Origin: Curtanaerobium respiraculi
Lineage (GTDB): Bacteria > Actinomycetota > Coriobacteriia > Coriobacteriales > Eggerthellaceae
DNA: 64,000 nt
Assembly (NCBI RefSeq): GCF_024609215.1
Contig: NZ_JANIPD030000042.1
Location: 1 to 64,000, forward strand
Direction: 5' to 3'
Made by a program: the position numbers and the translations under genes. The notes under the pieces were generated by a model. That model was given only the letters and a program-made list of their open reading frames with translations. It was not told the origin of the DNA and searched no databases. Of the stretch, positions 1-64,000 are shown in pieces; positions within the stretch are counted from its first letter, which is position 1, and each line of letters opens with the position of its first letter.

Positions 1-400
1 GGCTCGACTCCATGCCGGGCACGAAGTAGCCCACGGGGTTGCCCTCGATCTGGTAGTCGTGGTGCTGGCGGGCATACCACTCCTTCGTCCCGTTGTCCTC
101 GATCTCCTGGTTGCGGTTGAACGACCATTCGACGTTGCCGTCCCAATCGACCATCGTGACGTCCGTCATATCCTGGTAGGCGAATTCATTCGCACGCCTT
201 CCCAGACTGCCGAACAGATGACCGCCGGGGATCATCTTGCAGGGGAAGCCCTGGAAATCCTTCCAGTGGCGCACGCAGTTGCCGTTCATGTCGATGAGGA
301 TGACGCCCTTTCCGGGGCCGGTGAACAGCGTGTAGCCGCTGTAGCACTTCTCAGGTTTGTAAATCGTGGTACCGGTGGGAAATATTGTTGGACGACCCAT
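1..400 (-). CDS. Arylsulfotransferase (ASST) family protein, N-terminal part
   Basis: The gene enters from the left edge, so only its first 133 codons are visible. The translation begins MGRPTIFPTGTTIYKPEKC and continues with SGYTLF, GVILIDMNGNCVRHWKDF and GGHLFGS, followed by VTMVDWDGNVEWSF and a histidine pair (RQHHDYQ). This series of short beta-propeller-like segments with 'D.(D/N)G..V..W' is typical of arylsulfotransferases (PF05935), which move sulfate between phenolic compounds. A GAGAGG ribosome site lies just upstream of the ATG at 400. No signal peptide is visible at this start, so the protein is probably cytoplasmic. Family assignment is by motif style; the substrate is unknown and the catalytic histidine cannot be placed in a partial protein. 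Confidence 0.75.
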   Translation of the reverse strand, partial: MGRPTIFPTGTTIYKPEKCYSGYTLFTGPGKGVILIDMNGNCVRHWKDFQGFPCKMIPGGHLFGSLGRRANEFAYQDMTDVTMVDWDGNVEWSFNRNQEIEDNGTKEWYARQHHDYQIEGNPVGYFVPGMESS

Positions 401-627
401 GTCCTCTCGCTTTCTACTCGAAAAAACTCCCTTCCTCCAGTATCGGGACGGACGGGCTGAAAGCAATGACCATCTGTGGTCGTGTGTCCGAAACTACCCA
501 TCTTTTCGGAAATGGGCAAAAACGTCCCGTCTTTCAGCGCGGGGAATGCCCCGCGGTCGGGAACCGATAAAAATCGCCGCGCCAGGGAATGCCCGGTGCG
601 GCGGAATGGCAGACAGCGGGGTATGGG

Positions 628-1746
628 TTAAATCTGGTTCATCTGGTTGAGGACCTTGTTATACCAATCGGTGTAGCTGGGCGGGCAGTACATCTGCGCG
701 GCGCTCAGCGTGAGCGTGCTGCCGTAGCGGCGGGCAAGACCGGACACGTGGGCGTTGATGGCCTCTTCCCAGCTGCCCCAGCTGCTGCTCCCCCATCCCC
801 ATGCGTTGTGGGGACGGAAGCAGTAGGAGCCCAGGCTGCTTTCCACGTAGGCGATGGCGGGCGACCAGCGGGGATCGACGCCGTAATCCCATGCCGCCTC
901 GGCGAAGGCCTCGCCCTGGCCGGCGAGGGCGCTGCCGGCAAGATAGTCGTCGATACGGCCAGTCCATTGGTTGACGAAAGCCTTCTTGTCCGCCGACCAG
1001 TCGACCGATTCAGCATCGACCGATCCCTCCACCGAGGACGGTTCCTCGGAAACGTTCACGGACGCGTTCTCGGAATCGACGCCTTTGGCCTCGGCCGCCG
1101 CAGTAGCCGAAGAAGCTGCCTGCGCCTGCTGCCGATCCGCTTGGGATTGCGCGGCGGCTGCGGCGGCTTCTTGGGCGGCCTTGGCAGCAGCTTTCTCCTC
1201 CGCCTCCTGGCGGGCCGCCTTGGCGCTCTCAAGGGCGCGGGCGGCGCGGGCGGCTTCCTGCTTCACGTCGTCGAGCGCGGCATCGAGCTCGGCCTGGGTC
1301 GTCTCAAGCGCCGCCTTGGAGTCGGCCAACCGCTGCAATTGGGCGGTGTTGTGGCTGCTGATGCGGTCGAGGTATTCGACCCTCGAAATGAAGTCCGACA
1401 GGTCTTCGCTTCCCAGAACCACCTCTAGAAGGCTGCCGCCCTCCTGCTGCACGATATACAACACGCGCAGCGAATCGGCAGCGCTCTCGGTCTGGCCGGG
1501 CAGCTGGGCGTTGATCTCCTCTATCTTGGCCTGGTTCTCGGCGATGTCCGATTCGAGCTCGGCGATGCGGGCTTCGGCATTGTCGTACTCCTGCGCCGTC
1601 GCCTCGACTTTCTGCTGAAGCTCGGAAAGGTCATCCCCCTCGGCCTGGGCCGCGCGGGGCACCGCGCACAACGCGATGACCACGCAGAGCGCACCCAATG
1701 CCATGGCAAGTTTCGCATGGAGCGAAATCTGCGTTTCCTGTTTCAT
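628..1746 (-). CDS. Secreted CwlO-like coiled-coil protein with C-terminal lysozyme-like domain
   Basis: A 372-aa exported protein. The start at 1746 gives MKQETQISLHAKLAMALGA, then a hydrophobic stretch ending AVPRAAQA, a classical signal peptide; an upstream in-frame GTG at 1797 would bury it. Residues about 38-200 form a long coiled coil (LSELQQKVEATAQEYDNAEARIAELES) like the N-terminal regulatory part of CwlO/PcsB hydrolases. About 60 Ala/Glu/Lys/Gln-rich residues and an acidic Ser/Glu linker follow. The last ~100 residues (GVDPRWSPAIAYVESSLGSYCF, NAWGWGSSSWGSWEEAINAHVSGLARRYG) resemble the lysozyme-like fold of bacteriocin-type or glucosaminidase proteins; the E in AYVESS is the likely catalytic acid. 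It probably remodels peptidoglycan at the cell surface. An AAGGAG motif abuts the ATG. Confidence 0.8.
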   Translation of the reverse strand: MKQETQISLHAKLAMALGALCVVIALCAVPRAAQAEGDDLSELQQKVEATAQEYDNAEARIAELESDIAENQAKIEEINAQLPGQTESAADSLRVLYIVQQEGGSLLEVVLGSEDLSDFISRVEYLDRISSHNTAQLQRLADSKAALETTQAELDAALDDVKQEAARAARALESAKAARQEAEEKAAAKAAQEAAAAAAQSQADRQQAQAASSATAAAEAKGVDSENASVNVSEEPSSVEGSVDAESVDWSADKKAFVNQWTGRIDDYLAGSALAGQGEAFAEAAWDYGVDPRWSPAIAYVESSLGSYCFRPHNAWGWGSSSWGSWEEAINAHVSGLARRYGSTLTLSAAQMYCPPSYTDWYNKVLNQMNQI

Positions 1747-2429
1747 CTCCTTGCCTTTCCAGCGGAGCGCTCCCGCGAATCCGCCGTCGGTTTCCACCGC
1801 GGATTCCCCCGAAAAACACCTGGAGCACCGCAGCGCAAATCCTGGATATTATATCGGACAGGGGTCTTCGCCCGCCAATCGGGGGCACCGCAGCTGGGGG
1901 CGCGGCGTGGAGAATCTTATATGAATCTATTATCTGAACTGCGAAAACATCGAATGAAGACCCTATGAACCCATCTGTGGCCGTAAAGCGGCCACCCCCA
2001 ACATATTGATTCTGTTAGTGAATCGAACCGAAGGATGGCGCCCGCGTTTTCCGCTACCCCCAGCGCCATCTCTTCAACTCCGCTATGCCCTCAGATATGC
2101 GATCCGGTCGACAGCGCGCCATCTTGCCACGCTGGGCTCGCACGACGGTTTCAAGCACCGCACGTCGCGGAGAAGCGCTGGTTTTCCGGCTTTGCCCATC
2201 CAAACCCCGATGGGGGCGTTTTCCAAGCAGCCGAACCGATCGCCCACGCTCCGAGCGACGCCCCGACCGCCGCGTGCCGCAGCCCATGCGACACCGGGTC
2301 GGGGCATCGCTTGGGGGCGCAATGCGGCCCAATCGGTGCTTTCCTAGGCGGCGGGGAGCTGGAGCGTCCAGGGCATCGATTCCCGCTCGAGCAACCCGGC
2401 GTGCGAAACCGGTCCGGCGCGCGCAAGGA
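1747..2429. other. Intergenic region with no recognisable gene
   Basis: About 680 bases separate the cell-wall gene from the metallopeptidase gene. All open frames here are low-complexity Arg/Pro/Ala-rich translations with no recognisable motif. A short hairpin (GTGGCCG, loop TAAAG, CGGCCAC) lies at 1977-1995 in a locally AT-richer stretch (1905-2030) that could hold the promoter of the leftward cell-wall gene. Nothing else is evident. Confidence 0.5.
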
Positions 2430-2981
2430 CTATCGCGCTAGCTTCGCGACCGCTTCTCGATACGAAGGCAGGAATGATTCGACGGCGGCCCAGAACCTCG
2501 GGCCGTGCCCCGGCACGAGCAGATGGCACATCTCGTGGACCACCACGTATTCCAGGCATTCGGGCGGATAGAGCGCGAGTCGGATGTTGATGCACACGCG
2601 CCCGGTTTCCGGCTGGCAGCTGCCCCACCTGCTCCGCATGTTGCGATAGGCGAGCTTGCCGACGTGCACGCCCATGATCGGTCCCCACTTCGCAACCAGC
2701 AGCGGAACCACAGACTTGATGACCGCGCGCCAGGCTTCGATCTCCTCTTTTGACGCGAGCTCCGCCTGCGAAAGCGGCGAACGGCGCGTGCGCTCCTGCT
2801 GCTCGCGGATCCAATGCGCTTGAAGCCTGATGAAATCCTCAACATGCGTGCGCGCCATACGCTGCGGAACGCTCGCTTCGATATGGCCGTCCGCTGCAAC
2901 GCGGATGCGAAGGCTCTTCACCTTCTTGCGCGTGATGCGCACCTCGAACTCATCGACGAATATCAGATTGTCTTCGACCAT
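2430..2981 (-). CDS. YgjP-like metallopeptidase (DUF45 / WLM-SprT type)
   Basis: A 183-aa protein with the complete signature of the YgjP/DUF45 family (PF01863): FEVRITRKKVKSLRIRV at the N-terminus, a central RSRWGSC motif, and a zinc site VVVHEMCHLLVPGHGPRFW at residues 146-164. His149, Glu150 and His153 form the HExxH motif and His159 is the probable third ligand. Members are small cytosolic gluzincin-like peptidases of poorly known substrate, often linked to stress or restriction loci. It stands alone between two intergenic gaps and reads the same way as rsmI upstream. The ribosome site (AAAGGA) is rather far from the chosen ATG, so the start may be slightly off. Confidence 0.85.
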   Translation of the reverse strand: MVEDNLIFVDEFEVRITRKKVKSLRIRVAADGHIEASVPQRMARTHVEDFIRLQAHWIREQQERTRRSPLSQAELASKEEIEAWRAVIKSVVPLLVAKWGPIMGVHVGKLAYRNMRSRWGSCQPETGRVCINIRLALYPPECLEYVVVHEMCHLLVPGHGPRFWAAVESFLPSYREAVAKLAR

Positions 2982-3067
2982 TGATATGGACTTGTCCTTT
3001 TCTTCTCAATCAAGGGGCCGGGCAGCCATGCACCCAAGGGCCAGACATTCGGAATTCTGCTACATGA

Positions 3068-3922
3068 TCAGGTGAATTCGAGCAGAATCGCGTAAGCGTC
3101 GTTGCGTTTGATGTCGAACTCCCGCTGGAGCTGCTTTGCGATGTCCCTTTTGGTGAGCGAGCCGGCATGCAACAGCTCTTCGGCGCGACGACGGGCATCG
3201 GCACGGGTACCCTCTTCGGCCGCCGCATGCTCCTCTGCCGACGGCGCATCCACGACGAGGACTATCTCGCCCTTGATCGTCCCCGCATCCTTGCGGCGCG
3301 AAAACTCCTCAGCCGCCCTGGGCGCCGATGCCACGTACACTTCTTCATGCACCTTCGTCAATTCGCGGCACACCGCCACCTGACGTTGGGGAAACGCTAG
3401 TGCGATCGTCTCGAGAGCACCCGCCACGCGATTGGGGCTCTCGTAGAAGAGCAGGGCGGCGTCGAGCGGAGCGAGCGATTCCAGGGCCCGCTGCCTCTCC
3501 CCCGCCTTGCGCGGGAAGAACCCGCCGAAGTAGAACCGCGGACAGGTGAAGCCGCTTGCAACGTACGCCGTCGCGACCGCCGTCGGCCCCGGAAGCACGA
3601 CCACGGGAGCGCCCGCTCGCCGTGCCGCCGCCACCAAGCGCTGTCCCGGATCGGATACTCCGGGCATGCCCGCATCGCTGCAATACGCCACCGTATCGCC
3701 AGCCAGAACCCGTTCGATAATCTCATCGGCCCGGGCGGGCAGGCTCGCCTCGTCGCACCGTTCCACATGCGTGCGGATCTCGAACAGCGCCAATAGCTTC
3801 CCCGTCACGCGCGTGTCTTCCGCATACACGGCTCGCGCTTCCTGCAGCGCGTCAAGCGCGCGCAGCGTTATATCCCCAAGATTGCCCAACGGCGTGGGGC
3901 AGATGTACAGCGTTCCGGCCAT
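3068..3922 (-). CDS. rsmI: 16S rRNA (cytidine1402-2'-O)-methyltransferase RsmI
   Basis: A 284-aa tetrapyrrole-methylase-fold protein that uses SAM to 2'-O-methylate C1402 in the 30S decoding centre. Family motifs are intact: GTLYICPTPLGNLGDITLRA at the N-terminus, AEDTRVTGKLL, YCSDAGMPGVSDPG, LPGPTAVATAYVASGF and FFPRKAGER, then FYESPNRV and CRELTKVHEEV. The C-terminal third (RRAEELLHAGSLTKRDIAKQLQREF) is the usual helical extension. Length matches the family. A GAAAGGA site precedes the ATG by a few bases. It is monocistronic in this view, with a tandem repeat and palindromic repeats beyond its 5' end. Confidence 0.95.
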   Translation of the reverse strand: MAGTLYICPTPLGNLGDITLRALDALQEARAVYAEDTRVTGKLLALFEIRTHVERCDEASLPARADEIIERVLAGDTVAYCSDAGMPGVSDPGQRLVAAARRAGAPVVVLPGPTAVATAYVASGFTCPRFYFGGFFPRKAGERQRALESLAPLDAALLFYESPNRVAGALETIALAFPQRQVAVCRELTKVHEEVYVASAPRAAEEFSRRKDAGTIKGEIVLVVDAPSAEEHAAAEEGTRADARRRAEELLHAGSLTKRDIAKQLQREFDIKRNDAYAILLEFT

Positions 3923-4080
3923 CGCCGTCCTTTCTGTTTGCGTTGGCGCGATCGCACGAGCCGACAGCTGCTGCGTTCCGCGCAGAGCCGATTGCGCTTA
4001 AGCCTTTGACGCCACGTTCCGCTTCGGTCCGGCCGTGCCAGCCGGGCGAGGCCGCGTTTCGCATCGAGCTTCCACCCATC

Positions 4081-4105
4081 GCATCGCATCGCATCGCATC
4101 GCATC
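4081..4105. repeat. GCATC pentanucleotide microsatellite
   Basis: Five perfect tandem copies of GCATC, preceded by a partial unit (CCATC). It lies in the gap between rsmI and the sirtuin gene. The number of copies could vary by slippage. No coding frame depends on it. Confidence 0.9.
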
Positions 4106-4164
4106 GATGATACCGCAGCCTGCCGGAACGTCCCTTGTCAACCGTAGCAACCCATACCTTTCGC

Positions 4165-4244
4165 GTGACGAACAATACGGTTGGCTGTCACGGTTGGCTG
4201 TCACCGCGGTTGGCTGTCACCGGTCACCACGTCACCGGTTGCCC
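4165..4244. repeat. Cluster A of the short palindromic repeat family 1
   Basis: One complete 27-nt unit (4165-4191) starts GTGACGAACAATACGG and ends TTGGCTGTCAC, so its ends form GTGAC/GTCAC inverted termini. It is followed by two 3'-half units (CGGTTGGCTGTCAC) and further GTCACCGGTTGCCC pieces. The same unit recurs at 6545-6667, 12112-12278 and 12513-12539. The cluster sits in the rsmI/sirtuin gap. Confidence 0.85.
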
Positions 4245-4343
4245 CTGCCACTCTACTATGTGGCCTGTCATACTGACACCCGATGCGCGATGGCCGCTGC
4301 AACCTTGATGCTTCGCACGGAGGACGGGATGGATACCGAATGA

Positions 4344-5117
4344 TCAAGACCGCAGGAAGCGCGGGTCCAGCACGTCGCCGATGCTCGCTTGCACGCACAG
4401 GTCGGCGGCTTGGTCGCGTGGAGTTGCGCCCTTGTTCACGATAGCGAGATGGTCACCTTTGAAGAAATCGATAAAGCTGGCGGCCGGGTAGACCACCAGG
4501 CTCGTGCCGGCGACGAGCAGCAAGTCGGCCTGCGCGATGGCCTGGATCGCCGCCGCGATAGTACGCTCGTCAAGCGGTTCTTCGTACAGGACCACGTCGG
4601 GCTTGACGATGCCGCCGCACGTCGGGCAGCGCGGGACGCCGTCCGACGATCTTTCGCGCCGCTCCATCATCTCATCGAGACTGTACGCGGCATTGCACGC
4701 CATGCAATGGTTGCGCAGCACGCTGCCGTGCACCTCGTGCACACGCACGCTGCCGGCGGCTTGGTGCAATCCGTCGATGTTCTGCGTCACCACGCTATCC
4801 AGCACACCCTGCTTCTCCAACTCCGCAAGCGTCCGGTGTGCGCGGTTCGGCTTCGCATCCCTGGCGATCATGCGATCGAAATAGAACCGGAAGAATTCAC
4901 GCGAATGCCGATCGAAGTAGCTGCGGCTGATCATCTGCTCGGGCGGGACAGCCCCGTACTTCTGACGATACAGGCCATCTGCGCTGCGAAAATCGGGGAT
5001 GCCGCTTTCGGTGGAGACGCCCGCGCCGCCGAAAAACACCATACGTCTCGGTTCGCACGCACGAATCCACTCCCACAGCTGGTCGGTTTGCCTTGCTGCA
5101 TGTTCATCCAATGCCAT
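4344..5117 (-). CDS. cobB: NAD-dependent protein deacylase, Sir2 family
   Basis: A 257-aa sirtuin that removes acyl groups from lysines using NAD. The NAD-binding motif GGAGVSTESGIPDFRS is near residues 29-44, TQNIDGLHQAAG supplies the catalytic-site Asn/Asp, and VHEVHGSV holds the catalytic His. Two CxxC pairs (CMAC and CPTC, about 35 residues apart) make the structural zinc site. The C-terminal GTSLVVYPAASF and IVNKG motifs complete the Rossmann fold. Length fits bacterial class-U/III sirtuins. Its 5' end overlaps by 14 bases with a doubtful small ORF (5104-5319). Upstream of the ATG is GAAAGGGGC. Deacetylase versus other deacylase activity cannot be told from sequence. Confidence 0.93.
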   Translation of the reverse strand: MALDEHAARQTDQLWEWIRACEPRRMVFFGGAGVSTESGIPDFRSADGLYRQKYGAVPPEQMISRSYFDRHSREFFRFYFDRMIARDAKPNRAHRTLAELEKQGVLDSVVTQNIDGLHQAAGSVRVHEVHGSVLRNHCMACNAAYSLDEMMERRERSSDGVPRCPTCGGIVKPDVVLYEEPLDERTIAAAIQAIAQADLLLVAGTSLVVYPAASFIDFFKGDHLAIVNKGATPRDQAADLCVQASIGDVLDPRFLRS

Positions 5118-5319
5118 GCCGCGCCCCTTTCGACGAATTCGCGCCCCCTATTGTACGCCGGAGCGATGCGGGGCACAGCATCGGAACCGACGCCATGGTG
5201 CCGCAAGCGCGCCCTGCGAGGTAGTCCCAAGTCCAATACCCGTGGCATGCCATGACGCGTCCATGATGGTCATCGTGGTAATTCCCCGAATCGTGCTTGC
5301 GGTCCTCTTCCTTGCTCAT
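5104..5319 (-). CDS. Possible small protein of unknown function
   Basis: A 71-codon frame beginning MSKEEDRKHDSGNYHDDHHG. A good ribosome site (GAGAGGGAAGAGG, five bases from the ATG) supports the start, and the first ~33 residues look protein-like (His/Asp-rich, then CHGYWTWDY). The second half is less convincing and its end overlaps the start of the sirtuin gene. It could be a real small metal-binding or leader protein, a frameshifted remnant, or chance. No family is recognised. Confidence 0.3.
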   Translation of the reverse strand: MSKEEDRKHDSGNYHDDHHGRVMACHGYWTWDYLAGRACGTMASVPMLCPASLRRTIGGANSSKGARHGIG

Positions 5320-5562
5320 ATCGGCCTCTTCCCTCTCGCTGTGGAGAACCCATCCGCCTTCATCAGTGGAAATTCATTTTCCCGGCATCTACAGACGTCA
5401 TCGCGGTAAGGTTTGTTGTAGGATGTTACCCGAGCCTAACTATTACGGTATACAAGGCGTTGAGACGTGCGGGGGACGGCGAAGCACCCTGCGGTATGCG
5501 GGCGTGAGGAGCTGCGCTCCGCCGGCGCCGTCGAATGGAAACCGGCCAGTAAAGGGAAGACC

Positions 5563-6375
5563 ATGGGTGATTTGCGGGATGTCTCGAAGACGATGCTCCT
5601 CACGCTGTATGCGCGGGCGAACTACTCCAAGGGAGAGAAGGCGCTCTTCCGCGACGCAAAGGCGGAGGAGGTGGTGGACCGTCTCGATTACGACTTCGCG
5701 GCGGCTTCGAAGGACTTCGCGATGAGCAGCGGAACGATTGCCCGCACGTTGGTTTTCGACGAACTCGTCGGCGGCTTCATCGTCGAGCACCCCGAAGCGA
5801 TCGTCGTGAACATCGGCAGCGGCCTCGACACGCGGTTTTACCGAATCGGCAACGGCGCAATCGGCTGGTACAACGTCGATCTCCCCGACGCGATGGAGGT
5901 GCGGAACGAGATCCTCCCGCCGGTGCAACGCGAGCACAACATCGCAGCTTCCGCGATGGACCCGAGTTGGGCGAACCGGGTCGGCGGCGGCGGGGACATG
6001 CTCTTCGTCATCGAGGGCCTTACGATGTATCTCGAGGCAGGCGACGTTGCGCAGATGCTCTCCATCATCCGCGACAGCTTCGACAACGCCCTCGTGATGA
6101 TGGAGACGACCTCGCCCTTCTGGGTGAGCAAGCAAGGCGTGGAAAAATCCGTGCAGGAGACCGGATCGAAGTTCACCTGGGGGTGCGATAGCTTCGAGGA
6201 TCTCGGGGAACTCGCGAAAGGGTTCGCAAGGGTTGCCGATGACGACATCCTGCGCGGCATGGAACAGCTTTACCCGGCTTACAGGCTCATAGACTGGATT
6301 CCGTTCGTGAAGAAAGCCGCCGAGAAGATCTTGGTTTTCCGCAAAGACGAGAACGCGACAAGCAGGTCGAAATGA
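5563..6375 (+). CDS. LCM-type class I SAM-dependent methyltransferase
   Basis: A 270-aa protein of the leucine carboxyl methyltransferase-like family (PF04072). The start at 5563 follows AAAGGGAAGACC; an upstream frame extension to 5467 is not protein-like. SAM-binding motif I is EAIVVNIGSGLDTRFYRI, then WYNVDLPDAMEVR (acidic loop) and MLFVIEGLTMYL, all hallmarks of the family. The N-terminus (SKTMLLTLYARANYSK) matches the 'T a..ra.e' element of bacterial members found near polyketide or small-molecule genes. Targets are usually carboxylates or hydroxyls of small molecules; none is indicated here. It stands alone, with a repeat cluster and a gene fragment downstream. Confidence 0.8.
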   Translation: MGDLRDVSKTMLLTLYARANYSKGEKALFRDAKAEEVVDRLDYDFAAASKDFAMSSGTIARTLVFDELVGGFIVEHPEAIVVNIGSGLDTRFYRIGNGAIGWYNVDLPDAMEVRNEILPPVQREHNIAASAMDPSWANRVGGGGDMLFVIEGLTMYLEAGDVAQMLSIIRDSFDNALVMMETTSPFWVSKQGVEKSVQETGSKFTWGCDSFEDLGELAKGFARVADDDILRGMEQLYPAYRLIDWIPFVKKAAEKILVFRKDENATSRSK

Positions 6376-6456
6376 CAATGGGCGGAAAGAGCGTATCCGA
6401 GACGGGAGGCCCGATTCGGAGTGCCGTTGCGTTCAAAGGGCTTTTGGGCAAATCAG

Positions 6457-6543
6457 TCACGATGTCGGGCCGTAGCGGAAGTCGCAGACAACATCCCCTC
6501 CGCCGATTGCCTTGGTGCGCGTGAGCTTCGCTCCCATCATCTG
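6457..6543 (-). pseudogene. C-terminal remnant of an L-2-amino-thiazoline-4-carboxylate hydrolase-like protein
   Basis: Twenty-eight in-frame codons end QMMGAKLTRTKAIGGG.. then DVVCDFRYGPTS and a stop. The pattern 'L.RT.TI..G...CDF.(F/Y)' is the characteristic C-terminus of the ATC hydrolase family (PF14196). The reading frame becomes repeat sequence exactly at 6544, where palindrome cluster B begins, so the body of the gene has been lost at the repeat boundary. Identification from so short a stretch is tentative. Confidence 0.5.
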
Positions 6544-6544
6544 C

Positions 6545-6667
6545 GTGACGGGCAACCGTATTGACGGGCAACCGTATTGTTTGCCACATGAATGACAGCC
6601 AACCGTATTGTTTGTCACGCGATTCCGTGTGACAAACAATACGGTTGGCTGTCACCGGTTGCCCGTC
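6545..6667. repeat. Cluster B of palindromic repeat family 1, with a perfect 26-bp stem
   Basis: Several units of the 27-nt family: GTGACGGGCAACCGTATT (truncated), TTGACGGGCAACCGTATTG to TTTGCCAC, and then two complete units in opposite orientation. The arms at 6593-6618 and 6629-6654 are perfect reverse complements over 26 bases, separated by 10 bases, so transcripts or single strands would fold into a very stable hairpin. It lies between the methyltransferase gene and the convergent end of the large activase-like gene, where it could also act as a terminator. Confidence 0.9.
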
Positions 6668-6714
6668 GCAGCGGCGCTCTTACGCAGAGGCGCCGCCATC
6701 CCCTATGCAGCCCC

Positions 6715-9700
6715 CTATGCCGAAGCCGACTCCAAGGCGCGCTGCTCCCTCAGGTTCTCCTTCGCCACCGCGATCATCAGCTTGATGCGGTTGAGCTGGT
6801 TCACCTCGGAGGCGCCCGGGTCGTAGTCCACAGCCACGATGTTGCTTTGCGGATACTGGCGGCGCATCTCCTTGATCACGGCCTTGCCCACCACGTGGTT
6901 CGGCAGGCACGCGAACGGCTGCGTGCACACGATGTTCGGCACGCCCTCATTCACCAGCTCCACCATCTCGCCGGTGAGCAGCCAGCCCTCGCCCATGGTG
7001 TTACCCAGATCGATGATGTCGCTCGCGCCGGCGGCGATCTCCTCGATGCGCGAGATCGGCTCGAAGCGCCTGCTCTTGGCCAGCGCCTTCCGCACCGGGT
7101 TGCGTTGCGCCTCGCAGAACGCGACCAACCCCTTGGCGCCCAGGTACTTCTTCAAATCGGGCGTGAGCTCTTTGTGGCGCACCGCGGGGTTCAGCATGCC
7201 GAACAGGAAGAAGTCCACCAGGCCGGGCACATTGGCCTCGCAGCCTTCCGCCTCGATCGTCTCGACGATCTGATTGTTCGCCGTGGGGTGGAACTTGACC
7301 AGGATCTCGCCCACCACGCCCACTCGCGGTTTGCTGCCGAAATCGACGCACGGCAGATTGTCGAAGTCCTCCACGATGGCGTCCACGGTCCGCTTCACGT
7401 CGGACCGGCTCATGGAGCACTCGTGCTCCTTCATATAGTCCATCCATGTGCGGAACAGCCTGTACGCGCTGCCTTCCCTCGCCTCATACGGGCGCGTGCG
7501 GTACAGCATCTGCATCAGCAGGTCGCCGATGACGAGCGCGGGGATGGCGGTCAGCAGCATCTTCCCCGTGATCTTGAACCCCGAGTTCGACTCGCCCGTA
7601 TCGTTGAGCGCCAATGAGATCACGGGCACCTGGTCGAGTCCCGCGTCGTGCAGGCCCTTGCGGATGAGCGCGATGTAGTTGGTGGCGCGGCACCCGCCGC
7701 CGGTCTGCGTGATGATGAAGGCCGTCTTGTCCATGTCGTAGCGCCCGCTGGTGGCTGCCTCCATGATCTGGCCCGTCACCAGGATGCTGGGATAGCAAAT
7801 GTCGTTGTTCACGTACTTCAGACCGGCATCGACCGCGCCATGGTCCACGGCGGGCAGCAGCTCCAGGTTGTATCCGTAGTGGCGGAAGATCGGCACGAGC
7901 AGCTCGAAGTGGATCGGGCTCATCTGGGGTGCCAGGATGGTGTAGGTCTTGCGCATCTCCTCGGTGAACTCCACGCGCGGGAACTCCGTGCTGGCCGAGC
8001 GGCGATCGGCCTTGAATTCGAAGCCGTCCGTCACGCATGCCCGGCGGCTGGCGGCGAGCTCGGCGGCGGTCGCCTCCGCATTCGCCTGGGCCTCGTCCAG
8101 GGCGGGGTCCATGCCAGCCTCCGCGCGCGAGGCCGCCTCCGCTTCGTCCGCGCGCTGGCGCAGGGCGGCCATCAGGCTTCGGATGCGGATGCGTGCGGCG
8201 CCCAGATTGGATATCTGGTCGATCTTCAGCAGGGTGTACACCTTGCCGCTGCCTTCCAATATCTCCTCCACCTCGTCGGTGGTCAGGGCATCCAAGCCGC
8301 AGCCGAAGCTCATCATCTGGATCAGGTCCAAATCGGTGCGCTGCGTGACCACGCGGGCGGCATTGTACAGGCGCGTGTGGTACATCCATTGGTCGTACAC
8401 GCGCAGGTTGCGGTCCAGATTGCCCAGATGAGCCACGCTGTCCTCGGTGAGCACCGCCATGCCGAAGCCGGTGATAAGCTCGGGCAGGGCATGGTTGATC
8501 TCGGGATCGATGTGGTACGGGCGGCCTGCCAGCACGATGCCGTGGCCATGGTGCTCCTCGAGCCAGCGCAGCGTTTCCTCGCCCTTGGCGCGCATGGTGC
8601 TCTTGAAGTCGAGGTCGACCTGCCACGCGCGGTCGACAGCGGCCTCGATCTCCCGCTTAGAGGGGACGGCGACGTTCTTCTCACCCCGCGCCTCCAGCTC
8701 CTTCTTGCGGTTCTTGGAAAGGTGCTCGTACAGGCGCCTCTTCAGCGCCTCCTTGTCATCGTAGGGGATGAACGGGTTGAGGAAGTCGGTGCGGCTGGTC
8801 TTCAGCTCATCGATGTTCAGCTTCAGCGCCTCGGAGTAGCTCATGACGATGGGGCAGTTGAAATGGTTGTTCGCTCCGGCGTCCTCCTGGCGCTCCCAAC
8901 GGATGCAGGGCATCCAAATGAAGTCGACGTCGCGCTCCAGCAGCTCCATGATGTGGCCGTGGGAAAGCTTGGCGGGATAGCAGGCGTTCTCGCTGGGCAT
9001 GCTCTCGATACCTGCTTCGAACGTCTTCTTGGTGCTGGCGCTGGAAAGCTCCACGCGGTAGCCCAGCGTGGTGAAGAAGCTGTGCCAGAAGGGGTAGTTT
9101 TCGTACATGTTCAGCGCGCGGGGGATGCCCACCGTGCCGTACGGCGCCTTTTCGCGGGGAAGAACCTCGCGGTCGAACAGCAGGTCGTTCTTGAATTCGA
9201 ACAGGTTCGGAACGTCCTTGCTCTTCGCCTTCGCGCCTGCGCCGCGCTCGCAGCGGTTGCCCGTGATGAAGCGACGGCGGCGGCCGGTCTCGGGGTCTTT
9301 GCCGAAATCGTTTATGGTGAGCAGGCAGTTGTTCGAGCACTTGCCGCAACGGACCGCCGTGTGCTTGATGGTGAGGTTGTCGATTTCCTCGGGTGTGAGC
9401 ATTTTGGCGCCGCCCGCCGCCGCGCGATCGCGCGCCAGAAGGGCCGCTCCCCACGCGCCCATGAGGCCCGCGATATCCGGACGGATCGCGTCGTGCCCGG
9501 CCATGTTCTCGAAGGCGCGCAGCACGGCATCGTTCAGGAACGTGCCGCCCTGTACGATGGCATGTTCGCCCAGCTCGCTGGCGTCGCGCAGCTTGATGAC
9601 CTTGAACAGGGCGTTCTTTATGACCGAATAGGAAAGGCCCGCGCTGATGTCGGCGACGCTGGCACCTTCCTTCTGAGCCTGCTTCACGCGGCTGTTCATG

Positions 9701-11184
9701 AACACGGTGCACCGGCTGCCCAAGTCGACCGGAGCGGTCGACTTCAGGGCTTCCGCCGCGAAATCCTCCACGGAAAGGCCCAAACTGGTGGCGAACGCCT
9801 CGATGAAGCTGCCGCACCCGGCGCTGCAGCTTTCGTTGAGCATGATGTGCTCGATCACGCCGTTCTTCACCGTGATGCATTTCATGTCCTGGCCGCCGAT
9901 GTCCAGGATGAAGTCGACGTCCGGATTCAGCTCGCGCGCACCGCGCAGGTGGGCGACGGTCTCGATTTCCCCGCTGTCGGCTTGGATCGCCTCCAGCAAC
10001 AGGGCCTCGCCATAGCCGGTCGTGGTCACATGCCCGATGGTCACCAAGGGGTTGCCCGCAGCGTCGCGCGGGAGCCGATCCTCCAACTCGCCCAGCATGC
10101 GGCGGGCGGTGCCCAGCACGTCGCCCTTGTTGTTGGCGTAGAAGCTGTGCAGCACTTCGCCGCCGCGCCCGATGAGGGTGCTCTTCAGCGTGGTGCTGCC
10201 GGCGTCGATGCCCAGATAGGCCTCGCCGCGGTAGGCGGAAAGATCGCCTTGGGGCACGGACGCCTTGGCGTGGCGCGCTCGGAACTCCTCCAGCTCGGCC
10301 TCGTTCTTGAAGAGCGGCTCGAGGCGCGGGACCTCGCTCCCCTGCAGGTCGCCCAAGTTGGCCATGCGATCCTTCAACTGTCCGAGCGTGACCGCCTCGT
10401 TGTTCCCCTCGGAAGCGAACGCCGCGCCGCGGGCGACGAACAGATGCGATTCCTCCGGCACGATGGCGGTTTCATCCGTGAGCTCCAGCGTCTCGATGAA
10501 GCGCTGCCGCAGCTCGGATAGGTAATGCAAGGGACCGCCCAAAAACGCCACGTTGCCTCGGATGGGACGCCCGCATGCCAGGCCGCTGATGGTCTGCATG
10601 ACCACGGCCTGCAGCACGCTGGCGGCGATGTCGTCCTTCTTGGCGCCCTCGTTGAGCAAGGGCTGCACGTCGGTCTTGGCGAACACGCCGCAGCGGCTCG
10701 CGATGGGGTAGATGATGGTATGGCGCGCGGCCATCTCGTTCAGGCCCGCCGCGTCGGTGTCGAGCAGGGTCGCCATCTGATCGATGAAAGCGCCCGTGCC
10801 GCCGGCGCAGGTGCCGTTCATGCGCTGCTCGATGCCGCCGTCGAGGTAGATGATCTTGGCGTCCTCGCCGCCCAGCTCGATGGCGACGTCGGTCTGGGGG
10901 ATCAGGCGCTCGATCGCGGTCTTGTTGGCGATGACCTCCTGCACGAACGGCACGCCCAGCCACTGCGAGAGCAGCAGGCCGCCGCTGCCGGTGATTGCCA
11001 TGGTCGCCGGGGCATCGCCCAGCTTCCCCAGCGCCTCGCCCACGATCTCCACGATCGTGGCGCGGATATCGGAATGATGGCGGCGGTACACGCTGAAGAC
11101 AACCTCGTCACGCGCGTCCATGGCCAGCAGCTTCACCGTCGTGGAGCCGACGTCCACGCCGATGCGCAGGTTTCCATCGCTCAT
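6715..11184 (-). CDS. Giant fused 2-hydroxyacyl-CoA dehydratase activase / dehydratase-like protein
   Basis: A 1489-aa protein. Two ASKHA ATPase domains of the BadF/HgdC activator type lie in tandem: the first has [13 protein letters not shown] (residues 7-19) and [13 protein letters not shown] with Cys126; the second has [12 protein letters not shown] near 320 and [12 protein letters not shown] near 450. In dimeric activators such cysteines bind a bridging [4Fe-4S] cluster. A DUF2229-type region follows ([16 protein letters not shown] near 615, [18 protein letters not shown] near 690). The last third resembles the HgdB-like dehydratase domain ([33 protein letters not shown]). The likely job is ATP-driven low-potential electron transfer to a radical dehydratase or reductase. 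The start at 11184 follows AAAGGGC; longer frames upstream run into the tetR gene. It lies 50 bases after tetR, probably in one transcript. The true substrate is unknown. Confidence 0.88.
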
Positions 11185-11234
11185 GTTCTTGCCCTTTCCC
11201 CATGCCAAGCCGCGCTCGACCCAGCATCGTTTTC

Positions 11235-11852
11235 CTAAAGTTCGATCGATTCGCCCGGTTTGATGAAGAGCAGCCGCTGGGCGACGCGCGCCATCTGACC
11301 GCTCGATTCCCTCATACCCGTTTCGAGCCACTGCTCGACCACGCCCAGGTAGGCGCTGGCGTAAAAAACCACGTAGTAGTTCACGAACGCGGTGGGGTGC
11401 TCGCGGTACCGCTTGTGCAGGACCGATTGCACCAGCGTGGTACAGACCCGGTCGCGCAGACGGCGCTCGAAGCGCGCGTCGCCGCCGGGACCCATGACCG
11501 CGCACAGAAAATCGCCCTGGCTGCGCAGGTAGTCGAACAGGTCGACCAGGATGGGCAGCGGCCTCTTCCGTTTCACGCACGACGCCGCCTCCACCATGTT
11601 CAAGGTGGACAGGCGAGCCTGGATCGCCTCAAGTTCCGCCAATATCTCGTCCTCGACCGATTCGACCAGGTCTTCCTTACTCTTGAAGTGGTTGTAGAAC
11701 GTGGCGCGCGTGATATCGGCGGCAGAGCACAGATCCCCCACCGAGATCGCGTCCAGCCCGCGCTCCTCCATGAGCGCGGTGAGGGCGCCGCGCAGTGCCG
11801 CCTGGGTTTTCGCCACGCGTCGATCGCAGGTGTTTGACATCGAACCCGCCAC
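11235..11852 (-). CDS. TetR/AcrR family transcriptional regulator
   Basis: A 205-aa repressor. The N-terminal HTH is typical ([20 protein letters not shown], then [30 protein letters not shown]), and the C-terminal ~140 residues form a helical ligand domain without a recognised subfamily. The best start is GTG at 11852, five bases after AAGGAG; ATG at 11840 is the alternative but lacks a good site. An AT-rich promoter with overlapping inverted repeats lies 150 bases upstream. Its position directly before the activase-like gene suggests that it controls itself and that gene. The inducer cannot be read from the sequence. Confidence 0.9.
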
Positions 11853-12001
11853 ACGCTCTCCTTCCCGCTCGTGCGGTTTCCCCGCATGATGTTCGAGCTG
11901 CACGGGGCGATCCCGCCAAGGTACATCGAGCCGAAATGCTCGCGTCGATCCGCCTGCGAGATACCCTTCGCCCCATCCACGCCGTAAAGGCGCCTCGGAG
12001 C

Positions 12002-12041
12002 TTTTATACAGCCTACACATTACTTGACAATGTGTATAAAA
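12002..12041 (-). promoter_or_regulatory. tetR promoter with overlapping operator palindromes
   Basis: On the minus strand TTGTCA (complement of 12025-12030) and TATAAA (complement of 12003-12008) form -35 and -10 boxes 16 bases apart. A perfect 8-bp inverted repeat, TACACATT at 12014-12021 and AATGTGTA at 12029-12036 with a 7-bp spacer, covers the -35 box and spacer. A second pair, TTTTATACA (12002-12010) with TGTATAAAA (12033-12041), surrounds it. Such palindromes inside a promoter are typical TetR operators, implying autoregulation of the tetR-activase unit. Confidence 0.7.
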
Positions 12042-12111
12042 AGCATGGTAGCAGTGCGAAACCATCGCCGCAACCCGTGCACCGAACCGTCAAATTTCGG
12101 CAAGCAGAACT

Positions 12112-12278
12112 GTGACAGGCAACTTGACGATATGTTCATCTGTGACAGGCAACTGTGACAGGCAACCGTATTGTTTGTCACATGCGTGACGGGCAACCAG
12201 GCGGATTCTAGCGGTCATTCCACCACGATGAAAAGCGACAGACAACCGAGTGACAACTAACCGTATTGTTTGCCACAT
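12112..12278. repeat. Cluster C of palindromic repeat family 1
   Basis: At least five full or partial units with GTGACAGGCAA, GTGACGGGCAACC or GTGACAACTAACC starts. Two carry the complete 3' end (CCGTATTGTTTGTCAC and CCGTATTGTTTGCCAC). Half-units predominate, as if the cluster grew by repeated truncated copying. It lies upstream of tetR, between the operator region and a small gene remnant. Confidence 0.85.
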
Positions 12279-12336
12279 TCAATTGCGAAGCGCACGGTAA
12301 TGGAAAGGCAATTGGTTTTCCCTGCAACCAAGACAA

Positions 12337-12486
12337 TCACTTGGGGTCAACCACAAGTCGCTTGCCCGTAATCACGAGAATTCCTACGATTTCGCCAAAT
12401 GAAAATCCGATTTCGAGAAGCTCGCCATGATGGAAGGCGCGCGAGGCGGGCAGAACATCGCCCGACCGCGCAAAAAGCGATACCAC
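12337..12486 (-). pseudogene. Unidentified coding remnant between repeat clusters
   Basis: A 49-codon frame reads VVSLFARSGDVLPASRAFHH, then GELLEIGFSFGEIVGILVI and TGKRLVVDPK before a TGA. The composition is protein-like, with an amphipathic, hydrophobic core, unlike neighbouring non-coding frames. It has no ribosome site and continues upstream without a start before reaching repeat unit D. It is probably the 3' end of a lost gene. No family is recognised. Confidence 0.3.
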
Positions 12487-12512
12487 TATTTCAGGTAAAG
12501 AAGCAACGCGAT

Positions 12513-12539
12513 GTGACGGACAATACGGTTGCTTGTCAC
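12513..12539. repeat. Single complete unit D of palindromic repeat family 1
   Basis: A 27-nt unit starting GTGACGGACAATACGG and ending TTGCTTGTCAC, in the same orientation as the unit at 4165-4191. It stands alone between a coding remnant and the MerR regulator gene. Confidence 0.85.
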
Positions 12540-12613
12540 GTGGCGATGCGGTTGCGAGCCCGCTTGACCTTAACGCCGCGGCAAGCCCGATAATGCCATG
12601 CAGGAGGTGAGCA

Positions 12614-13390
12614 ATGGAGAAGAAACGCTACACGATCGGCCAGCTTGCAGAACTTTCGGGAGCAAGCCCCAGAGCCATCAGGTATTACGAGGACATGGGG
12701 ATCATCGCCCCGCGGCGCCTGGCCAACGGATACCGATCGTACTCGGACGCCGACGTTCGGCGCCTCGCTCAAATTCTTTCCATGCGAGCGTGTGGCTTAC
12801 CGCTCCCGACTATTCGCAAGATCATCGGCAATCCCGAAATTGAGCTGCACGACGCGCTTTGCTCCCATCTCCTCTCCCTGCGTAAGCAGAGAGAATCTCT
12901 GGACGAGGCGATGCTTCGCACGAAAAAGGCTATCGCCGCAACGGAAAGGATGGAAAGCATGGATGAGAAAACCGCATTCGAGCAGATCAAAGCAGAAGAG
13001 CTTGAGAAGTTCGAGAAAAGGTACGGCACCGAGGCGCGTGAACGATACGGTTCCGAGGCGATAGATGCGACCAACGAGAGGATGATGTCGCTCACGCAAG
13101 ACGAATGGGAAGCCAAGGAGCTGCTGGAAGATTCAATCAAGGTGCAACTTCGGATTGCGATGGCAACAGGGGATCCCGCCGGCGACGATTCGCATGAGTT
13201 GGCTCGCATGCATGAAAGATGGATCCGCCTCCACTGGGGCGAAAGTTACACGCGCGAGGCCCACCGTTCGCTTGCATGCGCCTATCTCGATGACAGCCGT
13301 TTTATCGACTACTATGATGGAGCAGCTGGAAAAGGTGCCACGGAATTTCTCGTAAAAGCGTTATTGGGGAATCTTTCGACAACCGTGTAG
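12614..13390 (+). CDS. MerR family regulator with TipAS-like effector domain
   Basis: A 258-aa regulator. Residues 5-75 are a MerR winged-helix domain (YTIGQLAELSGASPRAIRYY, ANGYRSYSDADVRRLAQIL), followed by a coiled-coil linker (LLSLRKQRESLDEAMLRTKKAIAATERM). The C-terminal ~130 residues (FEKRYGTEARERYGSEA, then MHERWIRLHWG, ACAYLDDSRFIDYYD) match TipAS antibiotic-recognition domains (PF07739). TipA-type proteins bind thiopeptides or other hydrophobic compounds and activate promoters with long spacers. AGGAGGTGAGCA precedes the ATG. No target gene is adjacent on the same strand; palindromic repeats follow immediately at the stop codon. Confidence 0.9.
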   Translation: MEKKRYTIGQLAELSGASPRAIRYYEDMGIIAPRRLANGYRSYSDADVRRLAQILSMRACGLPLPTIRKIIGNPEIELHDALCSHLLSLRKQRESLDEAMLRTKKAIAATERMESMDEKTAFEQIKAEELEKFEKRYGTEARERYGSEAIDATNERMMSLTQDEWEAKELLEDSIKVQLRIAMATGDPAGDDSHELARMHERWIRLHWGESYTREAHRSLACAYLDDSRFIDYYDGAAGKGATEFLVKALLGNLSTTV

Positions 13391-13507
13391 ATGACGGACA
13401 AAGGGGTCGTAGACAAAGGGGTCGTAGACTTTTGTCCTGTCCGTGCAGACAAAGGGGTCGAACCACTTCAGGACAAAAGTCTACGACCCCTTTGTCGACC
13501 CCTTTCG
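13391..13507. repeat. Palindromic repeat family 2, first locus, with a perfect 28-bp stem
   Basis: Units of about 25 bases that begin GACAAAGGGGTCGTAG and end ACTTTTGTC. Arms at 13412-13439 and 13469-13496 are perfect reverse complements over 28 bases with a 29-base loop, itself containing another partial unit (GACAAAGGGGTCGAA). The cluster starts right after the merR stop codon and ends where the flavoprotein remnant loses its reading frame. It may also terminate both convergent transcripts. Confidence 0.9.
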
Positions 13508-13510
13508 CCC

Positions 13511-13686
13511 GTCGCTGCCGGGCTGAACTTGTACCCCGGCTTCATCTCCACGGTCATCGCGGTTCCGCCAATCCACTGGCTGCGCTCAAGAATCGCGACC
13601 TTCATGTCGGAATCTTTCGCCAAGTACGTTGCCGTGACGAGTGCAGGGGTGTTGCCGCCTATAATGATGGCATCATAATCCGCCAT
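13511..13686 (-). pseudogene. N-terminal remnant of an FAD-dependent oxidoreductase
   Basis: The frame begins MADYDAIIIGGNTPALVTAT, then YLAKDSDMKVAILERSQWIGGTA, a dinucleotide-binding Rossmann start (GxxxxG...A..L, acidic end of strand 2) as in phytoene-desaturase-like flavoproteins such as the intact protein at 26505-28415. After about 57 residues (KPGYKFSP) it runs into repeat family 2 and stops. The second glycine of the usual GxGxxG motif is not canonical (GGNTPA). The start and its neighbours (two small genes just upstream on the same strand) suggest a three-gene operon whose last member was cut off. Confidence 0.75.
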
Positions 13687-13755
13687 TGCTTGCCTTTCTC
13701 TTCGATCATATATCGATGTTGAAGCCTTCGATGCTTCGAACCCGCTACGCTTACC

Positions 13756-13995
13756 TTACGAGATCTTCTCCATTGTCACCCCCAATACATTGTCGGCGAG
13801 GTACTTCAGCACAGCCGGGATATCGACAATGCCGACCGCCGCCTTGATACTCTCGTCATCCATGAACATATCGGTATCCCATGCCCCCATGAGCGCACCG
13901 GTCACGGTGAGCTTTCCGTCTTGAACGCGCACGTTCTTCAGCTCTATCATCGTTGCGCCATCTTCGTTCACGATTTTGCAGGTCTTTCCATCCAT
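13756..13995 (-). CDS. Small protein resembling the C-terminal domain of the large FAD oxidoreductase
   Basis: A 79-aa acidic protein: KTCKIVNEDGATMIELKNV, then RVQDGKLTVTGALMGAWDTD and a hydrophobic helix. By eye it aligns without gaps to the last ~80 residues of the 636-aa oxidoreductase encoded at 26505-28415 (DIINAQGTKLMTAKKIYIRD, GKVAMDGNIMGTM), sharing 'I(I/V)N..G', 'K.(I/V).(I/V).DGK', 'G..MG' and a later 'AV...D'. So this domain may exist either free or fused to the flavoprotein. It lies between the truncated flavoprotein and another small gene, all leftward. GGAGGG precedes the ATG. Confidence 0.65.
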   Translation of the reverse strand: MDGKTCKIVNEDGATMIELKNVRVQDGKLTVTGALMGAWDTDMFMDDESIKAAVGIVDIPAVLKYLADNVLGVTMEKIS

Positions 13996-14028
13996 CGGAA
14001 CCCTCCTTTCAATCCCGTTTGACTTGCG

Positions 14029-14316
14029 CTACATCAGCGCCTTCACCATGAATTTGATGGCATCCTTGTTCATGATGCCTTTCATCTTTTTAACGTCAGA
14101 TTTTTCGAGAATCACAGCGGCGGCGGTAACCCCCGGAAGTTCAAGATTCAACCTGAGTCCGTCCATATCGTCGGCTTTCGTCAGGCTCATCACGGCAGAT
14201 GGCCCGCTGATGCGATACCCCAAGCCTTCCACCATAGGTTTGCAAATGTTCGTGTCAGGATCGACCTGCAAATCGATATTCGCAAGCTCTTGGTCGCCAT
14301 TGAGAAGCAGCTTCAT
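14029..14316 (-). CDS. Small uncharacterised protein, first gene of the flavoprotein-remnant operon
   Basis: A 95-aa protein starting MKLLLNGDQELANIDLQVD. The start at 14316 is supported by a strong AGGAGG site nine bases upstream; the longer frame to 14373 is not needed. Ending NKDAIKFMVKALM, it resembles a compact alpha/beta domain (VDPDTNICKPMVEGLGYRIS, LRLNLELPGVTAAAVILEK). No family is recognised. It is the promoter-proximal gene of a leftward set (14316, 13995, 13686), facing a LysR regulator across an AT-rich gap, and is likely controlled by it. A sterol-carrier-like or ligand-binding role is only a guess. Confidence 0.6.
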   Translation of the reverse strand: MKLLLNGDQELANIDLQVDPDTNICKPMVEGLGYRISGPSAVMSLTKADDMDGLRLNLELPGVTAAAVILEKSDVKKMKGIMNKDAIKFMVKALM

Positions 14317-14343
14317 TCTTTGCACCTCCTCCTGCGTATCCGG

Positions 14344-14436
14344 ATGTTTCTTTATTGACATGGTATTCTGCAATTACATGATTATTCCAACTATATAATG
14401 TATGATTTAAATAAAATTTTATATAAAGGAGACACA
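14344..14436. promoter_or_regulatory. AT-rich divergent control region between a LysR gene and its presumed target operon
   Basis: This stretch is far more AT-rich than its surroundings. Rightward there is TTGACA at 14355-14360 and a TATAAT at 14394-14399, the latter well placed for the lysR start. TACAT...ATGTA inverted halves flank the centre, and a perfect 12-bp palindrome ATAAAATTTTAT lies just before the lysR ribosome site. LysR proteins normally bind such divergent regions (T-N11-A dyads) to control themselves and the opposite operon. Confidence 0.6.
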
Positions 14437-15324
14437 GTGGATACATGGGATCTCGAATGCTTTCTCGCGGTTGCCGATGAGCTTCATTTCGGACAAGCGG
14501 CAAGAAAGCTGCATATCGCGGAGCAACCGCTAGGATATCGCGTTCGCAAACTGGAAGATGAACTGGGTTTTAAGCTCTTCGACCGAACAACACGGTCGGT
14601 ACGGCTAACCCCTGCGGGGTCATCGTTCGAAGGGAATGCCCGCCGCATCGTGGCTCAGCAGCAACAAGCTGTGGAATCTGCACGCCTTATCGCGGGAGGA
14701 AAAGCGGGTGTCGTGCGCCTAGGTTACGAATCCGCCACCGTCGTATCGATTCTTCCTGATTTCGTGAGGCTCTTTCGAACAGAATACCCCGAGATCTCCC
14801 TCCGCCTCGTCGAGCACAACAAGGACGGCTTGCATCCACTAGCGAGCGGCGATACGGACGCATGTCTGATTACACGATATTCCAATCTGCCAAAAGGATT
14901 CGAATATCTGCCCATCCTGGAAGACCGTGCGGTAATCGCTTTGCCAAAGGAACATCGCCTTGCCTCGCGCAAGGAATTGAGCCTTGCCGACCTTGATGAG
15001 GTCCCGTTTCTCGGATACGCCGGTGCCAATGGTGAATCGCCCAATTGTTTCATGGAAAAACTCGTCACACATGCAGGCACCGACTCCTCGATATCGCACG
15101 AAGCAGAAACGTACACGGCTCTTTTGGGACTCGTCTCAGCGGAGCTTGGGTTCACCATTGTCACCACCTCGATGGCAAGGTTGTTTCCGGACGAGGTCAG
15201 CTACGTACCCCTCTCCGACCCCGAAGTCAGTGTGGACTACGGGCTCACATTGCGGGAAGGGGATTCCTCTGCAATCTTGAAATCGATTCGCATCGTTGCT
15301 CGCCACCTTGCTCGGATACTATGA
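14437..15324 (+). CDS. LysR family transcriptional regulator
   Basis: A 295-aa regulator with an N-terminal HTH (DLECFLAVADELHFGQAARK, LHIAEQPLGYRVRKLEDELG, FKLFDRTTRSVRLT) and a LysR substrate-binding domain (VRLGYESATVVSILPDFVRL). The start is GTG at 14437, five bases after AAAGGAG; the ATG at 14398 is inside the promoter TATAAT. It is transcribed away from the small-gene/flavoprotein-remnant operon, the classical arrangement for a LysR and its target. Since the target flavoprotein is truncated, the regulator may have lost part of its function. The inducer is unknown. Confidence 0.93.
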   Translation: MDTWDLECFLAVADELHFGQAARKLHIAEQPLGYRVRKLEDELGFKLFDRTTRSVRLTPAGSSFEGNARRIVAQQQQAVESARLIAGGKAGVVRLGYESATVVSILPDFVRLFRTEYPEISLRLVEHNKDGLHPLASGDTDACLITRYSNLPKGFEYLPILEDRAVIALPKEHRLASRKELSLADLDEVPFLGYAGANGESPNCFMEKLVTHAGTDSSISHEAETYTALLGLVSAELGFTIVTTSMARLFPDEVSYVPLSDPEVSVDYGLTLREGDSSAILKSIRIVARHLARIL

Positions 15325-15326
15325 GC

Positions 15327-15420
15327 GTGACGGCAACCAGTTTGACGGGCAACTATTGACGGGCAAAAGTCTGCGACCCCTTTGTCTGCGAATAAGACAA
15401 AAGTCTACGACCCCTTTGTC
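15327..15420. repeat. Mixed locus joining repeat families 1 and 2
   Basis: Starting in the lysR 3' flank, GTGACGGCAACC and TTGACGGGCAAC halves of family 1 run directly into a family 2 unit (GGGCAAAAGTCTGCGACCCC, then TTTGTC), followed by a complete family 2 unit ending CCCCTTTGTC at 15420. The unit at 15356-15386 is thus a chimera of both families. Confidence 0.85.
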
Positions 15421-15516
15421 ATGCGTGTTATCACGATTGGCTGCCTGCCACAATGCGACATATAAGCTCGAAACGCTATAATCGATGCACTTTCACGCTC
15501 GAACAAAGGGGTACGC

Positions 15517-16881
15517 ATGCAGATCACGCCGGCGGAAGTCGCCGAAACCCTGGCCATGGTGGCCCAACAGCACTTGGATATCCGGACGATCACACTCGGC
15601 CTCAACCTGCGAGCATGCACCCACGAGGACATCGGCGTGATGGCCCGCAAGGTGTACGATCGCATGACCGCCGCCGCGGAAAACCTCGTGCCCACCGCCG
15701 AGCAGCTTGAGCGCGAATATGGCATCCCCATCGTGAACAAGCGCATCAGCGTAACGCCAATCGCGGAGATTTCCGCCGCCACCGATGCATCGGACCTCAC
15801 CACTGTTGCTATCGCCATGGATAAGGCCGGCAAGGAGGTCGGCGTCGATTTCGTGGGAGGCTTCAGCGCCTTGGTGCAAAAGGGCATGACCGATGCCGAC
15901 CAAAAGCTGATGGACTCGATTCCGCATGCGCTGGCGGTCACGGACAACGTGTGCAGCAGCGTGAACATTGCCAGCACGCGCGCCGGTATCAACATGGATG
16001 CCGCCTGGAAGATGGCGAACATCGTGCTCGAAACCGCGAAGGCGACCGCCGACCGCGACTGCATCGGGGCTGCGAAGCTCGTCGTGTTCGCGAACGCCGT
16101 GGAGGACAACCCGTTCATGGCCGGCGCGTTCCTCGGCTCCGGCGAGGCGAGCGAGGTCGTAAACGTGGGCGTCAGCGGACCGGGCGTGGTGCGCGCCGTG
16201 CTGGCTGACCTGCCGGAGGACGCCTCCATCACCACCGTCGCCGAAGCGATCAAAGCGACCGCATTCAAGATCACCCGCGCGGGCGAGCTGATGGCGCGGC
16301 AGGCCAGCGAGGCGTTGGGCGTGCAACGCGGCATCCTCGACCTTTCCCTGGCACCCACCCCCGCAGAAGGCGACAGCGTGGCGGACATCCTCGAGGCGAT
16401 CGGCGTGGGGCAGACCGGCGGGCCGGGTACCACAGCGGCACTCGCCCTGCTGAATGACTGCGTGAAGAAGGGCGGCGTCATGGCAAGCAGCAGCGTCGGG
16501 GGGCTTTCGGGCGCGTTCATCCCCGTATCCGAGGATGCCGGCATGATACGCGCAGCGCAATCGGGAGCCCTGCGGATCGAGAAGCTCGAGGCAATGACCA
16601 GCGTGTGCAGCGTCGGCCTCGACATGATCGCCATCCCTGGCGACACCACCCCGGAAACGATTTTCGGCATCATCGCGGACGAGGCTGCCATCGGCGTGAT
16701 CAACGCGAAGACCACCGCCGTGCGCGTCATCCCCGCCATCGGGAAGAAAGCCGGGGAGACGCTGGAATTCGGCGGCCTCTTGGGCAGCGCCCCCATCATG
16801 GAAGTGGGGAGGACCGCCGGGACCGTGTTCGCCCACCGCGGCGGCCGCTTCCCCGCCCCCCTGAACTCGCTGAAAAACTAG
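15517..16881 (+). CDS. UPF0210 (DUF711) family protein
   Basis: A 454-aa protein of the widely conserved UPF0210/PFL family, distantly related to pyruvate-formate-lyase-like folds but of unknown activity. Typical segments are [96 protein letters not shown] and [11 protein letters not shown]. Full length and intact. In other genomes it is usually preceded by an ACT-domain protein (UPF0237); none is visible here, where repeat sequences lie upstream. It is monocistronic. GAACAAAGGGGTACGC precedes the ATG. Confidence 0.92.
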
Positions 16882-17088
16882 CATCTCCCTCACCGACGCG
16901 AAGGAGATCCTCTCCGATGCACGTGCTCGGTCTGATGGGCTGAGAACGTCCGGGCAATCCGCTCCCTCGACCGTGCGATCGAGGGAGCGCGCGAGACGGA
17001 CATGGCACCGAAGATCGCAAAGCGGCAGGCAAGTCCACGCCCGTTTCGATGCCACGTTGAAATCGAAATCGGCCTTTCAGAAGTCGCT

Positions 17089-17301
17089 GCGCCAAATAAC
17101 CCGGTTGTCAGCTTTCTCCAGCCCTGAAACCCGATTTTCGCACCTCGCTGCGCCACTATTGTCGGTTGTCAGCTTTTTTCGAAGCTGCATTTCGCTATCG
17201 CGAATAACCGGGTTGGCATTCCCCCAGATAAACGCACACCTTCGCAATTTGTCCTGTTTTTCGCAGGTCGCTCGAAAGCTGACAACCGGGTTATTTGGCG
17301 C
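17089..17301. repeat. Intergenic element bounded by a perfect 28-bp inverted repeat
   Basis: Arms at 17089-17116 (GCGCCAAATAACCCGGTTG..) and 17274-17301 are perfect reverse complements over 28 bases, 157 bases apart. Inside are degenerate copies of the arm (GCGCCACTATTGTCGGTTGTCAGC near 17149; AATAACCGGGTTGG near 17203). The frames in the element are not protein-like. It occupies the convergent gap between the UPF0210 and nagB genes (16882-17382), which otherwise holds nothing recognisable. Confidence 0.85.
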
Positions 17302-17382
17302 ATAGACTCCCTTTTTTATCCCTCCAGCACACGGAAAGATTGGCAACTGGAGAAATTGGCGTAGAGAGGCGAGAAGGCCGCC

Positions 17383-18114
17383 CTACAGGTCCAGCAGGCT
17401 GCCGGCTTCCTTGTCCACCACAACCGTCACGTCGGCATGCAGCTGCAAAATGCTGGCGGGCACCTGCGGAACGACCGGACCCTGGAAGGAATCGCGCACG
17501 ATGCGCGCCTTGTTCGCCCCATTGGCGACCAGCAGGATCTTGCGCGCCTTCATGCACGTGCCGATACCCATCGTGTATGCCTGCGTGGGAACGTCCTCCA
17601 CGGAATCGAAGAGCCGCGCGTTCGCGGTGATCGTGCTCTCCGTCAAATCCACCAGATGCGTGTCCACGGGGAAATGGTCGGCCGGCTCGTTGAAGCCGAT
17701 GTGCCCGTTGTGCCCCAACCCGAGCAGCTGCAAGTCGACATACCCCGCATCGGCAAGCTCCTTTTCGTACGCAGCGCATTCCGCATCCGCATCGGGGTTC
17801 GTGCCGTCCAGCAGATGGGTCCGCGACTTGTCGATGTCGACGCGGTCGAACAGGTACTTGTCCATGAAGTAGCGGTAGCTCTGGTCATGCGTGCCGGGCA
17901 GCCCCCGGTATTCGTCCAGATTGTACGTGGTGATGTCGGCGAAGCTGATCTTGCCGGCCTTGCAATCTTCGGTCAGAGTATCGTACAGGCTGATCGGCGT
18001 GGTGCCGGTCGCAAGGCCGAGGATGCTATCGGGCTTGGCTTCCATCTGAGCCTCGACGACCTGAGCGGCGACGCTGCCCATTTCCTCATACGTATCCGTG
18101 ACAATAATTTTCAT
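17383..18114 (-). CDS. nagB: Glucosamine-6-phosphate deaminase
   Basis: A 243-aa NagB, converting glucosamine-6-phosphate to fructose-6-phosphate and ammonia in amino-sugar use. Motifs are complete: LGLATGTTPISLYDTL (phosphate loop), TTYNLDEYRGLPGTHDQSYRYFM with the catalytic Asp, GLGHNGHIGFNEPAD (catalytic His region), and TMGIGTCMKARKILLVANGANKA. Length is usual. CAGGAGACCCCT precedes the ATG. It stands alone, without nagA or a transporter, and is divergent from tlyA, with which it shares a 105-base promoter region. With glmS in the same window both directions of the glucosamine-6-phosphate step are encoded. Confidence 0.96.
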   Translation of the reverse strand: MKIIVTDTYEEMGSVAAQVVEAQMEAKPDSILGLATGTTPISLYDTLTEDCKAGKISFADITTYNLDEYRGLPGTHDQSYRYFMDKYLFDRVDIDKSRTHLLDGTNPDADAECAAYEKELADAGYVDLQLLGLGHNGHIGFNEPADHFPVDTHLVDLTESTITANARLFDSVEDVPTQAYTMGIGTCMKARKILLVANGANKARIVRDSFQGPVVPQVPASILQLHADVTVVVDKEAGSLLDL

Positions 18115-18219
18115 AGGGGTCTCCTGCCCACATCAACTGCGCAGATTCAAGGGCGCATCAGATTGGTATTATAGAAAATCGTACTGGCCTGTACGAGAAT
18201 TCAAGGGGAAGAAGGGGGC

Positions 18220-18960
18220 ATGATCGCGAAAAAACAGCGACTTGACAAAGTACTCGTGGAACGCGGCATGTTCCCCGACGAAGAGACGGCGAAGCGCGCT
18301 GTCCTCGCCCACGAGGTGAAGGTCGATAATTCCTACGCCACGAGCGCCGCCGCGCCCATCTCGCCCGATGCCGATATCTGGGTGAAAGGCGCCCCGAAAT
18401 ACGTGTCGCGCGGCGGATATAAACTCGAAGGCGCCCTGAAAGAGTTCTCGCAAGACGTGGCGGGCATGAAGTGCATCGACATCGGATCGTCCACCGGAGG
18501 GTTCTCCGACTGCCTGCTGCAGGCGGGCGCGGCGCACGTTGCCTGTGTCGACGTGAACTACGGCATGCTGGCGTGGAAGGTGCGCAATGACCCGCGCACC
18601 GACGTGTTCGAGAGAACGAACATCCGCACCGTCGAGCCTGCCGTGCTGGGCGCCCCGTTCGACCTGCTGGTCGCAGACCTCAGCTTCATCGGCCTGGCGA
18701 GCCTCGCACCTGTGTTCGCACGGCTTTCCCACAACGGCAGCGTGTTCATCGGCCTGGTGAAACCCCAGTACGAAAGCGCGCATGAGGAAACCGATGGCGC
18801 CGGCTACGTTGCCGATCCCAGCGTGCGCGCCCGCACCGTGCAGGAGGTGCAGGATGCTCTTGCCGCGGCGAGCTTCGCCGTGACCGGCTGCATGGAGAGC
18901 CCCATCACCGGCCGCAAGTCCCACAATGTTGAATATCTCGTCCGCGCCGTGTTTCGCTAG
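18220..18960 (+). CDS. tlyA: TlyA family rRNA 2'-O-methyltransferase
   Basis: A 246-aa protein with an N-terminal S4 RNA-binding domain (KKQRLDKVLVERGMFPDEE, TAKRAVLAHEVKVD) followed by an FtsJ-type SAM-dependent methyltransferase (YVSRGGYKLEGALKEF, CIDIGSSTGGFSDCLLQAGA, DLLVADLSFIGLASL). TlyA 2'-O-methylates 16S and/or 23S rRNA cytidines and affects capreomycin sensitivity in actinobacteria. Length matches the family. The K-D-K-E catalytic residues appear present (KYVSRGGYK, DLSF, GLVKPQYE). GGGGAAGAAGGGGGC precedes the ATG. A tail of unrelated broken genes follows at once. Confidence 0.94.
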   Translation: MIAKKQRLDKVLVERGMFPDEETAKRAVLAHEVKVDNSYATSAAAPISPDADIWVKGAPKYVSRGGYKLEGALKEFSQDVAGMKCIDIGSSTGGFSDCLLQAGAAHVACVDVNYGMLAWKVRNDPRTDVFERTNIRTVEPAVLGAPFDLLVADLSFIGLASLAPVFARLSHNGSVFIGLVKPQYESAHEETDGAGYVADPSVRARTVQEVQDALAAASFAVTGCMESPITGRKSHNVEYLVRAVFR

Positions 18961-19021
18961 CCGACGAGATCGTTCCGGCGTGCCCATCGACGCGAAAAAC
19001 GGTACTTCCCGTGGAGGAAGT

Positions 19022-19138
19022 CTCAGGCGTTTCGTTGAAAAATACGGATGCCCTTACGGCATCATCGCCTCCCGCAGCAACTTCGGAAAATCCGGAAAGC
19101 TTCGCTCCGTCCCCCTCTACGCGGTCTTCTGCATCTAG
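19022..19138 (+). pseudogene. C-terminal tail of a DUF4143 / AAA ATPase
   Basis: About 38 codons read LRRFVEKYGCPYGIIASRSN, FGKSGKLRSVPLYAVFCI and a TAG stop. 'F..KY..PYGI..S..NF....I.SVPLYA.FCI' is the standard C-terminus of ATP-binding proteins with a DUF4143 domain. The remainder of the ~450-residue gene is missing. Its stop codon CTAG is shared with the stop of a second fragment on the opposite strand. Confidence 0.7.
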
Positions 19139-19380
19139 CCCGCCTCGTTCACCATGTCGAGCAATTCCTGCCTGGTATGCACCTGCATCTTCTGATAGAT
19201 ATGTTTCACGTGCGATCTCACAGTGTTTTCAGAGAGGAACAGCGTTTCGGCGATATACGGACGCGACCTGCCAACGCACAGCAGCCGAAGCACGTCCGCC
19301 CCATGCGCGGAGATAAGGTGGCCATCCTCGAAGAGCTGCGCAGGTACGAGGGCGCGTCCGCTCCGCGCGGAGGATAGCTC
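19135..19380 (-). pseudogene. C-terminal HTH remnant of a LuxR family regulator
   Basis: Reading leftward, the frame gives ISAHGADVLRLLCVGRSRPY, IAETLFLSENTVRSHVKHIY, QKMQVHTRQELLDMVNEAG and a stop at 19135-19137. This is the complete LuxR helix-turn-helix, closest in style to the HTH of the MFS-LuxR proteins such as the one at 28682-30082. Upstream the frame stays open to 19451 but has no start codon or membrane sensor. It is the 3' end of a lost regulator gene, touching the DUF4143 tail. Confidence 0.75.
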
Positions 19381-19438
19381 CGGCTCGGTCTCGATGACGT
19401 TGCCGCTCGGGCGCGCGTCCGCTCCGCGCAGAGGATAG
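19352..19438. repeat. Pair of 26-bp direct repeats
   Basis: GCGCGTCCGCTCCGCGC.GAGGATAG occurs at 19352-19377 and again at 19413-19438 with one mismatch. The copies flank 35 bases between the LuxR remnant and the end of ligA. They could mark a duplication or deletion junction. Confidence 0.8.
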
Positions 19439-19452
19439 GGCCCGTTGCAACC

Positions 19453-21594
<2,142 letters not shown>

Positions 21595-22464
21595 CTATCC
21601 GCAATTCCGCACCGCGCGGAGGGTTTCCGGAAGGCAGGTTATCACGTCTTCCGCACACACCGAAAGCTCGTCGAGCTGCTCGGCTGCAACGTTCGCCGCG
21701 CGTGCATGCAGCACCGTGCCGAGCACGCATGCGCCGAACGGCCGCACGCCTTGGGCCAGAAGGCCGCCGATGATGCCCGCGAGCACATCCCCCGTACCCG
21801 CCTTCGCCAGCATCGGCCCCCCCTCGTCCATGAGATAGAGGTCGCCGCCGTCGGAGATGAACGTATCGGGGCCCTTCAGCACCACAACCGCCGCATACGC
21901 CTGCGCCAGATCCGTCGCCAAGGCGCTCGGATCCTCGACGGCAATGCCCAGAGGAGCGGCCAGGCGCGCCGCCTCGCCCCCGTGCGGGGTGAGAATCGTT
22001 GCGAAGCCCGCTTGCCCGCGGCGAAGGCACGCCTCGCGCATCCTGTCGTCGACGAGCGCCTGGAGCCCGCCTCCGTCCACCAAGACCGGCGCTTGGGCGG
22101 CGTCCAGCACCAAGCCGACCATCCTCAAGGCGTCCTCGTCCGCCGGGTCGAAGCCGCTCCCCGCCGCATACGCATGCGGGTGGCGCGCTTCGCTCGGCCG
22201 CTCCGCCGCACGGTCCCATGCGTCGAAAGGCCGAACGACCAGCGAGGCGCGATGAGCCTGCACCAACGGTACGATCGGCGGGTCCGTGAACACCTCGGTG
22301 TATCCCGCGCCCGCGCGCTGGCTCGCAACCGCCGCCAGGCAGGCCGCCCCGGGATAGGCGGCGGTGCCGGCGAACAACCGCAGCTTCCCCCGCGTGTACT
22401 TGTTCGCGCCCTCGTCCAGCACGGGCACGAGCTTCGCCAGCGCTGCACCGTCCAAACGTTTCAT
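21595..22464 (-). CDS. nnrD: ADP-dependent NAD(P)H-hydrate dehydratase (NnrD/carbohydrate kinase fold)
   Basis: A 289-aa ribokinase-fold enzyme that dehydrates the S form of damaged NAD(P)H hydrates using ADP. Family motifs are NKYTRGKLRLFAGTAAYPGA, the repaired-substrate site, ATILTPHGGEAARL, VVVLKGPDTFISDG, and the catalytic-loop MLAKAGTGDVLAGIIGGLLAQG. It consists only of the dehydratase domain; no fused epimerase (NnrE) is present. The start at 22464 (MKRLDG) is chosen because the longer frame lacks a conserved N-terminus. Placement between acpS and ligA repeats an arrangement seen in other actinobacteria, where acpS and nnrD are neighbours. Confidence 0.92.
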   Translation of the reverse strand: MKRLDGAALAKLVPVLDEGANKYTRGKLRLFAGTAAYPGAACLAAVASQRAGAGYTEVFTDPPIVPLVQAHRASLVVRPFDAWDRAAERPSEARHPHAYAAGSGFDPADEDALRMVGLVLDAAQAPVLVDGGGLQALVDDRMREACLRRGQAGFATILTPHGGEAARLAAPLGIAVEDPSALATDLAQAYAAVVVLKGPDTFISDGGDLYLMDEGGPMLAKAGTGDVLAGIIGGLLAQGVRPFGACVLGTVLHARAANVAAEQLDELSVCAEDVITCLPETLRAVRNCG

Positions 22465-22635
22465 CTTCGCATCCCTTCCTTCCGACGGGCCTCCGAACCG
22501 ATGCAGCCCCACCGCATCGCCGGCCTAATTGCAGCCAGCCCGGAAATGCCCCCATCGCCTTCCCACGGTCGCTTCCGATCACCGCGATCGCACCTGCAAT
22601 CGTGAGAGCTCCCGGGGAGTCCGGCCGCGACCCGC

Positions 22636-23139
<504 letters not shown>

Positions 23140-23251
23140 AGCCACCTCCTTGGTTGGGAAGATGATACCGCATCTGCGCGGCGGAACGTGCATCGCCGCA
23201 AGCTCGGGTCAAGTCGGCACGCGGCGGGATAGACCCGCCGCCGAAGGGACG

Positions 23252-25075
23252 CTATTCGACCGTCACGGATTTCGCGAGGTTGCGAGGCTGGTCGACGTCG
23301 CATCCGCGTGCCACGGCGATGGCGCGGGCGAACAGCTGCAGCGGCACGGTCACCGTGATGGCGCTGAAGCAATCGCGCACCTTCGGCACGTAGATCACGT
23401 AGTCCGCGTGCTTGCGAATCTCCTCGTCACCCTGCGTGGCGATGGCAACGATCATCGCACCGCGCGTCTTGCTCTCCTGGATGTTGGATATCACCTTGTC
23501 GTACACCGGCGATTGCGTGGCCACCGCGATCACGGGGAAGCCGTCCTGCAGCAGCGCGATCGGGCCGTGCTTCATCTCGCCGGCGGGATACGCCTCGGCG
23601 TGCAGGTAGCTGATCTCCTTCAGCTTCAGCGCGCCTTCGTAGGAGATGGCGCTGCCCATGCCGCGCCCGATGAAGAATGCACTCTGAGCGTCCTTGCATG
23701 CTTCGGCCGCCTCGTCGATGGCGGAGGTGTCGGACAGGATGCACTCGATCTGCTCGGCCGTGTCCGCCAGCTCGCGGAACAGCAGGCGGGTGTGCGCCTG
23801 CGTCATCTTCCCCTTCGCCTGGGCAAGGACCATGGCAAGCAGGGTCAGGCTCACGATCTGCCCCAAGAAGCTCTTCGTGCTGGCGACCGCGATCTCCTTG
23901 TTCGCCTTCGTGTATATCACGCCGTCCGACTCGCGTGCCAACGGGCTGCCGATGACGTTCGTGATGCCGAACACCTTGCCGCCCTTGATACGGGCCTCCC
24001 GGATCGCGGCAAGGGTGTCGGCGGTCTCGCCGCTCTGCGACACCGCGACCACCAGCGTGGTGGGGGTGATGATGGGGTCGCGGTAGCGGAATTCGCTCGC
24101 CACCTCCACTTTGGTGGGAATGCGCGCCCAGCCTTCGAACAGCTGGCGGGCGACCAGGCCGGCATGGTAGCTGGTGCCGCAGGCGATCACGTACACGCGA
24201 TCGATCAGCCGCAGCTCGTCGAGCGACATGCCCAGCTCGTCGATCTTCAGCACACCGTCGGTCATGCGGCCGGCGAGCGTGTCGCGCACCACGCGCGGCT
24301 GCTCGTGGATCTCCTTCATCATGAAGTCGGGGTAGCCGCCCTTCTCCGCGACGTCCAGATCCCAATCGACATGCATGACCTGGGGTTGTATCTCGATCCC
24401 ACGGGTATTGTAGTAGCGGATGGAATCGGGCGCCATGACGGCGAGCTGCTTGTCGCCCAGAACCGCCACATCGCGCGAGGCGCGCAGCACGGCGATGATG
24501 TCGCTCGCCACGAAGCTGCCGCCATCGCCATGTGCGAGGACCAGGGGACTGTCCTGGCGCGTGACCACGATCTTGCCGGGCTCGGCAGCGCTCATGACCG
24601 CCAGGCCGTAGCTGCCGACCAGCTGGACGGCGGCGGCGCGCACCGCCTCCAGAAGATCGCCCTCGTACGATTCCTCGATAAGGTGCGCCACCACTTCGGT
24701 GTCGGTGTCGCTTGCGAAGAAATGGCCCTTCGCCTTCAAATCGTCGCGCAGCTCGGCGAAATTCTCGATGATGCCGTTGTGCACGACGGCAATGCCCCCG
24801 TGACACGAGCGATGCGGGTGCGCGTTGCGCTCGCTCGGCGCGCCGTGCGTCGCCCAGCGGGTGTGGCCGATGCCGCAGGTCGCCTTCGGGGCAAGCCCCT
24901 CGACCGCCTGCGCGAGCTCGCTCACCTTGCCCACGCGCCGCACCACGGACAGGGAGTCGCCCTCCTGCACGGCGATTCCCGCGGAATCGTATCCTCGGTA
25001 CTCAAGCCTGCTCAGGCCTTCGATCAATATATCGACCGCCGGCTCGGTTCCGGTATAACCCACAATGCCGCACAT
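23252..25075 (-). CDS. glmS: Glutamine-fructose-6-phosphate aminotransferase (isomerizing)
   Basis: A 607-aa enzyme making glucosamine-6-phosphate for cell-wall precursors. The mature N-terminal Cys is in MCGIVGYTGTEPAVDILIEG (start 25075; upstream codons to 25195 are not conserved). The glutaminase domain has GIGHTRWATHGAPSERNAHP and AVVHNGIIENF. Two SIS domains follow (YVIACGTSYHAGLVARQLFE, VVAVSQSGETADTL; FFIGRGMGSAISYEGALKLK), and the C-terminus DQPRNLAKSVTVE is canonical. No glmS ribozyme is apparent in the short leader. It is the first gene of a likely glmS-acpS-nnrD-ligA transcript. Confidence 0.97.
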   Translation of the reverse strand: MCGIVGYTGTEPAVDILIEGLSRLEYRGYDSAGIAVQEGDSLSVVRRVGKVSELAQAVEGLAPKATCGIGHTRWATHGAPSERNAHPHRSCHGGIAVVHNGIIENFAELRDDLKAKGHFFASDTDTEVVAHLIEESYEGDLLEAVRAAAVQLVGSYGLAVMSAAEPGKIVVTRQDSPLVLAHGDGGSFVASDIIAVLRASRDVAVLGDKQLAVMAPDSIRYYNTRGIEIQPQVMHVDWDLDVAEKGGYPDFMMKEIHEQPRVVRDTLAGRMTDGVLKIDELGMSLDELRLIDRVYVIACGTSYHAGLVARQLFEGWARIPTKVEVASEFRYRDPIITPTTLVVAVSQSGETADTLAAIREARIKGGKVFGITNVIGSPLARESDGVIYTKANKEIAVASTKSFLGQIVSLTLLAMVLAQAKGKMTQAHTRLLFRELADTAEQIECILSDTSAIDEAAEACKDAQSAFFIGRGMGSAISYEGALKLKEISYLHAEAYPAGEMKHGPIALLQDGFPVIAVATQSPVYDKVISNIQESKTRGAMIVAIATQGDEEIRKHADYVIYVPKVRDCFSAITVTVPLQLFARAIAVARGCDVDQPRNLAKSVTVE

Positions 25076-25217
25076 GCGCAGCCCTTTCGTTCCGTTTGAG
25101 ATTCCGGGCAATTTTACCAGCAGAGAAAAACCCGGTTCGAAGTTTTTCCGTATGCTCACAAAAGGATGTGCTCGCAAAACACGTTCGCAACACATACCAG
25201 CTCAGGGAACATTCCAC

Positions 25218-26429
25218 TTAATCTTTCGAATAGCGGGAAAGAAGGATTTCGAAACGCTCGCGGGGAGCTATGACAAATGAATTACGGCTCGCCAACCGTA
25301 ATCGCCCAGAATCATCGAGCAGGAAACCCTCTGGTTCGGTGGAAAAACGCAGCGGCTGCGCCCATTCCTCACGTTCCACGTATTCCCTCCAGCGCCCTTT
25401 GTCCCGCGTAACGTCCGTATTGTCCTCGGGATCGATTACGCGAAAAGTCCGTAGATGCCTCCTCTCGCGTTCCGTCCGGAACTTCGGCACCTCACGCAAT
25501 TTTTGCGCCAAAAGCGACGTAGCGCGCTGCACCACGGTTGCCTGCGTGATGGAAGAATCGCTCTCGTAATCCGCCATCAGCGATTCGATTTCCCTTTCGG
25601 AGAATTTAACACCGTCTTCGGTTCGTTGCTCCACGCCATGCACCCAATTCCGTATCATGCCACGGGCAGCCTGCTCGGGGAGACGTTCGATATATTCCAC
25701 CTGCACAAAACGGCGAAGCAATGCTGGATCCAACATGTCATCGCGGTTTGTCGCGGCAAGCAACACCACCCCCGAGGGCAGTCGATCGATCTCTTGCATG
25801 AACGTGATGGTAGTGCGATTCAGCTCGCCATCGGCAGCGCGCACTGCGGCGGCACGGACGTTCGCAACGCAATCCAGCTCGTCAATCATCAGCACACATG
25901 ATCCCTTATGCGAGTATCGGAAGACTTCGGAGATGTTCTTCGCCGTCCGCCCCATCAAACTGTCTACAGCATTGGACATGTTCATGTACACCAGCGGCAA
26001 GCCCTCCTTATACGCGATATAACGCGCGAGTTCGGTCTTCCCCGTTCCCGGAAGACCATAGAATAATGTGGTATTTCGGGCAGAAAGGCCAAGTGCACGG
26101 AGTTTGGGAGCGCTTGCGCGCATCGAATGAACTTGCTCGACGATGCGTCGAGCTTGGTCGGTCACATAATATCGCGACTCGTCGAACACCTCCTCGGGAT
26201 GCTCGACGTACACCAAAGACGACACTTCAACGGGAAGGCTATCGTCTGCGCGCACGCCCCCATTGGCACCATATGCTCGGACAATATCGCCAAAGAAGCC
26301 TTTGTTGGGGCCATCCTCCTTCGCACCCTTTACTGCCAGTCGATACGCCTCAAGCATTGCTTTGCCCTCGTCGCCATCGATAACAAGCGCTTCCATCATG
26401 CTTCTAATTTCCGGGCTCAGAGCTTTCAT
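25218..26429 (-). CDS. Orphan AAA+ ATPase
   Basis: A 403-aa protein with a single central AAA domain: Walker A LFYGLPGTGKTELARYIA (about residues 122-139), Walker B SCVLMIDELDCVANV, sensor-1 VVLLAATNRDDMLDPALLRRF with the arginine finger. An N-terminal ~100-residue helical region and a C-terminal ~130-residue region with basic RTERERRHLRTFRVID are not recognised. Related stand-alone AAA proteins often pair with a subtilisin-like protease or act as chaperones, but no such partner is adjacent. It lies just upstream of glmS on the same strand but separated by 142 bases. Codon use seems somewhat less GC-biased than its neighbours. GAGGAGCACACGGAT precedes the ATG. Confidence 0.8.
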   Translation of the reverse strand: MKALSPEIRSMMEALVIDGDEGKAMLEAYRLAVKGAKEDGPNKGFFGDIVRAYGANGGVRADDSLPVEVSSLVYVEHPEEVFDESRYYVTDQARRIVEQVHSMRASAPKLRALGLSARNTTLFYGLPGTGKTELARYIAYKEGLPLVYMNMSNAVDSLMGRTAKNISEVFRYSHKGSCVLMIDELDCVANVRAAAVRAADGELNRTTITFMQEIDRLPSGVVLLAATNRDDMLDPALLRRFVQVEYIERLPEQAARGMIRNWVHGVEQRTEDGVKFSEREIESLMADYESDSSITQATVVQRATSLLAQKLREVPKFRTERERRHLRTFRVIDPEDNTDVTRDKGRWREYVEREEWAQPLRFSTEPEGFLLDDSGRLRLASRNSFVIAPRERFEILLSRYSKD

Positions 26430-26453
26430 ATCCGTGTGCTCCTCGAATAGAAG

Positions 26454-26484
26454 AGGGCTCCGATCGCCGATCGAAGCCCTCTAT
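26454..26484 (-). terminator. Terminator-like hairpin after the FAD oxidoreductase gene
   Basis: AGAGGGCT at 26454-26461 pairs with AGCCCTCT at 26477-26484, and the inner CCGATC/GATCGA adds five further pairs around a GCC loop. It lies 20 bases beyond the oxidoreductase stop codon. A clear U-run is absent, so termination efficiency is uncertain. Confidence 0.6.
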
Positions 26485-26504
26485 GTCATCTGCGTATCGG
26501 CGTG

Positions 26505-28415
26505 TTAATTTGCGTGCACGCTCACTGATGCGGTCCTCGCCTTTTCCTCCGCCTCTTTCGCCTTGAATTCCTTACGACCTGCCCAGAGCAGCTTTGCGGC
26601 GTCTACGACAAAATTGAAATCGATCATCTTTACCGCCGTGTACAAGTTCAGCGGCGTGATGTAGAACTGCCCCGGCATGGTGCCCATGATGTTTCCATCC
26701 ATCGCAACCTTGCCATCGCGGATGTATATCTTCTTCGCGGTCATGAGCTTGGTGCCCTGCGCGTTGATGATATCGAGCGTCTGCTTTGCCATGTTCATCA
26801 CTACCCAGTTAATCGCAGCATCGAAATCGATGTCCATGTCCTCGAACAGAACCTGAGCAACCGCACGCCCGCCACCGGATACGGTAGGCCCGGGCCACGC
26901 AGAGGCACCGCCCAGATACAGGTTTTCAATCGGAGTCGCAAAACGGGCCATCTCCGGGAACGGACGATCGCTGCTTCCCTGATCTGCTTCCTGCGAGATG
27001 TGGCAGAAATCACCGGCAATCCAGGAATCGTCCCAACGGGCGTAATCTAGTGGGTTGTGAATCGTGCGGGTAAGGGCATCCTCGGGCTTGATATTGGTGG
27101 TCAGCTCGCACCATGCTTCGAAATTCTTGTCTGCGATCTCTTTGCCCATCTTGTCCCAGTTTTCGGGGTCTCCCTCGAGCGCGTACGGCTCGTAATTGTA
27201 CAGATACAGCGTCTGATAACCGCCTTCACCACCACGTGACGGATCGATGAGGGTGGAATTGCAGGTGGCTGCGGAGTCATAGGGGCTATGATGGCCGGCC
27301 TTCAGATCCTCGAACACCTTCACATAGTGGTCGTGGCCGTGGCTCTGCTCGGTGATCAGGCCCGGGGTGGGTTTTCCACCGAGCGCTTTGTACAGCGGAG
27401 CTTCCTTCAATGTGTTGTTCTGCAGGAATCCCACATAGTAGCTGGGGCGCAAGTTATCGACCTTGGCGGTGAACTCTTCGCCCATCAGTGCAGGATCGAC
27501 CATGCCGTCGCTGCTGAACAGCTGTTTGATATTCAGCGTGCTGATGAGCTTCTTACCCTCGATTTCCTCGCCATCCTCCAATACGAACGCTTTGGCAACC
27601 TTGCCCTCGGTCTTGACCTTGGCGATTTTCGCATTGGTCCGAATCTCGCCGCCATGGTCGCGAATAAATGCCGCCAGGGCATCGGTGAGTTTCTGGGATC
27701 CGCCCACGCAGTGGGGCATATGGTACTTCGTGGGAGCATGCATCATATACATGACCGCCAAGAAGCTACCACCGGTAGCGGGGTCGAACGGACTCACCAT
27801 GGACTCAGACACGAATCGGGTGGTAACCTCGCGCAGTTCTTCGCTCTTGAACACCTCGCACACTATTTCGTAGGCGCTCATACCCAGATAGTGGATGAGG
27901 CGCTGGCCGATTTCGCCAAACCCGGAAAGCGCCGCCACCATCTGCTCACCAGAAACCGGAGGGGCAAACATCCCCAGAGTCAGCATGGGACCGATAGATT
28001 GAACGAACTCATAGAACTCGCGGTATGCCTTGGCTTCCTCATCGCCCAGCTTAGTAGCGATCTCCTCACAGCAGCGGTCGATATCGAAGTACAATGTGAT
28101 AGCCTTTTGTTCGCCAGTTTCGTCATCGATGAAAACTTCCGTGGTGGACGCTTCGGGATACACGTAATCCAGCCCGTAGTCGCGAATCAGACCCAACTCA
28201 TCGTTGGCGATAAGCGGATTCAGCTGGATAAGGGTATGCACGGTGGAAGCAGCATCATGAATAACTCCCAGTTCGTCTTTGAAGCTAACGACGCCTCCGC
28301 CCAGAAACTCCCTGCCTTCCAGCACGCATACTTTCATGCCCGCCTTGGCAAGGTACGCCGCAGTGGAAAGGCCGTTCTGTCCGGCACCTGCGACAACAAC
28401 ATCATATTTAGTCAC
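26505..28415 (-). CDS. FAD-dependent oxidoreductase, phytoene-desaturase-like, with an extra C-terminal domain
   Basis: A 636-aa flavoprotein. The N-terminal FAD-binding motif is VVVAGAGQNGLSTAAYLAKA and EGREFLGGGVVS; the second FAD segment is GGASAWPGPTVSGGGRAVAQVL near residue 510. This arrangement matches the phytoene desaturase/NAD(P)-FAD oxidoreductase family common in Eggerthellaceae. The final ~90 residues (GTKLMTAKKIYIRDGKVAMD and on) form a separate domain also found as a 79-aa stand-alone protein at 13756-13995. No signal peptide is evident. It is divergent from a LuxR sensor-regulator gene across a 266-base region with a strong palindrome, which likely controls its expression. The substrate is not known. 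Confidence 0.85.
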   Translation of the reverse strand: MTKYDVVVAGAGQNGLSTAAYLAKAGMKVCVLEGREFLGGGVVSFKDELGVIHDAASTVHTLIQLNPLIANDELGLIRDYGLDYVYPEASTTEVFIDDETGEQKAITLYFDIDRCCEEIATKLGDEEAKAYREFYEFVQSIGPMLTLGMFAPPVSGEQMVAALSGFGEIGQRLIHYLGMSAYEIVCEVFKSEELREVTTRFVSESMVSPFDPATGGSFLAVMYMMHAPTKYHMPHCVGGSQKLTDALAAFIRDHGGEIRTNAKIAKVKTEGKVAKAFVLEDGEEIEGKKLISTLNIKQLFSSDGMVDPALMGEEFTAKVDNLRPSYYVGFLQNNTLKEAPLYKALGGKPTPGLITEQSHGHDHYVKVFEDLKAGHHSPYDSAATCNSTLIDPSRGGEGGYQTLYLYNYEPYALEGDPENWDKMGKEIADKNFEAWCELTTNIKPEDALTRTIHNPLDYARWDDSWIAGDFCHISQEADQGSSDRPFPEMARFATPIENLYLGGASAWPGPTVSGGGRAVAQVLFEDMDIDFDAAINWVVMNMAKQTLDIINAQGTKLMTAKKIYIRDGKVAMDGNIMGTMPGQFYITPLNLYTAVKMIDFNFVVDAAKLLWAGRKEFKAKEAEEKARTASVSVHAN

Positions 28416-28517
28416 GTTTACCTCCTATTAGCAGAAGAAGCCTGATCAACACCGGGGGAACTGCATGCGAGAGTTTTCCTCCCTTTCCGGAACAATCCAT
28501 CCCACTGGCTGACCGCC

Positions 28518-28601
28518 TAGAAAATTTCTACCAGCCACCGGCAGCAGCTTTCAATACTGATTCGGTAGTAAAATACGCCTACCACCGAAGTGGTAGGCGT
28601 A
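28518..28601. promoter_or_regulatory. Divergent control region with a CGAA-loop palindrome
   Basis: TACGCCTACCAC (28574-28585) and GTGGTAGGCGTA (28590-28601) are a perfect 12-bp inverted repeat around CGAA. A second symmetric element, TAGAAA-A-TTTCTA, lies at 28518-28530, and partial GGTAG copies occur nearby (CGGTAGTA at 28563). They lie midway between the FAD oxidoreductase and LuxR genes and are candidate LuxR binding sites or promoter elements. Confidence 0.6.
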
Positions 28602-28681
28602 TAGATTGTTTCAAGCCGAGCTTTTGCGATTTGAAGAAGCCCGGGAAAAGAGGCTAGAAGCAACCAGGGAAAGAGGGGCCT

Positions 28682-30082
28682 TTGTCTGCCAAGATAGATT
28701 ACAAGCAGATGGGCCTTCTCTCCCTCTATGGGCTTTCCCTCATCTGGTCGCCGATGTTCGGCACGTCAGAGGCGGTCGCGTTCCCCTCATTGGCATCGCT
28801 CCCGGACCAAATCCTTCTCTCCCGCTTTTTCAACCTCCTCGCCTACGGAATCGCAATGGCATTCATGGCGCTCGCAGGAGAACGATGTCGGCAGCGATCG
28901 ATGGGAACCAATCGAGCGACTACGATCACCGCTGCTGCGGTAGGTGCGTTCGGCATGCTTTCGGGCTCGCTTGTCGGACTTGGCATGTTGCCGATTCCCT
29001 GGCTCTACATCGGCGCTCTCTCCCGTGGCCTATTCTACGGCATCCTCACCATCAGCTGGCTGGAGGTGCTCATCCATTTGGACAGCAACCTCATCGGCGC
29101 GGCAGTGTCCTCGGCGTTGATCTTGTACGCAATCGCAGAGGGAGCGGTATTGCTGTTCAGCACAGGAGCTCCTCAATTTATTCCTGCTGCTTTCCTCACC
29201 ATCTGCCCCGTAATCAGCAGCATCGGATGCCTGCTTGCAAGCAGGAGAATCGCAAACGAGGGTCCGGTGAGCCAGGAAAGCGACAAGGCACCCCTCCGCA
29301 CGGTATGTCTATTCTGCGTAGCGAATTTCATATTCGGAGCGATGATCAGCACCCTACTGTGGTATTACGCTCGCTTCGATACCTTGGAGTCATCTTTAAT
29401 TTTCCTCGTAGCCGCGGTGGCGTTTTTTGCTGTGTTCGCCTATATACCAGAACGAGCGGGGGTTGGTGCCGTACAGCGTGGGTTCAGCATGCTGTTTGCA
29501 ATCGTCATTGCAGCGATTGTGCTTTTGGCGCACCCACCACAAGACGCTGTTGCCTCAATCGTCTCTCCTTCGGTAGTGTTTTTAATTCTTTATACAGTGG
29601 TCATATTCATGGACACCCAAGCTCGCGTGCGAAAACCATACTGGCGATTCCCCGGCATATGCCAAGTTTTTGCTGCGCTAGGAATGATTGGAGGATCCGC
29701 TGTATCGCAATCAATGTTTCGGGACTCCTCCGCAGCCGATTCGCGTCTGCTGTTGCTTGCGGTCTTATGCGTATTGTTCATCGCATGCACCTTTTCGCCC
29801 AACAGCCGTACCCGACAGCGGCCATGGGGATTCTCCAGCTTGATTCCCGCAGAGGCTCCGAAGGAACGTATGCGACGACGTTGCAACGAATTGGCCGAAG
29901 AATGCAGCCTCACCAACCGGGAACTGGAAGTTCTCAAGCAACTAGCCGAAGGGAAGAGCAAGGACGAAATCGCTGAGGCTCTTACCATCTCGCCCGCTAC
30001 GTCGAAGACGCATATTCGGAATATCTACAGTAAACTAAACGTGCATTCCCAACACGAACTGGACATCCGCCTAGATCTTTGA
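28682..30082 (+). CDS. LuxR family regulator with 12-helix MFS-like membrane domain
   Basis: A 466-aa membrane-bound regulator. Residues about 10-370 hold roughly 12 hydrophobic segments in pairs (e.g. MGLLSLYGLSLIWSPMFG, SLIFLVAAVAFFAVFAYI), without transporter signature motifs, followed by a cytoplasmic linker and a C-terminal LuxR HTH (CSLTNRELEVLKQLAEGKSK, DEIAEALTISPATSKTHIRN, IYSKLNVHSQHELDIRL). The chosen TTG start follows GAGGGGCC. Such proteins are numerous in Eggerthellaceae and generally lie beside the enzyme gene they control; here that is the divergent FAD oxidoreductase. The membrane part probably senses the enzyme's substrate or a related small molecule. Confidence 0.92.
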   Translation: MSAKIDYKQMGLLSLYGLSLIWSPMFGTSEAVAFPSLASLPDQILLSRFFNLLAYGIAMAFMALAGERCRQRSMGTNRATTITAAAVGAFGMLSGSLVGLGMLPIPWLYIGALSRGLFYGILTISWLEVLIHLDSNLIGAAVSSALILYAIAEGAVLLFSTGAPQFIPAAFLTICPVISSIGCLLASRRIANEGPVSQESDKAPLRTVCLFCVANFIFGAMISTLLWYYARFDTLESSLIFLVAAVAFFAVFAYIPERAGVGAVQRGFSMLFAIVIAAIVLLAHPPQDAVASIVSPSVVFLILYTVVIFMDTQARVRKPYWRFPGICQVFAALGMIGGSAVSQSMFRDSSAADSRLLLLAVLCVLFIACTFSPNSRTRQRPWGFSSLIPAEAPKERMRRRCNELAEECSLTNRELEVLKQLAEGKSKDEIAEALTISPATSKTHIRNIYSKLNVHSQHELDIRLDL

Positions 30083-30355
30083 GGATCATCTTCGTAAACA
30101 GCTCTCCATGCAGGGCGAATCGAACAACAGATCCCAACCCGGATCAAACCGCCATCATCAGTTTCACGGCCTCGGACAAGCGTCGCGGGAGATACGTGTT
30201 GTAGATGCATCAGGCTGGAAAGAGACACGTTACCCTAGCCGATTTAAATGCAGACACGCCCTGCCCGCCCCGCTGCAGGTGGGGCGCAAGTTCCCTTCCC
30301 CGCGGTAACCGGGTAGAATGATCGCATGGGTCCAAAGCGACGAGAGGAATTCCCC

Positions 30356-30523
30356 ATGAAGAAATACGTCTGCGGAGTATGCGGCTACATTTACGATCCC
30401 GAGCAGGGCGACTCCGTCCGCAACATCGAGCCCGGCACGGCGTTCGAAGACCTTCCCGACAGCTGGCGCTGCCCGTACTGCGGCGTCAAGAAGGACCGCT
30501 TCAAGCCCATCGAAGACGAATAG
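30356..30523 (+). CDS. Rubredoxin
   Basis: A 55-aa rubredoxin, a small one-iron electron carrier of anaerobes. The four ligands are Cys6, Cys9 (CGVCGY) and Cys39, Cys42 (CPYCGV), with the conserved YIYDPEQGD and aromatic core. Start ATG at 30356 follows GAGAGGAATTCCCC; an in-frame ATG ten codons earlier has no site. It is alone on its strand. Likely partners are a superoxide reductase or flavoprotein elsewhere in the genome; none is adjacent. Confidence 0.96.
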
Positions 30524-30761
30524 CCCTGGAGCGAGCGGGCGCGCAGGCAATCGAGCCGCAGGAAGGCGGGTCTCTGCGAGTCGCACGCTACCCTGAATCA
30601 CAGTCGCAGGTCAAGGCATACCCATATACTCCCAGTTATCCTTCAGCCGGCATGGCATACCGGGTTCTGGCCTGCAACGCTCGAAAGAAGGCCTGCTGCT
30701 TCATGCGGAGACCTCCGGCCGCCCTCGCTCGACGCATCTTCGCCGAGGGCATCCCGTAAAA

Positions 30762-30795
30762 AGCCGGACCGGGAACTTGTATTCCCGGTCCGGCT
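30762..30795 (-). terminator. Rho-independent terminator of the EF-G-like gene
   Basis: A perfect 14-bp stem (AGCCGGACCGGGAA at 30762-30775, TTCCCGGTCCGGCT at 30782-30795) with a 6-base loop. Read leftward it is followed by TTTTTACGG, a U-run, so it terminates the leftward EF-G-like transcript 110 bases beyond its stop codon. Confidence 0.85.
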
Positions 30796-30904
30796 ATCGA
30801 GGTTCACCTCTTCATCGGCGCGGTCCCCTTCGTCCTTCGCACCACCGAAACGGAACGCAGCCGAGGAATTACGATCCGAGTACCGGAGCACTCCCAGAAG
30901 CGGT

Positions 30905-32968
30905 TCATCGGCCTTCTTCGCGAGCGGCCTTGTACGCTTCGACCAGCTTCTCCGTCACATCCGCCGGCGCCTGCTCGTATCCTTCCAGCTCGAGCGCGTA
31001 GCTGCCGGTGCCGCGCGTGATGCTGCGTAGATCTTTCGTATAGGTGATGACCTCGGCGTAAGGCGCGCGCACCAGAATGATGGTGTCGCCGTCGTCGGCG
31101 CTGTCGGTTCCCACGATGCGCCCGCGGCGCGTGCTGATATCGCCCATCACCGGGCCGGCGTACTCCTCGCTCACCTTGATGCGCATGTTCGCCATGGGTT
31201 CGAGCAGGACGGGTTTCGCCTTCTCGCATGCCGCGCGGAATCCGATGCGCGCCGCGGTCTTGAACGCCATGTCGTTGGAATCGACCGGGTGGTAGCTGCC
31301 GTCGAACACCGCGCACTTGATGTCCTGCATCGGATACCCTGCGAGGAAACCCTCTTCCATGGCCTCCTGCACCCCCTTGTCAACCGCCGGGATGTAGTTG
31401 CGCGGGATGCGGCCGCCCACGATCTCATCGAGGAATTCGTACCCGCCGCCAGGATTGGGTTCCAGGCGCAACCAGCAATCGCCGAACTGCCCGCTGCCGC
31501 CGGTCTGCTTCTTGTGGCGCCCCTGCGCCTCGGCAGCCTTGCGGATGGTCTCGCGGTACGGGATGCGCACGGGAACGGTCCTGGCCTTCACGCCGGTCTG
31601 CGCTTCGCAGCGGGAGAGCAGCGTGTCGATCTGGGCTTCGCCGAGGGCGTGGATGACGGTCTGATGCGTTTCCTCGTTGCGCTCGATCTTGATCGTGGGA
31701 TCGGTTTCCGTTGCGCGAGCCAGGAACGAGCCCAGCTTGTCCTCGTCGTTGCGGTTATCGGCCTCGATCGCCACCGGATACAGCGGCTCGGGCATCTCCA
31801 TCGGCTCGACGCGCATCTCGCCCGACGAGCTGAGCGTGTCGCCCGTATGGGATTCCAGCTTCGGTACGATGATGATGTCGCCGGCCTTCGCGCTCTTCAC
31901 GTCCTCGGTGGTCTTGCCCATCATGATATAGAGGTGCGACAGGCGCTCGCGCTTGTTCGTGCGCGCATTGGTGAGCTCGACGCCCGGCTCGAGCCTGCCG
32001 CTGAAGACCTTCAGGAAGCTCAAGCGCCCCACGTACGGGTCGGCCATGGTCTTGAATATGAACGCCGCCGGCTCGCCATGCTCGTTTACGAACGTCTCGC
32101 CGCCGTCGGCGAGCATGATCGGACCGTGCGCGCGCGGGTGCGGGAAATACGTGCAGATATCTTCCATCAGTCCCTGGATGCCCTGCTCGATGATGGTGGA
32201 ACCCACGAACACGGGGATGAAGATGCCCTGCGCGATCGCTTTGTCTAGCAGGCGCTCCAGCTCTTCCTGCGTCAGCTGCTCTTCGCCTTCCAGATACTTC
32301 ATCATCAGCTCGTCGTCGGCCTCGGCGACCAGATCGCAGAGCTTGTCGCGGGCGGCTTTCGCCTGGGCGGCGTATTCCTCGGGGATATCCTCGATGCGCT
32401 CGTCGCCCTCCACGAAATAGCGGGCCTTCATGCGCAGGATGTCGATGACACCCTTGAAGTTCTCCTCCTCCCCGATGGGCACGGTGACGGCGCCCAGGCG
32501 GCTTCCGAAGCGCGCATGCAGATGAGCCATCGCCATTTCGAAATTCGCGTCTTCCCGGTCGATATGGTTGATGAAGATGCTCCGCGAAATGCGCATCTTC
32601 TGCGCCTCGCGCCACAGGCGGGTGGTCATGACCTGCGGGCCGGCCACGGCGTCGATGACGAACATGGCCATTTCGGCTGCTTGCATGGTCGCCAGGGTAT
32701 CGCCGATGAAGTCGGGCTGGCCGCTGGTGTCCAGCAAGTTGATCTTGTAGTTCTTATACGGGATGGGCGCGATGCTGGTGCCCAGGGTGAACTTCCGCTT
32801 GATTTCCTCGGGGTCGTAGTCGAGATAGGACTTGCCGTCGTGCGTCGTGCCCATGCGAGGCGTCTTCCCCGAAATGTGAAGCATGGCCTCGCCGAGAGAC
32901 GTTTTGCCGGCGCCGTCTTGGCCCACCAGGACGATGTTTCGTACATGCTCGGTAGCGGGAGCTGCCAT
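30905..32968 (-). CDS. Elongation factor G-like GTPase (EF-G2 type)
   Basis: A 687-aa translational-GTPase family protein with G1 VGQDGAGKTSLGEAML, G3 LLDTSGQPDFIG and a divergent G4 (FINHIDRED in place of NKxD), then domains II-V (AFIFKTMADPYVGRLSFLKV, KQTGGSGQFGDCWLRLEPNP, PMANMRIKVSEEYAGPVMGD, ISTRRGRIVG). The variant G1 and G4 place it with the 'EF-G-like protein' paralogs of actinobacteria rather than canonical FusA; these may act in ribosome rescue or recycling. The start at 32968 follows AGGTGG five bases upstream; the longer frame is not conserved. It is followed by a strong terminator and diverges from mrp. Confidence 0.92.
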   Translation of the reverse strand: MAAPATEHVRNIVLVGQDGAGKTSLGEAMLHISGKTPRMGTTHDGKSYLDYDPEEIKRKFTLGTSIAPIPYKNYKINLLDTSGQPDFIGDTLATMQAAEMAMFVIDAVAGPQVMTTRLWREAQKMRISRSIFINHIDREDANFEMAMAHLHARFGSRLGAVTVPIGEEENFKGVIDILRMKARYFVEGDERIEDIPEEYAAQAKAARDKLCDLVAEADDELMMKYLEGEEQLTQEELERLLDKAIAQGIFIPVFVGSTIIEQGIQGLMEDICTYFPHPRAHGPIMLADGGETFVNEHGEPAAFIFKTMADPYVGRLSFLKVFSGRLEPGVELTNARTNKRERLSHLYIMMGKTTEDVKSAKAGDIIIVPKLESHTGDTLSSSGEMRVEPMEMPEPLYPVAIEADNRNDEDKLGSFLARATETDPTIKIERNEETHQTVIHALGEAQIDTLLSRCEAQTGVKARTVPVRIPYRETIRKAAEAQGRHKKQTGGSGQFGDCWLRLEPNPGGGYEFLDEIVGGRIPRNYIPAVDKGVQEAMEEGFLAGYPMQDIKCAVFDGSYHPVDSNDMAFKTAARIGFRAACEKAKPVLLEPMANMRIKVSEEYAGPVMGDISTRRGRIVGTDSADDGDTIILVRAPYAEVITYTKDLRSITRGTGSYALELEGYEQAPADVTEKLVEAYKAAREEGR

Positions 32969-33272
32969 AAGAACCACCTGACTTTCGCGAAGGAAACTGC
33001 TACGTTGCTCCAGTTTAGCGCAACGCTTGCAAAATTCCTCCACATTTTGGCCTGCAGGGATGCTCGAACTAGGGTCGGAGCCCGAAGCGAAGGCATGCGG
33101 CATGTGGCGGCCCCTATCGGCAGCTCGCGTTCGATGGGAGCGGGCGCACGCCCTTCCAGGCCCGGTGAGGCCCTGTTCCGAGCGCGCATGCGGACAACCG
33201 GTCGCCGGCAGGCTCCTTGTGATAGGATGCTCGCGTGAAACAACTTTCGTTAGTCAAGAGAGAAGGTACGAC
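32969..33272. other. Divergent intergenic region
   Basis: About 300 bases between the divergent EF-G-like and mrp genes. It must contain both promoters. No clear -35/-10 pair, operator or small ORF stands out. Confidence 0.4.
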
Positions 33273-34106
33273 ATGGCTGATCAACCAGAATTGACGGAAG
33301 CTGAGAAGCGGCTTCTCAACGGGCACAAGGGACCCGCGATCCTGGAGCCCAACAAGAATTCGAGGATCCACCACGTCATCGGCATTGTATCCGGCAAGGG
33401 CGGCGTCGGCAAAAGCCTGGTCACCAGCCTGCTTGCCACCGAAGCGCGAAAGCGCGGCAAGAAGGTCGGCATCCTGGACGCCGACGTGACCGGCCCCAGC
33501 ATCCCCCGGACGTTCGGCATCACCAACCCGCTGACCGCCGATGCCGACGGCATCTTCCCCGCCCAAGCACAGAGCGGCATAAAGATCATCAGCACCAACC
33601 TGATGCTCCCCGCCGACGACATGCCCGTCGCTTGGCGCGGTCCGGTGGTATCGAACGCCGTCAAGCAATTCTTCAACGAGACCAACTGGGGCGAGCTGGA
33701 CTACCTGTTCGTGGACATGCCCCCGGGAACGAGCGACGTCGCGCTGACCGTGTTCCAGAGCCTGCCCTTGGACGGCATCGTCACCGTGAGCGCCCCGCAG
33801 GAGCTCGTCGCCATGATCGTCGGCAAAGCGGTGCATCTGGCAAACGAGATGAAGGTGCCCGTGCTCGCGTTGGTCGAGAACATGGCGTACTTCACCTGCC
33901 CGAACTGCGGCGAGAAGCACTACATCTTCGGCATGCCGCAAGGCGCCGAGGTGGCCAAGCGCTACGATATCCCCGTGTACGCCACGCTCCCCATCGACCC
34001 GGACTTCGCGAAGCTCTGCGATGCCGGCAAGGTTGAGGAATACGACGTGGAGGGCGCCCTCGACCCCGTGATCGACGCCCTCGCCGCCGTGCCCGCGCGC
34101 GCATGA
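33273..34106 (+). CDS. Mrp/NBP35 family Fe-S carrier ATPase
   Basis: A 277-aa P-loop protein that binds and transfers [4Fe-4S] clusters to apoproteins. The deviant Walker A is VSGKGGVGKSLVTSLLA; switch regions follow in ILDADVTGPSIPRTFG and DYLFVDMPPGTSDVALTV. The CxxC pair AYFTCPNCGEKH binds the bridging cluster of the dimer. The N-terminus is short (LTEAEKRLLNGH), lacking the extra DUF59 domain of some Mrp proteins. The start at 33273 follows GAGAAGG. Such a carrier fits a genome full of Fe-S enzymes (activase, ferredoxin, XdhD-like hydroxylase). Confidence 0.93.
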   Translation: MADQPELTEAEKRLLNGHKGPAILEPNKNSRIHHVIGIVSGKGGVGKSLVTSLLATEARKRGKKVGILDADVTGPSIPRTFGITNPLTADADGIFPAQAQSGIKIISTNLMLPADDMPVAWRGPVVSNAVKQFFNETNWGELDYLFVDMPPGTSDVALTVFQSLPLDGIVTVSAPQELVAMIVGKAVHLANEMKVPVLALVENMAYFTCPNCGEKHYIFGMPQGAEVAKRYDIPVYATLPIDPDFAKLCDAGKVEEYDVEGALDPVIDALAAVPARA

Positions 34107-34130
34107 CGGCTACGGACGATATCCGTCCAG

Positions 34131-34162
34131 ACGGGGAAGGGACGCCCGAGGGCGTCCCTTCC
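34131..34162 (+). terminator. Terminator-like hairpin after mrp
   Basis: A perfect 15-bp stem, GGGGAAGGGACGCCC and GGGCGTCCCTTCCCC, with only GA between (four-base loop when folded), 24 bases after the mrp stop. No U-run follows, so it may act as an mRNA-stabilising or Rho-assisted structure. Confidence 0.6.
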
Positions 34163-34589
34163 CCTCGCCCGAACGAAGCAAAAGGGAGCCTGCAACGCCT
34201 GAATGATCCCGGCAACGTCGCTGCGATATTGAAACCGGGCAAAAACGAGACGGATTCGCAAGGAGAGCAGGAGGAGCAGCGCGCCCCACATCTCGACAAC
34301 GCAAGCAGTCCAGCACCTCCGCCGCGAAAACCAACCGCAAAGCGCATGCAGCCGATCCGCGCGACCGACCTTGGCACGAGCCCCTGTTCGAGCGCAACCC
34401 CTGGGATTAGCGTCCGATCGGATTTCGGATGCTTCGAATCCCCCAAGCGATCACAGCTGCACAACCGATGCAACTGCAGCGCACGTGGAACGCTTGGAAC
34501 CGAAAACTCCCGCAACGGCACCTGAACAAGCAATCGATTCGCTCTTCGGCACATCCCCACCCCAACTCGGAGAAAAAGCTCGAAAAACT

Positions 34590-34759
34590 GAGCGCTTTTC
34601 GAACTTGGGAGCCATTTGCCCGCGCTCGCGTTTCGTTTTCGAACTCTCGATATTTCACGACCTGGGAAAACGTCGATAAGCGCGCGGAAGAACACGCCCG
34701 AAAGCCATTGCCGAGCGCCGCAAACGAAGGATTTCGGCTCCTAAGTTCGAAAAGCGCTC
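34590..34759. repeat. Intergenic element bounded by 24-bp inverted repeats
   Basis: Arms at 34590-34613 (GAGCGCTTTTCGAACTTGGG..) and 34736-34759 are reverse complements with one mismatch, 122 bases apart; internal TTTCGAAC.. pieces repeat part of the arm. The stretch 34163-34783 has no convincing coding frame and is richer in AA/TT runs than the genes. In size and design it resembles the element at 17089-17301. It ends close to the stop of the alcohol dehydrogenase gene. Confidence 0.8.
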
Positions 34760-34783
34760 AAAAAATCGCTCTGTTCTTACGAG

Positions 34784-35956
34784 TTAGAGGGCAAGGCGGT
34801 AGATTTCCCGCGCGTCGTCCATCGAAAGTTTCATGAAGCTGCCGAACGGCTCGCCCTTGTTCTCCAGCAGCGTGGGGATCATGCTCTCGATATCATCCTC
34901 GAACACGCCCAGCTCCTCGAGCGACGTCGGCATGCCCAAGCTCGCGAAGAACGACCGCGTCTCGTCGATGGCGTTGTACACGTCGGCATCCGTATCGCCC
35001 GTGGGGGTCAGTCCGAACACCTCCGCTCCGTACTGGATGAGGCGCGCCGGGTTCTCGGGATAGACGTACTCCATCCACGCGGGGAACATCACAGCAAGCC
35101 CCGCACCATGGGTGATCTGGGGATTCAGCGCAGAAAGCTCGTGCTCGAGCCCATGGGTCGCCCAATCGGTATGGCGGCCGACGCCGGCGACCCCATTGTG
35201 GCACAGCATGCCCGCCCACATGATGTTGGCCCGGGCATCGTAATTGTCCGGCTCTGCCATAACGCGCGGCGCTTCGGCGCGGATGGTCTTCATCAGCGAA
35301 AGGCACAGGTTGTCCGTCACGGGGACCGCGCCCAGATCATCGAAGAAGCGCTCAAGCAGATGCGCGAACATGTCCACCATGCCGGCGGCGCTCTGGTACG
35401 GCGGCAGCGTGAACGTGAGCTCGGGATTCATGAAGGCGAGCTGCGGGCGCAGCATCGGTCTGCCGTAGCCGGTCTTGCGGCCGAGCTCATCGTTGCTGAT
35501 CACCGTATTGGGGCTTCCCTCGCTTCCGGCGGCGGGGATGGTCAGCACTACCGCGATCGGCAGAACGGACTCGGGGTCCTTCCCGGTGCCGAAGAAGTCC
35601 CACACGTCGCCGCCGTAGCGGACGCCCAACGCCACCGCCTTCGCACTGTCGATGACGGATCCGCCGCCGACAGCCAAGACCCAGTCGACCCCCTCCTTCT
35701 TGCACAGATCGACGGCCTCGCGCACGAGCCCGATCTCGGGGTTGGGCCGCACGCCGCCAAGCTCGATGAAATCAACGCCGGCCTCCTTCAAGGATTCCTC
35801 CACGCTGTCCAACGTGCCGTTCGCACGCGCGCTGTTCCCGCCGAAATGCACCAGCACCTTGGAAGCGCCGCGCTCGGCGAGCATGGTGCCCGCCTTCTGC
35901 TCCGCGTTGCGGCCGAAAACGAAATGGGTGGGAGAGAAGAACTCGAAATCCTGCAT
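34784..35956 (-). CDS. Iron-containing alcohol dehydrogenase (YqhD/BdhA-like)
   Basis: A 390-aa group III alcohol dehydrogenase. The N-terminus FEFFSPTHFVFGRNAEQKAG and NAD(P)-binding VDWVLAVGGGSVIDSAKAVA are typical, with the preceding GGVRPNPEIGLVREA loop. Metal ligands lie in AAGMVDMFAHLLERF (Asp/His) and the C-terminal region GLEHELSALNPQITHGAGLA (two His). It probably reduces aldehydes to alcohols with NADPH. Start ATG at 35956 follows AAAGGACGGCATC; the longer frame is not conserved. It is monocistronic. The exact aldehyde is unknown. Confidence 0.93.
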   Translation of the reverse strand: MQDFEFFSPTHFVFGRNAEQKAGTMLAERGASKVLVHFGGNSARANGTLDSVEESLKEAGVDFIELGGVRPNPEIGLVREAVDLCKKEGVDWVLAVGGGSVIDSAKAVALGVRYGGDVWDFFGTGKDPESVLPIAVVLTIPAAGSEGSPNTVISNDELGRKTGYGRPMLRPQLAFMNPELTFTLPPYQSAAGMVDMFAHLLERFFDDLGAVPVTDNLCLSLMKTIRAEAPRVMAEPDNYDARANIMWAGMLCHNGVAGVGRHTDWATHGLEHELSALNPQITHGAGLAVMFPAWMEYVYPENPARLIQYGAEVFGLTPTGDTDADVYNAIDETRSFFASLGMPTSLEELGVFEDDIESMIPTLLENKGEPFGSFMKLSMDDAREIYRLAL

Positions 35957-36076
35957 GATGCCGTCCTTTCGAAGAGATGATGTCGCTAGTATAGCGGACG
36001 CGAAGCCCGAAACCCCCTTGGCAGTCGGCACGACCGGGCGAAAAGACGCCGTCCGCCGGAAGGGTCATGCGCTCCC

Positions 36077-37000
36077 CTACAGCAGGCCGGCAAGGTTCAA
36101 GCCGAATATCCACAGGAACATGGTCACCACGGAGAGCGAGGTGCTGACAACCACCATCTGGCCCGCAAGCTCGTCATCGCAACCCATCTCACGCGCCATG
36201 GGGTAGCTGCTCACCGCCGTAGGGCTGGCGCTCATGGCGAGCAGAGCCCCAAGCTCGACGCCATGATATCCGGTGATTACCCCGATGCCTATGAAGGCGG
36301 CTGGCATCGCCACGAGCCTGACCAACACCGTGGCGAAAAGGGCATGGGCATTCTTCCCCACGCGGGAGAATCTGAATGTGCCGCCGATAACGATGAGCGC
36401 GAGCGGCGTGGCAATGCCGCCCACGTCCTTGATCGCCACCTCGGCGACGCCGGGCAGGCGCACCCCGGAAAAGACCGCAAAGAGCGCCAGTATCGTGGCA
36501 TCGATCAGGGGATTGGTGAAGATGGCGAGGATCAGCCCGCGCATATTGACCGAGCCGCCTCCATTCACCTCCAGGACCGCCACCGAATATCCGTTGAACA
36601 ACGGCACGATCACGGCGATCAGCACCGCCGTGACGCCGATGCTTTCCGCTCCGAACAGGGCGGTGGCGATGGGGATGCCGAAGATGACGTAATTCGCGCG
36701 GCACATGCCCTGGATCATGACCCCGCGGCGGGCGGGATCGGGCACGGCCTTCCACAGGATCAGGGATACGACGCCCCAGGATGCGGTGACCAGGGCGACG
36801 GCCAGCAGGAGAAGCCTAGGTTGGAAGGATGCCTCGAAATCCGACGTGTAGACGGACCAGAACAGCATGGTCGGCAGAAACACCTTGAAAACCAGCTTGT
36901 TAATTCCGTTGAAGACCTCGATGGAGCAGATATGCGCCACCCGCAGACAATAGCCCAGCACCATGAGGAAAAAGAGCGGGGCAACCGCGCCTAAGGCCAA
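36077..37000 (-). CDS. AEC family transporter (auxin-efflux/malate permease type)
   Basis: About 307 residues with ten hydrophobic helices: APLFFLMVLGYCLRVA, LVFKVFLPTMLFWSVY, LLLLAVALVTASWGVVSLIL and further pairs, ending VVSTSLSVVTMFLWIFGLNL. The pattern, including NYVIFGIPIATALFG and LLAMSASPTAVSSYPMA, is that of AEC carriers (PF03547) moving organic acids or similar anions. The start is unclear: no ATG begins a family-like N-terminus. TTG at 37000 gives MDLALGAVAPLF.. in spirit, but its ribosome site (GGAGGGGGG) is 24 bases away; ATG at 37141 would add an unlikely Arg/Pro-rich leader. A sequencing or real N-terminal lesion is possible. It diverges from tRNA-Ala. Confidence 0.8.
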   Translation of the reverse strand: MALGAVAPLFFLMVLGYCLRVAHICSIEVFNGINKLVFKVFLPTMLFWSVYTSDFEASFQPRLLLLAVALVTASWGVVSLILWKAVPDPARRGVMIQGMCRANYVIFGIPIATALFGAESIGVTAVLIAVIVPLFNGYSVAVLEVNGGGSVNMRGLILAIFTNPLIDATILALFAVFSGVRLPGVAEVAIKDVGGIATPLALIVIGGTFRFSRVGKNAHALFATVLVRLVAMPAAFIGIGVITGYHGVELGALLAMSASPTAVSSYPMAREMGCDDELAGQMVVVSTSLSVVTMFLWIFGLNLAGLL

Positions 37001-37211
37001 ATCGAACGCTTGCGTGGTCTTTCCCCCCCTCCCCTGCCTCGATCGATGCCGTTCGGCGAATCCGACCGAATTCCGTTCCGATGGCGTGATCGACAGCGCC
37101 GTGCAATCTGGCTGCCGGCCGTCGAACTCAGCGGATTCCATTCTAGCGCTTGGCGGGCATCGGCACTGCGCCGACCCGCTCGATAACTTATGGAGAAACC
37201 AGTCTGCGGGC

Positions 37212-37239
37212 TTGACCGCCGCAGGGGGTTTGCTACTAT
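37212..37239 (+). promoter_or_regulatory. Promoter of tRNA-Ala
   Basis: TTGACC at 37212-37217 and TACTAT at 37234-37239 are 16 bases apart, placing transcription start near 37246, nine bases before the mature tRNA. Confidence 0.7.
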
Positions 37240-37254
37240 ATCCGTCGTGCTTTT

Positions 37255-37330
37255 GGGGCATTAGCTCAGCTGGGAGAGCGCATGACTGGCAGTCATGAGG
37301 TCAGGGGTTCGATCCCCCTATGCTCCACCA
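37255..37330 (+). tRNA. tRNA-Ala (anticodon GGC)
   Basis: A complete 76-nt cloverleaf with encoded CCA. Acceptor arms GGGGCAT and ATGCTCC pair with one G-U; D-arm GCTCAGCTGGGAGAGC; anticodon stem CATGA/TCATG with loop CTGGCAG, anticodon GGC; T-arm AGGGG-TTCGATC-CCCCT. It is followed by a region of gene fragments, consistent with use of its 3' end as an integration site. Confidence 0.97.
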
Positions 37331-37459
37331 ATAATACCAGGTCAGCGGCTTGTCGCTGGCCTTTTTGCTGAATATGAGCAGGCCTTTGCCAATAGGCAAA
37401 GCAGATCCAAGCCGAGATTTCAAGGCTTGGGGCCTTCTATAAACATACACAAGATGACA

Positions 37460-37984
37460 TCACAACCCGCGTGCATCCTCTCGAGCGGACAAGAAATCTG
37501 CCGAGGTAACTACAGCGAAATCACCGCGTTTGGCGAGCTTTTCCCTGGTTCCGCTCGAAACAGGCCTTTTCGTGAACAGGAGGTAGTGCCTTTTCGCATC
37601 CTGCGCGACAATATCCGCCCGATGCTCGAGGGTGGCGATCGCCTCGGTCTCGTCAAAGCTGTCGCGCCACTTGCATTCTCCTATCAACATGTCGTGGCCA
37701 TGCGCCCCCATCGCGAGCACATCGATGTCGACTTGTTCATGGAGCAGCGGATCTCCTCCCCACCACTTCCCGAATTTGGTGGCCAGGAATCCCAAGCGCC
37801 CATGGGCGTTCTCTTTGAACACCCACTGCATGCAGATGGCCTCGAACTGCTCACCAGCGTAGGTTTCGAGCGCCCCGGCCTCGCATGCGGATGCCGCCAC
37901 CGCATCGCCAGCCCCGCGCTCGACCGCATCTGTATAGGGACTCGCAAAGCGGTACCAATAAGTGAAGAAATTACGCCGCCGCAA
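37460..37984 (-). pseudogene. C-terminal fragment of an archaeal-type ATPase with DUF234 domain
   Basis: A 174-codon frame: NFFTYWYRFASPYTDAVERG, FEAICMQWVFKEN, GKWWGGDPLLHEQVDIDVLA and LIGECKWRDSFDETEAIATL. This is the C-terminal nuclease-like DUF234 part of AAA ATPases ('F..(W/Y)YRFV.P', 'G.WWG.d......EIDv', 'GECKW'). The ATPase half that should precede it is absent: at 37985 the sequence gives way to a Fic fragment on the other strand. The (E/D)-x-K motif (GECKW) of the nuclease-like fold remains. Such ATPases are often toxin-like or mobile-element cargo. Confidence 0.75.
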
Positions 37985-38025
37985 ATCGGAATGTGCCGCC
38001 GTGGCATTGTAGAACGAGCAGATTC

Positions 38026-38196
38026 GTGAGCAGCTACGCGCTGGCGAACGCTTACGATCCGCTCGTCGGCTTCAGGCTTTCATATTCGATCAAGAACAAG
38101 ATCCGCGAGTACTACACAGGTTTCTCGACATGCGAGCGCAAACTGAACAGAGGCGATCCGACTCCGTTCGTGATCATGTTCTCGGAGTTTCTCTAA
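38026..38196 (+). pseudogene. C-terminal fragment of a Fic family protein
   Basis: About 56 codons read SSYALANAYDPLVGFRLSYS, IKNKIREYYTGFSTCERKLN, RGDPTPFVIMFSEFL and a stop. 'L.LSY.I......YY..F..T....N.GD.T.FV..FL' is the C-terminal part of Fic/DOC AMP-transferases; the catalytic HPFxxGNGR motif and N-terminus are missing. It abuts the oppositely oriented DUF234 fragment just downstream of tRNA-Ala, suggesting deletion scars of a former insertion. Confidence 0.65.
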
Positions 38197-38252
38197 TTTA
38201 TCTTCTATTGGATATAATAGGCGGAAAACCCGACCCGAGAGGAAGATTCCAC

Positions 38253-39551
38253 ATGCGAGACCATTCCGGACACATCGAACTCACGCGCGAGGAAGCGGTG
38301 CGAAAGTCGCTCGAAGCAAGCGGTTTCACGGCGGAGGATCGGCGTCCGCCCATCGATCTGGTGCCGCTCGCCGAAAGCTTCGGGCGTGTGCTCGCCGAAG
38401 ATGTGGTTGCGCTATCCCCCGTCCCTAGCGCGCTCACCTGCAACATGGACTCGATCGCCGTGCATTGGGCAGATTTCGAGAACGGCATGCCCGACACGAG
38501 CAGCTGGGTGAGGGGAGTCGACTGGGAATTCGCGAACACCGGCGTCGCCATGCCCGCTGGCTTCGATACCGCGATCGTGGTCGAGCACGTGCGGGTAAGC
38601 GAGGACGAGCAGCATGTGGCCATCGATGCCGCCCCGAGCGCCCGAGGAGCCGGCACGCATCCTGCGGGGAGCAGGCTGCAAGTCGGCGACCTGCTGGAAC
38701 ACGCTGGAACCGTGATCACGCCCGACGTCGCCGCACATATCGCCTCCGGCAACCATGCGACCGCCGCCGTGGCGCGCAAGCCCCGCGTGGCGTTCATCCC
38801 CACCGGCAACGAGCTCGTGCCCGCCGGCGCCCCCGCGCTCGAACCCGCAAGTGGCAAGTTCGCCGAAACGGGCAAGAACTTCGAGACCAACAGCCTCCTC
38901 GTGCGCGGCAAAGTGGAGCAATGGGGCGGCGTGTACGTGCCGTTCGACATCGTACCCGACGTACGTTCCAAAATCCGCGCGGCGATCGAGCGCGCGGCGC
39001 GGATCTCCGACATCGTGGTCGTCAACGCAGGATCGTCCAAGGGCAGCGACGACTGGACGTGCGAGGTGCTCGAGGAACTGGGCGAGGTGATCTGCCACGA
39101 AACCAACCACGGCCCCGGCCACCACAGCAGCTTCGCCGTGGTCGACGGCACGGTGGTCGTGGGGATCAGCGGGCCCTCGGGCGGGGCGAGCCCCACGCTT
39201 GATTTCTATCTGCGACCGCTCATGCGCGCCTACCTGGGGCTGGACCCGATTCTGTCCAAGACCCCCGCAATCCTGACCGACGATTTGCCCGCGAAAAAAT
39301 CCCCTGGTGCTGCCGGCAAGGCGAAGGCGGCCGGCGAGCAGCGGCCGTCCAAAGCGAGGCCCAAGGGGTTCTTCGCCATCCGCATGATGAAGGTCGAGGC
39401 AGGAGCGGACGGCATGCTGCACGCCACCCCTCTGCCCGGGCGCCCCGGGAGCAAGGAGGCAGCGGCGGCAAACGCCTACACCCTGGTACCGACCGACGAC
39501 GTCGGGCGAACCCCGCACGCCGGAGACGTTATCGCAATCGAATACCGCTGA
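38253..39551 (+). CDS. MoeA-like molybdopterin molybdotransferase paralog
   Basis: A 432-aa protein with the four-domain MoeA plan: LVPLAESFGRVLAEDVVALS, CNMDSIAVHWADFENG (usually MDGYA), AGTVITPDVAAHIASGNHAT, RKPRVAFIPTGNELVPAGAP, then NAGSSKGSDDWTCEVLEELG and GISGPSGGASPTLDFYLRPL. The normally invariant 'GG.S.G..D' and 'GLPGNPVS' loops are altered to NAGSSKGSDD and GISGPSGGA, so it may be a paralog with a changed role in Mo/W cofactor insertion. A Lys/Ala-rich insertion (KKSPGAAGKAKAAGEQRPSK) lies near residue 350. TATAAT at 38215-38220 is a probable -10 box and GAGAGGAAG the ribosome site. Confidence 0.85.
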   Translation: MRDHSGHIELTREEAVRKSLEASGFTAEDRRPPIDLVPLAESFGRVLAEDVVALSPVPSALTCNMDSIAVHWADFENGMPDTSSWVRGVDWEFANTGVAMPAGFDTAIVVEHVRVSEDEQHVAIDAAPSARGAGTHPAGSRLQVGDLLEHAGTVITPDVAAHIASGNHATAAVARKPRVAFIPTGNELVPAGAPALEPASGKFAETGKNFETNSLLVRGKVEQWGGVYVPFDIVPDVRSKIRAAIERAARISDIVVVNAGSSKGSDDWTCEVLEELGEVICHETNHGPGHHSSFAVVDGTVVVGISGPSGGASPTLDFYLRPLMRAYLGLDPILSKTPAILTDDLPAKKSPGAAGKAKAAGEQRPSKARPKGFFAIRMMKVEAGADGMLHATPLPGRPGSKEAAAANAYTLVPTDDVGRTPHAGDVIAIEYR

Positions 39552-39801
39552 GGCGCGCAGCCGCCATCACGTGGCAGCACCGTGCATTCCATCGGCGCAG
39601 GCTCATCCCGCTCTGCGAACTCGAACTCATCGATGGGAACGAGGGATCTGCCAAAGTAGCAAAGCCTGTCGAAAGTGGGTCCGCTACCATCGTGCCATGG
39701 AAGAGGCCCCCTTCCCAGCATCAGCCATTCGCCGCGCCGGGGCGCATATACGCACATGCCAACCCGCTGCAACGTTCCGGCCTTCACACGGCGGAGCCGC
39801 G

Positions 39802-41490
39802 CTACCTCATCGTGGAATCGCGGGTGAGCTTGCGGTGCAGGCGGTGCGGCTTGCCCGCATCGGGTCCCAGGCGCTGCTCGCGGTTCCCCTGGTAGTCGGC
39901 AAAGTTGCCCTCGAACCAGCACCAGGCGCCGGCGTCCTCATCCGTGCCCTCCCAGGCGAGGATGTGCGTCGCCACGCGGTCGAGGAACCAGCGGTCGTGG
40001 CTCGTGGCAACCGCGCACCCCGGAAACGCCAAAAGCGCCTCCTCCAAGCTTTCGAGCGTCTCGGTGTCCAGATCGTTCGTGGGCTCGTCCAGCAGCAGCA
40101 GGTTGCCCCCCTGCTTCAGCGTGAGCGCCAGGTTCAGCCGGTTGCGCTCGCCGCCGGAAAGCACCCCGGAGGGTTTCTGCTGGTCGCTCCCCTTGAAGCC
40201 GAACGCCGCCACCCACGCGCGGCTGGGAAGCTCCTCCTCCCCCACCTTGAGGTAGTCGAGCCCGCCGCTCACGACCTCCCACACGCTCTTCTTCGAGTCG
40301 AGCCCCGCGCGCCCCTGGTCGACGTAGCTGATCTTCACCGACGGTCCGATCTCAAGCGATCCGCCGGTCACGCCCTCGGCGCCCACGATCATCTTGAACA
40401 GCGTGCTCTTGCCGACGCCATTGGGGCCGATCACGCCGACGATGCCGTTGCGCGGCAGGCTGAACGAGAGGTCGTCGATCAGCACGCGATCCCCAAACGA
40501 CTTATGCAAATGCTCCGCCTCGATGACCTTCGACCCCAAACGCGGCCCGACCGGGATATGGATTTCGGCGAAGTCGACTTTCGCGTGCGCCGCCTCGGCC
40601 GCCATCTGCTCGTAGCGCTCCAGGCGGGCACGGCTCTTCGCCTGGCGCGCCTTCGGGCTGCTGCGCACCCACTCCAGCTCCGACTTCAACTTCTTCGCGC
40701 GCTTGGCATCCTGCTTGCCCTGCAGCTCCAGGCGCGCTGCCTTGGTCTCCAGGTAGGTGGAATAGTTTCCCTTGTACGGATAGAGCGTGCCGCGGTCGAC
40801 CTCGCAGATCCATTCCGCGACGTTGTCCAGGAAATAGCGGTCGTGCGTCACCGCCAGCACGGCCCCCTCGTAGTTCTTCAGGAACTGCTCTAGCCATAGC
40901 ACGCTCTCCGCATCTAAGTGGTTGGTTGGCTCGTCCAGGAGCAGCAGATCGGGCGCCTCTAGAAGCAGGCGGCACAAGGCAACGCGCCTGCGCTCGCCGC
41001 CGGAAAGGATATCGATGGGAGCGTCGGGGTCGGGACACTGCAGCGCATCCATCGCCTGCGAAAGCTGGCTGTCCAGATCCCAGCCGCCCGCAGCATCGAT
41101 CGCATCTTGCAGCTTGCCCATCTCGTCCATGAGCGCATCGAAATCCGCCTCCGGGTCTGCCATCTCCGCCGACACCTCGTTGAAACGCGCGATCTTCGCC
41201 AGCACGTCGCCGAACGCCATCTCGATGTTCTCGCGCACGTTCTTGGTCCCGTCAAGTTCGGGCTCCTGCCTCAATATACCCACGCTGTACCCCGGGGTCA
41301 GCCGCGCCTCGCCAGCGCTCACGTCCTCCAGCCCGGCCATGATCGCAAGCAGCGTACTCTTGCCCATGCCGTTGGGGCCCACCACGCCGATCTTCGCGCC
41401 GGGATAGAACGCCATCGTCACATCATCCAAGATCACCTTGTCGCCGTGCGCCTTGCGTGCCTTGTGCATCTGGTAGATGAATTCCGCCAC
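39802..41490 (-). CDS. ettA: Energy-dependent translational throttle protein EttA
   Basis: A 562-aa ABC-F ATPase that binds the ribosomal E site and gates elongation according to ATP/ADP. Two nucleotide-binding domains have Walker A GVVGPNGMGKSTLLAIMAG and GVIGPNGVGKSTLFKMIVG, signatures ILSGGERRRVALCRLLL and VLSGGERNRLNLALTLKQG, and Walker B LLLLDEPTNHLD and LLLLDEPTNDLD. The intervening P-site tRNA interaction motif is Lys/Arg-rich (KQDAKRAKKLKSELEWVRSS). A GTG start at 41490 six bases after AAGGAG is favoured over the longer frame. Monocistronic, divergent from the GC-poorer island to the right. Confidence 0.95.
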   Translation of the reverse strand: MAEFIYQMHKARKAHGDKVILDDVTMAFYPGAKIGVVGPNGMGKSTLLAIMAGLEDVSAGEARLTPGYSVGILRQEPELDGTKNVRENIEMAFGDVLAKIARFNEVSAEMADPEADFDALMDEMGKLQDAIDAAGGWDLDSQLSQAMDALQCPDPDAPIDILSGGERRRVALCRLLLEAPDLLLLDEPTNHLDAESVLWLEQFLKNYEGAVLAVTHDRYFLDNVAEWICEVDRGTLYPYKGNYSTYLETKAARLELQGKQDAKRAKKLKSELEWVRSSPKARQAKSRARLERYEQMAAEAAHAKVDFAEIHIPVGPRLGSKVIEAEHLHKSFGDRVLIDDLSFSLPRNGIVGVIGPNGVGKSTLFKMIVGAEGVTGGSLEIGPSVKISYVDQGRAGLDSKKSVWEVVSGGLDYLKVGEEELPSRAWVAAFGFKGSDQQKPSGVLSGGERNRLNLALTLKQGGNLLLLDEPTNDLDTETLESLEEALLAFPGCAVATSHDRWFLDRVATHILAWEGTDEDAGAWCWFEGNFADYQGNREQRLGPDAGKPHRLHRKLTRDSTMR

Positions 41491-41716
41491 TTGCTGCTCC
41501 TTATATACTGGAATGCCTTGAGAGCATTGTACGGGAATCGCCCGCAACCGCAAAAGCATGACCGGCCTTCAGCATCGAAGCACTCGACGACCCGACTACC
41601 CTTCTTCTGTATGCTGAAGGAAGCGCCCTAAGCGGTTTCTTACGGAACTCTGTATAAGAATCAACGCTTGATCGCCGCGATCCTAACATAACGATTTTGG
41701 GAGTATGACGAAGTCT

Positions 41717-41759
41717 TCCGATTTGGAGTGTGGCCCGTAGGGCCATCCGAGAAATCGGA
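41717..41759. other. Nested hairpin in the leader region of the hydroxylase island
   Basis: TCCGATTT (41717-41724) pairs with AAATCGGA (41752-41759); within, TGGCCC (41731-41736) pairs with GGGCCA (41740-41745) around GTA. This two-stem structure lies about 340 bases before the DMT transporter gene, in a 600-base gap (41491-42099) without a clear gene. It does not fit the known Moco riboswitch consensus as far as I can judge. Confidence 0.45.
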
Positions 41760-41779
41760 GGAAAACGAAAGAAGATCCC

Positions 41780-41947
41780 TTATTCCTTGGTTTGCCTAGA
41801 ACTAAAGAAGGAGATGAGACCTCCATGGCAGACGATACCAACCCGCAGGCCCACGCGATAGGCGTACTTTGCGAGTCCAGCTGCAATCAATGCGATAGGC
41901 TTTACCGTAGGCTTTGCCGCCTCTTCGTTGTTGCATTCCTTTTTCAT
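41780..41947 (-). CDS. Doubtful 55-aa ORF
   Basis: A short frame starting MKKECNNEEAAKPTVKPIAL and continuing IAAGLAKYAYRVGLR. The first half looks protein-like (charged start, then a hydrophobic helix), preceded by AGCAGGTTAAG. The second half is poor. It could be a small membrane peptide or the start of a lost gene at the border of the island. No family is recognised. Confidence 0.25.
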   Translation of the reverse strand: MKKECNNEEAAKPTVKPIALIAAGLAKYAYRVGLRVGIVCHGGLISFFSSRQTKE

Positions 41948-42099
41948 CTTAACCTGCTGGAATTCAATTGAATTCCCAATGATTCACGATGAAGCCAGCT
42001 ATTCACGCCTCCAGCTATTTCTCTGTGATCCAAAGTGTGACTTAACGGTAAATGAGTCCTTGGTATTCATCTCGGCAGAGCAGATGAGAGGGGTTTGAA

Positions 42100-43023
42100 G
42101 TGGAAAAACGAACCGGAAGTAAATCGGGGTCTCTTGGCATCGGAATTTTAGCCGCAGTCGTTTGTTCGTTGTGGGGTCTTACGTTCGTCTCGTTCACTGT
42201 AACGCTGAGGTATTTCACCCCAGCGCAAATATTGTTCTTACGGTGTTGTATCGCATATCTCTCGATGTGGATTGTATATCCGCATTTTCACCGGCATACG
42301 AAACTCAAGATCGAATTGTTGTTGTTGGCCGCAGGCTTGTGCGGAACCACGTTGTACGTATGTTTGAGCAATACCGCGCTTCTGTACACGGCGACGTCGA
42401 ACGTTTCGGTTTTGTCTTCTCTGTCGCCGATATTTACTGCGTTGTTTGTGCCTCTGTTTATGCGTGGCTCGAAGATTTCCGGTCGTGTCATCTTCGGATT
42501 CTTGGTTGCAACGGTGGGCGCCTCAATCGTGTCGACAGGCGGACATTTCGAATTCGATGCCCAGCTCTTTGGTTGCTTGCTTGCAATAGGAAGTGCAGCC
42601 TCCTGGGGCATTTACACAAACATCCTGCGTCTACTGAAGAACGAGTGCGATTACTCGCAGAACTACATTACACGTCGCGTTATGGGCTATGGCGTTATCA
42701 CCGTTATTCCCGTCATGCTGATTCAGGGCGTTCCTATCGATACAAACGCATTCTTTAATCCCGAAGCCGTTCTCAACTTGTTGTTCCTTGCCTTGGTTGC
42801 GCAGACATTCTGCCATGTGGGTTGGGGACTTGTCGCTCGCAAGAAAGGTTCAGTCTGGGCGAGCCAATTTACTTACATTACGCCGATCGCCACTATGATC
42901 GGGTCGGCTTTTATCTTGGGTGACGTCATTACTGGCATCATGATTGGCGGTACGGTGCTTATTCTCTTAGGCGTCATGGTTTCTGATGGCACCGTTATCA
43001 AGAAGTTGATGGAAAAAAGTTGA
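42100..43023 (+). CDS. DMT superfamily transporter (EamA type)
   Basis: A 307-aa inner-membrane carrier with ten hydrophobic segments in two homologous EamA halves (ILAAVVCSLWGLTFVSFTV, LSSLSPIFTALFVPLFM; CLLAIGSAASWGIYTNIL, ASQFTYITPIATMIGSAFIL). Family members mostly export metabolites, including purine nucleosides and amino acids. A GTG start follows GAGAGGGG. It is the first gene of the rightward operon of the molybdenum hydroxylase island, 147 bases before the hydroxylase. Export of the hydroxylated product or import of substrate is plausible. Lower GC content than the flanking core genes supports lateral origin of the island. Confidence 0.88.
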   Translation: MEKRTGSKSGSLGIGILAAVVCSLWGLTFVSFTVTLRYFTPAQILFLRCCIAYLSMWIVYPHFHRHTKLKIELLLLAAGLCGTTLYVCLSNTALLYTATSNVSVLSSLSPIFTALFVPLFMRGSKISGRVIFGFLVATVGASIVSTGGHFEFDAQLFGCLLAIGSAASWGIYTNILRLLKNECDYSQNYITRRVMGYGVITVIPVMLIQGVPIDTNAFFNPEAVLNLLFLALVAQTFCHVGWGLVARKKGSVWASQFTYITPIATMIGSAFILGDVITGIMIGGTVLILLGVMVSDGTVIKKLMEKS

Positions 43024-43170
43024 CTCTGACATCTGATGGGGAAGAGCAGTTCTCCGACGTGAACAAATAAATCTAAAAGGTATCGGCAACGGGCACATCT
43101 GGACTCCAAAGCAAGTACACCCGTTCATGAAGGCGCAATCAATCCGTTTGCTGAGTGGAAGGATCGAATA

Positions 43171-46041
43171 ATGGTAATGTTTACGGTCAATGGAGAATCG
43201 TACAGTTATGAACCAGCAGAGGATGAGAAACTCAGCTTGCTCGATTATCTGCGTAACGACTTGCATCTGACGGGAACAAAGCGCGGATGCGAAGAGAGAG
43301 TCTGCAACGCCTGTACCGTTCTTATCGATGGGAAGGCAAAAAAATCATGCGCTACATTCATGAAGGACATGGACGGCAAGAACGTCGTCACTGTTGAAGG
43401 GCTTGAAGCTGCAGACGGTACGCTCGACCCGCTACAAGATGCCTTTATCGAGTATAATGCAGTGCAATGCGGGTTCTGTACGCCTGGTATCCTAATGGCG
43501 GCGAAGGGCTTACTCAATGAAAAACCCGATCCAACCGAGGATGAGATTCGAAAGGCTCTGCGGCTGAACTTGTGCCGCTGTGGTACGTATCCGCGTGTCG
43601 TCATGGCGGTGCAGAAGGCAGCTGCAGTCATGCGCGGGGATGAAGCGCCGGTGTATCATCCGTTTGATCTTTCGACGAGTAAGGAGAGCTTCATCGGCAA
43701 ATCCATTCCTCGTCGCGATCTTCCCGACAAGGTGACGGGCCGTACGAGATTCTATGCTGACATGCAATTCGACAACATGCTGTATGGAAAAGCCGTCTAT
43801 GCGGAATACCCACATGCGAAGATTCTGTCTATTAATACGAAACCCGCGTACGATGTTCCCGGCGTCGTGCTGGTTCTGACAGCGAAGGATGTTCCGGGGA
43901 AGAACCGCTTCGGAGTGCTTTGCCCTGACCAGCCGGTGTTTTGCGATAAACGTGTGAAATATATTGGCGATACCGTAGCGGTTGTGTTCGCCGAATCGAA
44001 TAAAGCTGCCGAAGAGGGCGTAAAGAAAGTTGAAGTCGAATACGATGAACTGCCTGTTATCGGCAGTATCGAAGAAGCATTGGCGCCGGATGCTGTGCTG
44101 ATTCCCGACATCGACAATCCCCCGCATCCCATGGCATTTATCAGCGGTGAGAGGGGTAACATCTGCAAAGACGTGAAATTGCACCGTGGAAATGTTGACG
44201 GGGAGTTTGCGAATTGTGCTGCCATTGTCGAGGAGTCGTACGTTACCCAGCGGCAGGAGCATGCGTGGATAGAAACGGATGGTGCCATCTCCACGATTGA
44301 TGAGGATGGCAAGATCACGGTGTATGCACCGAACCAGAGCCCATTTGCCGATCGCGACCAGCTCGCGGCAATCCTCGGAATGGACGTGGACGATGTGCGT
44401 ATCATTCATATGCCCGCAGGCGGCGCATTTGGCGGCAAGACGGAGCTGACCACGCATGCACCCTGTGCCATTGCAACGCTTAAGACGGGCAGACCCGCGA
44501 GCATGGTTCTTTCCCGTAGGGATTCTCTGCGCACTCATCCCAAGCGGCATGGTTACAACATGACATACAAAATTGGTGCGGACGAAACGGGCAAAATAAA
44601 AGCGATGACCGTGGAGATCACCTCCGATGCTGGAGCGTACGCAAGCTGGAGTCCGCGTGTTCTCGAGCAGGGGCTCAGCTACTGTACAGGTCCGTATTAT
44701 GTTCCGAACTTAAATCTCCATCTCCAGGGTGTCTATACGAACAATATGATCGCTGGCGCTATGCGCGGGTTCGGTGCCATCCAGAGTCATTTTGGCGCAG
44801 AATCGGCGATTGATAAACTCGCTGAAGAACTGAACATGGATCCGTTGGAGTTGCGCCGCGTGAACGCACTCGATCGCAATCTGCCCATGACGACAGGCCA
44901 ATATCCCAACACGCAGGGCATTGACTACAAGAATACGATCAAGGGAGCCCATCGCCTCATCGAAAAGCTCAATCCGAAGCTTACAGCAATGCGCGCAGAA
45001 GGAAAAATCGTAGGGTTGGGCATCGCCAGCGGTTGGCGAAGCGTTGCAGGTGGATTGGGTCCAGCAGAAGTTGCAGGTGCAACCTTCACGCTCAAACCCG
45101 ACGGTCGCGTGTTTTTTGGCATTGCGTGCACCGAGATGGGACAAGGTTCGCATACTTCTTTGGCTCAGATGGCAGCAGAAATAACGGGTATAAGCTGGGA
45201 CGACTTCGATATTTGTGCTGGCGATACGCAGAAAGTGCCGTACGGTGGAGGAGTCATGGCATCTCGCGGCGTGTATCTGTGGGGTCATCCAACCATAAAA
45301 GCTGCCGAGCAATTCCGCGAGGACCTGGTGGAAGCTGCAGCGTCGCTGTTGAACATCGAGCAAGATGCCATGAAGTTGGAGAACAGCACGTTCGTCTCCA
45401 CAGAGACGGGTGATAAGCTTCTGACTTTGGTAGAGCTTGCGAGTAAGCTGAAAGACCCCCTCTCGGTTACGGTCGATTTCGAGTTGCCCAAGAGCAATCC
45501 CGTTGCCGAAAACACGAACGAGGACAATCATATCCCAACTTCTGAGTATAACCCACATCAGACTGTTTCGTACAATACCACCATTGCTGTGGTTGAAATC
45601 AATCCGGAGACGGGCAAGGTCACGATTCCTTACATGGGTGCCGTCGTCGATGGCGGGCGCATCATCAATCCCGATGCAGCTAAGCAGCAAATTGAAGGCG
45701 CGCTCATTATGGGAACAGGCTACGCGATGACGGAGAACTTCAAAGTCGAAAATGGCATCAATGTCACGAACAGCCTGGGCAAGGTAAAGATACCCCGCTT
45801 CGACAACTATCCGCCGAACCTCGAAGTGCACTTTACCGAGGCGACGGACCAGACTGGGCCTTTCGGATCAAAAGGTATCGCAGAGGTTGCAGTACTCACA
45901 CCGGCCCCTGCTGTCTGCAACGCCATTCACGATGCCGTGGGCATCCGCATCAACACATTGCCAGTTAACGACCATCTCGAGGAGATCAAGTATGCCGCTA
46001 AGAAGATTCTCGCGTACAACCAATCCAAAGCGGTTAAATAG
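43171..46041 (+). CDS. xdhD: XdhD-like molybdenum hydroxylase, fused Fe-S and Mo subunits
   Basis: A 956-aa xanthine-dehydrogenase-family enzyme, the length I recall for E. coli XdhD. Residues 1-75 carry a plant-type [2Fe-2S] cluster (Cys40, 45, 48, 60) and 76-150 the second one (Cys100, 103, 135, 137). From about 165 to the end lies the molybdopterin domain: GGAFGGKTELTTHAP (near 417), AMRGFGAIQSHFGAE, EMGQGSHTSLAQMAAEITG (near 652), and GPFGSKGIAEVAVLTPAP near 898 with the likely catalytic Glu. There is no FAD domain and no FAD subunit gene nearby, so electrons must pass to another acceptor. Genes yqeC, mocA-yqeB and xdhC follow directly, marking it as a selenium-dependent type hydroxylase. 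Purine is the family's usual substrate, but this one is not proven. Confidence 0.88.
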   Translation: MVMFTVNGESYSYEPAEDEKLSLLDYLRNDLHLTGTKRGCEERVCNACTVLIDGKAKKSCATFMKDMDGKNVVTVEGLEAADGTLDPLQDAFIEYNAVQCGFCTPGILMAAKGLLNEKPDPTEDEIRKALRLNLCRCGTYPRVVMAVQKAAAVMRGDEAPVYHPFDLSTSKESFIGKSIPRRDLPDKVTGRTRFYADMQFDNMLYGKAVYAEYPHAKILSINTKPAYDVPGVVLVLTAKDVPGKNRFGVLCPDQPVFCDKRVKYIGDTVAVVFAESNKAAEEGVKKVEVEYDELPVIGSIEEALAPDAVLIPDIDNPPHPMAFISGERGNICKDVKLHRGNVDGEFANCAAIVEESYVTQRQEHAWIETDGAISTIDEDGKITVYAPNQSPFADRDQLAAILGMDVDDVRIIHMPAGGAFGGKTELTTHAPCAIATLKTGRPASMVLSRRDSLRTHPKRHGYNMTYKIGADETGKIKAMTVEITSDAGAYASWSPRVLEQGLSYCTGPYYVPNLNLHLQGVYTNNMIAGAMRGFGAIQSHFGAESAIDKLAEELNMDPLELRRVNALDRNLPMTTGQYPNTQGIDYKNTIKGAHRLIEKLNPKLTAMRAEGKIVGLGIASGWRSVAGGLGPAEVAGATFTLKPDGRVFFGIACTEMGQGSHTSLAQMAAEITGISWDDFDICAGDTQKVPYGGGVMASRGVYLWGHPTIKAAEQFREDLVEAAASLLNIEQDAMKLENSTFVSTETGDKLLTLVELASKLKDPLSVTVDFELPKSNPVAENTNEDNHIPTSEYNPHQTVSYNTTIAVVEINPETGKVTIPYMGAVVDGGRIINPDAAKQQIEGALIMGTGYAMTENFKVENGINVTNSLGKVKIPRFDNYPPNLEVHFTEATDQTGPFGSKGIAEVAVLTPAPAVCNAIHDAVGIRINTLPVNDHLEEIKYAAKKILAYNQSKAVK

Positions 46042-46110
46042 CTGGAACTACGTATTGCTAGCGATTATTTGCACTGCGTAAACGCCGATTATACGTAACA
46101 GTTCGGAGCT

Positions 46111-46163
46111 GCGACGGCATTTCATCTCATCGAGGAATAGTGCAAAGGGGTGAATGCCGTCGC
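46111..46163 (+). promoter_or_regulatory. Hairpin between hydroxylase and maturation genes
   Basis: GCGACGGCATT (46111-46121) and AATGCCGTCGC (46153-46163) form an 11-bp stem with a 31-base loop in the 176-base gap between xdhD and yqeC. There is no U-run. It may partly terminate or process the operon mRNA so that the enzyme is made in excess over its maturation factors. Confidence 0.5.
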
Positions 46164-46217
46164 CTAGAAGGGCATGCGTTGGATGTGTTCGCGGCATAGA
46201 AAGGCAGGAGGTATGCA

Positions 46218-46934
46218 ATGTCCAAGGCGCTTTATGAACTGCTCGGAATTGGTAAGCACGATCTCGTCTCCGTGACGGGTGCGGGCGGTAAGACGACTAT
46301 GGTTTATTTGCTTTGCGACGAGCTTGCAACAACTGGCCGCAATGCCGTGGTTTCGACGACAACCCATATGCAGCGCCCGAAGGAGTTTAAGGGTGCAGTT
46401 GTCGTCGAACAGAACCCTGCTGCCGCAGCTGTAGCGGTCAGGGCTATCGGCAATAGACGGACGTTTGCTGCCTCGGAGAGTGCGGCCGGGTGCAAGGTGA
46501 AGGGGTTCGATGGCCCCGGCCTTGACCTGATGCATGCCGTGCTTGACAACTCCACCATACTAAACGAGGCAGATGGCGCAGCAATGAGACCGTACAAATT
46601 CTACAGGGCAAACGAACCGGTCATTCCCCAATCGACCACGCTGATCATCCATGTGATTGGGTGTGAGACGTTCGGGGAGGCAATGAATGATACCTTGTTC
46701 CATCGCTGCCCTCCCGACAAGGTGGGGCGAGTTTTCGATGAGGCGGAGTTTACGGAGCAGTTGCGCTGGTTTAGAGACAACAAGCTCGCTCCGTTTCATT
46801 GCCGCAAGGTTCTCGTTGTCAACAAGATCGATGGTGGTCGTGAAGAAGCTGCGTATTGCATGCGCGACATCGGCCACTCTTATTTTGATGCGTGTCTGGT
46901 CACATCGCTCCATGAAAGACGGTGGGAATCGTGA
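46218..46934 (+). CDS. yqeC: Selenium-dependent molybdenum hydroxylase accessory protein YqeC
   Basis: A 238-aa P-loop protein: LVSVTGAGGKTTMVYLLCDE at residues 16-35, STTTHMQRP, and NEADGAAMRPYKFY in the centre, then VLVVNKID. These match the YqeC family (TIGR03172 type), found only with selenium-dependent molybdenum hydroxylases together with YqeB and SelD. It is thought to help insert labile selenium in the Mo cofactor. GGCAGGAGGTATGCA precedes the ATG. Its TGA overlaps the ATG of the next gene (TGATG), indicating translational coupling. SelD itself is not in the window. Confidence 0.88.
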   Translation: MSKALYELLGIGKHDLVSVTGAGGKTTMVYLLCDELATTGRNAVVSTTTHMQRPKEFKGAVVVEQNPAAAAVAVRAIGNRRTFAASESAAGCKVKGFDGPGLDLMHAVLDNSTILNEADGAAMRPYKFYRANEPVIPQSTTLIIHVIGCETFGEAMNDTLFHRCPPDKVGRVFDEAEFTEQLRWFRDNKLAPFHCRKVLVVNKIDGGREEAAYCMRDIGHSYFDACLVTSLHERRWES

Positions 46935-48304
46935 TGTATGCGATGGTGTTGGCAGCTGGATTGTCATCGAGGATGAAAGAGGAAAAGCTGCTGTTGCCAC
47001 TCGAAGAGCATACCATTCTCGAGAGGTCGTTGGAAACAGCGAGTCGGCTCTGCGAAAATGTTCTTGTGGTGACCAAGCCCAAAATCGCTGCGGACACTGC
47101 ATTTCCGGAAAACGTTCAGGTAGCAATCAATGAAACCCCCGAGGCGGGACTTGCGTCTTCGATCACCGTAGGCATCGCATGGCTTAAAGCCAACGCACCA
47201 GAATGCGAGGGCGTTCTCATGCTCTTAGCCGATGAGGTTTCAATCAGAATGAACGTTGCTTACGAGGTAATGGAGAAGCTGCAAGGTCGATACGACGCGA
47301 TTATCGCAGTGAGCTGCAATGGCAAAATTTGTCATCCCGTTGCATTCGGCGCTGCATGGTTTAATCAGCTAGCGGCCTTGAAGGGCGACAAAGGCGGGAG
47401 CCAGATCCTAAAAGCCTATCCTGAGTCGGTCGAGTACGTAGAGGCGGATGATGAGGGCGATGTGGACATCGACACGCAAGAAGACTACTTACACGCAGTG
47501 TTGCAGCACCGTAAACTGGTGCTTGTACGGGGGGCGGGCGATATCGCGACCGGCTCGATACATCGACTGCACGAGGCTGGTTTCCTAGTAGCTGCGATGG
47601 AGATAGCGCACCCGACCGTTATCCGTCGTAAAGTTTCGTATGCGCAAGCACTGCTGTCGGGTGAGTGCATCGTTGAAGGGCAACGGGCGGTTCTGTGCGC
47701 CACACCCTTCGACATGGCAAAAGCGTTCGGGCAGGGTGAGATTCCCGTGTTCGTCGACCCTGATGCGGTATTAGTGACAAAACTGAGACCGGATGTTGTT
47801 GTCGACGCAATACTAGCCAAGCGTAACCTGGGTACGACAATCGATATGGCGCCAGTGGTCGTGGGACTAGGTCCCGGATTCACCGCCGGCGTAGACTGCC
47901 ATGCAGTGGTGGAGACGATGCGTGGTCACACGCTCGGAAGAGTTATTTACGACGGGAGTGCCATTCCCGATACCGGTATCCCCGGGAATATCGGGGGATA
48001 CACCAAGGAGCGGGTGATGCATGCACCTGCATCGGGCGTTGTGAACTTGATGCACGACATCGGCGACTATGTCGAGTGTGGAGAATGTCTAGCAATGATA
48101 GGCGATACGCCGTTGACGGCGAGCCTTACCGGCTATCTGCGCGGGATAATCGCGGATGGAAGCGAAGTATGCCAAGGTTTGAAGATGGCCGATATCGATC
48201 CGAGAGACGTCTACGGACACTGCTTCAGTATATCCGATAAAGCTTTAAGCATCGGCGGCGGAACGCTCGAAGCGGTCATGCATCTCCTGCATTGCAAGAT
48301 GTGA
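46934..48304 (+). CDS. MocA-type nucleotidyltransferase fused to YqeB
   Basis: A 456-aa two-domain protein. Residues 1-190 are a MobA-like nucleotidyltransferase (MYAMVLAAGLSSRMKEEKLL, LASSITVGIAWLK, HPVAFGAAWFNQL, VDIDTQEDYLHAV) as in MocA/YgfJ, which adds CMP to molybdopterin. Residues 195-456 are the YqeB/EF2563 family (LVLVRGAGDIATGSIHRLHE, TIDMAPVVVGLGPGFTAGVD, DTGIPGNIGGYTKERVMHAP), tied to selenium-dependent hydroxylases. The usual LGD(Q/M)P motif of MocA is replaced by LLADEVS, which could alter catalysis. The start at 46934 overlaps the yqeC stop. In E. coli these functions are separate genes, so the fusion is noteworthy. Confidence 0.85.
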   Translation: MYAMVLAAGLSSRMKEEKLLLPLEEHTILERSLETASRLCENVLVVTKPKIAADTAFPENVQVAINETPEAGLASSITVGIAWLKANAPECEGVLMLLADEVSIRMNVAYEVMEKLQGRYDAIIAVSCNGKICHPVAFGAAWFNQLAALKGDKGGSQILKAYPESVEYVEADDEGDVDIDTQEDYLHAVLQHRKLVLVRGAGDIATGSIHRLHEAGFLVAAMEIAHPTVIRRKVSYAQALLSGECIVEGQRAVLCATPFDMAKAFGQGEIPVFVDPDAVLVTKLRPDVVVDAILAKRNLGTTIDMAPVVVGLGPGFTAGVDCHAVVETMRGHTLGRVIYDGSAIPDTGIPGNIGGYTKERVMHAPASGVVNLMHDIGDYVECGECLAMIGDTPLTASLTGYLRGIIADGSEVCQGLKMADIDPRDVYGHCFSISDKALSIGGGTLEAVMHLLHCKM

Positions 48305-48325
48305 CTGGGAAAGTGGAAAGTCACT

Positions 48326-49348
48326 ATGTCTATGTTGGTTGATGAAAGACCGGCCGTTCGCAATGGCTGCGAAAGGAGTGTCGTGCCAACTGAACTTCGC
48401 AACATGGAAACGACTTCGAATTTCATGCAGATTGGGTCGGGCAGACATGGTTCGTACGTGACTCTTAATAGCTGCGTACATAAGAATGCGGTCGGATCAG
48501 CGCCTTTGCGCAGTTTCGAACCCATAGAGCAACGAGCACGTGAAGCGCTCGTTTCAGGACAGGATATCGTAACCGCTCGAATCATCGAGACGAGGGGGTC
48601 GGTGCCGCGGCATCGAGGCACGTCGATGCTGCTTGTGGAAGATGGATCGAAATTCGGTACCGTAGGCGGTGGCCGCATCGAATCGCTCATCGAACGTATA
48701 TGCCGGGATACGTTTCGCGAACGAGAATCGTGGCATGTCTACGATGTTGGCGTCAGCTCGCATATCAATGGACAGCGCGACAACAGCGGTGGATCGGTGA
48801 AAATCCTTGTCAGATATTACAGCAAGGAGCGCCCGTTCGAGTACGATGAAATGCCTTTGCCTGTAACCACAGCATACATTTTCGGGTGTGGCCACGTAGG
48901 GAGTGCATTGGAGCCTGTTCTTCGGAGTATCGGTTTCGATATAGTCATGGTCGACGATCGCGAGAGCATGGTAAGTCGTGACAAATTTCCTTTTGCGACT
49001 CAGGTATGGAAGGTTCCTACGCTTGAACATGGATTGGATATGGTTGAGCTCAATGAATTCAGCTACGTGTTCCTGATGGGCTACAAACAGGAGAAGAACC
49101 TTGGTCTCTTGCGCGCTGCGCTGAAAAAGCCGCACGCTTATATTGGCTTGCTCGGAAGCCGCCGGAAAGTTGCATCGATCTTTCGGATGTTGGAAGAGGA
49201 AGGCATCGACGTCTCCACTGATAAGACCGTTCACGCACCAATAGGTGACTACATTAAAGCGGAAACGCCAGCGGAGATTGCAATCAGCATTGCTTCCGAG
49301 GTCATACGAGTACGTGCCGAACTTCTGCAGAACGGCTGCTCGCATTGA
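48326..49348 (+). CDS. xdhC: XdhC family sulfurylation/insertion chaperone, first copy
   Basis: A 340-aa XdhC/CoxI family protein, last gene of the rightward operon. The CoxI domain (VTARIIETRGSVPRHRGTSM, FGTVGGGRIESLIERI) begins near residue 75; the C-terminal Rossmann domain has AYIFGCGHVGSALEPVLRSI, VMVDDRES and AYIGLLGSRRKVASIF. XdhC binds Moco, promotes its sulfuration (or here selenation) and inserts it into the hydroxylase. The N-terminal ~65 residues are not conserved; GTG at 48383 after GAAAGGAG is an alternative start that would shorten it by 19 residues. A second paralog is encoded at 51343-52179. Confidence 0.88.
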   Translation: MSMLVDERPAVRNGCERSVVPTELRNMETTSNFMQIGSGRHGSYVTLNSCVHKNAVGSAPLRSFEPIEQRAREALVSGQDIVTARIIETRGSVPRHRGTSMLLVEDGSKFGTVGGGRIESLIERICRDTFRERESWHVYDVGVSSHINGQRDNSGGSVKILVRYYSKERPFEYDEMPLPVTTAYIFGCGHVGSALEPVLRSIGFDIVMVDDRESMVSRDKFPFATQVWKVPTLEHGLDMVELNEFSYVFLMGYKQEKNLGLLRAALKKPHAYIGLLGSRRKVASIFRMLEEEGIDVSTDKTVHAPIGDYIKAETPAEIAISIASEVIRVRAELLQNGCSH

Positions 49349-49445
49349 TTGAGGTCGAATGCGTCTTCACTATACGAAGTGAAAGTTTTCCTCATCGGAG
49401 TGAAAATTCATTCCAGTATTCCTGCTAGAGAAGCGATTGCCGGGG

Positions 49446-50987
49446 CTATTTTTCGTCGATGGTGTAGAACCGATTCATAGCGTCCTCAAGCGTCGTGTAG
49501 AACGATTCTGTCTCTTTGTTGTCTTGATACGTTATTAGGCTGACCACGATCATGACGACGGTCGATGCGAGCAGCCCGATGGTGCCATACCACACGTTGC
49601 CCATATCCCATACAGCGTACGTCATAATCACGAGTGCTGTTCCTACAAGGGTGGCGGCAATCGCTGCCTGTTTAGTTGCATGCTTCCAGTACAATGCGCA
49701 TACCATGACAGGAAATAGGGGCATTACCAGGGCTATGGAAAACATGATCAGTGTGAATATCAGCTGTGGGGGATTGATAGCAATCAACGTTGATGTCGTG
49801 CCAAGAATGATAATGATGATACGTCCAATAATTTTCTCGCTTTTTGGGGTGATATTCAGGTGAAATGTGTTTTTCAGCAAATCTGACTCTACGATGGCCG
49901 AAGAAACACCTAAAAACGCATTTGCCGTGGAAAGACCGACGGCGGTTGCCCCCACGAAGAACGTCAACATCAGGAACACTGCAAGTGGCGGGTTGGCATC
50001 GAACACAATGTTGTTGATTAGATAAGGGATTATCAGTTCGCTTTCGCTGCTGGTCATTCTGTCAACAAGCGCCAAGCCAATAAGCCCTATCAGCATGGTT
50101 CCCGTCCATACGAACACCTGTAATACGGGCGTGGCGAAGGACAACCTGCGCTGAGAATGCAAGCTGTTGCCGAAGTATCCTGATCGAACGAACACGTGCG
50201 GCAGCATGATGGTCCAGCCTATTGCGCAGGAAAACGGATAGCCGAAACGGAATGCGTACGTGGTTGTGCCTGAAGGTCCCGGGTACGAGAAGAATCCAGC
50301 AGTGTTGGGGTTGCGCCAAATCGTTTGCAACGCCTCGTTGAGAGAGCCATGGAAACCGACGACCAGGCAGGAGATAGCGATGACCCAAAGGGCTGCTATG
50401 AAGAACAGTCCTTGAATGGTATCGGCGAACGCGGCGGATTTCATACCGCCAATGCATACAAATACGGTCATTGTAATGCCAATGACCACGACGGCATTTG
50501 CGTAACTAATGGCTCCGCCTGTCGCATATTGTGCCGCCTGAGAGATGGCGACGAGCACTGAGGCGATGTACGGAAACGAGCAGGCGAGGAATACCAGTCC
50601 GAGTATGGTGCGAAGCGCTGGGCTTTTGAATCGTTCGTAATAAAAATCGGATGGGGTGATAAGCTTTCGACCTTTTTGCTGATTGTAGGCCCATACCTTG
50701 TTCATAGTGAAATGGGAGATTACCGGGAACAGACATATGTAACTCAGTTCCGCTACCCAGTAGCCTAACCCGTTGCGGTAATACGCACCAGGGCCGGCAA
50801 AGAAAACCCAAGTGCTCATTAATGATGCGAGGTAGGTCATGATCAAAACAGGCCAAGGGACAGTGGCGGTAAGCAAATTGCCGCCGTCCTTTCGTTTCCT
50901 ATCCCGTACAGTGACGTACGCAGCCACGCTCAGGAGAAAACAAATATAAAGAGCAAATGTTACCCAAATCGTTGTGGAACTCAGCAT
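49446..50987 (-). CDS. Sodium:solute symporter family transporter
   Basis: A 513-aa membrane protein with about 13 helices of the SSS family (PF00474): WVTFALYICFLLSVAAYVTV, MTYLASLMSTWVFFAGPGAY, SYICLFPVISHFTMNKVWAY, VFVCIGGMKSAAFADTIQGL (the family signature region), and TFFVGATAVGLSTANAFLGV. It is probably a Na+-coupled importer. It is last in a leftward operon behind a second xdhC and a small membrane protein, so its substrate is likely that of the molybdenum hydroxylase (a purine or other heterocyclic acid), by inference from context only. AATGGAGC precedes the ATG. It converges with the rightward operon. Confidence 0.88.
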   Translation of the reverse strand: MLSSTTIWVTFALYICFLLSVAAYVTVRDRKRKDGGNLLTATVPWPVLIMTYLASLMSTWVFFAGPGAYYRNGLGYWVAELSYICLFPVISHFTMNKVWAYNQQKGRKLITPSDFYYERFKSPALRTILGLVFLACSFPYIASVLVAISQAAQYATGGAISYANAVVVIGITMTVFVCIGGMKSAAFADTIQGLFFIAALWVIAISCLVVGFHGSLNEALQTIWRNPNTAGFFSYPGPSGTTTYAFRFGYPFSCAIGWTIMLPHVFVRSGYFGNSLHSQRRLSFATPVLQVFVWTGTMLIGLIGLALVDRMTSSESELIIPYLINNIVFDANPPLAVFLMLTFFVGATAVGLSTANAFLGVSSAIVESDLLKNTFHLNITPKSEKIIGRIIIIILGTTSTLIAINPPQLIFTLIMFSIALVMPLFPVMVCALYWKHATKQAAIAATLVGTALVIMTYAVWDMGNVWYGTIGLLASTVVMIVVSLITYQDNKETESFYTTLEDAMNRFYTIDEK

Positions 50988-51095
50988 GGTCTATGCTCCA
51001 TTACCTTCGCACTCGTGCGCATGTGCTTGTGTTTAAACTGAGAAAGAAAACATTGTCTGACCATCAGCATCTACGACATCATGATGTCGTAGCAC

Positions 51096-51317
51096 TTATT
51101 TCGCTTTGTGCGGGACCTCGTTGTCCTTTAACTTGTAGATACGGCATACTTTCACAAGACCAATGTAAACAGCGGTCCATAACGGGATTATGGTCGCCAA
51201 AGCATAGATGATGGTTGGTACAGCCTGGCCGTAGGGAGGTAGGCCAGGGATATTGAAGACCGCGTACAACACGATAACCGCTGCCAGCCAAATTTTTTCC
51301 GTTCTTGTGACTTTCAC
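51096..51317 (-). CDS. Small two-helix membrane protein, probable symporter companion (DUF3311-like)
   Basis: A 73-aa protein: KIWLAAVIVLYAVFNIPGLP, PYGQAVPTIIYALATIIPLW and TAVYIGLVKVCRIYKLKD. Two membrane helices linked by a Pro/Gly turn recall the small DUF3311/YhdT-type proteins encoded just before sodium:solute symporters such as PanF. GTG start at 51317 without a strong ribosome site, 25 bases after the upstream xdhC stop, suggests coupled translation. Family assignment is by size, topology and context. Confidence 0.7.
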   Translation of the reverse strand: MKVTRTEKIWLAAVIVLYAVFNIPGLPPYGQAVPTIIYALATIIPLWTAVYIGLVKVCRIYKLKDNEVPHKAK

Positions 51318-51342
51318 AACTATTTATCGAATCGCGCCCGTG

Positions 51343-52179
51343 TTACAACCGATTGCCATGCCCCGACCGAACCCTAATCATTTGTGCGGCTATGCTAATG
51401 GCAATCTCTTCAGGTGTTTCTGCGAAGATTCTTTCTCCGATGGGTGCATATACGGTTTGCAGTGCATCTTCGCTTACTCCGTCCCGGCGTAGCATATCGA
51501 ATATGGTTGCAGTTTTCTTATGGCTTCCAATCATGCCTATGTAGGCATGATTTTGCTTCAACGCGCTTTTCAAAATGGCGTAGTCTCCTTTATGCCCGCG
51601 CGTGACAATGATGATGTAGGTGTTCTCGTCTGTCGTGATAGTGCGAAAGCCGTCTTCGTACGAATCGATTACTACCACGTCTTTTGCGTGAGGGAAGCGA
51701 TCGTGGTTTGCGAATTCTTCTCGATCGTCGAGCACGATAATATTGAACCCGATGTAGCGTAAAACCGGGTCAAGCGCTAATCCCACATGCCCCGCTCCAA
51801 AGATAAGGGCAGTTTCCTCTAATTGCATAGGCAATTTGAGTGCATTGGGGTTGTCAGCTGAGTAGTATTCGATAAGGATGTCAACCTCTCCACCGCATGC
51901 CATATCCAACGCCTCTGTGTCTAGTCCATCTAGATTGAAGTGGCAAAGATGGCTTTTTTCCTTGGTCTTGAAGGTCTTCATGCACTCTTCGGTAGTTTTC
52001 GCTTCGAGCAAACCGCCACCGACGGTGCCCCAGTTCCTTCCATCGGCAACGAAGGCCATTGTGGCACCATTGTGGCGCGGCGACGACCTGGCACTCACTG
52101 TCTCCACTATCCGCGCGACAACGACGTCGTAACCTTTCTCCAGCTTCTCGTACGCGCGATACGCGGCGTTGTTCTTCAC
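51343..52179 (-). CDS. XdhC family chaperone, second copy
   Basis: A 278-aa XdhC/CoxI family protein: VVVARIVETVSARSSPRHNG, WGTVGGGLLEAKTTEECMKT, ALIFGAGHVGLALDPVLRYI, IVLDDREEFANHDRFPHAKD and HAYIGMIGSHKKTATIFDML. It is first in the leftward operon with the small membrane protein and the symporter. Compared with the 49-kb copy it lacks the long N-terminus. Two different XdhC proteins next to one hydroxylase suggest a second client enzyme elsewhere or separate sulfur and selenium steps. GTG start at 52179 follows GGGGGCGCTCA. Confidence 0.88.
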   Translation of the reverse strand: MKNNAAYRAYEKLEKGYDVVVARIVETVSARSSPRHNGATMAFVADGRNWGTVGGGLLEAKTTEECMKTFKTKEKSHLCHFNLDGLDTEALDMACGGEVDILIEYYSADNPNALKLPMQLEETALIFGAGHVGLALDPVLRYIGFNIIVLDDREEFANHDRFPHAKDVVVIDSYEDGFRTITTDENTYIIIVTRGHKGDYAILKSALKQNHAYIGMIGSHKKTATIFDMLRRDGVSEDALQTVYAPIGERIFAETPEEIAISIAAQMIRVRSGHGNRL

Positions 52180-52527
52180 TGAGCGCCCCCATCCTTAAGT
52201 GAGTTCCTCCTATTGGAATCTAACTATGCCATGAGGTGGGATCAGGTGAAAACCACGTTCGTATGAAGAAAAAAGATGCCAGTTGAATCAAAAGATGAAT
52301 TCTTTGTATCCTCTAGGGAACGGCAACTGGTATCAGTGAGAAGCAGTAGGGGAAATCGCTTACCGATGATTTGCGATGCTGTCTTGGGCTATCGTATCCT
52401 CCTGCTTGATATTGGTATATTTTACATCTTGAAGATTTCAGTAGTGTTTTACGAGCATTGCATCAGGGGTTGCAGAAGTATCTTTTGCTCTTTGAAATAA
52501 GGGATGAGCGATAAGGGGGCAAGTGCA
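52180..52527. other. Divergent intergenic region in the hydroxylase island
   Basis: About 350 AT-richer bases between the leftward xdhC operon and the rightward regulator. It should contain both promoters and perhaps the regulator's operator. A TTGATATTGGTATATTTTAC stretch at 52407-52426 is promoter-like. No clear long palindrome or riboswitch is seen. Confidence 0.4.
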
Positions 52528-53910
52528 ATGGGCGCTTTCGGGAAATGCTGCAAGGAGATAATGAACAAATACGGATTGAAATATCGCATCATCGCAAATG
52601 CGGTCGGATACGACGTATCATACATTAGCAAATGGGTTAATAACGACATACTGCCTGCCGCGGCATCGGCAAGAGACATCTGCTCGCTTATTGCAAAAGT
52701 GGCATCCGATTGCGAAGATGGGAATGATGATAAGAAACACGAACAGCATGATAAGTTGTTCCATGACCTGTACAACGCATACGAAGAGGATGAGCAGCGG
52801 TCTACGAGAGGTGTTCCCGTTACCGAACGGGGAGTGTTCGATCGGAAGACGGCCATCTTCGACCGGCTGAAGGATCTCCGCAAGGCAACCGATGTCTGCA
52901 AGTTGACAATGTTCGTCGATTTAAAAAATCTGGACAATGGTGAGCTTATTTTCCTTATTGACGTCGCCAATTATATCCGCGACTTGCGTTTCGATAGCGG
53001 TGGGATTTATGTGCTGCTGCCGGAACTCGGTTTGGACGGCATCGAGAACGGAAAGACCCTTGTTGCCATTATCAACCTGTTTATGGTCCAATCGCATGTA
53101 AAGCTGTATTGCTATTGTGCCCTGGTGTCTCAGTTCGGCATGGTCTTGTTGAGCGACCAATTCTTATATTCTGCCCAGTGTTGGGCGCATAAGTGCTGGT
53201 TGCATGAGGCAATATGCGACGATGTCTCCTTGGCGGTAAACGCGCTAAATCGAGAAATCATGCCCACGGCGACCGAACTGTTCCATTGCATCCCAATCGG
53301 GCATACCGAATCCGTAGAGTGCTCGGACGCTCTTTTTTGGCGAGCGTACAGCTATCAGTTGCTGGGAGTGTTGGGAACACAGTTCTGCAGCGACGAACTG
53401 CTTGCAAACATTACACATAACATGGATGCCGACACGGCGCAACGATGTGAATCGCAGCGTAATAGCCATGTATGCGCGCTTGATGCAGGCGAGCAGATAC
53501 AGTGTTTGATCTATGGATACGCGATGCACTCGCTCGTTTATGATGGGTCCATTTTCGCAGGGGGTAAGTACATCGTGCTCGGCGCACAACAGCGTTTGCA
53601 GTATCTTTATGGTATGTGGAATATGATACAGCAATACCCGAACCTGCAAATCAGGGTAACTGGGGACTATATAGTTCGCGACGTCAAGCATCGTTTTCTT
53701 CCTGTTGTTCTATTCGATGCTCGAGGATGCTGTTTTCTGACATTTCCCGTAGACAAGCAATCGGCTGTCTGCCAAGTGAAGAACAGGGGGTTTCGCAAGT
53801 CGATCGAAAACGGGTTCTCCAATCTTTGGAAAGGTGACAACCTGACTGTATACGATTTCGAAGAAATGTTTTCCGAGTATCTTGACGAATGTGAAGCGGG
53901 TCTGCTGTAG
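52528..53910 (+). CDS. XRE-type HTH regulator with an unrecognised sensor domain
   Basis: A 460-aa protein. Residues about 8-60 form a helix-turn-helix (MNKYGLKYRIIANAVGYDVS, YISKWVNNDILPAAASARDI); an acidic linker (NDDKKHEQHDKLFHDLYNAY) follows. The remaining ~350 residues are unrecognised: one segment is FVDLKNLDNGELIFLIDVAN, another is cysteine-rich (KLYCYCALVSQFG, SAQCWAHKCWLHEAICDD), and the end reads FEEMFSEYLDECEAGLL. No membrane helix is obvious, so it is probably a cytoplasmic ligand-sensing regulator of the adjacent hydroxylase operons. ATG at 52528 with AAGGGGG eight bases upstream is preferred over ATG at 52504. Function as regulator of the island is inferred from position. Confidence 0.7.
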   Translation: MGAFGKCCKEIMNKYGLKYRIIANAVGYDVSYISKWVNNDILPAAASARDICSLIAKVASDCEDGNDDKKHEQHDKLFHDLYNAYEEDEQRSTRGVPVTERGVFDRKTAIFDRLKDLRKATDVCKLTMFVDLKNLDNGELIFLIDVANYIRDLRFDSGGIYVLLPELGLDGIENGKTLVAIINLFMVQSHVKLYCYCALVSQFGMVLLSDQFLYSAQCWAHKCWLHEAICDDVSLAVNALNREIMPTATELFHCIPIGHTESVECSDALFWRAYSYQLLGVLGTQFCSDELLANITHNMDADTAQRCESQRNSHVCALDAGEQIQCLIYGYAMHSLVYDGSIFAGGKYIVLGAQQRLQYLYGMWNMIQQYPNLQIRVTGDYIVRDVKHRFLPVVLFDARGCCFLTFPVDKQSAVCQVKNRGFRKSIENGFSNLWKGDNLTVYDFEEMFSEYLDECEAGLL

Positions 53911-55316
53911 CCATTGACTGTGCACCGAATGTTGATGTCACTGGCGGTGTTATACGTGGAATGGCCGCTACCTAGAATCGCTGATGGAGGCGAAACGATT
54001 CGGTGAAAGGGCAGCGACTACCTTTAGACGCTCTACTCGAAGATATCTCCGCCCATAAGGTCTGAGACGATCGATATTGACCAGATTCTGCATCGCTAGC
54101 TTGAGCTGGTAGTGAACACGATTGTGGACATCTGACCCGACGAAATCCTTGGCGAGAGCAACTGCCGCGACGACTGCTATGAGCACAACTCTGCTACTAT
54201 CGTAGGCGAGATAGCCATGTTCCACCCCGAAGTTCCGGGGTGGAACATGTTTTCCTGACGAGTTAAGCGAGCTGTACTCCCGCGCCGACCATACAGTGAT
54301 TGTCATCGTAAAAAAGTCTAGATTCTAGATGCGGGGATTACCCATGCACCGGGTCGACAATGCAACCGACGTACTCAAACCTGTAAGCCTCAGCACGTTG
54401 CGCGCGGTACTTGGGACTGATCCTCGAATAGCAAGACAAAGTCAAAATGAACGCGCTCACGCGTCTCGACTTTCCGTACGAGCAACCACATTTACCTGCA
54501 CTCAACAATATTCAGACGCGCGTCAGCGAGGAGATAGGACATTGCAGCAAGGTGATCGGGATGTTCCAGTCCTTTAAGAGCTGATGCGGCCAGTCGGTTC
54601 GGTGCCAATCAGAGTGAATGGAGAATGGATCGATGAGTTTCATAGTTGCTGGCGCGCTCAAGGATATTGCACGCAAGAGCGAGGGTGCGAAGCCGCTCGA
54701 AACCGAAAGTCGCCGAGAAAGCCGAGGCGTTCATCCTCACGGCGATTGAGCTCAAGAGAAGGATTGCGTGATGTGTGCGATAGGAATCCTGGCCACGGTC
54801 GCTGCCACGGACTGTGCGTACTTTTGTTCGCTCAGGGCGTGTCCCGAGAAGCCCTGTTGCTAAGATTTGACGTATTACGCGAAGCGGAGCGCCTGGATTC
54901 TTTCGTCGCAGCTGTCCAGGCCAAGTGTATTTCGCTATGGCTTCATATCTCATGACGACACTACCTAGTTATCTCGTGGTAACCAATGTTTAACCAGACC
55001 GGTCACTGGCTTCAATGAAGCTGACGTTCTTATTACCTTATGGTTTGAGAATTCAGTTGATGTCATTTGATTCATAATGATGCATGGATTTCATGGCCCT
55101 CTTCTTCCCCGAGGCATTCAAAATGCACAGAAGTTAAAAACATCCGTCATCTTCAATCCGTCAGAGCCATCGTCCGTCATTTGAGGCTTGCATTTTTAAA
55201 TCAAGGGGTAATCCCGAGATTATCAAAAAGAACCTTGAGAAGTGAACATGGGATAAAGGGCACGCATGCTGGCACTGCCCTAGACATGAGTTCGTGCCGA
55301 CGCTTATGCAGTTGTT
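53911..55316. other. Degenerate region with decayed coding pieces
   Basis: About 1.4 kb without an intact gene. Protein-like pieces remain on the + strand: a 45-codon frame at 54447-54584 (MNALTRLDFPYEQPHLPALN, NIQTRVSEEIGHCSKVIGMF) and, from 54633, MSFIVAGALKDIARKSEG; after a frame change the same stretch reads EKAEAFILTAIELKRRIA. The frame changes suggest one or two genes broken by indels. No family is recognised. The stretch from 54955 to 55316 is AT-rich and shows nothing. Confidence 0.5.
54216..54253 (+). terminator. Strong rho-independent terminator
   Basis: A perfect 14-bp stem (CATGTTCCACCCCG, loop AAGTTC, CGGGGTGGAACATG) followed by TTTT. It is about 300 bases after the regulator gene with no intact gene between, so it either ends that transcript or survives from a lost gene. 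Confidence 0.8.
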
Positions 55317-55590
55317 CTAATCGGCTTGCCCGATCTCTTTGAGATGGCCCGGCCGGTGGTTTCCCGGCAGGGCCGGCTCGTACGGCCTGCCCTCCTTCAT
55401 GAGCCCGAGGCACACGCCCATCAGCTTGCGTGCCGCGCCGGAGAAGACGACGTAGTGGTGTTTTTTGTCAACCCTCTTCTTCTTGTCGTAGTAGTCGCCG
55501 AAGTAGGGGTCGTGCCCGCGAACGCTGTCCGCGGCCTGCATGAACGCCCGCTTGGCTCGAGGCCGAAGGTCCCCTCTGGTCTCCACAGGC
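55317..55590 (-). pseudogene. C-terminal fragment of an IS110 family transposase
   Basis: About 89 codons: [60 protein letters not shown] and [14 protein letters not shown]. The pattern '(R/K)G....R...(V/M)QAA.S..R.DP.F..YY..K' followed by 'ARKL.......L..G..Y' is the C-terminal part of IS110/IS1111 transposases (PF02371). The N-terminal DEDD domain and element ends are missing. It marks the right border of the low-GC island. Confidence 0.7.
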
Positions 55591-55805
55591 GTAACCTCAT
55601 TAGACATCCATCGCCGGACGACATCCTGCCTAATCCACGTCCGCCTGCGGGCCAGAGGCGCCTGCCTTTCTCGAAGAGCCGAACTTCTGGAACGAACACC
55701 AAGTGCCCTCCACCCATGCATGCCCTTTATCCCATATTTGCATTTATGGGAAAAGAGCGCGGCCGCTGCGCGAGAAGCGGCAGAAAGAATATAGGAGGAA
55801 AAATC

Positions 55806-55979
55806 ATGACAGCACCAACTATTAACACAGAAGAATGCATCGCATGTGGAGCATGCGCAGAGGTGTGCCCGAACGATGTGATCGTCGTCGAAGATGTGGC
55901 AAAGGTTGTCAACCCCGACGACTGCATAGAGTGTGGGTCGTGCATCGAGGAATGCCCGTCCGAGGCGATTACGCTCTAG
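55806..55979 (+). CDS. 2[4Fe-4S] ferredoxin
   Basis: A 57-aa clostridial-type ferredoxin, a low-potential electron carrier. Ligands are Cys11, 14, 17, 21 ([12 protein letters not shown]) and Cys40, 43, 46, 50 ([12 protein letters not shown]). AGGAGGAAAAATC precedes the ATG at 55806; the long frame reading in from 55326 is an artefact. It stands alone between an IS110 fragment and an inverted-repeat region. It is a candidate electron partner for enzymes in the window that lack their own acceptor, such as the FAD-less XdhD-like hydroxylase or the activase-like protein. Confidence 0.95.
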
Positions 55980-56157
55980 CTTGTGCAATAAAAGGCCGGC
56001 AACCGCAGAAGGCGGTTCGGCACGTTCCTGCAGCATCGACATGAGACAGGAGCCGACCCGGCCAGGTTGCATGGGGATGAGGCAGAGCGAACTCGCATCC
56101 CAAAACGAGCCTGTTTCGGCATGCGACATGCATACGGGGAGAGAGGAACGCCCCGAT

Positions 56158-56430
56158 AGCCAACTTCGAGGGTATCTTGCTTTCTGCAAGCCTGGATGAC
56201 TCAAAAACAGCCCTCCAGGGCCAACTTCGCTTGTTTTCAGCCTTTTCGAAAGCTGCGCAAGCGGACAGGATTGAAAGCTATCAGCTATGACCTGCGAAAA
56301 TGCAGACTATTCTCGTTAGAGGCCAGCACATCCAGGTTGGGAAAAAGCTGGAAACCCTTGAAGTTGGCGCCCGGGAGGTCGTTTTCGAGCATTCAGGTAA
56401 CGCAAAAGTTGAATACCCGCGAAGTTGGCT
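56158..56430. repeat. Intergenic element with nested inverted repeats
   Basis: Outer arms AGCCAACTTCGAGGGTAT (56158-56175) and ATACCCGCGAAGTTGGCT (56413-56430) pair with one mismatch. Inner arms GCCAACTT (56220-56227) and AAGTTGGC (56361-56368) share the same core. The 273-bp element fills the gap between the ferredoxin and mazG genes. No frame inside is protein-like. Confidence 0.75.
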
Positions 56431-56511
56431 CTCGAGGTAAGCGATTTTCCGAAAGCGTTTTCCTTCGCTATCATGGAGCATCGAGCATCGAAAGCCTCAA
56501 AGGAGCTGTCC

Positions 56512-57423
56512 ATGGCAGAGAACAACCTCCCCGTACCGGATCCGGCCACCGCGGCCGACCATCCCGAATTCAACGCGTTCGTGGAAACGATTGCGGCGCT
56601 GCGCAGCCCGCAGGGCGGATGCCCCTGGGACATGAAGCAAACCCACGCCTCCATCGCGAAGAACATGATCGAGGAGTCGTACGAAACGGTGGCGGCGATC
56701 GAGGAGGGCGACGCCGGCCATATGCGAGAGGAGCTGGGCGACGTCCTCTTGCAGGTCGTTCTCCAAGCGCAGATAGCGGCGGACGCCGGCGAATTCACCA
56801 TCGACGACGTCGCGCACGACGTGAACGAGAAGATCGTGCGCCGCCATCCCCATGTGTTCGGAGCGCAAGCCGCCATGGCGGCCGCCGGGCTGACCGAAGC
56901 GGAGGTGGAGAACGCCCGCACCGCCGACGAGGTGCTCGACCTGTGGGAGGTGGTGAAATCCCATGAACGCAAGCAGAAAGATGCCGCACGGACGGAGAAG
57001 CTGCGCGCCGCGGGACTCGATCCGGATGCCCCGCGCGGCTTGCTGGAGGACGTGCCCCGCGGAGAACCCGCCCTGATGCGCGCGCAGGACATCTCGCGCA
57101 AGGCGGTAGGCGTGGGATTCGAATGGGAATCGACTGAGGACGTCTGGAGTCAGGTGAAAAGCGAGGTCGACGAATTCAAAGCCGCTCCCGAACGGAGCGC
57201 GGAAGCCGAGATGGAGTTCGGCGACGTGCTGTTCGCTCTGGTCAACGTCGCACGCCGGGAGCATATCGACGCCGAGACCGCTCTGCGCCGCAGCTGCGAC
57301 AAATTCTCGCGGCGGTGGGAGCAGATGGAAGCCACCGCCCATGCCGCGGGCTGCCGCATCGAGGACTACTCGACCGAGCAGCTGAACGAGCTCTGGAACG
57401 CGGCGAAGCGCGAGGTCGGATAA
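56512..57423 (+). CDS. mazG: Nucleoside triphosphate pyrophosphohydrolase MazG
   Basis: A 303-aa MazG that hydrolyses non-canonical NTPs. Two MazG domains are present: FVETIAALRSPQGGCPWDMK, QTHASIAKNMIEESYETVAA with the EExxE-type metal site (EELGDVLLQVVLQAQIA), and a second near residue 215 (WSQVKSEVDEFKAA.. and EMEFGDVLFALVNVARR). The start at 56512 follows AAAGGAGCTGTCC; the upstream frame to 56425 overlaps the inverted-repeat element and is rejected. Monocistronic, housekeeping. Confidence 0.95.
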   Translation: MAENNLPVPDPATAADHPEFNAFVETIAALRSPQGGCPWDMKQTHASIAKNMIEESYETVAAIEEGDAGHMREELGDVLLQVVLQAQIAADAGEFTIDDVAHDVNEKIVRRHPHVFGAQAAMAAAGLTEAEVENARTADEVLDLWEVVKSHERKQKDAARTEKLRAAGLDPDAPRGLLEDVPRGEPALMRAQDISRKAVGVGFEWESTEDVWSQVKSEVDEFKAAPERSAEAEMEFGDVLFALVNVARREHIDAETALRRSCDKFSRRWEQMEATAHAAGCRIEDYSTEQLNELWNAAKREVG

Positions 57424-57451
57424 CCGTCAGGAAGAACGGCTCGGCGGGCTG

Positions 57452-57557
57452 TCTAGAAACTCCCTCCGAGGCTGCTGCTCATACGGCATGTAGTATTTCG
57501 ATAAACATATTGAAACGATACGCTGTATGCTCGAACAGATCGATAGGAGTTTCTAGA
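57452..57557. repeat. 106-bp element with 12-bp terminal inverted repeats
   Basis: TCTAGAAACTCC (57452-57463) and GGAGTTTCTAGA (57546-57557) are perfect reverse complements. The inside is AT-rich and roughly symmetric too (CATACGGCATGTAG near 57480 against CGCTGTATG near 57521; TTTCGATAAACATATTGAAA at the centre). It resembles a small non-autonomous element or a recombinase site. The rest of the gap 57424-57862 shows no gene. Confidence 0.75.
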
Positions 57558-57862
57558 TACCTGGGGCGGGGACGCCTTCGCATCGCAAGCGCTCGGCGGA
57601 ATCCCGGAGTCGAACCGAAGGCGGAAAATCGGTGCGTGGCGACGGCATCGCCGACAGGTGGCCGAGCAGCGCCCGCAATGGTTCAAGGCGTCGCGCAGGC
57701 GGCGAGCGCAGCCTCGGCTGGCGCTTATCCAAATTCGAGGAGGAGTTTCTCCGCCCGCGTACATAGAGAATGGCTGCCGCAGCCCTTGCTGCCAGCGTTC
57801 CGGCTCCGGTTTCCATCCGTACGCATGATGGGCGGTCGGCATCCGACGCGCTTGCGGAAAAG

Positions 57863-60772
57863 CTATCCCAGAAGATCGATTCGCTCCAAATCCTCCGCAG
57901 CGGCATCGATAAGCGCAGCGCTTCCGAACACGCACACCGCAGGCGACGCTCCCACGGCGGTAAGGGCAGGAGCGAGCGAGCGCAGCGCCTCGGGCGTTGC
58001 GGCGAGCATCTGGCTGCGGACGCGCTCGCGGAAATCAGCCGGCTGTCCGCTGAAATACCCGGCATCTTGGCGGCGGGCGATAGCACGCGGCTTCGCCGGG
58101 GCATCGTGCGATGCAACCGTGCTCACGATGTAGCCCTCCATCTCGTCCGTCGAAGGCTCGAATCCTGCGAGCCACTCCCCCGCGGCGGCATAGCGCGCAA
58201 GGGTCTCGTCGATGCGGGGGTCGCGGAAGCTATAGAAGCGCGCGTACCCCATGGGTGCGCGACGGAACCCGCACCCGTAGGCGCCGCCTTTCACGCGTAC
58301 CTCATTCCACAAATAGTCAAGCGAAAGCGCGTTCGAGGCGACCTCCCATACACCGTGGTAGGCGCCGAACCCGCGCGCATCGAATCCACGCGCCACATAC
58401 GCGACGTCGGAGGGGATGACGAACGCCTCGCGCTTCATCCGCGGCACCGGGATTCGCAGCGCATCTTGCCCTAAGGGCGCCCCGGCGGAAAGCCCGAGGT
58501 CGCCGGCCGCCCGCCAGAAGGCGGCGTAATCGTCCTCGCTCCCCGTGAAGCTCCCCAGGAACCCCTCGCGCGTGAAGACCGCATCGCGTACCGCGTTCAG
58601 CCGCGCGACAACGTCCGCGGAGCGCTCGTCGAACCGCGCTATCAAATCGCAGAGGAATCGATAGAATTCGACGCCCGAGATCTGCTCCTGCAGCACGGCG
58701 ATGGGGTACACGTACGACGCCGCGCGCGATGCGGCGCAGGTATGCCCGCTGGTCGTGAACGCCTGCTCCATCATCACGCGACGCTGGACCAGTATGTCGC
58801 GAATGCGGTCCACGTCGTCAAAGCGCGTCGTCTCCCAGATCTCGCGCGGGATCGAGGCGAGGCTGCCCACCTCCTCGGAAAGCGCGCTCGCGCTCACCGT
58901 CAGCACCGCTCTCACATCGTCGGCATCCTGCCAACTCGCATGCGTGTCGATGAAGAACTTCAGGCTGCCCAGATGGCTGCGCGACCACGTGTCCACCTCC
59001 GCGGCGGTGCGGTCAGACGTGCCCAGCGAGCCCAGCAGCAGGCACAGCACCTGCACGTAGGGGATGTCTTCCCAGCTTAAGCCGTTCAGATTGAAATATC
59101 CGTAGAAGTAATCGACGTTGCGCGTGGGCATGATATGGGCCAGGCACGGCAATGCGCCGCCCTTGCGCAGCTCGTACGCGGGATCGGGCTTCGCCGGACC
59201 GATGTCGGCGATACGCAGTTGGGGAAGCTTCGCCACGTCCTCCGGCGCATCGTCGGCCTCCTGCCGCGCGCGCAGGGCGGCGACGTCTGCGCGAATGGCA
59301 GCCTTGTCGGCATCGTCGAGGGAAGCCTCCGTCGCGGCGAGCTCATCGGCCTCCGCGTCTGCATCCTCGTCCGACGGCACGATGTCGATGAGCGCCTTAT
59401 GGTCGCTTTGGCACACCAGGCTCTCCAGGACATCCTCGAAGTAACGTCCGTCCAGCCCCGCGCGCATACGCGCCAGCGGCTCCTCGTAATGCAGGTAGGT
59501 CGTCGCGCCCGCGCCGTCGTACAGCCATCCGGAAAGCGCGTTCATCGCAAGCGCCACGCCGTCGGCGATCCCGCGGTCGCGCTCGCGCAGTGAGAACGCC
59601 ATCTGCGACAGGCTCGCCTCCAGCACGTCGCGCGGGATCCCCCCGTGCGCCAACTTCGCCGCCTGCTCCTCGATGATGCGCTGGAATTCCCCCGCAACTC
59701 CGGGTTTGGCGTGCCGCAGCACGAACAGAACCGCCGGCCGCTCCTGCGCATCCATCAGATACGCTGTGCAATCGCCGCCTAGGTCGGCATCGAGGATGGC
59801 GCGCTTGATCGGGCTTTCGTTCCCTCCCATCAAGGCATCGGAAAGCACGTCGCACGCCAGCACCCGCTCGAAATCACGGGAATCGCCGATCACATATCCG
59901 ACGCCCACAGTGGCGTTTTCGGGCGATGTGGCCATCTTCACCACATGATGGTCCACCACGACAGGATCGAACGATCCCATCGGGTTCGCCTCCCCCGGCG
60001 CGGGGCTCTGCGCGACCCCGAGGTACTTCGCATCCAGGAACTCGAGCATGCGGTTTGCGTCCAAATCGCCGTACAGAACGATGTAGCTGTTGTCCAGGCG
60101 GTAGTGACGCGCGTGCGCGTCAAGGAGGCCCTCGTATGTGAGCGTGGGGATCTTGCGCGGATCGCCTCCGCTTTCGAAAGCGTAGCACGAATCGGGGAAC
60201 AACGCATGGTTCGCCGCGCGGTACAGCGCGCCCTCGGGGTCGCTCAGCGCGCCCTTCATCTCGTTGAACACCACGCCGTTATAGATCAGATGCGCCTCAT
60301 CGGAGCCATCGCCGCCCCCGGCGAATTCGTAGTGCCACCCCTCCTGCTCGAAGATCTCGCGCTCGTGGCGGATCATCGGATGCAGGACCGCATCGAGGTA
60401 CACATCGACCAGGTTCATCAAATCCTGCTCGTTGGTGCTGGCAACCGGGTACATGGTCTTATCCGGATACGTGAGCGCGTTCAAAAACGTCTGCATGCTG
60501 GTTTTCAGCAAGTTCACGAACGGCTCTTTCACGGGAAATCTCTCAGATCCGCATAGCACCGAATGCTCCAGGATGTGGAACACGCCCGTATCATCGGCGG
60601 GCGGTGTGTTGAACGCGATGCTGAAAGCCTTGTTCTCGTCTTGGTTGTGCAGATACAGCAGGCGCGCGCCGCTTTTCGCATGGCGCATGACGATTGCCTC
60701 GCCGTCGATTTCCGCTAGCTCCTCACGCGATTCCACCGTGAAACCGTGCAACGTTTCTCCAACATCGAACAT
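57863..60772 (-). CDS. M16C family zinc metallopeptidase (presequence-protease/insulinase type)
   Basis: A 969-aa cytoplasmic peptidase with the inverted zinc motif HILEH at residues 66-70 (FHILEHSVLCGSERFPVKEP) and the distal ligand in NEMKGALSDPEGALY. The four-domain clam-shell layout of PreP/Cym1-like proteins is supported by length and by TFLNALTYPDKTMYPVASTN, the linker helices near 480-520 (Ala/Asp-rich) and the C-terminal KGGAYGCGFRRAPMGYARFY. It degrades peptides, probably recycling signal or degraded peptides. AAAGG precedes the ATG. Monocistronic; a strong palindrome lies in its leader region. Confidence 0.93.
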   Translation of the reverse strand: MFDVGETLHGFTVESREELAEIDGEAIVMRHAKSGARLLYLHNQDENKAFSIAFNTPPADDTGVFHILEHSVLCGSERFPVKEPFVNLLKTSMQTFLNALTYPDKTMYPVASTNEQDLMNLVDVYLDAVLHPMIRHEREIFEQEGWHYEFAGGGDGSDEAHLIYNGVVFNEMKGALSDPEGALYRAANHALFPDSCYAFESGGDPRKIPTLTYEGLLDAHARHYRLDNSYIVLYGDLDANRMLEFLDAKYLGVAQSPAPGEANPMGSFDPVVVDHHVVKMATSPENATVGVGYVIGDSRDFERVLACDVLSDALMGGNESPIKRAILDADLGGDCTAYLMDAQERPAVLFVLRHAKPGVAGEFQRIIEEQAAKLAHGGIPRDVLEASLSQMAFSLRERDRGIADGVALAMNALSGWLYDGAGATTYLHYEEPLARMRAGLDGRYFEDVLESLVCQSDHKALIDIVPSDEDADAEADELAATEASLDDADKAAIRADVAALRARQEADDAPEDVAKLPQLRIADIGPAKPDPAYELRKGGALPCLAHIMPTRNVDYFYGYFNLNGLSWEDIPYVQVLCLLLGSLGTSDRTAAEVDTWSRSHLGSLKFFIDTHASWQDADDVRAVLTVSASALSEEVGSLASIPREIWETTRFDDVDRIRDILVQRRVMMEQAFTTSGHTCAASRAASYVYPIAVLQEQISGVEFYRFLCDLIARFDERSADVVARLNAVRDAVFTREGFLGSFTGSEDDYAAFWRAAGDLGLSAGAPLGQDALRIPVPRMKREAFVIPSDVAYVARGFDARGFGAYHGVWEVASNALSLDYLWNEVRVKGGAYGCGFRRAPMGYARFYSFRDPRIDETLARYAAAGEWLAGFEPSTDEMEGYIVSTVASHDAPAKPRAIARRQDAGYFSGQPADFRERVRSQMLAATPEALRSLAPALTAVGASPAVCVFGSAALIDAAAEDLERIDLLG

Positions 60773-60863
60773 AGTCAGCCTTTCGTACCGGATCCGTTAC
60801 GCCCCGCAGCACCGGGGTGCGTGCAACCCCCCGACGAGCATCACGCCGCGATGGCTGCGCAGC

Positions 60864-60928
60864 TTTCCGGCCCCGCCTGGTGCGCGCCCCGGAACGCGAG
60901 GGCCCCGAACGCCGCGGGGCCGGAAAGC
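60864..60928. promoter_or_regulatory. GC-rich hairpin in the leader region of the M16C peptidase gene
   Basis: GCTTTCCGGCCCCGC (60864-60878) and GCGGGGCCGGAAAGC (60914-60928) are a perfect 15-bp inverted repeat with a 35-base, GC-rich loop. It lies between the divergent peptidase and 61025-61522 genes, about 95 bases from each start. It may be an attenuator-like structure or part of the 5' UTR of the peptidase gene. Confidence 0.6.
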
Positions 60929-61024
60929 AACTGGTCAATACCGCATTTTTCTTATCGTTCGCGATTATAGCGATAAGCGGTATCATGAGGGGATACGTTT
61001 ACACGATGTGAAGAAAGGGCCCCC

Positions 61025-61522
61025 ATGGAGACGCTGACCGACAGGCAGAAGGCAATCGCGGGCGTGCTGGTGGATTGGGCGCGCGAGCGCGTCCATGGAC
61101 CGATGGAAGACCTGCTGATCGAGGAGGGCCAGCTGGCGCAGGCGCTCGGCGATAGCGGTTGGGTGCGCTCCAACGCGAACGACCTCGGCATACTATGCGC
61201 CTATTGCGACCGGAAGGGATTCCCCCTGGTACCGCTCCTGGTGGTGATTCCCGGGCTGCGCAAGCCGGAGAAGACCATCTTCACGCACGCGTTCAAGGCA
61301 ACGCTTTCCACGGCGGAGAACAACAAGCGGTGGGCGGAGGAGCTGAAGGCGATCAAAAAGACCAAGAAGGCGGTATGGGACGAGTTCGCCGAGAGCGTGA
61401 AGCCGGAAGAACCCGCCAAACCGAAGCGCACGCGCACGGCGGCACCGAAGAAAACCGGCGCGAAGAAGGGATCGGGACCCGCCGGCGAGACGCCCGCTGA
61501 AAAAGCTTTCCGCACGTTTTAA
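61025..61522 (+). CDS. Uncharacterised protein with a basic C-terminal tail
   Basis: A 165-aa protein. The N-terminal ~115 residues look globular (METLTDRQKAIAGVLVDWAR, GILCAYCDRKGFPLVPLLVV, IPGLRKPEKTIFTHAFKATL), resembling small uncharacterised proteins sometimes encoded near restriction or nucleotide-handling genes. The C-terminal 40 residues are Lys/Pro/Ala-rich (KPEEPAKPKRTRTAAPKKTG), a disordered tail typical of nucleic-acid-binding proteins. AAGAAAGGGCCCCC precedes the ATG. No confident family. Confidence 0.7.
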   Translation: METLTDRQKAIAGVLVDWARERVHGPMEDLLIEEGQLAQALGDSGWVRSNANDLGILCAYCDRKGFPLVPLLVVIPGLRKPEKTIFTHAFKATLSTAENNKRWAEELKAIKKTKKAVWDEFAESVKPEEPAKPKRTRTAAPKKTGAKKGSGPAGETPAEKAFRTF

Positions 61523-61835
61523 AACAGACGTTTTCGCCTTCGACCATCCTAATGCGGGAAGTTTTTAGAAGACTTCGCCCTTTGGCTTTTCCGGGGATCC
61601 TTTTCTGGCGCAGCACCCTCAAAAGCACGGTTCCCGCATGTCCCGGTGCACCTCTTCTGCCAGGAAGCGGAAGAGGGCAAGGATCGCCCCGTCAGCCCTT
61701 CACGATCAGCACGGCAATCCTATTTCCAGCTCCCCCATCTATATGTCATCATGCGCCCTGCAAAAGAGCCGGACCGAAGGAGCCAGCCTCCAATCCGAAT
61801 GCAGGCAACCATGGCCATCGGGGACGCACGCAAAA
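61523..61835. other. Convergent intergenic gap without a recognised gene
   Basis: Some 310 bases between two convergent small genes. No coding frame, repeat or palindrome stands out apart from the leftward terminator at its right end. Confidence 0.4.
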
Positions 61836-61857
61836 AGGGGCGCCCGTGGGCGCCCCT
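61836..61857 (-). terminator. Rho-independent terminator
   Basis: AGGGGCGCCC and GGGCGCCCCT pair over ten bases around GT (a CGTG loop when folded). Leftward it is followed by TTTTTG, a good U-run, 35 bases after the stop of the 61892-62191 gene. Confidence 0.85.
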
Positions 61858-61891
61858 GGACAGATGCGTTTCGCGTGCATGCTGCCTGCCG

Positions 61892-62191
61892 CTACTCGGG
61901 CTTGTAACTCGCATAGAACGTCGCGTCGGCGAACACGTCCTCGATCGTCTTCCCGTCCACGAACGGGATCGCCAGGAATTCACCGACCGTGGGAACCAGA
62001 TCGGAGCAGTCCGTGTAATGGCCCTTTTCGTTCAGCTGCGCGGTGCATTGCGCGCGCCAATCGTGGGAGTTCGCATCGGTTAGGTAGTACAGATCATCGC
62101 CGACCCGCATGTACACGGAATGATTCACGCGCAGGTACATGGCGAGATCTTCGTAGTTGATTTCGAGTGCCTCTTCCGAACGCTTGCCCAT
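61892..62191 (-). CDS. Small uncharacterised protein
   Basis: A 99-aa acidic protein: MGKRSEEALEINYEDLAMYL, RVNHSVYMRVGDDLYYLTDA, NSHDWRAQCTAQLNEKGHYT and DCSDLVPTVGEFLAIPFVDG. Codon use and a good AAAGGATTGAAG site support a real gene, with its own terminator. The fold is probably a small alpha/beta domain of the CDI-immunity-like or Knr4-like size class, but no family is recognised. It lies downstream of proS on the same strand, 344 bases from it. Confidence 0.75.
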   Translation of the reverse strand: MGKRSEEALEINYEDLAMYLRVNHSVYMRVGDDLYYLTDANSHDWRAQCTAQLNEKGHYTDCSDLVPTVGEFLAIPFVDGKTIEDVFADATFYASYKPE

Positions 62192-62535
62192 CTTCAATCC
62201 TTTCACTGCGAAACCGTGGCGCCCGATACGCCCATCGGCTACATCATACCAGTAACCCGCAGTCCCTCAGGGGCGATTTTGGGCACCTGCCGACCAACGA
62301 CTTCCCCATCGGCCCGGCGGCCCGCACGGCGTTCGGGCGGTGCAACATGGACGCGCGATGCGCAGGATGCCGCGCGCGCGTGGCTCGAACGGCACGCGGA
62401 TCATATTGCGGTCCACGGGCCCGGTCAGCCAGCTCCATGGGGCGCGGAGGAAGCGGCATCCGCGCCGAACCGGATCGCGTACGCCCAGCTGCTCGCGCCC
62501 GCGGGTGCAAGCAGCTCGGGGGCGCGACCGCCCCG
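62192..62535. other. Intergenic region upstream of the small gene
   Basis: About 340 GC-rich bases between proS and the 99-aa protein gene. It must hold the promoter of the small gene. All frames are low-complexity; no gene, terminator with U-run or riboswitch is recognisable. Confidence 0.4.
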
Positions 62536-64000
62536 CTATCTGGCATGGCGCGCGGGGATATCGGCGATGCTCCTCAAGAACGCCTCGATATGGCGCTTTT
62601 CACGGTGGGCGATGCTCATCAGTTCGCGGAACTCCGCCACAGGAAGCGTGCTTTTCTCGCCGGTCTGGCGATTCTTCAACTCGAGCTCGCCGTTCGCCAC
62701 GCTGCGCTTGCCGATGATCACCTGCACGGGCCATCCCATCAAGTCGGCTTCGGCGAACTTGACGCCTGGGCGTTCCTTGCGGTCATCGATGACCACCTCG
62801 AGCCCCAGATCGGCCAATTCGGCGGCGATCCTCTCAGCCGCAGGCTCCACTGCCTCGTCACCCACCACCAACGGCAGCACGCAGATATGCGCAGGCGCGA
62901 CCGATGCGGGCCACTTGATGCCGTACTCGTCGTTGTACTGCTCTACGATGGCCGCCATGCAGCGGCTGATCCCCACGCCATAGCAACCCATTTGGAAGAA
63001 CTGCTCCTTGCCGTTCTCGTCCAGGTACGTCGCATTCATCGCGCGACTGTATTTGTCCCCAAGCTCGAACACCTGGCCGACTTCGATGCCGCGGTTCATC
63101 TCCAGCGTTCCTCCGCATTTCGGGCAGGTGTCGCCCGCTTTGGCGGTGCATAGGTCGCCCCATTCATCCACATGGAAATCGCGATCGAGAATCGCCCCCA
63201 CGTAATGGAAGCCGTGCTCGTTGGCGCCCACGGCCCAGCCTTCGACGCCCTTCAGGCTCCGGTCGGCGAGCACGCGCACGCCCTCGGGCAAGCCGACCGG
63301 GCCGATGCTCCCCTTGGGTAAGCCTGCATCCTCCATCTCGGCATCGTCCATGAAGCTGAAGCCCGGAATCGCACGCTCGATCTTGATCTCGTTCAACTCG
63401 TGGTCGCCGGGAACGAAGACCGCCACCGGCGCGCCATCCGCGTCTTTGCCCACCAGGGCCTTGACCGTCGCGCTTTCAGGGATGCCCAGGAACTCCGCCA
63501 AAGCGGCGATGGTCCCCACGCCGGGCGTTTCGATCCGGCGCAGCTGCGTCTCCCCCTGCGCCGTCGGATGGGAAATGCACTCCGCGACCTCGGTGTTGGA
63601 AGCGAATCCGCAGGTGCAGCTCACGAGCTCGGCCTCGCCCGCCTCGGCGAGTGCATGGTATTCGCACGTGACGCTTCCCCCGATCTGGCCGCTATCCGCC
63701 TCCACGGTGCGCCAATCCAGGCCCAGGCGGTCGCAGATGCGCCCGTACGCCTTGCTCATCGCAGCATACGATTCGTGCAACGACTCCTCGTCCTCGTTGA
63801 AGCTGTACGCGTCCTTCATGATGAACTCGCGGCTGCGCATCAGCCCGAAGCGCGACCGGATCTCATCGCGGAACTTGCTCTGGATCTGGTACACCGTGGT
63901 GGGCAGCTGCCTATAGCTCTTCAGCTCGTTGCGCACTAGCGCCGTGACCAGCTCCTCGTGCGTCGGCCCCAAGCACAGCCCCACCTCGTGGCGATCGCTC
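62536..64000 (-). CDS. proS: Prolyl-tRNA synthetase, C-terminal part
   Basis: The gene runs off the right edge; about 488 codons are visible, starting in SDRHEVGLCLGPTHEELVTA (class II motif 2 region). FRDEIRSRFGLMRSREFIMK follows, then the INS/YbaK-like editing domain typical of bacterial-type ProRS (VKALVGKDADGAPVAVFVPG, GPVGLPEGVRVLADRSLKG, HVDEWGDLCTAKAGDTCPKC). Motif 3 is QMGCYGVGISRCMAAIVEQY and the C-terminal anticodon-binding domain ends at IADIPARHAR. The editing domain and the CPKCGG zinc-like segment show the bacterial rather than archaeal form. Confidence 0.96.
   Translation of the reverse strand, partial: SDRHEVGLCLGPTHEELVTALVRNELKSYRQLPTTVYQIQSKFRDEIRSRFGLMRSREFIMKDAYSFNEDEESLHESYAAMSKAYGRICDRLGLDWRTVEADSGQIGGSVTCEYHALAEAGEAELVSCTCGFASNTEVAECISHPTAQGETQLRRIETPGVGTIAALAEFLGIPESATVKALVGKDADGAPVAVFVPGDHELNEIKIERAIPGFSFMDDAEMEDAGLPKGSIGPVGLPEGVRVLADRSLKGVEGWAVGANEHGFHYVGAILDRDFHVDEWGDLCTAKAGDTCPKCGGTLEMNRGIEVGQVFELGDKYSRAMNATYLDENGKEQFFQMGCYGVGISRCMAAIVEQYNDEYGIKWPASVAPAHICVLPLVVGDEAVEPAAERIAAELADLGLEVVIDDRKERPGVKFAEADLMGWPVQVIIGKRSVANGELELKNRQTGEKSTLPVAEFRELMSIAHREKRHIEAFLRSIADIPARHAR

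Follow-up and report, generated by a model that had tools for sequence, protein, structure and literature searches.

Nine genes at 42.1-53.9 kb of the window (the whole analysed stretch, 64,000 nucleotides of the Curtanaerobium respiraculi contig NZ_JANIPD030000042.1) form two facing operons and a regulator, with all reading frames open, and might together constitute an acquired one-step module that imports a pyridine carboxylate, hydroxylates it and probably exports the product. This reading is tentative, at slightly under an even chance; within it, we infer the substrate, the selenium on molybdenum, the export and the regulation. The parts are already known; as judged by sequence comparison, the enzyme lineage and the pairing of two mismatched helper proteins look new. 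Two facing operons and a regulator, poorer in GC than their neighbours, had been described in the first-pass annotation, and all of the genes it named were found. Its eight-gene set is present but lacks a ninth gene, for a 73-aa protein. Its term "self-contained" is overstated and holds only in part: selD lies on another contig, and an FAD subunit was not found. The features are as follows.

42100..43023, plus strand: EamA/DMT carrier (Pfam EamA, 92 bits, cut-off 28)
43171..46041, plus strand: 956-aa molybdenum hydroxylase (Pfam; TIGR03311, 602 bits, cut-off 830)
46218..46934, plus strand: YqeC, selenium-cofactor accessory protein (TIGR03172, 114 bits, cut-off 73)
46922..48304, plus strand: MocA-YqeB fusion (TIGR03309, 348 bits, cut-off 220; TIGR03310, 133 bits, cut-off 186)
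48326..49348, plus strand: XdhC1 (Pfam XdhC_C and XdhC_CoxI; alignment)
49446..50987, minus strand: SSS symporter, candidate importer (Pfam SSF; kin at five nicotinate loci)
51096..51317, minus strand: 73-aa symporter partner, GTG start (homologous small protein adjoining the symporter in 5/5 loci)
51343..52179, minus strand: XdhC2 (Pfam; alignment)
52180..52503, no strand: presumed control region between the divergent XdhC2 operon and the regulator (by position only)
52504..53910, plus strand: 468-aa regulator with an N-terminal helix-turn-helix (distant homologues)
55806..55979, plus strand: 57-aa ferredoxin, belonging to the same low-GC stretch (Fer4; GC3 0.62)

In the proposed mechanism, the SSS symporter and its 73-aa partner would import a pyridine carboxylate, i.e., nicotinate or a related compound, e.g., N-methylnicotinate, and the hydroxylase would put a water-derived hydroxyl group on the ring carbon adjoining the nitrogen. 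Two electrons would travel through the 2Fe-2S centres and, with no FAD subunit involved, reach an acceptor of the host; the 57-aa ferredoxin is, at a guess, a possible acceptor. MocA would build the cytosine-dinucleotide cofactor, which XdhC1 and XdhC2 would hold and then insert; YqeB and YqeC, together with SelD, would swap its terminal sulfur for selenium. The product would probably leave via the DMT carrier, because the tested nicotinate-fermentation genes were not found in the host. In the host genome, no homologue was found of enamidase or MttB, nor, at E<=0.001, of NdhF/FAD subunit or YgeX, and 6-hydroxynicotinate reductase has no full-length homologue there, only a ferredoxin-like stretch being matched. 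Such a module may point to one-step oxidation of pyridine acids without their breakdown.

Composition and distribution of the island

The island genes have a GC content of 0.48-0.55 and a GC3 of 0.55-0.62; for the four tested genes on the flanks, the values are 0.64-0.66 and 0.81-0.86. The window has other low-GC patches at 12-16 kb and 25-31 kb (0.52-0.57), and the sole match in an Rfam scan was a tRNA. Horizontal acquisition, as proposed in the first-pass annotation, is supported at the sequence level by the GC3 contrast, by sparse and distant homologues in relatives, by the absence of the regulator from 137 other genomes of the family (at 1e-5) and by late-starting collinearity. At 1e-50, the hydroxylase is matched in 17 of 79 other relatives, with none of the matches listed exceeding 38% identity. 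Collinearity with a genus-mate starts only at mazG, so that the right-hand flank alone is placed by synteny. No empty site was recovered, as none of the relatives among the matches listed has ABC-F next to mazG; in one row (G054), a continuation beyond ABC-F in the direction of mazG turned out to be spurious.

The synteny search for the gene set, suggested earlier as a check, yielded no relative of the whole island. This was the outcome both of a scan of genome contigs with the hydroxylase alone and of a contig search with a YqeB alignment, in which flanks of at most 10 kb in either direction were compared for the 80 best of 588 confirmed stretches. In these best 80 loci, matches at 1e-6 were obtained for the hydroxylase (20), YqeC (51), MocA (26), XdhC (32) and the symporter (1), and none for the DMT carrier or the regulator; the carrier had no homologue there even at 1e-3. 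At 1e-60, 309 plasmid records match the hydroxylase, the best among the matches listed being approx. 34% identical, and at 1e-150 a match occurs in one of 391 genomes of the class of Acetobacterium bakii (34% identical).

Selenium-related genes and the XdhC pair

As judged from sequence, the hydroxylase is likely of the selenium type, because YqeB and YqeC exceed their curated cut-offs and selD is present in the genome. The fusion protein combines a cytidylyltransferase-like N-terminal part, which falls below the curated MocA cut-off, with a C-terminal part that is a selenium-cofactor marker. The first-pass annotation had recognised these accessory genes as selenium-type and had named the lack of selD beforehand among the points on which its reading could fail; the gene was found on contig 18 (363 bits, cut-off 125), with an in-frame TGA.

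An alternative is that sulfur rather than selenium is used, i.e., that the enzyme is an ordinary N-heterocycle hydroxylase and that YqeB and YqeC are carried along or serve general maturation. Selenium in the enzyme is a prediction from genes, SelD may serve selenocysteine (as its own in-frame TGA suggests), and deletion of yqeC in C. difficile gave no clear phenotype according to the available part of PMC11448449, a 2024 paper in which the placement of selenium on molybdenum is called poorly understood. However, YqeB-type proteins are reported, in the excerpts available of PMC2276186, from selD genomes only and are described as markers for the selenium cofactor, and the only YqeB match in the genome shares the rightward operon with the only hydroxylase match at 1e-50. 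The sulfur alternative is thus considered unlikely, although it fares best among those weighed here.

Within the same island, XdhC1 and XdhC2 are 44% identical and differ at a near-universal family cysteine: in the alignment, XdhC1 has Ser154 at this position, whereas XdhC2 keeps the cysteine of the CGG motif (Cys95). The CGG cysteine is present in 19 of the 20 XdhC proteins compared, which are a selection from the homology matches. The conserved part of XdhC1 starts near residue 70, and its true start may therefore be further in. The mismatched Cys/Ser pair looks new by sequence. In the literature searched, no description was found of this pair or of the two transporters. The earlier claim of an undescribed combination is nevertheless overstated: such hydroxylases have been published as clustering with YqeB, YqeC and genes of the MocA and XdhC types, and YqeB-type proteins as being fused to XdhC-like or MobA-like ones (PMC2276186 and PMC2432076, both available in part). 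With one hydroxylase, YqeC, a MocA-YqeB fusion and the Cys/Ser pair, the operon offers a small test set for selenium insertion. The pair also bears on whether the XdhC cysteine is a chalcogen carrier or a cofactor binder, a question left open in the available portion of PMC2997495.

The hydroxylase and its substrate class

According to the Pfam scan, the hydroxylase has two 2Fe-2S domains fused to molybdenum domains in a single 956-aa chain, with no FAD domain; an FAD subunit was found neither in the island nor, at E<=0.001, in the genome. The enzyme scores below all curated cut-offs. Its nearest relatives are two Chloroflexota enzymes (L129 and L140, both from genome G173), which are 39-42% identical and form its sister group in the tree (support 99); the hydroxylase thus appears to be a lineage of its own beside them and looks new by sequence. 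L129 and L140 likewise have Gln at the Arg880 position and remain under the TIGR03311 cut-off (727 and 737), but they have Lys at the Tyr13M position, other catabolic neighbour genes, and no symporter, regulator or YqeB match within the surrounding 18-20 kb. The neighbours of L129 are of the pyrimidine-type catabolic kind (PreA, carbamoyltransferase and SsnA-like genes).

The tree used for the approximately unbiased (AU) test, from which eight rows had been removed (the enzyme's own copy, identical or nearly identical rows and a single long one), rejects a grouping of the hydroxylase with nicotinate dehydrogenase (NDH; AU p 2.8e-5, for an NDH group picked after the first tree had been seen). 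A grouping with the TIGR03311 selenium-dependent xanthine dehydrogenases was also rejected (p 0.004). The larger group of the hydroxylase, NDH and the TIGR03311 clade has a support of 92 and is not starred, and the hydroxylase branch is long. In the alignment with XDH, E905 and Q389 correspond to E1261 and Q767, and both are kept; we take them to be the catalytic Glu and the cofactor Gln. The residue comparison left out the enzyme's own copy (L004) and two E. coli duplicates. At three compared positions, NDH has L, R and Y, whereas the hydroxylase has T424, Q500 and R623. R623 occupies the position of NDH Tyr13M. Arg at this position is nothing special, as it also occurs in 4 of 44 other, unrelated rows of an alignment in which the Carboxydothermus row is misaligned at this position. 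Other nicotinate hydroxylases have Arg or His there, according to the excerpts available of PMC5746545; nothing on the NDH active site was found in the accessible part of PMC10331938.

A purine module, i.e., a selenium-dependent xanthine/hypoxanthine hydroxylase as in purinolytic clostridia, with purines as electron donor, has to be weighed against this background. TIGR03311 (Se_dep_XDH) is the best NCBIfam model for the enzyme, and the xanthine dehydrogenases of Enterococcus and Clostridium share its fused 2Fe-2S and molybdenum layout as well as the YqeB, YqeC, MocA and XdhC genes. YqeB is needed for growth of C. difficile on xanthine and urate (PMC11448449, in part), and a split enzyme of Carboxydothermus islandicus, adjoining a MocA-YqeB reading frame, is 31-50% identical to the hydroxylase. 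However, 602 bits lie well under the cut-off of 830 that all seven tested clade members pass, the tree separates the enzyme from the clade, and both purine-binding residues are lost (Glu802 to T424, Arg880 to Q500) while being retained in 19/19 rows of that clade. Moreover, YgeX was not found in the host, the symporter is of the SSS type, and the Pfam scan revealed no purine permease in the island. A purine module appears distinctly unlikely, and by sequence the substrate class is likely a pyridine carboxylate rather than a purine.

An aldehyde oxidoreductase (AOR), in which case the carriers would move a carboxylate or a compound derived from an aldehyde, is also improbable. The predicted structure of the hydroxylase (pLDDT 83) finds its best solved matches in 1dgj and 1sij, and the enzyme resembles the Desulfovibrio aldehyde oxidoreductase (MOP) in domain layout and fold (TM-score 0.85-0.91). 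XdhC1 and XdhC2 score best with NF045664, a model for AOR maturation, but at 200 and 299 bits neither reaches its cut-off of 350, and aldehyde oxidases likewise do not have Glu802 and Arg880, as stated in the available text of PMC5746545. Nonetheless, the hydroxylase reaches only about half of the AOR-model cut-off (NF045668, 561 vs. 1100 bits), which the AOR-like row L016 passes with 1225; the AOR-like clade stands apart in the tree; and Gln389 is kept, whereas L016 and L026 differ at this position.

Symporter pair, DMT carrier and regulator

The kinship of the symporter and its partner, by analogy, appears to be the best clue to the substrate. They are 67-69% and 51-56% identical, respectively, to a gene pair in the order of A. 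bakii (5 of 67 genomes), and all five pair loci adjoin nicotinate-fermentation genes and an MttB-type methyltransferase gene (in G201, only a contig-end fragment of MttB, 70% over 131 aa). The earlier proposal of an N-heterocycle substrate gains support from this neighbourhood and from that of L129. In the E. aggregans locus, NdhL matches PDB 3hrd (1e-286) and the enamidase matches PDB 2vun (3e-247). The Eubacterium barkeri-type cluster thus shares with the island an enzyme of the same molybdenum hydroxylase family and the symporter pair. However, its NDH is split into S, L, M and F subunits, as opposed to one fused chain without an FAD part, is 31-44% identical by piece and differs in active-site residues and tree placement, and its reductase and enamidase were not found in the present host. 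The symporter need not import nicotinate, since a PTS_EIIC_2 protein lies within the same E. aggregans cluster, and the cargo may be a methylated amine, since in each of the five loci the enzyme gene closest to the symporter encodes MttB rather than NDH. The symporter has no relative among PDB sequences at E<=0.001, and its partner has no Pfam match. At the gene level, the pair offers a guess at how anaerobes might import pyridine acids.

A bolder extension would be a one-step selenium hydroxylase that converts an N-methylated pyridine carboxylate, e.g., trigonelline, to an exported pyridone, together with a split XdhC pair, one partner with a cysteine, that separates cofactor holding from selenium transfer; taken as a whole, this is a long shot. 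The trigonelline part is based on acetogens keeping a symporter of the same kind beside an MttB-type methyltransferase. A reverse dehydroxylase, by which an imported hydroxylated heterocycle would be reduced as an electron acceptor, is very improbable: the selenium xanthine dehydrogenases of clostridia can run in both directions (PMC11448449, in part) and 4-hydroxybenzoyl-CoA reductase is a fold relative, but the Pfam scan detected neither an additional 4Fe-4S nor any other feature of a reductase, and the symporter kin adjoin oxidative nicotinate genes.

In the preferred one-step reading, the DMT carrier is probably the product exporter, a candidacy by analogy in which the direction is judged from the family alone. 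The presumed control region shares no operator motif of at least 9 bases with the other upstream regions tested, and promoter-like sites are rarer than in shuffles (10 vs. 13.8). The regulator has no Pfam or NCBIfam match and belongs to no known family, and its single-sequence model has a pLDDT of 31. Distant homologues occur in 2 of 391 genomes of a Clostridia-like class sample (22% identity over most of the length, 35% over the helix-turn-helix), and one of them has a Pfam HTH_3 match.

Layout and acquisition of the island

The island at 42.1–53.9 kb of the window is a real, acquired module of a kind already known, probably the selenium-cofactor molybdenum hydroxylase. What appears to be new in it is that the enzyme forms a lineage of its own, that the symporter and its small partner are tied to nicotinate loci and that the two XdhC proteins are asymmetric; the module is also set apart by the fact that no downstream path was found in the host.

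The two facing operons and the regulator described in the first-pass annotation are borne out by open reading frames, protein families and composition. The rightward operon encodes, in order, an EamA/DMT carrier, a 956-aa molybdenum hydroxylase, YqeC, a MocA-YqeB fusion and XdhC1; the leftward operon facing it encodes XdhC2, a 73-aa protein and an SSS symporter, and the gene for the 468-aa regulator is divergent from XdhC2. All genes named in that annotation stand, but it had overlooked the 73-aa protein between XdhC2 and the symporter. The GC content, described there as lower than that of the neighbours, is indeed so (GC3 of 0.55–0.62 in island genes vs. 0.81–0.86 in the four flanking genes tested). 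Composition alone does not make the island special, because the window holds further low-GC patches. The claim of acquisition is supported by GC3 together with the distribution of the hydroxylase and regulator in relatives and a collinearity with the genus-mate that starts only at mazG. The relevant sites of the window are:

12000–16000, low-GC stretch (GC 0.52–0.57)
25000–31000, low-GC stretch (GC 0.52–0.57)
37255–37330, tRNA-Ala
54216–54249, strong 14-bp hairpin followed by a T run, between regulator and mazG
55245–55738, 24-nt inverted repeats (92%), 446 nt apart, by the right edge of the island
56497–57423, mazG

The island is interior to a 105.7-kb contig and hence truly part of the genome. 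The genus-mate, the sole other member of the genus among the genomes searched, is collinear with the window from mazG (56.5 kb) on to 64 kb. In the genus-mate, mazG adjoins tRNA-Ala, whereas in the window the two stand 19 kb apart; therefore, the stretch between them in the window has been inserted or rearranged. Three family members were compared for ABC-F, the left neighbour of the island, and their copies are approx. 82% identical to it. The hydroxylase has a match at 1e-50 in 17 of 79 other relatives (none above 38% identity among the matches listed) and none at this threshold in the genus-mate; a search of 137 other family genomes returned nothing that matches the regulator. A true empty site was sought in relatives and could not be demonstrated. 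With the inverted repeats goes the end of a reverse-strand ORF that resembles an IS110-type transposase, with no match in Pfam; together, they are possibly the remnant of an insertion element at the right edge.

Selenium trait, hydroxylase and XdhC pair

The first-pass annotation lists a genome lacking selD among the grounds on which the selenium reading would fail; this does not apply, because selD was found on contig 18 of the same genome (363 bits, cut-off 125).

L001:1399–2571 (contig 18), selD, with one in-frame TGA in its N part

Given this TGA, the product is probably a selenocysteine SelD. YqeB (348 bits, cut-off 220) and YqeC (114, cut-off 73) score above their thresholds and MocA (133, cut-off 186) below. 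The single YqeB match of the genome and its single hydroxylase match at 1e-50 both lie within the island operon; YqeB is matched in 13 of 80 relatives, own genome counted. One published study reports that YqeB-type proteins are confined to genomes with selD and that many are fusions with XdhC-like domains (PMC2276186); another describes MobA-like, XdhC-like and hydroxylase neighbours, some of them fused with its HP1 or HP2 (PMC2432076). In view of these reports, the MocA-YqeB fusion is no novelty; in Carboxydothermus islandicus, MocA and YqeB likewise share one open frame.

The hydroxylase consists of two 2Fe-2S domains fused to Mo domains without an FAD domain, the same layout as in Desulfovibrio aldehyde oxidoreductase (AOR), whose solved structures are also the closest to it in both sequence and fold (1dgj, 1sij; structure model pLDDT 83). 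It falls below the cut-off of every one of the 23 NCBIfam models matched. In a 67-row tree, it groups with two Chloroflexota enzymes (99, starred), and a larger group that also contains nicotinate dehydrogenase (NDH) and the TIGR03311 clade has a support of 92, not starred. Single groups with NDH (AU p 2.8e-5) or with the TIGR03311 clade (p 0.004) were rejected, in tests of groups picked after an earlier tree and with a long hydroxylase branch. The TIGR03311 cut-off is passed by 7/7 tested members of that 19-row clade, the Chloroflexota sisters lie under it (727 and 737 of 830), and one AOR-clade row passes the AOR cut-off.

Three XDH residues are kept, namely Q389 (Q767 of XDH), F534 (F914) and E905 (E1261); in XDH, E1261 is the catalytic Glu and Q767 the cofactor Gln. 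Two are replaced: T424 stands at E802 and Q500 at R880, positions held by E and R in 19/19 TIGR03311 rows, by L and R in 3/3 NDH rows, and by N or I and Q in the two sisters. At the position of NDH Tyr13M, where other nicotinate hydroxylases are reported to carry Arg or His (PMC5746545), the hydroxylase has R623, an Arg shared with 4 of 44 other rows; Lys occupies it in both sisters and in the TIGR03311 clade. By these active-site residues, the hydroxylase does not count as a canonical xanthine enzyme; they are compatible with a pyridine or some other heterocycle but do not decide the substrate.

The two XdhC proteins (44% identity) differ at the CGG-motif cysteine:

48326–49348, plus strand, XdhC1, Ser154 at the cysteine position
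51343–52179, minus strand, XdhC2, keeps the cysteine (Cys95)

Of 20 comparison proteins, 19 carry the cysteine and the remaining one lacks the motif where aligned. Nearly every XdhC-like protein is reported to conserve it, with a role as either sulfur carrier or Mo ligand proposed (PMC2997495); no description of a natural Cys/Ser pair was found in the literature searched. A duller alternative is that Ser154, seen in a single sequence, reflects simple decay of XdhC1.

Symporter loci and the putative reaction

Among the best 80 of 588 confirmed YqeB loci, one matches the symporter (Acetobacterium bakii, 67%). Within the order of this species, the symporter occurs in 5 of 67 genomes (67–69% identity), each time with a small partner 51–56% identical to the 73-aa protein; in 391 genomes sampled evenly across the class, it is limited to A. 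bakii and E. aggregans. All five loci adjoin the same gene set, in which genes other than the hydroxylase pieces were identified by eye from sequence starts: a split S/L/M hydroxylase, a 500-aa ferredoxin-type reductase (which we take to be 6-hydroxynicotinate reductase), an amidohydrolase, a mutase and a PrpF-type isomerase. An aconitase-type dehydratase is present in four, and the fifth stretch stops short of that place. The matches for the E. aggregans proteins are PDB 3hrd for NdhL (E 1e-286), the enamidase 2vun for the amidohydrolase (E 3e-247) and a PrpF-type model for the isomerase.

L155:2905–6558 (E. aggregans), MttB-superfamily methyltransferase and corrinoid-type proteins by the nicotinate genes and symporter; homologous loci in G170, G201, G203 and G220

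The methyltransferase adjoins the symporter in 5/5 loci, as judged by a model score in E. aggregans (TIGR02369, 268 of 525 bits), a contig-end fragment in G201 (70% over 131 aa) and by eye in the other three, and is a candidate trigonelline (N-methylnicotinate) demethylase. The symporter probably carries nicotinate or else a methylated pyridine, for instance trigonelline. A published account names trigonelline as a possible aromatic methylamine substrate, so far unknown, for this type of methylotrophy (PMC10805028). The symporter need not be the sole importer in E. aggregans, because the same cluster encodes a PTS_EIIC_2 protein.

Near one Chloroflexota sister (L129), PreA of dihydropyrimidine dehydrogenase, a carbamoyltransferase and an aminotransferase score above cut-off, and an SsnA-like deaminase, a glutamate-synthase-like small subunit, a second dihydroorotate-dehydrogenase-like gene and a nitrilase-like gene below; by its look, this is a neighbourhood of N-heterocycle catabolism. 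The neighbours of the other (L140), a TPP enzyme, a flavoprotein, a family-5 solute-binding protein and a DHDPS-type gene, say little.

In the host, 6-hydroxynicotinate reductase was matched only by a stretch of approx. 60 residues (3.5e-6) and not at full length. A joint query of four proteins at E<=0.001 returned enamidase only as a 71-residue stretch (6e-4) and no MttB, NdhF or YgeX. The simplest reading would be a one-step conversion followed by product export, the latter predicted from the family of the DMT carrier alone. Electrons would leave the hydroxylase without an FAD subunit; that a 57-aa ferredoxin (55806–55979; GC3 0.62, island-like), 1.9 kb past the regulator, is linked to the island is a guess.

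The regulator

The 468-aa regulator matches no family in Pfam or NCBIfam. Its distant homologues in G333 (21–22% over most of the length) and G544 (34–35% over the HTH) have the same N-terminal HTH, and in G333 the gene is followed by Glt_symporter and amidohydrolase genes. A role in regulating uptake and catabolic genes fits, no more. Long HTH proteins (approx. 470–500 aa, C-terminal part without a model) form a sparse family:

L195:9527–11023, long-HTH protein
L196:9358–10875, long-HTH protein

The L195 gene adjoins a glutamate-type symporter and an amidohydrolase.
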